Source: a virus. From it: a stretch of DNA of 20,731 bases. The notes beneath the pieces were generated by a model. The model was not told the origin of the DNA and searched no databases. It worked only from the letters and a program-made list of their open reading frames with translations. The number at the start of each line of letters is the position of its first letter. Within the stretch, counting starts at the first letter, position 1. Below, piece by piece: positions 1-20,731 of this stretch. The position numbers were made by a program, and so were the translations under genes. The stretch is from the IMG/VR virus record IMGVR_UViG_3300033150_002282, positions 1-20,731 of that record. One strand, given 5' to 3'.

Positions 1-113
1 GCGCGACATGGGATTGGGGTGGTACGATCCTTGAAACACTCGACACCATCGAAACCATTTATTTTGATACAGGCACTACATTGGGTTATCTTGAGAATCT
101 GGAGGTTCAGTAA
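1..113 (+). CDS. C-terminal end of an unknown protein (5' truncated by the window)
   Basis: An open frame enters from the left edge (first full codon at base 3) and ends with TAA at 111-113, giving 36 residues. The stop overlaps the ATG of the next gene (TAATG), a coupling also seen between the next two genes. The visible tail has the repeated Thr/Leu/Glu/Ile texture of a beta-rich structural protein, including LETLDTIETIYFDTG. No motif identifies it. From its place just before the sheath it is probably a virion protein, but this is inference from position only. Confidence 0.6.
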   Translation, partial: ATWDWGGTILETLDTIETIYFDTGTTLGYLENLEVQ

Positions 114-355
114 TGAAGATCAAAAATCGTGATAACATCGTTCACGGTGTCAACCTTGCGACTTCTCCTCCGACATCTCTGCACTTGTCTCCCGGTGAAA
201 TTTCGAAGCCTCTTAAAAAAGAGGTTGTTGAAACATCAGCGGAAGTGTTGAATATGTTGAAGAAAAAGAAATTCGTGGTGGTTGAAGAAGTGAAAGATGA
301 AACCTCCTCCAAACCTAAGATTGAATCAAAAAAAGGTAAAGGAGGAAAAGGCTAA
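113..355 (+). CDS. Small basic-tailed protein upstream of tail sheath, unknown function
   Basis: This is an 80-residue protein. A strong GGAGG at 101-105 fixes the start. The ATG overlaps the upstream stop, and its own TAA overlaps the sheath ATG, so the three genes are translationally coupled. Residues 1-40 include NLATSPPTSLHLSPGE, which resembles short phage proteins that end in a small beta domain. Residues 41-80 are highly charged, with lysine runs (KKKK) and a Lys/Gly tail (KGKGGKG) that is likely disordered. There is no signal peptide or membrane segment. Small proteins in this position are common before sheath genes in myoviruses, but I do not recognise the family. A role in head-tail joining or sheath assembly is only a guess. 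Confidence 0.75.
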   Translation: MKIKNRDNIVHGVNLATSPPTSLHLSPGEISKPLKKEVVETSAEVLNMLKKKKFVVVEEVKDETSSKPKIESKKGKGGKG

Positions 356-2316
356 TGACCGAGACTTTACACCCCGGCGTATATTTAGTTGAGAAGGGTG
401 GACAGCCTTTGATTGCCGGTGTCGGCGTTTCTGCCGGTGGCCTTGTTGGAATTTGTAAAAAAGGCCCACTGGACGAACCGGGACTCGCAACAAGTTGGGG
501 CGACTACCAGCGGCTCTACGGAGGATTTTATAAAAACTCCTACGCCGCAATTTCCGCGTTCTTATTTTTTGAGAACGGCGGGGAAAGATTGTACGTTGCG
601 CGAGTAGCAGGTGCGGGAGCACTCACGGCGACTTCGATTTTGAAGTCGATGAACAACACCGCAGATGCGATTGATTGTTCTGCAACAAGTGTGGGTGCGT
701 GGGGCGATAACATGGCCTTGTATACCGCGAAATATGTAGGCGAAACTAATGCCATTCTTGCAACGGGAGAGGCTGAAATCGAACTGAAAAGTTTGCTGAA
801 CGTCGAACTCGGAGACAGGGTCATAATCAGCGACGGCGTAACTACGGTTACCGTGACCATCCTGACGATTAACTTGTCTACAAACGTGATCGGTTTTGCC
901 GCAGTAACTTTGGGTGCGCCGATACCGTCAGGCAGTGACGTAAGATGCAGCTCAACGCACAGGTCGAGTACGACAATTTCAGCGGACTTGGAAACTGGCG
1001 CAACCGTCGCATACCTTACCGAAGCCGGTTCAGTAGTAGTCGGTTCGGTAATTACGTTTGCGTCTGCCGCGCAAGAAATGGACGTAGTAGTAACAGCAGT
1101 GAACGGGAATCAGGTAGCCTTCGCCGCAGTCACTTTGTCGGCGACAATCGTTTCCGGCTCAATCGCAGTCACACAGGAATTTAATTTGAGAGTTTACGAT
1201 CAGGGAACACAAACCGAAGGTACTCACCAATATCTTTCAATGGAATCGACGAATTCAGTTGACTATTTTGAGAACAGACTTTCGGGCAACGGCAATCAAT
1301 CATTCTTTGTCGAACTTCTGATAGACACACCGATAGGAACGCTTGCCGGTTTGAAGATTCCTTATCCCGTCGAGAACGCTGCGCTTTCCGGTGGTAACGA
1401 TGGAACAACTCCGGTTGACGGAGACTATACCGGCAGTTCTGTTCTTGGCGCAGAAACGGGTTTACACTTGTTTGACAAGATCGACGAACTTAACCTTATC
1501 TGCATTCCAGGCGTTACATCAATAACAGTTGAATCGTATCTGATTACGTGGTGTCAGAACAGGGCAGCAAACGCCGACCCGGTGTTTCCACTTCTTGATG
1601 TTCCGTATGCCTATGACACCGCTCTTGAGGCTAAGAATTTCAAGGAAGTGCAGTTAAACCGAGATACGTCACACGGTGGTCTTTTTTATCCGTGGTACAT
1701 TTTCAACAGTCCCGATTCTCCGACGACAACTATAGACATTCCACCTTCCGGTGCCAACATGGGAATTTATTCGCGTGTGGCGTCACTCAGGGGTGTTCAC
1801 AAGGCTCCTGCGAACGAAGAAGTGCGGGGAATTGTCGGACTGACACACAGAACAACGGACGGAGAACAAGACATCCTCAATCCTATCGGGGTCAACGTGA
1901 CTCGAATCTTTACAGGACGAGGTATTCGTTTGTTCGGCGCACGTACACTCACCACGACTTATGATGGTAGGCACTATGTTCACAAGCGGCTGACCCTTAA
2001 CTACATCGAGGAATCAATCGCAGAGGCTCTTATGAAATATGTATTTGAGCCTCACCACGAAGACACTTGGGATCAGATGCGTTTAGAAGCGCAGGTTTTC
2101 TTAAATACCATGTGGTCGCAAGGAGCCTTACAACCTCGCGACGATAGATCACAAGCATACTTTGTAAAGATTGACGAAACTAACAACCCGCAATCCGAGC
2201 GCGATCTTGGACGCCTCAACATCGAGGTAGGAGTCAACATCGTAGGGACTGCGGAGTTCATCATTTTCACTGCCGGACTTTGGGACGGCGGCGCACTGAT
2301 TCAGGAGGTAACATAA
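355..2316 (+). CDS. Contractile tail sheath protein
   Basis: A 653-residue sheath subunit that forms the contractile outer tube and drives the inner tube through the host envelope. The N-terminus (HPGVYLVEKGG near residue 6) followed by GLVGICKKGP (30-38) and a GGERLYVARV strand (75-84) is the typical phage sheath start. The C-terminus, from about residue 540, has RLTLNYIEESIAEALMKYV and, around 600-650, the conserved end domain that packs on the tube. At 653 residues it is longer than minimal sheaths of about 400-500. The extra length includes a beta-rich insertion at about residues 140-275 containing a tandem duplication (listed separately), expected to face outward. GGAGG at 341-345 supports the start. 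The stop is two bases before the first tube gene, whose ribosome site (AGGAGG) lies inside the sheath end. Confidence 0.95.
   Translation: MTETLHPGVYLVEKGGQPLIAGVGVSAGGLVGICKKGPLDEPGLATSWGDYQRLYGGFYKNSYAAISAFLFFENGGERLYVARVAGAGALTATSILKSMNNTADAIDCSATSVGAWGDNMALYTAKYVGETNAILATGEAEIELKSLLNVELGDRVIISDGVTTVTVTILTINLSTNVIGFAAVTLGAPIPSGSDVRCSSTHRSSTTISADLETGATVAYLTEAGSVVVGSVITFASAAQEMDVVVTAVNGNQVAFAAVTLSATIVSGSIAVTQEFNLRVYDQGTQTEGTHQYLSMESTNSVDYFENRLSGNGNQSFFVELLIDTPIGTLAGLKIPYPVENAALSGGNDGTTPVDGDYTGSSVLGAETGLHLFDKIDELNLICIPGVTSITVESYLITWCQNRAANADPVFPLLDVPYAYDTALEAKNFKEVQLNRDTSHGGLFYPWYIFNSPDSPTTTIDIPPSGANMGIYSRVASLRGVHKAPANEEVRGIVGLTHRTTDGEQDILNPIGVNVTRIFTGRGIRLFGARTLTTTYDGRHYVHKRLTLNYIEESIAEALMKYVFEPHHEDTWDQMRLEAQVFLNTMWSQGALQPRDDRSQAYFVKIDETNNPQSERDLGRLNIEVGVNIVGTAEFIIFTAGLWDGGALIQEVT
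802..1170 (+). repeat. Tandem duplicated beta domain within the sheath insertion
   Basis: Two related units of about 47 residues lie at sheath residues 150-196 and 225-272. Each runs from a V(E/V)xGxxVI strand to the shared motif FAAVTL followed by a small residue, Ala and SGS. FAAVTL occurs at residues 181-186 and 256-261, exactly 75 residues apart. The DNA is also similar (TTTGCCGCAGTAACTTTG against TTCGCCGCAGTCACTTTG), so this is a true internal duplication. It lies in the part of the sheath that varies most between phages. Confidence 0.75.
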
Positions 2317-2317
2317 A

Positions 2318-2803
2318 ATGGCGAAGAAACAGCAACACCCGATACCGGGCAAACGTCATACTCCTGCGCGTAAATATCGTTACCGCGTGAACGTGCCGGG
2401 ATTCGCTCACATGGGTTTCTCGAAAGTGAGTGGCCTTTCTTCCGAAACTGCGGTTACGCCTTATCGCGAAGGAGATGAACCGCCCACAGACAGAAAGCTT
2501 GCAGGTCGCACTTCGTTTGAAAACATTGTCCTCGAACGCGGCGCAGGCCCCGATAGCGACTTCAAAATCTGGCGCGAGGAAGTCTTCAGTTTGAACGTGG
2601 GTAGTGGACTGGACGAAGATGAAACCAGAAGGCACGTTGTTATTCAACTTTTGGACAATCGCGGAATCGCAGTTATACGCGAATGGACTGTCCCTGAATC
2701 GTGGGCAACCAAAGATGAATACGACGACCTCGACGCCTCATCAGACGACGTGGAACTTGAACGCCTGACCCTTGCTCATAACGGATGGGAACGGACAATT
2801 TAA
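2318..2803 (+). CDS. Tail tube protein 1 (T4 gp19-like family)
   Basis: A 161-residue protein of the gp19-like tube family (shared by T4-type tails and contractile injection systems), forming the hexameric rings of the inner tube. After a short basic N-terminus it has the typical KYRYRVNVPGFAHMGFSKVSGL (residues 19-40), a VTPYREGDEP segment, the RKLAGRTSFENIVLERG strand pair (59-75) and a late helix with FKIWREE. The usual turn, SSDDVELERLTLAHNG, lies close to the C-terminus. Length fits the family. The start follows the sheath stop by one base. It is paralogous to the next gene. Whether it is the main tube subunit or a special ring near the baseplate cannot be told from sequence alone. Confidence 0.9.
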   Translation: MAKKQQHPIPGKRHTPARKYRYRVNVPGFAHMGFSKVSGLSSETAVTPYREGDEPPTDRKLAGRTSFENIVLERGAGPDSDFKIWREEVFSLNVGSGLDEDETRRHVVIQLLDNRGIAVIREWTVPESWATKDEYDDLDASSDDVELERLTLAHNGWERTI

Positions 2804-2826
2804 GCCCGTAGGAGGAATGTAATAAA

Positions 2827-3342
2827 ATGACTGTGATTCTCGGACGCAAGCCGCAACCTTTAATGAAATTTCGCTACCGAGTTTTTATTCCCGGTTTTGA
2901 AGAAATGGGTTTTACAAAGGTGCGCGGCCTGCGGTCTGAGGTTCCAGTTTTGGAAGTTGAAGAGGGTGGTAATCAAGTGCCTTATAAATTTCCAGATCGC
3001 AAAGTTAATTTTGGTAACGTGCTTCTTGAAACCGGCCTCGCCAAAGCAAAGGATTTGAGGTTGTGGTTTGAGGAACATTTACGATGGAGTAGAGGTTTGC
3101 AATCACCAATTTATCGACCTGTGCTAATTACCGTTCTGGATAAAAGATACCGTCCAGAAAAGGCATGGGAACTTTTTAACGCTTGGCCCACAATTATAGA
3201 ATCCGATGGACTTGACGCGAACTCAAACGATGTAGTGTTACAAACAATCGAACTTGCGAACTTCGGTATTGCAAGTCGCAACTTAGGTACTGGACAAAAA
3301 TTATCTGGTGGCCTTCAACATAGTTTTTCTGCGTTTGCATAA
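2827..3342 (+). CDS. Tail tube protein 2 (T4 gp19-like family, paralogue)
   Basis: A 171-residue second gp19-family protein. It shares the family layout with its upstream neighbour: KFRYRVFIPGFEEMGFTKV near residues 14-32, a VLEVEEGGNQVPYKFPDRK loop at about 46-64, FGNVLLETG, a helix with LRLWFEEH, and the turn ANSNDVVLQTIELANFG near 135-151. It has an extra Gly/Ser-rich tail of about 20 residues. An in-frame upstream ATG at 2818 is followed directly by TAA, so the ATG at 2827, downstream of TAGGAGGA, is the start. Paralogous tube proteins in tandem are well known in extracellular contractile injection systems, where one forms the tube and others form the rings joining it to the baseplate spike. 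The same division is plausible here. Confidence 0.87.
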   Translation: MTVILGRKPQPLMKFRYRVFIPGFEEMGFTKVRGLRSEVPVLEVEEGGNQVPYKFPDRKVNFGNVLLETGLAKAKDLRLWFEEHLRWSRGLQSPIYRPVLITVLDKRYRPEKAWELFNAWPTIIESDGLDANSNDVVLQTIELANFGIASRNLGTGQKLSGGLQHSFSAFA

Positions 3343-3348
3343 AGAGAA

Positions 3349-3354
3349 TATAAT
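3349..3354 (+). promoter_or_regulatory. Possible -10 box (TATAAT) abutting hairpin HP1
   Basis: A perfect TATAAT lies directly before the hairpin in the gap between tube protein 2 and the fibre block. At 17-base spacing the -35 position reads TTTCTG, a poor match, so an unaided sigma70 promoter is doubtful. If it is used, transcription would begin near 3361, inside the left arm of HP1. Confidence 0.4.
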
Positions 3355-3381
3355 AAACTACTACGGAAACCGTTGTAGTTT
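3355..3381 (+). repeat. Intergenic hairpin HP1 (TACTACGGAAACCG family)
   Basis: Bases 3355-3366 pair with 3370-3381 around an AAA loop: 11 pairs with one T/T mismatch. The arm beyond the core is AAACTAC paired with GTAGTTT. The core TACTACGGAAACCG is shared with HP2 (12750) and HP3 (15652), while the outer arms differ in sequence but still pair. Two further T follow the right arm, so this copy alone could also act as a weak terminator. It ends 16 bases before the ATG of the next gene, just ahead of its ribosome site. Confidence 0.85.
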
Positions 3382-3397
3382 TTAGAAGGAGAAAACA

Positions 3398-4699
3398 ATG
3401 GCAAAATTTCCAGACCCTACGGCACTCGGAGATGGTGGTAGAAAAACATTTGACAAGCCGATCCGATTGAATTCACAAGGAGTACCTATCGGGTATGTTC
3501 CTACATCAGATGGTGATGGTGGTACTGAATGGACAGAAGGTGGCGGCGGTGGTAATGGCGCAATTGTGGTAATTGAGTATCCTTTTATTAAAACGTGGGT
3601 TACGGATCATTACACTCTCGCGGCCTGTTGTGCGATTGCTTACGACAATGGTGGTGGACTTAAGAATTATGTAAACTTACCCGGTGGTGCTCCCGGTTCA
3701 CCACCAGCTTCCGTTTACGCATTTTCTTTTTCTGGTTCGCCAATGATTATTACCCCTCCTTCTTTTTCTGCTGGCCCACCATTTTCAACGGAACCAGCCG
3801 CGCTGTATGGTTCTGGTATGCCTTATGATTTTGGTTTTGTTGGAACTGAAAATGCCGACATTATTCTTGGACATCTTGGTACCGATTATCTTACTGTAAT
3901 TTGTACAACAAGCCGAAGGGCGGCTTTAATAGGCGAATTTGCGGGAGCCGGTATTACAGTTGATCTTGAAATACCAAATGTTTTTATTAGTAACGGTGCC
4001 GGTAATGATTATAATTTTAACCTTAGTGCAATTACCGGTGCCGGTGCAGCACTGTGGGGTGGCGATGGAGTTAATGGCGAACGGACAACCGTAAAAAATC
4101 AAATCGACTTTCAAAAGAGTGTAATATCGAAAATTGTTACTGATCCGTCAACTTTAACGCCTGTTGAGTTTGACAGGTATCTCATTCCGGTTAGTGCCAC
4201 AGGTATATGGTTGAGTAAACCAAATCAGATTGCGGAGTGGGGCGGCGATCCATTGGATTGGGTTTTTACAGTGCTTGATGCTGGTGCAACTGTATACGTC
4301 GAAGACGAAGGGAGATATTATACTTTTGACGGCTCAAATTGGTTTCCGCTCGAAGTAACTTTAACACAGTCGATGGCTTTCACATGGGGTTCGGAAGTAG
4401 TAACAGAAAATAATGAACAAGTGTTAAATTATGGTGGAGTGCCTTACGGCCCTGTGCTGCCCGAGACGGGATTTATTCGTGCGGTAAGCACGAAGTCAAT
4501 GACTTCAACTGGATATTCTGTAAAATGGGTAGGTACGCTTTCAGGTGATTTGTACGAATTGACGGTTCCAAACGGCCAAACTAAGGCGTCAATCAGCGGC
4601 CTTACGATTGCGGTTCAACAAGACGAAATAATAGACTGCGTTATATCGGGCGGTCTTACCGTTTTGCAGATAAACGCCACTGCCGAAATTTCGTGGTAA
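3398..4699 (+). CDS. Probable tail fibre/appendage protein with DUF2793-like domain
   Basis: A 433-residue protein, the first gene after HP1, with ribosome site AGAAGGAG at 3384-3391. Residues 1-45 form a short attachment-like segment (LNSQGVPIGYVPTS), followed by a Gly-rich hinge at 48-54 (six Gly). Residues 55-240 are low-charge and Gly/Ser/Pro-rich, like an adhesin. Residues about 250-318 resemble DUF2793, a domain found in phage and gene-transfer-agent tail proteins: FDRYLIPVSATGIWL, then IAEWGG, then VYVEDEGRYYTFDGSNW. The rest is beta-rich, ending with INATAEISW. Virion location and a role in host contact are inferred from domain type and position between tube and fibre genes. No catalytic motif is visible. 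Confidence 0.65.
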   Translation: MAKFPDPTALGDGGRKTFDKPIRLNSQGVPIGYVPTSDGDGGTEWTEGGGGGNGAIVVIEYPFIKTWVTDHYTLAACCAIAYDNGGGLKNYVNLPGGAPGSPPASVYAFSFSGSPMIITPPSFSAGPPFSTEPAALYGSGMPYDFGFVGTENADIILGHLGTDYLTVICTTSRRAALIGEFAGAGITVDLEIPNVFISNGAGNDYNFNLSAITGAGAALWGGDGVNGERTTVKNQIDFQKSVISKIVTDPSTLTPVEFDRYLIPVSATGIWLSKPNQIAEWGGDPLDWVFTVLDAGATVYVEDEGRYYTFDGSNWFPLEVTLTQSMAFTWGSEVVTENNEQVLNYGGVPYGPVLPETGFIRAVSTKSMTSTGYSVKWVGTLSGDLYELTVPNGQTKASISGLTIAVQQDEIIDCVISGGLTVLQINATAEISW

Positions 4700-4717
4700 T
4701 AAAGGAGAAACTACACA

Positions 4718-6526
4718 ATGCCAGTACTGCCACTTTTTATAATACTGAGAAACAAAAGTGCGACTACGCCTTGGGATATTAGTGCGTTTGGATTTCGGAT
4801 TGCGGTTGCACCTTCTACCGACTTGCAAGTAGACAGTTACAAAGTTGATTTTCAACTCAAGTTAGCAATAAGGGTTGGTATACTAACATTATCTGCCGAA
4901 AACGTTTTGGTAATACCTGATCCACTTGCGGTTTCAGGTGAAAGGGAAATTTCTGATTCTCAGGAATATTGGTGCGATTCCGCTCCAACTATTACTCAGT
5001 GGGATCATGCAAACCCAATGCCGAAACAGATAGTTCAAAAAAATAGCAGTGGGACTTTAACAGGTGACGATTTGGGCGTAGTGTTATGTCTTGGTACCTT
5101 TACCTTAACTTTGCCTCCGGCAACGAGTTTTAACGTCGGTCAGTCTTATTTTTGTAATAATGTTGGCACCGGAGTAATTACATTTAACGGTGCCATAACT
5201 ACCAACTTCGAATTGCTTCCCGACGACAGTATTGAATTCATAAGCAAAGGGCCAAACTGGGAACCGATTTTTAGAGAAGTACATTCGCCACCTTCGACCA
5301 AAGTTTATATCGACAAAGGCAGGTCGGATATTTACGTCGAAGACGGAACAAGAGAATTTCCTTTCAAGGCTGTGACCAGTGCGATAAGTGCGCATCCGTC
5401 AGGTGCCGTAATTTTGTATATTGCCAAAGGAGTTTATTCGGGTGATCTTGTTTTAGGGCAAGACATGAATCTATCCGGGTCGCACATGAAAGATGTAGAT
5501 ATAGACGGTAATATTACTACGAACGCAAGTGGATTTACGGCTTTGTCGGACTTGCATTGCCGTGGAATCATTATAACAAACTGCCAAACTAAAATGACTC
5601 GTGTTTCGTGCATTAGTGAATTACGGACTAATGCCAACACAACCTTAATAGATTGCGAGTTAATAAATGCAACAAAAGATGCGCCTATATGGAAGCAAAG
5701 CGGCGGCGAAATTCAAGCACTCAGTTGTGCGATTCAAGTTAACAATAACAATGCGATAGAATCACTTGATGGATCGAGCGGAAGTATCACTTTGACTGCT
5801 TGTTCGGTAACGAATAATTCCGCAGTCTCGGAAACCATAAACATTCGTGCGGGTTCAACAACGATATTGAAGATTGAAAGTGGTGTTGTAGTAAATAATG
5901 GTGGTGGCGATTCCGTTTGTATTAACACAACTGCTCCTGTAGGTACTGCCGTCTTACATGATGTTTTTTTAGACGGTGATGTTGACATTTACAATACACC
6001 TACTTCTATCATCGGGGAGCATGGAAACATTACAATTTCCGCACAAAATGAGGCGTATAAACTTTTTCAGAAAGCAAGCCGTCTTACCAATGACTCTTCG
6101 GTGCCAGGGAATACGGTTAAAGATGCACTTGAGAATTTACTCAAAAAGACTATGCACTTTTCTTTTTCAGATGGTGCCGCAAATCCTTATATAGAAGGAA
6201 GTGCAACAAACGGGTGGGAAGCATTTTCGACAGTTTTGTTTTCCGGTTCAGATTTTATAGGAATACCAAATGTAGTTGCCGTAATAATTTCAAACAGTAG
6301 TGCCGGAGGTGGTTGTGATTGGCAAATACTCGATATTACAAACGCAAGCAACGTAATAGCTTCAGGAGGAAATCCCGGTACGGGGACTACGCCCACAATA
6401 GATAAGGATAGTTCCCTTACAAATATTTCTACCAGTGAAGCTCAATGGGAATTTCAGATAAGAAGAAATCCGACTTTAACCGGGAAAGCAAGAATTTCAT
6501 CACTGGAGGTACGGTTTAATGTATAA
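4718..6526 (+). CDS. Tail fibre/tailspike-like protein with beta-helix repeats
   Basis: A 602-residue protein after a clear AAAGGAGAAA site. Residues 1-75 are an unrecognised N-terminal domain. Residues about 105-190 match the small beta domain common in tail fibres (SSGTLTGDDLGVVLCLGTFT, then VGQSYFCNNVGTGVITF, then SIEFISKGPNWEPI). Residues about 195-435 start with VYIDKGRSDIYVEDGTREFPF and continue with short Ile/Val/Thr/Asn-rich strands, the look of a right-handed parallel beta-helix that binds or cuts surface polysaccharide. Residues about 450-480 include RLTNDSSVPGNTVKDALENL, a typical linker before a trimer domain. The last 120 residues are a beta-rich tip. I see no convincing glycosidase or lyase residues, so it may only bind. 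It overlaps the next gene by 8 bases. Confidence 0.72.
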   Translation: MPVLPLFIILRNKSATTPWDISAFGFRIAVAPSTDLQVDSYKVDFQLKLAIRVGILTLSAENVLVIPDPLAVSGEREISDSQEYWCDSAPTITQWDHANPMPKQIVQKNSSGTLTGDDLGVVLCLGTFTLTLPPATSFNVGQSYFCNNVGTGVITFNGAITTNFELLPDDSIEFISKGPNWEPIFREVHSPPSTKVYIDKGRSDIYVEDGTREFPFKAVTSAISAHPSGAVILYIAKGVYSGDLVLGQDMNLSGSHMKDVDIDGNITTNASGFTALSDLHCRGIIITNCQTKMTRVSCISELRTNANTTLIDCELINATKDAPIWKQSGGEIQALSCAIQVNNNNAIESLDGSSGSITLTACSVTNNSAVSETINIRAGSTTILKIESGVVVNNGGGDSVCINTTAPVGTAVLHDVFLDGDVDIYNTPTSIIGEHGNITISAQNEAYKLFQKASRLTNDSSVPGNTVKDALENLLKKTMHFSFSDGAANPYIEGSATNGWEAFSTVLFSGSDFIGIPNVVAVIISNSSAGGGCDWQILDITNASNVIASGGNPGTGTTPTIDKDSSLTNISTSEAQWEFQIRRNPTLTGKARISSLEVRFNV

Positions 6527-7406
6527 ATGGCGGTTGTATTGTGAAACGTGCGAGTTGCAAAAGTTTGTAGTACAAGAAAACGATCCGATTGAACCAACCG
6601 AATGTCCGACTTGTCACGGAATCAATATCAGGGGAATCGTCATAGTCGATACCGATGTAGTTAAAATAAATAATCTCGTTGTAGGCGCAGATAAAGATTG
6701 TGGTAGCGAATGTGTTGGCATTCACTTAGGTGGAACAAGCCCGCTGTGTATGAAATGGGATTATGAGACAGAAAGAGTTGAGTTTCTTTCGTGTGACGAT
6801 AATCCTGTTGATTTTGCAGCTAAAAACTTATCTTGTAAAGGTGATACTAATTTTGGAGATGGAGATGATGATAATCACAGCAGATTCGGAAGTGAAGCAT
6901 GGATTGGTAATTTGTTGCATGGCAGAAAAGCAACTGATTCTTATCCGGAATTAAGATGGTCGCTTGATAGTAAAACAGGAAAGAGCAAATTTATTTCTAC
7001 AGAATTTACACCAATTTCAGCCGACGACGCTGATAGCGGATCAATGTTTGTAGATGTAGAAGATGATGAAATAAAGTTTAAAGATGCTGCCGGTGTATCA
7101 CGAAAACTTGCAACAGGAGGAGTTATTATGGGTCGAAACAAGACATACGACGATGCCAGTTTTAAAACGGAAGACAGTCCGACTGTGCTTGATGTTAACA
7201 CCGATCTGGAAAGGAATGGGACAGCCGGATTTATCGAAAATTATGGCAGTGGAAATATTCAAGTAGAAATTTCAGATGACGGAGATAGTTTTGGCGAACC
7301 ATTCGTGATTCGGCCTGGCAAAAATTTTGATTTACAATGTTTGAATGTAGATCAAGTTAGGTTAACCTGGATAGAAGATACGTCATATCAGGTGGTGGTC
7401 TGGTGA
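6519..7406 (+). CDS. Probable structural/fibre protein with N-terminal zinc ribbon
   Basis: A 295-residue protein whose ATG lies inside the end of the previous gene (8-base overlap) and follows GGAGGT there. Residues 8-32 carry two Cys pairs, CETC and CPTC, spaced like a zinc ribbon, which is rare at the tip of a fibre-type protein. Two or more further Cys (near residues 65-70 and 79) follow. The middle (about 105-195) is Asp-rich and contains a tail-fibre-like segment, SADDADSGSMFVDVEDDEI, then FKDAAGVSRKLATGG. The last 90 residues are beta-rich (GNIQVEISDDGDSFGEPFVI), like a small jelly-roll or binding domain. The family is not recognised. A virion role is inferred from the fibre-like segment and its place in the block. 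Confidence 0.6.
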   Translation: MYKWRLYCETCELQKFVVQENDPIEPTECPTCHGINIRGIVIVDTDVVKINNLVVGADKDCGSECVGIHLGGTSPLCMKWDYETERVEFLSCDDNPVDFAAKNLSCKGDTNFGDGDDDNHSRFGSEAWIGNLLHGRKATDSYPELRWSLDSKTGKSKFISTEFTPISADDADSGSMFVDVEDDEIKFKDAAGVSRKLATGGVIMGRNKTYDDASFKTEDSPTVLDVNTDLERNGTAGFIENYGSGNIQVEISDDGDSFGEPFVIRPGKNFDLQCLNVDQVRLTWIEDTSYQVVVW

Positions 7407-7489
7407 ACCACTACTATTAGGCGCGGCAAAACGAAGACGGCGATTTCGACAGCGAACTTAGAATATTAAAAGACAAGGAGCATAGGGCA

Positions 7490-7711
7490 ATGAATTATTA
7501 CTACATCGTAAGCGCAGGCGACGATGGCCGCATCCTCATTGACGTCCCTTACAGGCTTATGACACACACACCTGTCCGCACCGTTGTTCAAACAGATGTT
7601 CCAGCATCCGTCTTTAGTCAGGAATTAACCGCAAACAATCCTTCTGTGAAATCTTTCCTGAGGCAATGGAGCGATTTTCCAGAATCCAAACCGGAGCTGA
7701 CAAATGGCTAA
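7490..7711 (+). CDS. Small hypothetical protein, possibly 5'-truncated remnant
   Basis: A 73-residue protein starting MNYYYIVSAGDDGRILIDVP, with AAGGAG about 10 bases before the ATG. No known motif is seen. It is beta-like in the first half (two runs ending at a proline) and helix-like near SVKSFLRQW. It overlaps the next gene by 8 bases. The same frame stays open upstream from 7421 (23 sense codons after a TAG at 7418-7420, with no start codon), and that upstream stretch reads like ordinary protein, so the gene may have lost its original 5' end. GC content jumps upward at the same place. It may be a chaperone or partner of the adhesin-like protein that follows, but nothing shows this directly. 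Confidence 0.55.
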   Translation: MNYYYIVSAGDDGRILIDVPYRLMTHTPVRTVVQTDVPASVFSQELTANNPSVKSFLRQWSDFPESKPELTNG

Positions 7712-8831
7712 CACTTATGGTGTCGTCGGCACCGGAGTCTTTGAAATTGACACCAGTGCAGATGTCGCGGATCTCACAGCGCTTAAAGGAAGTCCGCCGG
7801 CCAGTACGGATATACTTTATAGTTTCGACAGCGCCTGTGTCGACATTAACGAAGACATGGATATTCTCTGGACTCATATCGGAGATAACCAGGCCGGAGA
7901 TCGGCCCACCAAAGAAGGCTTCATAGACGTCCAGGCCGATGTCGCTCTTACATACCATCACACTGTTAATAACGGTGGCTTGTACGGTGTAGGTCTCACC
8001 AGCAGATTTCGCTTGCTCGGCACAAGCGCGGATCATCGTGCGAAAATCGTCGGCAACACTGTGAAGCCCGGCCTCTATTACATGATACAGCCTTATGTTG
8101 AATCTACGTGGGGACACATATACAACTTTCGCGCCGGTATCGTTTCGATAAATTCCAACAGCACTTTCGTCGACACACTTGTAGAAAATAATAGTTATGG
8201 ATTTCTTTTTGCGGGCGGCGCGTCGCGGAAATATTTACCCGCGTCAATCCTCAGAACCCGTTTCGTTAATTGCGTCTACGGCTGGTGCGACCTCTCGACT
8301 TTCGGCGCGGATCTGGAAACATACCTCATCGCCAACGACGTCAGTTTCGAGGGCGGAGCGACCCAGGAAAGCCACCTCAACATCGGATTCGGCTCCGGGG
8401 GCGGCGCAAAAGCAAAATACATCTATTACACCGAAGCGGATAACTCCATCATCGCTCCGCCCTCGTGGGACAGCACCGCTGGTGTCCAGGCGCTCGCGGC
8501 AAACGACAACCTCACGTTGAGCGCTTCGTGGAACGGCGCTACACATGCGAATGGCGATAATGTTTTTTATAGGATATACATTCGGGCCGACGCCGCTCCA
8601 GACTCATTCGGCGAAGACAGCGAATATTTCTTGGCAGAAACAACGAATGAGAATTTCATTATTGCATCCTATGCCGATGGCTCTGTTTTGAAAATTGGAA
8701 GTGATGTTCATGTTATTATTCGGGCCGTTACAAAAATAAGCGGCGAAGATGACAATACTACCAGCCTCAATACTGTGGTTGCCGGTGAAGGTGGAAATTA
8801 TCTCAGATGTGGTTCTCGACTAACGAATTAA
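7704..8831 (+). CDS. Adhesin-like fibre protein with C-terminal fibronectin III-like domain
   Basis: A 375-residue protein with the start inside the end of the previous gene and CGGAG in front. Residues 1-80 are a compact N-terminal region. About 85-245 shows beta-helix-like rungs with alternating Ile/Val and Asn/Ser (KIVGNTVKPGLYYMI, then NSNSTFVDTLVENNSYGFLF, then RTRFVNCVYGWCDLS). Residues about 251-359 look like one fibronectin type III domain, beginning IIAPPSWDSTAGVQ, with LTLSASWNGATHANGDNVFY and a late HVIIRAVTKISG strand. The DNA is GC-rich up to about base 8550 (38 of 60 bases are G or C in 8341-8400) and then drops to the window norm inside the last domain, which suggests a recombination join within the gene. 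It is likely a receptor-binding or decoration protein. Confidence 0.62.
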   Translation: MANTYGVVGTGVFEIDTSADVADLTALKGSPPASTDILYSFDSACVDINEDMDILWTHIGDNQAGDRPTKEGFIDVQADVALTYHHTVNNGGLYGVGLTSRFRLLGTSADHRAKIVGNTVKPGLYYMIQPYVESTWGHIYNFRAGIVSINSNSTFVDTLVENNSYGFLFAGGASRKYLPASILRTRFVNCVYGWCDLSTFGADLETYLIANDVSFEGGATQESHLNIGFGSGGGAKAKYIYYTEADNSIIAPPSWDSTAGVQALAANDNLTLSASWNGATHANGDNVFYRIYIRADAAPDSFGEDSEYFLAETTNENFIIASYADGSVLKIGSDVHVIIRAVTKISGEDDNTTSLNTVVAGEGGNYLRCGSRLTN

Positions 8832-8845
8832 GGGATTTTTGATTA

Positions 8846-9793
8846 ATGCGAAAAAATATAAAATATCAAGAAAACACACAAGGCGGTATCACTGCTTGGT
8901 CTACTAAGGGTTTGGATAAACAAATACTCGTCTATAGAAACGCAGGGGGCGCAGGTGACATTCTAATGCACCGCGTATTATTTGAAGGGATTAAACAAAA
9001 ACATGATTGCAATTTAACCGTAGCGATTCCAGAAAAATATTTTCCTCTTATCTGCGATCATCCTGCAGTAGATAGAATCATTGACTGTAAAAATATTAAC
9101 AATAAAAATGGATACAAAAGATCATTTAATACTCTTGGTAAAGCGGCAATTTATGAGTTTGCCAAAATGCCTTTTGTAGATCAACATCGCACCGATTTGT
9201 GGGCATCATATTTAGGAATTAAAATAAATGGATATAAAGCACGTTTCAGATTTACTGGCAGAGAATTGAATATGGCAGATCATTTTTTTGTAAATTTCAA
9301 GAGACCATTTGTTGGAATTTCTCCCGTAAGTGCACATCCAAGTAAAGACTTAAAACGAAGTGTAATTCAGGAACTAATCAATATGCTCAATTCTAAAGGT
9401 GCCAGTTGTTTTATTTTTCATTCAGAACCATTGGAATATGAACACGCGGTTGATGTGAATGTCGGACTCAGAGAATGGTTGTGTCTGACACGAAGATTGG
9501 ATGCGGTAGTAACAGTAGCAACGAGTATGTTTCATGTTGCTAATTTGTTTCACATTCCAACCGTTGCAATTTTTGGTGTCGAAGATTTGAGAATTTTTGG
9601 AAAATATTTTCCCGAAATGATTCCGATTCAAAGAACAAGAAAAAGTCCAGAGTGGCCGTACTGTCCTTGTTGGAGTAGTCTTGATTGTAAGTTGCGTCCT
9701 AAAAACGAAAGAGAAATTTATCCACCACCGTGTCTACAATCTATAACTTCTGAGGAAATTTATGAAAAAACAAAAAAAATTATCGAAATATGA
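8846..9793 (+). CDS. GT9-like (heptosyltransferase-type) glycosyltransferase
   Basis: A 315-residue GT-B protein of the ADP-heptose:LPS heptosyltransferase type (GT9). The N-terminal lobe has YRNAGGAGDILM at residues 30-41, the usual Gly-rich loop of this family. The second lobe begins near 154 (FVGISPVSAHPSKDL, the position of the family's donor-phosphate loop). The stretch DAVVTVATSMFHVANLFHIP (219-238) followed by TVAIFG is the family's donor-site signature. A late Cys cluster (CPCWSSLDC, 273-281) is also common in GT9. The sugar it transfers is unknown. It is the first gene of the glycan cassette, after a weak ribosome site (AAGGGA), and it overlaps the next gene by 32 bases. It acts in the cytoplasm, on a host envelope glycan or a virion glycan. 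Confidence 0.82.
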   Translation: MRKNIKYQENTQGGITAWSTKGLDKQILVYRNAGGAGDILMHRVLFEGIKQKHDCNLTVAIPEKYFPLICDHPAVDRIIDCKNINNKNGYKRSFNTLGKAAIYEFAKMPFVDQHRTDLWASYLGIKINGYKARFRFTGRELNMADHFFVNFKRPFVGISPVSAHPSKDLKRSVIQELINMLNSKGASCFIFHSEPLEYEHAVDVNVGLREWLCLTRRLDAVVTVATSMFHVANLFHIPTVAIFGVEDLRIFGKYFPEMIPIQRTRKSPEWPYCPCWSSLDCKLRPKNEREIYPPPCLQSITSEEIYEKTKKIIEI

Positions 9794-10439
9794 ATACCAC
9801 AAATATTTCGACGAATCATATTTTAATGTTAGTGGAGATCGAGGATGGTATAATGAAGAAGCGTTTGCGCTTGAAAACGAGTGGCATAAAGATTATGCGG
9901 AATATGTAGTCAGTATGCTTAGTAAGATTAAAAAAGGAAAACTCCTTGACGTAGGTTGCGCCAGAGGAAATGTAATTTACTGGTTACGGAAAATGGGTTT
10001 TGATGCTTACGGAATTGACGTTAGTGAGTGGGCGATTAAAAATAATTGGGTTCGCAAAAAAACATATTGTGTTTCAGTTACGGATTGTATACCTTGTTTT
10101 CCTGAATTCTTTGACGTTATTATAAGCCGCGAAACGCTTGAACACATTTATGAAAAAGATATTTATCGTGTTATTCATCATTTAGCGGATGCACTAAAAA
10201 AAGGTGGTAAATTATTTATTGAAGTAGCAACAAATCGCGGTGATAAAGAAGAAAAAAAGAAAAGCAATCCAGATAACGCCGATCCGAGTCATGTTTTAAT
10301 AAAGTCGCTTACTTGGTGGAAACGTGTTTTTGAAGCAGAAGGTTTATTTAAAGTAGACCATGAGCGATCTTTTGAAGCAATGCATTCAGGTATGGGGTAT
10401 CGTTATTCGTGGGACATATTAATTTTAGAAAGGATGTAA
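9762..10439 (+). CDS. Class I SAM-dependent methyltransferase (small-molecule or sugar type)
   Basis: A 225-residue protein with a Rossmann methyltransferase core. Motif I is LLDVGCARGN (residues 61-70), the acidic loop is YGIDVS (83-88), and FFDVIISRETLEHI (116-129) is the usual post-I region of Methyltransf_11/23-type enzymes. KKGGKLFIEV near 147-156 is the following strand. The start at 9762 is chosen because TGAGGAAAT sits at normal distance inside the previous gene, giving a 32-base overlap and likely coupling. The substrate is not shown by the sequence. In a cluster of sugar enzymes a sugar O-methyltransferase is the simplest reading. The gene is AT-rich like its left neighbour and very unlike the GC-rich gene to its right. 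Confidence 0.82.
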   Translation: MKKQKKLSKYEYHKYFDESYFNVSGDRGWYNEEAFALENEWHKDYAEYVVSMLSKIKKGKLLDVGCARGNVIYWLRKMGFDAYGIDVSEWAIKNNWVRKKTYCVSVTDCIPCFPEFFDVIISRETLEHIYEKDIYRVIHHLADALKKGGKLFIEVATNRGDKEEKKKSNPDNADPSHVLIKSLTWWKRVFEAEGLFKVDHERSFEAMHSGMGYRYSWDILILERM

Positions 10440-10442
10440 ACA

Positions 10443-11627
10443 ATGAGAGTATTTATTGCCGGAATCGACGGATACCTCGGCTGGGCTTTAACATTGTACT
10501 TGTCGGCGCGCGGCCACGAGGTCGGCGGCTGCGACAACTACCTGCGCCGCAAATGCGTTGCGGAAATGAAATGCGATTCCGCCATCCCCATCCTTTCGAT
10601 GGAAGAACGGCTGGAGACGTTAAAGGAAAAATCGGGCAAAGAGGTCTTCTTCAGGGAAGGCGATCTTCTCGACTACGATTTCACTGAAAAGTGCCTGAAG
10701 GATTTCAAGCCTGAAGCCATTGTGCACCTGGGCGAAATACCTTCCGCTCCTTACAGCATGGTGGATGTGAAACATGCGGTGTTTACTCAGGAAAATAATA
10801 TCCTGAGCAACCTGAACCTGATGTTCGCCATGCGCGACGTTTGTCCGGAAGCTCAACTCGTTAAACTGGGCACCATGGGCGAGTACGGCACGCCGAACAT
10901 CGATATTCCTGAAGGTTTTTTTGAAATAGAATATCGCGGCAGAAAAGACCGCCTCCCCTTCCCCCGCCAGCCGGGCAGCTGGTATCACCTTACTAAAGTG
11001 CACGATACTTTCAACGTGATGTTCGCCTGCCGGATATGGGGCCTGTGCTCGACGGATATTATGCAGGGCGTGGTTTTCGGTACTCAGATCGATGAGATGG
11101 AGGGCGACCCGCGGCTGGCTACACGGTTCGATTTCGACGAGAGTTTCGGCACTGCCATCAACCGCTTCTGCGCCCAGGCTGTTATCGGAGAGCCGCTGAC
11201 TCCCTTTGGTGCGGGACACCAGAAACGCGGCTTCCTGCCCATGCGCGATTCCATGCAGTGCCTCACTCTTGCTATCACTAACCCGCCCAAAAAGGGCGAG
11301 TACCGCGTTTTCAACCAGTTCGAGGAAGTGTACGACATAACGCAGTTGTGCGAAATGGTGAAAGAGGTGGGCGGCGGGCTCGGCCTGGATGTCGAGGTGC
11401 GCAACATTGAAAACCCGCGTATGGAAAATGAAGACCACCGCTACGTGCCCGACCACCAGCACCTGCTCGACCTGGGCTACATTCCCACTCGCGACATAAA
11501 AGGCGAAATGAAAATCATGATCGAAGACCTGATCAAAAATAAGGACCGCATAGAAGAATACAAAGATACCCTCACACCCGAAATCCGCTGGGACGGAACA
11601 AGAAAAAAGGTAGATTATTTGAAATAA
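10443..11627 (+). CDS. sqdB: UDP-sulfoquinovose synthase-like enzyme (SQD1/SqdB family)
   Basis: A 394-residue extended short-chain dehydrogenase, close in length to SQD1/SqdB, which makes UDP-sulfoquinovose from UDP-glucose and sulfite with bound NAD. Features seen: the NAD loop GIDGYLGW (7-14); VHLGEIPSAPYSM (94-106); HAVFTQENN (111-119); KLGTMGEYGTPNIDIPEG (141-158), with the catalytic-type Thr144; and YHLTKVHD, with Tyr181 and Lys185. From memory these match Arabidopsis SQD1 Thr145, Tyr182 and Lys186. GTAINRFC, RGFLPMRDSMQC and RVFNQFEE also follow the SQD1 pattern from end to end. The gene is much GC-richer than its neighbours (42 of 60 bases in 10501-10560), suggesting recent transfer. 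Homologues with other activities may exist, so the exact product needs testing. GAAAGGA precedes the ATG. Confidence 0.85.
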   Translation: MRVFIAGIDGYLGWALTLYLSARGHEVGGCDNYLRRKCVAEMKCDSAIPILSMEERLETLKEKSGKEVFFREGDLLDYDFTEKCLKDFKPEAIVHLGEIPSAPYSMVDVKHAVFTQENNILSNLNLMFAMRDVCPEAQLVKLGTMGEYGTPNIDIPEGFFEIEYRGRKDRLPFPRQPGSWYHLTKVHDTFNVMFACRIWGLCSTDIMQGVVFGTQIDEMEGDPRLATRFDFDESFGTAINRFCAQAVIGEPLTPFGAGHQKRGFLPMRDSMQCLTLAITNPPKKGEYRVFNQFEEVYDITQLCEMVKEVGGGLGLDVEVRNIENPRMENEDHRYVPDHQHLLDLGYIPTRDIKGEMKIMIEDLIKNKDRIEEYKDTLTPEIRWDGTRKKVDYLK

Positions 11628-11673
11628 AATTTATTGAGCAAAAAAACATAGAAAAAAATTGTAGGGAGAAAAA

Positions 11674-12750
11674 ATGAATTTCTTATATGTAACACACCAA
11701 CATTGCAGTCACAAAAACATGCGCGAACTCACGGTGACTCAATCGGCGGTTAACTGGATATATTGTTTACGTGGTGAAATCCTTAATTATAAAGACATTC
11801 CCGGTTACGATTTTAAACAGCATGACGTTATGATGATTTTTCTGTCGAATTTGCCCGAAACGATTGATCCGTATTTACAGTTGGTTGAAAAACATCCATG
11901 TAGTAAGGTCATAGTGTATCTTGATGGGCCTGTGGGGGTTCATTGCAATACTATGCTGCCGGAAGAAAAAACAAAATATATGCAAATTATCAGAAAGGCG
12001 GATTATGTTTTTACTTGGGCCGAAGATGCTGATAGCTACTTTGAGATAATGTCGGACGGCAAAAAAATTCATCATGTTAATATCCCTTATCCTATTGACT
12101 ACATCCGTTCCGTTCAAACAAATAAAAAATATAAATCAGAAATAGCAGTTGAGATGGGAAAGGGATTCGGCGGCAGGCGTTATGAGAGAAACACGCTTGG
12201 TTCTTGGGGTACTTTCGCAGCGTTACAAAAGAGGTTTCCAGACATACGTGCTCTTGCTCACCCAAACCATGATCCGGCCGGTAGCGGCGAACAACGTGTA
12301 AATGGGATTTATATGGAAGAAATTTTCGGCATAGACACCGGAACCGCTAAGAGCGGCGAAAGCAAATTTCTTGAATTAAGAATGGCGCCTTGGATGCACT
12401 ACGTCAGGGAATTAAGTCCGTGTTACATGGCGATTCACCTTGACATGCTTTACACAAGAGGACAGTTTCAATATGAATGTGCGGGATTAAAAATTCCTTG
12501 CATCTGTTCTGGTTCGGATGCGGGCAGAAAACTTTATCCGAGAACATTTCTCGACAATCCATTTAATATAGCCAAGGCGATTGAAATAGGAACTCGACTT
12601 ATCGAAGATGAAAAATTTTATGAAGAAGTTGTAGAATATGCCGAACGTAAATTAATTGAAGACCATTCGTATGAAGCAGTTCAACATCGCGTTCTTGAAA
12701 TTTTAGACAAGTTACCAAAATCATTCGAAGAAGAAAAAGGAACGAAATAA
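11674..12750 (+). CDS. GT-B glycosyltransferase (GT4-like C-terminal half)
   Basis: A 358-residue cytoplasmic protein. The N-terminal half alternates strand and helix (VMMIFLSNLPETID, KVIVYLDGPVGV, ADYVFTWAEDA), as in GT-B acceptor lobes. The C-terminal half has the typical donor-lobe order of GT4-type enzymes: GQFQYECAGLKIPCICSGSD (about 268-287), in which a Glu followed by a small-residue switch marks the nucleotide-sugar site, then a late helix pair, NPFNIAKAIEIGTRLIEDEKF, and a final ALLC-like stretch. It lies directly after the SQD1-like gene, so it is a candidate for transferring that enzyme's product, as SqdX/SQD2 does in sulfolipid synthesis, though I see no specific SqdX signature. 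A run of AGGGAG precedes the ATG. The gene is AT-rich, unlike the SQD1-like gene. Confidence 0.7.
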   Translation: MNFLYVTHQHCSHKNMRELTVTQSAVNWIYCLRGEILNYKDIPGYDFKQHDVMMIFLSNLPETIDPYLQLVEKHPCSKVIVYLDGPVGVHCNTMLPEEKTKYMQIIRKADYVFTWAEDADSYFEIMSDGKKIHHVNIPYPIDYIRSVQTNKKYKSEIAVEMGKGFGGRRYERNTLGSWGTFAALQKRFPDIRALAHPNHDPAGSGEQRVNGIYMEEIFGIDTGTAKSGESKFLELRMAPWMHYVRELSPCYMAIHLDMLYTRGQFQYECAGLKIPCICSGSDAGRKLYPRTFLDNPFNIAKAIEIGTRLIEDEKFYEEVVEYAERKLIEDHSYEAVQHRVLEILDKLPKSFEEEKGTK

Positions 12751-12782
12751 TTTAATTACTACGGAAACCGGATTAATTAAAT
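12750..12782 (+). repeat. Intergenic hairpin HP2 (TACTACGGAAACCG family)
   Basis: Bases 12750-12764 pair with 12768-12782 around an AAA loop. The outer arm (ATTTAATTA with TAATTAAAT) is fully paired. Two mismatches (A/G and C/T) lie between it and the CGG/CCG core. It shares TACTACGGAAACCG with HP1 and HP3. The upstream gene's stop codon runs into the left arm. AATAAT at 12746-12751 is a weak -10-like match without a convincing -35. No T-tract follows, so it is not a standard terminator. Confidence 0.85.
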
Positions 12783-12794
12783 GAGGCCAATGAA

Positions 12795-13907
12795 ATGACA
12801 AGCATCGACCGTTGGAAAAATATCGGGAAACAAATTGATTTTAAGGTGTCAATATGGATCGGTGGCGGACTCGGAGATTGTGCGCATCATTATAAAAATC
12901 TCGCATATTTTAGAGTTCTTCAGCACTTGAAACAAATATTTCCAAATTTATATGTTATCTTGCAAATCGTTGGGAATGGTGCAAACTTTACTCGACAACT
13001 ATTTGAACTCGATCCTTGTATAGATGAAATAGTAACTGCAAGTGAAAACGGTTTTATGTTTGATTCTGTATATTCATTTATGCAAGATGATTGTAATTTG
13101 AATAAGTATGAGTACGGTCGGTTTAGGCCGGAGACAAATCCAGATGTTACATTCCGTCGCGCAGTAAATCGAGTGTATGCGCTCATTAGATTTCCGAGAC
13201 AACACACAATCACAATGGATGATTTTTTTCAGCAACTACAACTTGACATAAACGATTTCAAACATGACCTTGCAGAGATACACCTATCTTCAGAAGAGAA
13301 GGAGTTTGGAGATACTTTTAAGGCCGTTAATGGAGACAAACCTTTAGTCGGAATTCATTGGTTTTCAAAAGATGAAGGGCGCACATGCCTCTCTGCATCG
13401 AAGTGGTGTAAAATTATTGACAAGCTTTTGGAAATAAATTATCGAATAGTAGTTTTCGGCGCACCGCACGAAAAGGATTTGAATAATCTGAATTCTATTT
13501 ATCATAAACGAACAGCCGAGTTGTTTGGTTTGTGGGATAAAATAAAAGATAAAAAGGAAGTTTATGGATTATTTGACGAACCAATCCGCAAAAAAATTGC
13601 TGTATTAAAACAATGTGATTATATGCTGTGCATAGACGGGGGAATGATGCACCTGGCTTGGTTGCATGCTGTACCTACTCTTGCCGTTGTAGAGAAACCA
13701 AAACAAGGTAGGGGTTACCTCGATAATGTTAATGGTTATCATTGGGCTGCGGCAGCAGGAGAGCCTTTTGCGGGAAGATTGATTAGTGATTGTGGAATGT
13801 CGGACGACTTATCGGCGGATAAGATAATAAGTGAAATGAAGAAACTGGACGGCACGAAAGATAAAAGAAAAAGTCTTATTTGGAGGGATCAAAATGCTGT
13901 GGAATAA
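12795..13907 (+). CDS. Second GT9-like GT-B glycosyltransferase
   Basis: A 370-residue protein with the GT9 layout: VSIWIGGGLGDCAHH at residues 18-32 (Gly-rich loop followed by Asp), KPLVGIHWFSKDEGRTCLS at about 182-200 (second-lobe start), IVVFGAPHEKDLNN, then the donor-site segment CDYMLCIDGGMMHLAWLHAV (274-293) followed by PTLAVVEKP. It is diverged from the GT9-like gene at 8846, so a recent duplication is unlikely. The start at 12795 follows GAGG at 12783-12786. An ATG at 12790 is in another frame and stops at once. The gene follows HP2 directly and overlaps the next methyltransferase gene by 14 bases. The transferred sugar is unknown. Confidence 0.78.
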   Translation: MTSIDRWKNIGKQIDFKVSIWIGGGLGDCAHHYKNLAYFRVLQHLKQIFPNLYVILQIVGNGANFTRQLFELDPCIDEIVTASENGFMFDSVYSFMQDDCNLNKYEYGRFRPETNPDVTFRRAVNRVYALIRFPRQHTITMDDFFQQLQLDINDFKHDLAEIHLSSEEKEFGDTFKAVNGDKPLVGIHWFSKDEGRTCLSASKWCKIIDKLLEINYRIVVFGAPHEKDLNNLNSIYHKRTAELFGLWDKIKDKKEVYGLFDEPIRKKIAVLKQCDYMLCIDGGMMHLAWLHAVPTLAVVEKPKQGRGYLDNVNGYHWAAAAGEPFAGRLISDCGMSDDLSADKIISEMKKLDGTKDKRKSLIWRDQNAVE

Positions 13908-14673
13908 AGTATACGAAGAGTCGGATTTAAAAGACGGCTTGTCTGCTGAGTCAAACGAGATTAATGATCTTATTGACAGCCTTCATTCAAATGGCGTGCC
14001 GCTAACGGTTCACCGAATACGATACTGGGAGTGGCCTCTGAATCTTCACGTGGCGGAAGTAAAGGAAGGAGATCGAGTTTTAGATATTGGAGTTGGTGGA
14101 AGTCCGCTTCTCGTTGCGTTTAAGAACAGAGGGTGCGAGTGTTATGGTTGCGATAAAGATAACTTAAATCCGATTTATGAGAAACACTTGTCGAATCTTG
14201 GAATCAATTTTTTATCTGCAAACATTTTTAACCTACCTTTCGAAGACAATTATTTCGACTTCGTTACCAGCACATGCGTGCTCGAACACATTGACAATCT
14301 CAAAATCGAAGACCGTCAACCATTCTTGAACTCCATCGTGAAAGGCCTGACAGAAACAATTCGTGTTTTGAAACCGGGAACGTTATCTTCACACACTATC
14401 GACTTTAAAATTTTTGGGTTTAATGGGTGGAGCCAATTCAATAAATATGACATATCAAAAATTGTAAACAATTTAAAGGGACTTGCTAAACAGGCTGGCG
14501 GAGTAAATTATGAAGTTGCGGATGGACGGGAATATTATCTGAGAGAAAACCCTATCCATTCACCAAATTCAGAAAAGGCAAAAATAACTCGCGCATGCCT
14601 TGAGAACAAAATGAGATTGGCGGATGGTAGCATGAGAACTTGCGCGTCACTCGTGCTTAGAAAAGGAGTTTAA
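13894..14673 (+). CDS. Class I SAM-dependent methyltransferase
   Basis: A 259-residue methyltransferase. After about 55 N-terminal residues (TVHRIRYWEWPLNL), motif I is VLDIGVGGSPLL (62-73), then CYGCDKDN (83-90), LPFEDNYFDFVTSTCVLEHI (114-133) and RVLKPG near 157, all typical of the Methyltransf_11 group. The C-terminal third (about 164-250) has a domain with ReaderxNPIHS-like segments (REYYLRENPIHS) that may hold the acceptor. GGAGGG lies in the end of the previous gene just before the ATG, consistent with translational coupling (14-base overlap). The target is unknown. In this cluster it probably methylates a sugar or glycan end, but a small-molecule or protein substrate cannot be excluded. 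Confidence 0.8.
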   Translation: MLWNKVYEESDLKDGLSAESNEINDLIDSLHSNGVPLTVHRIRYWEWPLNLHVAEVKEGDRVLDIGVGGSPLLVAFKNRGCECYGCDKDNLNPIYEKHLSNLGINFLSANIFNLPFEDNYFDFVTSTCVLEHIDNLKIEDRQPFLNSIVKGLTETIRVLKPGTLSSHTIDFKIFGFNGWSQFNKYDISKIVNNLKGLAKQAGGVNYEVADGREYYLRENPIHSPNSEKAKITRACLENKMRLADGSMRTCASLVLRKGV

Positions 14674-14676
14674 GAA

Positions 14677-14898
14677 ATGGAAACGATAGCCGAAAAAATC
14701 GACAAGTTAATCACGATTGATATTCGTTTGTGGCATTTGCAAGATGATGTTGTTGACGAAAAAGACGATGCTAAGTGCGCTGAAGTTGCACGAAAAATTG
14801 TGAAAGTAAATTTGCAACGTGTGGCACTCAAGGATGAAATAAATGATTTTTTCAAAGACGGTTCGGCTGAAATCAAGCAGTACGGAACTGAAGAATAA
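14677..14898 (+). CDS. Small helical protein resembling DUF4254 proteins
   Basis: A 73-residue, highly charged, all-helix protein starting METIAEKIDKLITIDIRLWH and ending in a second helix, KIVKVNLQRVALKDEIND. From memory this pattern (a hydrophobic first helix ending in LWH, an acidic link, then Lys/Asn/Gln/Arg before a second helix ending in Glu-Ile-Asp/Asn) recalls the DUF4254-type small proteins that travel with glycosyltransferase clusters in bacteria and large phages. The match is by eye and may be wrong. GGAG ends the previous gene three bases before its stop, giving a normal site. Its position at the end of the sugar cassette fits an accessory role in glycan transfer. Confidence 0.6.
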   Translation: METIAEKIDKLITIDIRLWHLQDDVVDEKDDAKCAEVARKIVKVNLQRVALKDEINDFFKDGSAEIKQYGTEE

Positions 14899-14913
14899 CA
14901 TCGGAGAAATAAT

Positions 14914-15399
14914 ATGGAACCAGACATCATTGTGCAAGCACCGGAATATGCGAAAATAATTTATTATATCCTTGCTATAACTCTAGTAACTTTTTCAAAA
15001 GTTGCAGTAGATATTTTCAAAGCGGCCTTTTCTTATGTTCAAAAAAAGAAAAATGGTGGCGTAAATGAAGAACAAGATTCGTTAAAAATATTAAAGGAAG
15101 AAATTAGAATTTGCAGAAATACATTAGAAAAACTTGAAGAGTGGCACAACGTAAAAGACCCCGATGGAACATTCACCTGGCATAATAAAGTTTCGGTTGA
15201 AGGCAAAATAGAAAGAACGTCGGAGCAAGTCGCATCACTCAAAGAAACTGTTGCAGATGTTAAAGGTGAAGTAAGAACTATTGCAACTTCTAACGCAACA
15301 GTTGCAAGTAGAATAGAAGCATTATCGAGCGAAGTGTCAGGAAGTTTACGGGAAACTTCGCAAATGTTAAATGCAATACGAAGATTACTGGAGGGATAA
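14914..15399 (+). CDS. Membrane-anchored coiled-coil protein (holin-like candidate)
   Basis: A 161-residue protein. Residues about 14-40 are one hydrophobic segment (IIYYILAITLVTFSKVAVDI), followed by a positive patch (QKKKNGG) and then a long, nearly charge-periodic region (52-160) typical of coiled coil, with a short interruption near WHNVKDPDGTFTW (77-89). This is one membrane anchor with a large soluble coiled coil. Some phage holin-associated or tail-anchoring proteins look like this, but I have no family match, so 'holin-like' is only a hint from shape and from a small partner gene six bases downstream. CGGAGA precedes the start. No signal peptidase site or lipobox is seen. Confidence 0.6.
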   Translation: MEPDIIVQAPEYAKIIYYILAITLVTFSKVAVDIFKAAFSYVQKKKNGGVNEEQDSLKILKEEIRICRNTLEKLEEWHNVKDPDGTFTWHNKVSVEGKIERTSEQVASLKETVADVKGEVRTIATSNATVASRIEALSSEVSGSLRETSQMLNAIRRLLEG

Positions 15400-15404
15400 A
15401 TAAC

Positions 15405-15605
15405 ATGTGCGAATTCACAGACGCAGTTGCCGCAGATGCAAGAGCAATTTCAGCAACCAATCTTGCAATAAGAACCGCAAGGGATTTATCAAATCAAGCA
15501 CAAAAAATTCAACAGGATTTATTAGATCCGGTAAAGGTTGCAAACTTAAAAAGAAAACTTGAAACAAGAAGACGTGGAAATGATTCGAAGCCAACGCACC
15601 TTTGA
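15405..15605 (+). CDS. Small helical protein, unknown function
   Basis: A 66-residue protein after a strong GGAGGG site (the stop of the previous gene is five bases upstream). Residues about 5-45 form an amphipathic, Ala-rich helix (AVAADARAISATNLAIRTAR), then QQDLLDPVKVANLKRKLE, with a basic tail (RRRGND). There is no membrane segment and no Cys at a lipobox position. Its only Cys is residue 2. The TGA overlaps the -35 box of the next promoter. It is likely co-expressed with the coiled-coil protein before it, perhaps as a partner. Function cannot be named. Confidence 0.55.
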   Translation: MCEFTDAVAADARAISATNLAIRTARDLSNQAQKIQQDLLDPVKVANLKRKLETRRRGNDSKPTHL

Positions 15606-15630
15606 CAAAACGAACTTGGCGTACTATAGT
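15602..15630 (+). promoter_or_regulatory. Sigma70-type promoter ahead of the chaperone/tape-measure block
   Basis: The -35 box is a perfect TTGACA at 15602-15607. The spacer is exactly 17 bases, and the -10 box is TATAGT at 15625-15630 (five of six to consensus). Transcription would start near 15637, about 60 bases before the next gene and upstream of hairpin HP3, so HP3 would lie in the 5' leader of the transcript. This is the strongest promoter I see in the window. Confidence 0.75.
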
Positions 15631-15651
15631 AAAGAAATGAGGTACCAAATA

Positions 15652-15676
15652 AATTACTACGGAAACCGGGGTAATT
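15652..15676 (+). repeat. Intergenic hairpin HP3 (TACTACGGAAACCG family)
   Basis: Bases 15652-15662 pair with 15666-15676 around an AAA loop. The outer arm AATTAC pairs with GTAATT, then there is one T/G wobble and one A/G mismatch before CGG/CCG. It shares TACTACGGAAACCG with HP1 and HP2. It sits in the predicted 5' leader downstream of the TTGACA/TATAGT promoter and 10 bases before the GGAGG site. The sequence after it (AGGCCATGTAATG) resembles that after HP2 (AGGCCAATGAAATG), so the leader may have been copied as a unit. Confidence 0.85.
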
Positions 15677-15698
15677 AAAAACAAAAGGAGGCCATGTA

Positions 15699-16676
15699 AT
15701 GGGCAACGACAAATCAAAGTCAGTTGACACAGGCCAGGACGAGAAGGAGAGTAGAGAACAGAAAGTTAAAGCCGGGATGGAGCAGGCAAAAGTAATGGAA
15801 GAAAGGGGTAGCCTTGCGCCCGATTCTCAATCTACACCCGTATCAGTCCCACAAACCTCAAACGAAACCTACGGCAAAAAAGAAAGTAACAACGGTATTC
15901 CCGAAGAAGAACCGGCAATGACGGTGGATGGTGAAATCCGCTTGCCTGTTGGGATCATTGATGACGGCGGCATCGTTCACAGCATCGCCACAGTAAAAGG
16001 GCTCTCAGGTAAAATTCGAGTAATGCTTGCGCAGCCGGAATGTCGCAAAAACGGTGGACGTGCACTTTCAACTTTGCTCCGAGAATGTGTAACTTCAATC
16101 GGAGATTTGCAACTTGGTAGTCCAGAAAAAGATTATATTCTCGATCTTACCGTTCCGGATCGTGACGTGTTGGCATTTGCTATCAGACAAAAGAGTTCGG
16201 GGCTCGATGACGAAATTGAAACTACAGGTGATTGTCCTCACTGTGAAGAAAAGATTAATATTTCTTTTACTTTAGACAATCTTGAAACGACTAACGTAAG
16301 CGAAACCATTTTTAAGCCGGAAGGAAAAAATTGGGTCGGGTATTTTAAGAATGAAAAACTCGGTTGTGATTTCAAACTTAAACTTCCTAATGGGAAGATT
16401 CAGGAAAAAGTTGTGCCTTTTGGAAAAACCAATCCGGTTAAAATGGCATATTTAACTCTACAACTTTCCTTACTTGAATATAACGGTCAAATAAATTTCA
16501 GAAAAAATTTTATTGAAGAAGAACTTGACCTCGAACATTTAGATTGGATTGATAAAAAGTTCGGAGAAAGTTCACCTGGTTTGAACACTATGCCGTTAAT
16601 TCAATGTGAAGAGTGCGGTCAGACCTTTCCCGCAAAACTTGATATAGTGGATTTTATGTTCAACCGGCAGAGGTAG
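15699..16676 (+). CDS. Cys-rich tail assembly/baseplate-type protein (probable tape-measure chaperone)
   Basis: A 325-residue protein. Residues 1-75 are polar and likely disordered. Residues about 77-165 form a compact domain (IRLPVGIIDDGGIVHSIATV, then GRALSTLLRECVTSIGDLQL, then LTVPDRDVLAFAIRQKS) of the kind in T4-type baseplate/assembly proteins encoded before tape measure genes. Two CxxC pairs, CPHC (179-182) and CEEC (303-306), 124 residues apart, could bind one zinc and close the C-terminal region. The gene follows promoter and HP3, with AAGGAGG as ribosome site, and is followed by a GpE-like gene and the tape measure, the usual order chaperone, chaperone, tape measure. Assembly factor is therefore the best call; structural baseplate protein is the alternative. 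Confidence 0.68.
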   Translation: MGNDKSKSVDTGQDEKESREQKVKAGMEQAKVMEERGSLAPDSQSTPVSVPQTSNETYGKKESNNGIPEEEPAMTVDGEIRLPVGIIDDGGIVHSIATVKGLSGKIRVMLAQPECRKNGGRALSTLLRECVTSIGDLQLGSPEKDYILDLTVPDRDVLAFAIRQKSSGLDDEIETTGDCPHCEEKINISFTLDNLETTNVSETIFKPEGKNWVGYFKNEKLGCDFKLKLPNGKIQEKVVPFGKTNPVKMAYLTLQLSLLEYNGQINFRKNFIEEELDLEHLDWIDKKFGESSPGLNTMPLIQCEECGQTFPAKLDIVDFMFNRQR

Positions 16677-16699
16677 TAATTATAGAAAGGAAAAATCTT

Positions 16700-16831
16700 T
16701 TGAAACAGTGTTTTAACATTGGACTTGTTACTCACTGGTCTCTGTCGGAATTAATGGAATTATCAGATGAAGATAGGAATTATATCGGATTTCTTGTTGA
16801 CCAATACGCGGAATTAATGAAAAGGAAATAG
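16700..16831 (+). CDS. Small GpE/DUF6760-like tail chaperone with TTG start
   Basis: A 43-codon gene in the gap before the tape measure, starting TTG with GAAAGGA at 16685-16691, eight bases upstream, and ending TAG at 16829-16831, five bases before the tape measure ATG. The product includes VTHWSLSELMELSDEDRNYI. The His-Trp, Ser-Glu-Leu and acidic helix recall the short GpE protein of phage P2 and the DUF6760 proteins of contractile injection systems, which lie in the same place. The frame is also open back to 16643, overlapping the end of the previous gene in the -1 frame, so a frameshift product is possible, but I see no standard slippery heptamer. Independent translation is favoured. Confidence 0.7.
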   Translation: MKQCFNIGLVTHWSLSELMELSDEDRNYIGFLVDQYAELMKRK

Positions 16832-16835
16832 TTAA

Positions 16836-19232
16836 ATGGTTGCCGGATCAATGGGAATGGGTCTTGTACTTACCTTTAAGGATTTCGCGTCTAAAGGAAT
16901 GAAGACCGCCGAAAAGAATTTTGGCAAGTTAGACGATGCAACCGAACGCGGTATAAAAACTCAGAAGAGAGCGGTTATTGCTACAAAGGTTGGAGCGGGT
17001 GCAATGATTGGTGGGGCGGGTATTATATTCGCCTTGAAAAAAACTGTTGATGAATCAGCAAAATACAGTCATGCGATGACGAAGTTTCAAGCCGTTTCGG
17101 GTGCTACTACTAAAGCTGTTCAGAGTATGAGTAAAAATTTCCTTGAATATTCTGCGGCACTTCCTGTTTCCGCTCATGAGATGGCCGAAGTCGCTATGGG
17201 TGCTGCTCGAATGGGTATTTTTGCAGAACAAGGTCAAAAAGGAACAGAAGCGTTTTCTATTGCTATAATTGAATTAGGGTCGGTAATGGAAACGGTTCCC
17301 ATTGATGAATTAAGCAGGAGTGTCGGGAAAATGATGGGATTATTTAGAACGGCACCGGAAGACCTCGGACGGCTAACTTCTGCCTTACTCTATACTGCAA
17401 GTTCTTCTAAAGTTACCGAAAGCGAACTCTTGGATACTACCGAGGGTTTATTAGGACTTTCAAGAATGATGAATTGGACAGAGGCACAAACAATAGGAAT
17501 GGCGGGAGCAATTGGTGATGCTGCAACTACATCTCAGGTAGGTGCGTCTGCGATGACTCGGTTCTTTTCTCTGATGGCTACGGACATGGATAAATTTGCT
17601 AAGTTTGTTGGAATATCCGAAGCGGAATTACGACAGAAATTTCGGAAAGATGCACCCGCCACGTTAGGATTGTTTATTGATAAATTAAAATCAATGAGTG
17701 GAACTGCGGATTTACAGTTAAAAGCACTTGATGAACTCGGCTTGGGAGGAGTTCGAGTTGGAAGGGCTTTAATGGGATTGGGTGGAATTCAAACATCGCT
17801 ACAAGAAAAAATGGCTGCTGCCACTAAAAAGTTTGATGAAGGTACTTATTCGCATGAACAGTTTTTGAAAGTAACAGAAAGTTTAACTTCAAAGTCAAAA
17901 ACTGCTGCTGGTTCAGTGTCGAATTTAGGAATAATAATGGGGAAAATATTAGAACCGGCAGTTATTAAAATAACGGATGCAGTTATTAATCTTTTATCAT
18001 GGCTTATAAATTTGTCTCCCGCGACTCAAAAGGCAGTTACTTTTTTTGCGGCGGGGTTAGGTATATTTCTACTCGTAGGTGGCGCGTTAGCTGTCATGGG
18101 TGGCATGGCAACGTATGCCGCAGTAAGCATTGGTGGACTTGGAAAAGTTTTTATGTTCCTAAACGAAAGTACAATTTTGACCAGAGTATATCTTTCAGAG
18201 GTAGGAGACAAAATTGTTGCAACATCTAAAAAAGCTGCTCTTGCCGCAGCAACTGGTATTAAAAAATTTGCATCTTCCCTTGTAATGGCGGGAAAAAAAG
18301 CTCTTGCTTTTTCAATTACATTAATACGAAACGCGGCTGCGGCAGTAGCGTCTTTTGCGGTTACAATGGCTACCACGGCGGTTGCTGGAATAGTTGCATT
18401 TACGGCTGCTCTTGTACCCGCAATTGCAGGTGCTTGGGCATTTACAGTTGCTTTACTTGCAAATCCAATAACGTGGATAGTTCTTGGAATTGTGGCTTTG
18501 ATAGCCGGAATAGTTTTACTTGTAATGAACTGGGATAAAGTTTCAGCCGCATTAGGTGTCGCTTGGGAATGGATGAAAAATGTTTTCTCGGTTATGTGGG
18601 AAGGAGTAAAGAAAATTGCTGTAGCAGTTAAAGAAAAAATAGGCGGGGCGTTTATAGCTATATGGGAAGGAATGAAGCGGGTAGCAATAGGAATTAAAGA
18701 ATCTATTGGTAGTGCCTTTGCATGGATTTGGGATAAAGCAACAGGTTTAAAAGATAAAATAGTGGGAGTTTTTGAAGGAATAAAAACAGTAATAACCGGA
18801 ATTTGGTCTACCGCAGTAAATGTTTTTAAATGGGCCGTTAATAAATATTTAAGTTATCTTAATGTTCTTCTACTTCCGTTTAGAAAAATAGCACATAAAA
18901 TTGGAATTACAATTCCCGAAATTCCTAAATTTGATGTTGGTGGCACTGTAACTTTATCACCTAATTTTGAAGCGGGAGCAATTCCAAGAGGTATTAAAGT
19001 TCCCGCCATGCTTGAAGCCGGTGAAAGAGTAGCACCGGTCGGAGCGGCGGGGGCGGAATCTCTTTCTTCTCCATTTCGCCAGTCGTCGGGTGCGGAAATA
19101 AAAACGGTAGTAATTGAAATGCCAGTTTATCTTGACGGACGCGAAATTTATAGATCAATTAAAGAAGTTGCCTACGAAGAGGCGTCGCAAAACTTCTCAG
19201 TAAAGGAGAAGGTCGGAAGGGGAACTGAATAA
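16836..19232 (+). CDS. Tail tape measure protein (TP901-type)
   Basis: A 798-residue protein that sets tail length and passes through the tube on infection. Residues about 1-65 are a basic, Gly-containing start (AGAMIGGAGIIFALKK). About 75-380 is the TP901-type tape measure core (MTKFQAVSGATTKAVQSMSK, then LPVSAHEMAEVAMGAARMGI, then MTRFFSLMATDMDKFAKFVG). Hydrophobic segments lie at about 400-426 and 540-564. A Trp-led repeat region follows (566-656, listed separately), and the end carries a Gly/Ala/Ser-rich tail and the common PAMLEAGERVAPVGAAG motif (about 728). By the usual rule of about 0.15 nm per residue the tail would be near 120 nm. AAAAGGAAA lies about ten bases before the ATG. Confidence 0.92.
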   Translation: MVAGSMGMGLVLTFKDFASKGMKTAEKNFGKLDDATERGIKTQKRAVIATKVGAGAMIGGAGIIFALKKTVDESAKYSHAMTKFQAVSGATTKAVQSMSKNFLEYSAALPVSAHEMAEVAMGAARMGIFAEQGQKGTEAFSIAIIELGSVMETVPIDELSRSVGKMMGLFRTAPEDLGRLTSALLYTASSSKVTESELLDTTEGLLGLSRMMNWTEAQTIGMAGAIGDAATTSQVGASAMTRFFSLMATDMDKFAKFVGISEAELRQKFRKDAPATLGLFIDKLKSMSGTADLQLKALDELGLGGVRVGRALMGLGGIQTSLQEKMAAATKKFDEGTYSHEQFLKVTESLTSKSKTAAGSVSNLGIIMGKILEPAVIKITDAVINLLSWLINLSPATQKAVTFFAAGLGIFLLVGGALAVMGGMATYAAVSIGGLGKVFMFLNESTILTRVYLSEVGDKIVATSKKAALAAATGIKKFASSLVMAGKKALAFSITLIRNAAAAVASFAVTMATTAVAGIVAFTAALVPAIAGAWAFTVALLANPITWIVLGIVALIAGIVLLVMNWDKVSAALGVAWEWMKNVFSVMWEGVKKIAVAVKEKIGGAFIAIWEGMKRVAIGIKESIGSAFAWIWDKATGLKDKIVGVFEGIKTVITGIWSTAVNVFKWAVNKYLSYLNVLLLPFRKIAHKIGITIPEIPKFDVGGTVTLSPNFEAGAIPRGIKVPAMLEAGERVAPVGAAGAESLSSPFRQSSGAEIKTVVIEMPVYLDGREIYRSIKEVAYEEASQNFSVKEKVGRGTE
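18531..18803 (+). repeat. 22-residue Trp-led repeats in the tape measure protein
   Basis: Tryptophans stand at residues 566, 588, 610, 632 and 657, spaced 22, 22, 22 and 25. The middle two units are nearly identical in pattern: WEGVKKIAVAVKEKIGGAF and WEGMKRVAIGIKESIGSAF. The units look like amphipathic helices repeating along the tail lumen. This is repetition of protein sequence; codons differ, so it is old. Confidence 0.8.
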
Positions 19233-19903
19233 TGATCGGTAAAGGATTATTTAAAAAAGAACTTGTATACGTTGATCCTTCACAAGTAGCGAGGCCGGTT
19301 TCTAAGTTCGAGTCGCGAAAACAAGGCGAAAAAGATTTAAAAAACTTATCCAGAGCACAAGCGAGTCCAGAAGAACGCAAAGCCACACTGCCCGAAACTA
19401 TTTCATTGTATGGTAAAGAGTGGCCCGTACCCATAAAAGGCGCACTCATTGATGTTGAGTTTCCGTCTGATTATCTATCTTTTCACTTTAACCCTCCGAA
19501 TCTTCAACAAACGCTCGTTGCAAACTGGACTGACATTCAGGCTCCAGGTTATCAAAGGCCGCTTATGCAGTGGACAAGCGGCGGGCCGCATACAATTCCT
19601 TTACGTCTTTTCTTTCTGGATTTCTGGAGGTACGGCGAAAACAGGATGGACGTTGAAGAAAGTTTGAATTGGATAATGACAAAAATGCAACCTCCGAAGG
19701 ATGGTGGGAATTCAAAACCGCCTTCACTGTTGGCCTTAGAATGGAGTGGAAAATCGTTGACACCTCGCAATCCCGGTCAAGCTTCAGAAACTTTTGTTAT
19801 ACGCGATATGAAAATAGACAGATCACAATTTGATATTGAACTAATAACGATTCGCGCAACAGTAGACTTAACATTAAACGAGTACATAGAGAGTGTGATT
19901 TGA
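19232..19903 (+). CDS. CIS-tube-type baseplate protein (N-terminal part of Afp7-like proteins)
   Basis: A 223-residue protein overlapping the tape measure stop by one base (TAATG). After a charged 55-residue start (KGLFKKELVYVDPSQVARPV), the core at about 72-132 carries LIDVEFPSDYLSFHFNPPNL, VANWTDIQAPGYQRP and QWTSGGPHTIPLRLFFLDFW. This is the FNP...W...P...GG...LRLFF pattern I know from the contractile-injection-system 'CIS tube protein' domain found in baseplate adaptor proteins such as Afp7. Those proteins also carry a LysM domain; here a separate LysM-like gene follows. The C-terminal half has VEESLNWIMTKMQPP and a final FDIELITIRATVDLTLNEYI strand pair. It probably joins the tube end to the hub. 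Confidence 0.78.
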   Translation: MIGKGLFKKELVYVDPSQVARPVSKFESRKQGEKDLKNLSRAQASPEERKATLPETISLYGKEWPVPIKGALIDVEFPSDYLSFHFNPPNLQQTLVANWTDIQAPGYQRPLMQWTSGGPHTIPLRLFFLDFWRYGENRMDVEESLNWIMTKMQPPKDGGNSKPPSLLALEWSGKSLTPRNPGQASETFVIRDMKIDRSQFDIELITIRATVDLTLNEYIESVI

Positions 19904-19904
19904 A

Positions 19905-20210
19905 ATGCCGTCATTCAAAGGATCAAGATATGCAGGTTTAGATAGAACGCGAGTTATAGAGGATCGCACAAAAACTTTTCTACATTTAAGAACCTTGCTT
20001 ACCGAGGAAGGCTTTGATGATCCCAATGCAGTCGAGTATGTTGTTAAAGAGGGCGATATGTTGGACGCGCTTGCATATAAGTATGGCGGATCGGAAACTT
20101 TATGGTGGATTATTGCGGAAGTAAACGGATTACTTACACCGTTTGATCCGGTGCCGGGATCAAAAATATTAATACCATCACCAGAATATTTCAGGAGTAG
20201 GTCGGTATAA
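19905..20210 (+). CDS. LysM-like baseplate protein (gp53/tail protein X type)
   Basis: A 101-residue protein whose residues about 44-91 (EYVVKEGDMLDALAYKYGGS, then WWIIAEVNGLLTPFDPVPGS, then KILIP) form a LysM-like fold as in tail protein X and T4 gp53. The first 40 residues are a helical leader (TKTFLHLRTLLTEEGF). The start is one base after the previous stop. AGTGTGATTTGAA gives only a weak ribosome site, so coupling is likely. It may bind peptidoglycan during entry or simply be a structural baseplate plug; the family does both. The next gene starts one base after its stop. Confidence 0.8.
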   Translation: MPSFKGSRYAGLDRTRVIEDRTKTFLHLRTLLTEEGFDDPNAVEYVVKEGDMLDALAYKYGGSETLWWIIAEVNGLLTPFDPVPGSKILIPSPEYFRSRSV

Positions 20211-20211
20211 C

Positions 20212-20731
20212 ATGGACAGACGAAGGCCACTATTTAACGTCAGGGTCGAACAAACAAAGGTTGAGACTATATCATCATTGGGTGCGGCAATAAAATCCGT
20301 TAGATACGAAGAGGGAGCCGATAAACCTGATTCTGTGTCCATTGAAGTAATAAACGCAAATCCTATCTTTCTTAGTGATCCCAAAGCAGCAGAAGGAATA
20401 ATTATATCTTTAGAAATGGGTTACGAAAATGAGATGGAGGATTTTGGTAACTTCAAATTAAAAAGACCTAAATATGATTTTCCCGCAACCGGTCACATTG
20501 CGTGGACGTTTCAAGGTGAACGCGAGGAAGAGGCAAAGCTTTCTATTAGTCAAGAACGTCGTCAATTCAAAGGAAAAACAGACGCGGAGATTGCAGGCAT
20601 AATCGCAAAAGAACAGGGCTTCAAAACTAAAACCAAAGACCCGGCAACAGGCAAACAAGTTTCCACGATTGCGGCGACTCCCGGTAAGCCTCGAACTATA
20701 ACCATTACCAACAAGACTTGGATGGAATTTT
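20212..20731 (+). CDS. gpD/gp27-like tail hub protein (late control D type), 3' truncated by the window
   Basis: The first 173 codons of an open frame that runs off the right edge. The start MDRRRPLFNVRVEQTKVETI, followed by IKSVRYEEGADKPDSVSIEV, is the usual opening of late-control-D/hub proteins. Next come NANPIFLSDPKAAEGIIISL and MGYENEMEDFGNFKLKRPKY, the loop pattern of the gp27 barrel. DFPATGHIAWTFQGEREEEA and RQFKGKTDAEIAGIIAKEQG match the later hub region. It lies directly after LysM and CIS-tube genes, the typical baseplate order. The ATG follows AGGAG, which lies 14 bases upstream in the previous gene. The rest is outside the window, so any spike domain is unseen. Confidence 0.8.
   Translation, partial: MDRRRPLFNVRVEQTKVETISSLGAAIKSVRYEEGADKPDSVSIEVINANPIFLSDPKAAEGIIISLEMGYENEMEDFGNFKLKRPKYDFPATGHIAWTFQGEREEEAKLSISQERRQFKGKTDAEIAGIIAKEQGFKTKTKDPATGKQVSTIAATPGKPRTITITNKTWMEF

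Follow-up and report, generated by a model that had tools for sequence, protein, structure and literature searches.

Dispersed dyad-symmetric repeats, mostly placed before gene starts, in two species of uncultured contractile-tailed phages

In T4-type phages, PeSL cassettes are repeated intergenic stem-loops that carry a strong sigma70 promoter together with a terminator stem, and in bacteria REP elements are short repeated palindromes at the 3′ ends of genes. Mycobacteriophages have for more than ten years been known to carry dyad repeats of a more dispersed sort. The 17-bp Corndog repeats of cluster O mycobacteriophages are dyads dispersed over the whole genome, many of them in short intergenic gaps and about a third inside genes; their centre is usually AAA/TTT flanked by CGG...CCG, their positions are kept among relatives, and their authors proposed binding by a dimeric protein while leaving the function open (PMC4351075). 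The ESAS of cluster K mycobacteriophages are imperfect inverted repeats that stand just 5′ of the start codon in certain non-structural genes; their 17-bp repeats are separated by 4-13 bp, and the 13-bp SAS GGGATAGGAGCCC usually accompanies them (PMC3203893). Their consensus varies by phage subgroup, they are conserved at orthologous genes and the left repeat is nearer the consensus; departures from it do not support RNA pairing, and the authors favoured DNA-binding proteins, again with the function left open (PMC3203893). Stoperators of cluster A mycobacteriophages are asymmetric 13-bp sites, tens of them genome-wide, that co-evolve with the phage's own repressor (PMC6550527).

The repeats compared here were noticed in a 20,731-nt fragment of an uncultured contractile-tailed phage (IMGVR_UViG_3300033150_002282), hereafter the window, with genes for a sheath, two gp19-type tube proteins, fibres, sugar enzymes, a T4_baseplate-type protein, a tape measure and LysM; gene calls are simple ORF choices. 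Three hairpins with a common core were confirmed on the plus strand: HP1 at 3355..3381 (AAACTAC TACGGAAACCGTT GTAGTTT; 41.7 bits), HP2 at 12750..12782 (ATTTAATTA CTACGGAAACCGGA TTAATTAAAT; 48.4 bits) and HP3 at 15652..15676 (AATTAC TACGGAAACCGGG GTAATT; 43.4 bits). The 14-mer TACTACGGAAACCG is exact in all three, within self-complementary arms, and occurs nowhere else in the window. Its 9-nt core CGGAAACCG is found three times against 0.19 expected, a count reached by none of 100 shuffles. The 33-nt folds have minimum free energies of -6.0 to -10.9 kcal/mol, HP2 and HP3 contain interior mismatches (A.G, C.T), and among the window copies the 5′ half is constant and the 3′ half variable.

Each of the three copies lies in a gap separating co-directional genes, shortly before a ribosome site, as the preliminary description had it. 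Directly 3′ of HP1 is a Shine-Dalgarno sequence (AGAAGGAG) with an ATG (3384..3400, plus strand), the fibre gene starting at 3398, 16 nt downstream. HP2 adjoins the stop codon (12748-12750) of a glycosyltransferase-like gene and is followed directly by a GAGG ribosome site and ATG (12783..12797, plus strand), at which a second GT9 gene begins (12795, 12 nt downstream). Directly 3′ of HP3 are an AAAGGAGG ribosome site and ATG (15684..15701, plus strand), the T4_baseplate-type gene starting at 15699, 22 nt downstream. A sigma70-like promoter, TTGACA-17-TATAGT (15602..15630, plus strand), stands upstream of HP3.

Further copies were found in relatives. Contig L022 is 96.4% identical to window positions 1-138 over 138 nt, and this overlap makes it the contig next upstream, from either the same phage or a sibling (species A). 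It carries a fourth copy, HP0, at 6243-6273, inside ORF 6211-7440, of which the 3′ end is at window positions 1..112 (plus strand). HP0 and HP1 are identical at 26 of 29 palindrome positions, and both end in TTTTT, within the arm. A capsid profile led to contig L096 (capsid 65% identical), which has repeated palindromes of its own, and a pattern built from both phages' copies led to G001 and G002, from the L096 sample, and to G003, from a different sample. Identity between G001 and G003 is 99%; G002 and G004 (the L096 contig) have about 40-75% protein identity to the window and L022, over different parts. Species B pools these four contigs as if from one genome, an assumption that bears on placing G001/G003 in the same species as G002/G004. 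The genomes of both species are incomplete, and species A contributes four copies only, two of them near-duplicates, against 16 from species B.

Alignment of the 20 non-redundant copies, from about 85 kb in the two species, gives a 29-base gene-strand consensus, TTAATTACTRCGG-AWT-CCGYAGTAATTAA. The consensus differs between the species: AAA forms the centre of all four species A copies, unlike in species B, where four copies also have a centre one base shorter (a 6-nt rather than a 7-nt spacer between 11-bp outer arms). A covariance model, R2, scores every copy at 36-51 bits, with E-values of 1e-8 to 1e-5 for nearly all, although these same copies trained it and their scores are no test of it. 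The valid tests are that an earlier model, R1, trained on eight copies, recovered the others, and that an R2 scan of 1.18 Mb of other viral DNA returned no copies, only weak matches in contig L028 (E = 1.6). R2 also detected one extra, decayed copy (G001 14617; 25.6 bits). Relatives, which the preliminary description proposed to scan, carry HP0 and the 16 copies of species B.

Beyond these relatives, Rfam gave no match at gathering score in the window or its relatives, megablast against phages gave none, single-protein scans with the sheath, the chaperone and the MAQ-gene found no new kin, and a de novo search for repeated hairpins in relatives of about 40% identity found none that was convincing. 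The exact form of the element was not matched in 84,980 GTDB genomes. Exact matches in viral contigs were largely rejected: five 16-mer matches lie in genes without arms and are attributed to chance, and the 89 stretches with the 14-mer comprise L022, the only proven kin among them, a separate tandem array in L028, and chance matches. Also judged chance were a 90% match to HP2 over 30 nt in L023, which lies in a gap where an unrelated contig begins, and an armed match in L015, within the coding sequence of an unrelated phage.

Sixteen of the 20 copies lie between genes, in DNA that makes up about 6% of the total by these simple gene calls (P about 2e-16). All 16 have an ATG 4-27 nt downstream on the sense strand, in most cases with a ribosome site in between, and the 5′ arm of several species B copies includes the TAA stop of the gene before. 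Start association is partly forced, because the gaps are short and leave little other room. The copy at G001 1261 is flanked by convergent annotated genes, and the ATG 5 nt downstream of it may start a small gene. The four remaining copies (HP0, r2, r1 and G003 1212) are inside genes, where they use the only stop-free reading frame. An intergenic, start-linked location, true of all three window copies, therefore holds for every non-coding copy and fails for the four coding ones, HP0 of the same phage included. The idea that copies mark the starts of gene blocks did not survive, since in species B about one gene junction in five has a copy.

Three of five comparable sites are common to both species. 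HP1 is orthologous to r4 (L096 11533-11561), both preceding the same fibre gene (66% amino acid identity between window 3404-3553 and L096 11586-11735); HP3 is orthologous to the copy at G002 17190 (17177-17204), both preceding the same T4_baseplate-type gene; and HP0 and r2 cover the same codons of one gene, close to its 5′ end. Between the species the HP0/r2 segment and its flanks alike are 61% identical, and pairing is kept nonetheless. The segment it encodes aligns without gaps to homologues that have no palindrome, which argues that nothing was inserted there and that the site evolved in place. Over all orthologous copies, pairing is kept despite 5-8 changes in 26 arm positions, to a greater extent than random change would leave it (P about 0.002-0.04). 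Species A has no copy at two sites that are filled in species B: r3, between the genes for tube1 and tube2, and G002 16022, before the tape-measure gene. Chance repetition of a short AT-rich palindrome would explain most exact 14-mer matches in other viral contigs, which are random and in coding DNA, but for the family itself it is refuted, with a negligible residual probability, by the E-values, the intergenic enrichment and the orthologous retention. Start-linked placement, additional copies in relatives and their absence from the other viral DNA scanned likewise bear out the earlier view of a selected, non-random element.

Whether that element is an RNA hairpin or a DNA dyad was addressed with several pairing tests. 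Across all copies, pairing exceeds that of arm shuffles (0 of 500), but this covariation signal is due to the arm variant that HP0 and HP1 have in common, which is symmetric. Within species B alone (16 copies), deviations in the two arms are independent (P = 0.37 with G-U pairs, 0.18 with Watson-Crick pairs only), also after removal of the four short-centre copies (P = 0.82 and 0.69, respectively). Sense-strand mismatches comprise 10 G.U against 7 A.C, with no significant excess; folding energies are equal for sense and antisense; and the two half-sites depart from their common consensus about equally often, 19 times on the left and 28 on the right. The preliminary description had taken the differing yet paired arms for compensatory change and hence a selected structure. 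Arms such as AAACTAC/GTAGTTT and AATTAC/GTAATT are literally present, but as evidence they amount to one variant, and the weak support that the HP0/HP1 variant gives a hairpin is set against the independent arms of species B and the missing G.U or strand bias. Pairing kept in orthologues would be equally expected from palindrome-correcting template switches or from a reader with symmetric half-sites. Dyad symmetry is thus a property of the copies, whereas the support for an RNA hairpin is weaker.

The reading we prefer, with a probability of about 0.48, is that the copies are dyad-symmetric binding sites for a putative phage-encoded dimeric DNA-binding protein. Two 13-bp half-sites, TTAATTACTRCGG, inverted around a 3-bp A/T centre, would form dispersed, phage-specific 29-bp dyads, laid out at junctions as stop, dyad, ribosome site and start, with a few embedded in genes. 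A phage-encoded dimer most likely reads them; we infer the protein, its dimeric state, its phage origin and its effect on transcription alike from the sites. Once bound, it may affect transcription that runs into the following gene or through it, by silencing or pausing in the manner of stoperators, or it may organise the genome; action at classical promoters is not what we propose. The independence of the arms in species B fits two half-sites and is unlike a hairpin, the restriction of the AAA centre to species A looks as if sites co-evolve with their reader, and the absence of the exact form from GTDB genomes suggests that the reader is probably phage-borne. The search for the reader gave one weak HTH match (L236 2167-3321), which is insufficient. 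Three observations sit less easily with a DNA site: the start-linkage of every non-coding copy suits a function in mRNA at least equally well, the HP0/HP1 variant changes both arms symmetrically, something that a pure DNA-site model would not demand, and the 6-nt spacer of four copies might not be tolerated by a rigid dimer.

We prefer this dimer site to an intercistronic mRNA hairpin between stop and ribosome site that would insulate translation, protect or mark mRNA ends or be cut by a nuclease, which we regard as the main rival, possible though less likely. Such a hairpin would account for the start-linked placement, the TAA stops within 5′ arms, the pairing retained in orthologues and the excess of pairing over shuffles; against it stand the loss of covariation in species B alone, the lack of any preference for the sense strand in mismatch counts or energy, the four copies within genes, not near ribosome sites, and the absence of downstream T-tracts, which excludes intrinsic terminators (0 copies have 5 T in the 8 nt after the 29-nt element). 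A somewhat less probable extension would make it a start-associated hairpin system, in which about a fifth of junctions of one phage lineage would run stop, hairpin, ribosome site and start, with the stop codon within the stem. In that system one phage factor would bind or process the hairpins and so set translation or mRNA decay, and this common factor would make the hairpins of a phage evolve in concert.

Readings based on movement or exchange of DNA fare worse than the dimer site. A selfish or mobile palindrome (REP-, MITE- or RPE-like), copying into junctions and bringing its own stop codon, is improbable. In its favour, identity is 90% both between HP0 and HP1 and between HP2 and HP3, two sites occupied in species B have no copy in species A, and the coding copies use the stop-free frame; but HP0/r2 adds no length relative to homologues and is kept at those codons in both species, the 99%-identical strains G001 and G003 have the compared intergenic copies in common, with a single coding copy decayed, and no REP-type transposase was seen among the proteins scanned. 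Still more improbable are recombination sites delimiting exchangeable cassettes. In favour, the geometry of 11-bp inverted arms with 6 or 7 bp between them is like that of tyrosine-recombinase core sites, and HP1 and HP3 flank a fibre-sugar-enzyme island, between tube and chaperone genes, that is missing from the same interval in phage GiJojo. Yet the largest G001/G003 indel, of 1.3 kb (G001 3660-4944), has no copies at its ends, no recombinase was seen among the proteins scanned, and centres vary within one genome, which would block exchange.

Set beside the described systems, the family has likenesses to several and comes closest to the Corndog repeats and ESAS. As with PeSL cassettes, its stem-loops are repeated between genes, but a promoter (at least 10/12 match) accompanies one of 20 copies, the one upstream of HP3, so that it is not part of the element, and a T-tract follows none. 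Like REP elements the copies are short palindromes repeated at the 3′ ends of genes, but they are in a phage genome, with no REP-associated transposase found and the exact form unmatched in GTDB genomes. Like stoperators they are many and spread over the genome, and they may co-evolve with a reader; stoperators, though, are oriented with transcription and bound by the phage's immunity repressor, which blocks elongation, whereas the half-site consensus here is symmetric and no repressor was found. Like ESAS they are inverted repeats directly upstream of start codons, the four coding copies excepted, with a consensus that varies between related phages, retention at orthologous genes, a left half nearer the consensus and, within species B, deviations that do not support RNA pairing; unlike ESAS they lie at structural genes and inside genes and have no SAS, GGGATAGGAGCCC giving, at up to two mismatches in the species A and B contigs, one stray match in L096. 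The tests of T-tract, promoter, SAS and symmetry thus rule out identity with a terminator, a sigma70-promoter cassette, SAS or stoperators. With Corndog repeats the family has in common dispersed dyads (16 intergenic and 4 intragenic here) and the CGG-AAA/TTT-CCG centre; the Corndog half-site, however, is an invariant 7 bp (TGTTCGG-NNN-CCGAACA; 0 matches in species A and B contigs) with no link to starts, whereas here it is a degenerate 13 bp and the non-coding copies are start-linked. Each of the three mycobacteriophage families (Corndog repeats, ESAS and stoperators) therefore differs from this one in at least one tested defining feature. The copies add an independent case from uncultured contractile-tailed phages, in which two species have common sites with differing consensus. 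This offers a natural comparison in the search for the reader, and the copies pose the same question, DNA site or RNA hairpin, as ESAS and the Corndog repeats.

A tandem array was found on L028, a 38.7 kb viral contig unrelated to the window phage, where the perfect dyad TACTACGGAAACCGTAGTA occurs four times, with one copy cut short, in a non-coding stretch (5360-5486, minus strand). Its core is identical to that of the dispersed palindrome family of the window, to which the array may be related. In the second phage species carrying palindrome copies, a clean insertion or deletion of 1.3 kb, spanning about three genes, separates two strains that are 99% identical, G001 (3660-4944) and G003 (10619/10620), and is not located at a palindrome.

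Contig L233 has a coding palindrome within a gene (13189-17214, plus strand), downstream of portal and MuF-like genes, for a protein of at least 1342 amino acids that fuses an ATP-dependent DNA ligase-like region (residues about 580-890) to a Dcm cytosine methyltransferase region (1032-1341). On the phage contig IMGVR_UViG_3300031337_000008 (L236), a gene at 6269-7447 (minus strand) with RRXRR and HNH domains matches the NCBIfam model of the RNA-guided endonuclease IscB (303 bits, cutoff 175); no Rfam RNA reached the gathering score near it. A phage protein encoded on contig L234 (2455-3645, minus strand) is FtsZ/tubulin-like, with matches that are weak but agree between Pfam and NCBIfam.

In the window, the stretch separating the T4_baseplate gene from the tape measure gene holds a small unlisted ORF with a TTG start (16700-16830; about MKQCFNIGLVTHWSLSELMELSDEDRNYIGFLVDQYAELMKRK), which possibly encodes a small tail-assembly protein. 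Positions 3398-15605, flanked by tube genes and the T4_baseplate gene, encode fibres, two GT9 proteins, two methyltransferases and a nucleotide-sugar epimerase, whereas the corresponding interval of Streptomyces phage GiJojo, from the tube genes to the T4_baseplate gene, lacks fibre, GT9, methyltransferase and epimerase genes.

Follow-up and report, generated by a model that had tools for sequence, protein, structure and literature searches.

An SQD1-family nucleotide-sugar enzyme with proline at an active-site arginine position in a phage tail module

What does a virus make when it encodes, among its tail genes, a protein resembling UDP-sulfoquinovose synthase? The question is raised by an IMG/VR virus record of 20,731 bases (analysed in full, and called the window here), in which an ATG-initiated ORF at 10443-11627 on the plus strand had been described, in an initial annotation, as a UDP-sulfoquinovose synthase-like gene inside a tail operon.

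The cassette and its tail-module setting

The features of the window are as follows.

355..2316, plus strand: contractile tail sheath (phrog_23, E 8e-51)
2318-2803 and 2827-3342, plus strand: two tail-tube proteins (phrog_4542, TIGR02241)
3398-4699 (DUF2793), 4718-6526, 6519-7406 and 7704-8831, plus strand: four ORFs in fibre or appendage position, candidate acceptors
8846..9793, plus strand: GT9-family (heptosyltransferase-like) glycosyltransferase (PF01075, E 6e-8)
9762..10439, plus strand: class I SAM methyltransferase, overlapping the preceding ORF and ending 3 bases before the SQD1-like ORF (PF13489, E 3e-20)
10443..11627, plus strand: SQD1-family nucleotide-sugar SDR of 394 aa, Pro-type, with Pro100 replacing the catalytic Arg (phmmer, NCBIfam, model, alignment)
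11674..12750, plus strand: cassette ORF of 358 aa, its C-terminus glycosyltransferase-like by eye only
12795..13907, plus strand: second GT9-family glycosyltransferase (PF01075, E 3e-6)
13894..14673, plus strand: second class I SAM methyltransferase, overlapping the preceding ORF (PF08241, E 6e-13)
15699..16676, plus strand: T4-type baseplate protein (PF12322, E 1.5e-8; phrog_150)
16836..19232, plus strand: tail tape measure protein (phrog_28, E 6.5e-39)
19232-19903 and 19905-20210, plus strand: CIS-tube/GpU-like protein and LysM protein (PF19266, PF01476)

The cassette runs in the order GT9, methyltransferase, SQD1-like gene, ORF of no family, GT9, methyltransferase, on one strand with tight spacing and partial overlaps. 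To its left lie the sheath, the tube proteins and the fibre-position ORFs, and to its right the baseplate, tape measure, CIS-tube-like and LysM genes; the glycosyltransferases and the sugar-nucleotide enzyme are thus co-directional with the tail genes. With GT9 genes on both sides and contractile-tail genes flanking the cassette on a viral contig, the proposed placement among glycosyltransferases in a tail module was borne out. The immediate neighbours of the SQD1-like gene are the methyltransferase upstream and, downstream, the ORF at 11674..12750, for which no match was found in Pfam up to E=1 or in PHROG or NCBIfam. Known phage glycosylation cassettes also bring glycosyltransferases, methyltransferases and a sugar-nucleotide SDR together beside structural genes; the present one differs in that its sugar-nucleotide enzyme belongs to the SQD1 family. 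No sulfite-forming gene was seen in the window, and no closer relatives of this phage turned up when IMG/VR was scanned with three single proteins, namely its sheath, its first tube protein and the product of the 11674 ORF.

The GC3 of the SQD1-like gene is 0.66 vs 0.25-0.40 in the neighbouring cassette genes. This contrast suggests a later arrival, that is, a recent acquisition from a GC-richer source. The same contrast would be expected of a non-functional passenger or of misassembled host DNA, a reading that we regard as very improbable: the ORF is intact, its catalytic residues are kept, and it is closely packed on the same strand as the phage tail genes that flank it left and right. These flanks, together with cassettes of a similar kind within the structural modules of further viral contigs (described below), argue strongly against a misassembled host contig.

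Family, fold and the replaced arginine

The protein follows the SQD1/SqdB family nearly end to end, as had been proposed. A phmmer search of the PDB gave SQD1 (1qrr/1i24) as the best match, over residues 2-384 with an E-value of 4.5e-117 and 44% identity; the next family, UDP-glucuronate decarboxylases, followed at about 3e-6. An AlphaFold2 model (pLDDT 82.5, pTM 0.86, with low-confidence loops at 146-157 and 173-183) had as its closest folds in Foldseek three SQD1 entries at TM 0.86-0.87, followed by GalE-type enzymes at 0.60-0.69. The motifs named in the initial annotation were all found: GIDGYLGW (7-14), SAPYSM (101-106) and KLGTMGEYGTPNID (141-154), which includes TMGEY (144-148), together with the SDR triad of Thr144 and the Tyr181 and Lys185 of YxxxK. 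In full-length fold, NAD loop, triad and TMGEY stretch, the window enzyme is therefore like Arabidopsis SQD1 and SqdB.

The likeness ends at particular active-site positions. The nearest functional analogue is Agl3 of Sulfolobus acidocaldarius, which serves a surface glycan by providing sulfoquinovose for N-glycans. Alanine mutants of Agl3 at His95, Arg101, Met145, Tyr182 or Lys186 lost all activity, Glu147 and Tyr148 mutants were strongly impaired, and T144A was active (PMC4388408). Nine of the ten positions tested by mutation are kept in the window enzyme (His95, Thr144, Met145, Glu147, Tyr148, Ser179, Tyr181, Thr184 and Lys185). The tenth, equivalent to Arg101, is Pro100, the residue directly before SAPYSM, which the initial annotation had passed over; SQD1 and SqdB have arginine here, as does Agl3 according to its primer sequences (PMC4388408). 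Thus, the expectation that the sulfite and UDP-glucose pocket would be conserved holds at all but one of the tested positions, and the exception is a residue whose replacement by alanine inactivates Agl3. Since Agl3 activity was assayed as formation of UDP-glucose-5,6-ene without sulfite (PMC4388408), even the UDP-glucose half-reaction is not to be presumed for an enzyme with proline at this site.

The replacement is not peculiar to the window. Among 171 proteins, 136 have proline at this site (the window enzyme and 135 relatives), 34 have arginine and one has histidine. All 36 bacterial homologues from the first scan carry proline, as do L002 and L003, and a paralogue in a Syntrophaceae genome is likewise Pro-type. 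Arginine was found in SQD1, in the SqdB-type proteins of S. meliloti and Palleronia, and in Rhodococcus and Pseudonocardia. Two further positions change with it: residue 207 is Met in 111 of the 136 Pro-type proteins and Asn or His in the Arg-type, and residue 39 is Val in 103 of the 136 vs Asp in 33 of the 34 Arg-type proteins. The window enzyme has Met207 and Val39, and so departs from SQD1/SqdB at all three sites.

Could the enzyme nevertheless be an ordinary UDP-sulfoquinovose synthase acting on UDP-glucose and sulfite, with Arg101 not strictly needed and its loss compensated in Pro-type proteins? The retention of every other catalytic position argues for this, as does the ranking by NF041015, the NCBI equivalog model for UDP-sulfoquinovose synthase (cut-off 575 bits). 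The window protein scores 557 bits (E 1.9e-167), and proteins of its clade mostly score 536-580, above the roughly 460-505 of Arg-type bacterial proteins; a one-letter swap in two bacterial proteins indicated that, at this site, the model ranks Pro only about 2 bits below Arg. As a test of membership the score is uninformative, given this weak preference and the mere 332 bits of the S. meliloti SqdB-type protein. Against an ordinary synthase stand the inactivity of R101A in Agl3 (PMC4388408) and the preponderance of Pro over Arg, accompanied by correlated shifts at positions 39 and 207. On balance we think this reading unlikely.

Phylogeny also sets the enzyme apart. FastTree placed it within an all-Pro clade of 94 proteins (support 0.997), and an IQ-TREE analysis of 104 rows, from which the Pro/Arg column had been left out, could be explained by one Pro/Arg change (SH-aLRT 94). 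In a more careful tree of 62 rows, sampled without Agl3, the window clade had support of 100/100 on a stem of 0.39 and excluded SQD1, SqdB and every Arg-type protein; it also included some Pro-type proteins with Asn207. We do not claim a single origin of the proline: bootstraps of the careful tree required one to three Pro/Arg changes, 13% of them requiring one. By these sequence trees, sampled without Agl3, the separation of the window enzyme from the Arg-type proteins appears firm. An archaeal Arg-type enzyme could nonetheless branch near the window clade, because NF041015 scores this clade above the bacterial Arg-type proteins and Agl3 is absent from the tree. The tree proposed in the initial annotation consequently counts in part against the name given there, since the clade lies apart from SQD1 and SqdB. 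No characterised member of the clade is known.

These differences bear on another possibility, that the enzyme acts on a different UDP-hexose (UDP-galactose or UDP-GlcNAc, for example) or stops at the 5,6-ene or 4-keto stage. The loss of the essential arginine together with the change of Asn/His207 to Met, and the distinctness of the clade, are consistent with a changed product, as are the partner SDR and NeuA/B/C genes that recur near its relatives (see below). Furthermore, how sulfofucose (sulfoquinovose epimerised at C4) is made has, according to one paper, yet to be identified (PMC12421959). The argument would be weakened by an Arg-type enzyme close to the window clade, which a tree lacking Agl3 would not reveal. 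We consider a different sugar or product a real, if tentative, possibility.

Relatives in bacteria and in other viruses

The closest bacterial relatives are 62-70% identical and come from MAGs titled Deltaproteobacteria, Chloroflexi, Acidobacteria, Poribacteria and others. The neighbours of bacterial Pro-type genes were mainly GT2 glycosyltransferases (16 of 102 neighbours), other SDRs (7) and DUF2304 proteins (7), and in several cases NeuA/B/C. Around 19 Chloroflexota Arg-type genes, in contrast, GT4-type transferases were commonest (8 of 91), as expected since SqdX of sulfolipid synthesis is a GT4 enzyme. Both sets of counts are approximate, because genes in GC-rich contigs were called by a simple method. 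This difference between GT4-type surroundings and the GT2/epimerase/DUF2304/NeuB surroundings of Pro-type genes is a further point against an ordinary synthase; Pro-type genes lie in glycan or replication contexts rather than with sulfolipid genes.

Several details of these loci deserve mention. NeuA, NeuB or NeuC (nonulosonic acid) genes lie near Pro-type genes in both bacteria and viruses (L004 4977-9182, L011, L080, L112, L124, L129, L143), and UBA6112 (L004) carries a pair of Pro-type paralogues separated by about 4.3 kb. A DUF2304-type protein adjoins the Pro-type gene in L016, L017, L019, L023, L025, L026, L033 and the Natrinema plasmid L042, that is, in bacteria and one haloarchaeon, some of these loci also having a second epimerase-like SDR. 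In an Anaerolineae genome (L037 8001-9186; G008:C2:44301-45453) two frames that overlap together make up the homologue, the result of a frameshift or an assembly error.

The gene is widespread in phages. An alignment-based IMG/VR scan found relatives on 142 contigs, 80 of which were kept; of the 79 viral copies that could be scored at the site, 75 are Pro-type and four Arg-type. The four (on L087, L102, L119 and L145) may be genuine UDP-sulfoquinovose synthases. GenBank phages yielded no relative of the window enzyme. In L068, L072 and L074 the gene accompanies glycosyltransferases, methyltransferases or an SDR inside a head-tail structural module: it is followed in all three by connector, major tail or tape-measure genes (the L068 tape measure being assigned by position and length only), and in L068 and L074 it comes after a capsid gene. 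The search of viral genomes suggested at the outset thus recovered comparable cassettes. By the same token, the impression that no such case had been described does not survive: besides the 142 contigs, at least three of them with the gene in a head-tail structural module, a 2020 paper described a Mu-like phage from the Cariaco Basin that carries a putative UDP-sulfoquinovose synthase (PMC7785012). That viral copy was named after the same family and given a proposed role in glycosylation; it differs from ours in belonging to a Mu-like phage, and the main text, as far as seen, presents neither a tail cassette nor an active-site analysis.

In L078 a terminase-like gene stands on one side of the SQD1-like gene and putative head genes on the other; the SQD1-like gene is preceded by an SDR and, closely, by a PAPS/APS-reductase-type gene (7063-9188; PF01507, E 9e-43; CC, CxxC, ECGIH). 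The same type of neighbour stands directly before the SQD1-like gene in a bacterial Terriglobia contig (L030 5561-7734; CC, CxxC, ECG[IL]H). This pairing fits a sulfite co-substrate and is a possible dedicated sulfite supply in both contigs; it is also what an ordinary synthase would predict.

A virus-only branch of 37 differs in setting, most of its members having the gene in a replication module and not in a glycan cassette. The order there is a deoxycytidylate-deaminase-like gene, the SQD1-like gene, then ParB-methylase, UDG-DNA polymerase A and DUF3987, as in L082 (7270-15911), L092, L120, L127 (7432-14890) and roughly 30 other contigs of viruses. A nucleotide-sugar enzyme is unexpected in such a module.

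Proposed function and implications

UDP-sulfoquinovose as the product of the window enzyme is not established, because of Pro100 and of a clade that takes in neither SQD1 nor SqdB; of the initial description, the family, the catalytic residues and the setting in a tail module stand and the product name does not. The reading we prefer, with a probability of about 0.5, is that of a horizontally acquired Pro-type SQD1-family enzyme whose UDP-6-modified hexose is used by the phage glycosyltransferases and methyltransferases as a decoration. The enzyme would bind NAD+ and a UDP-hexose, oxidise C4 and eliminate water across C5-C6 as SQD1 and Agl3 do; because the catalytic residues are kept, action to the 4-keto/5,6-ene stage is likely. 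Addition of sulfite, or possibly of another nucleophile, is plausible and would yield a UDP-hexose modified at C6, with a UDP-6-sulfohexose of the sulfoquinovose or sulfofucose kind as the most likely product. The neighbouring enzymes would then place the sugar on tail fibres or on a host surface glycan; this destination, like the substrate, the sulfite addition and the benefit, is what we infer. More speculatively, and with considerable doubt, the whole Pro-type group may form an SQD1 subfamily, rich in phage members, whose substrate or product has changed (a sulfofucose route, for example, or a different sugar nucleotide of the 6-sulfo or 5,6-ene type), used for sulfonating tail or host-surface glycans, the replication-module branch perhaps serving DNA or nucleotide modification.

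No experimental test of the Pro-type branch was found in the literature searched. Databases would label the whole branch UDP-sulfoquinovose synthase, despite the loss of a residue essential in Agl3, and for one phage gene a viral metabolic hypothesis has already been built on that name (PMC7785012). Judged by its sequences, what looked like a single curiosity is a defined, widespread Pro-type branch, favoured by phages, within a known enzyme family. Viral and bacterial Pro-type proteins that can be expressed would tell whether phages make sulfonated sugars, which ones, and where these are placed, and could answer the question of sulfofucose biosynthesis.
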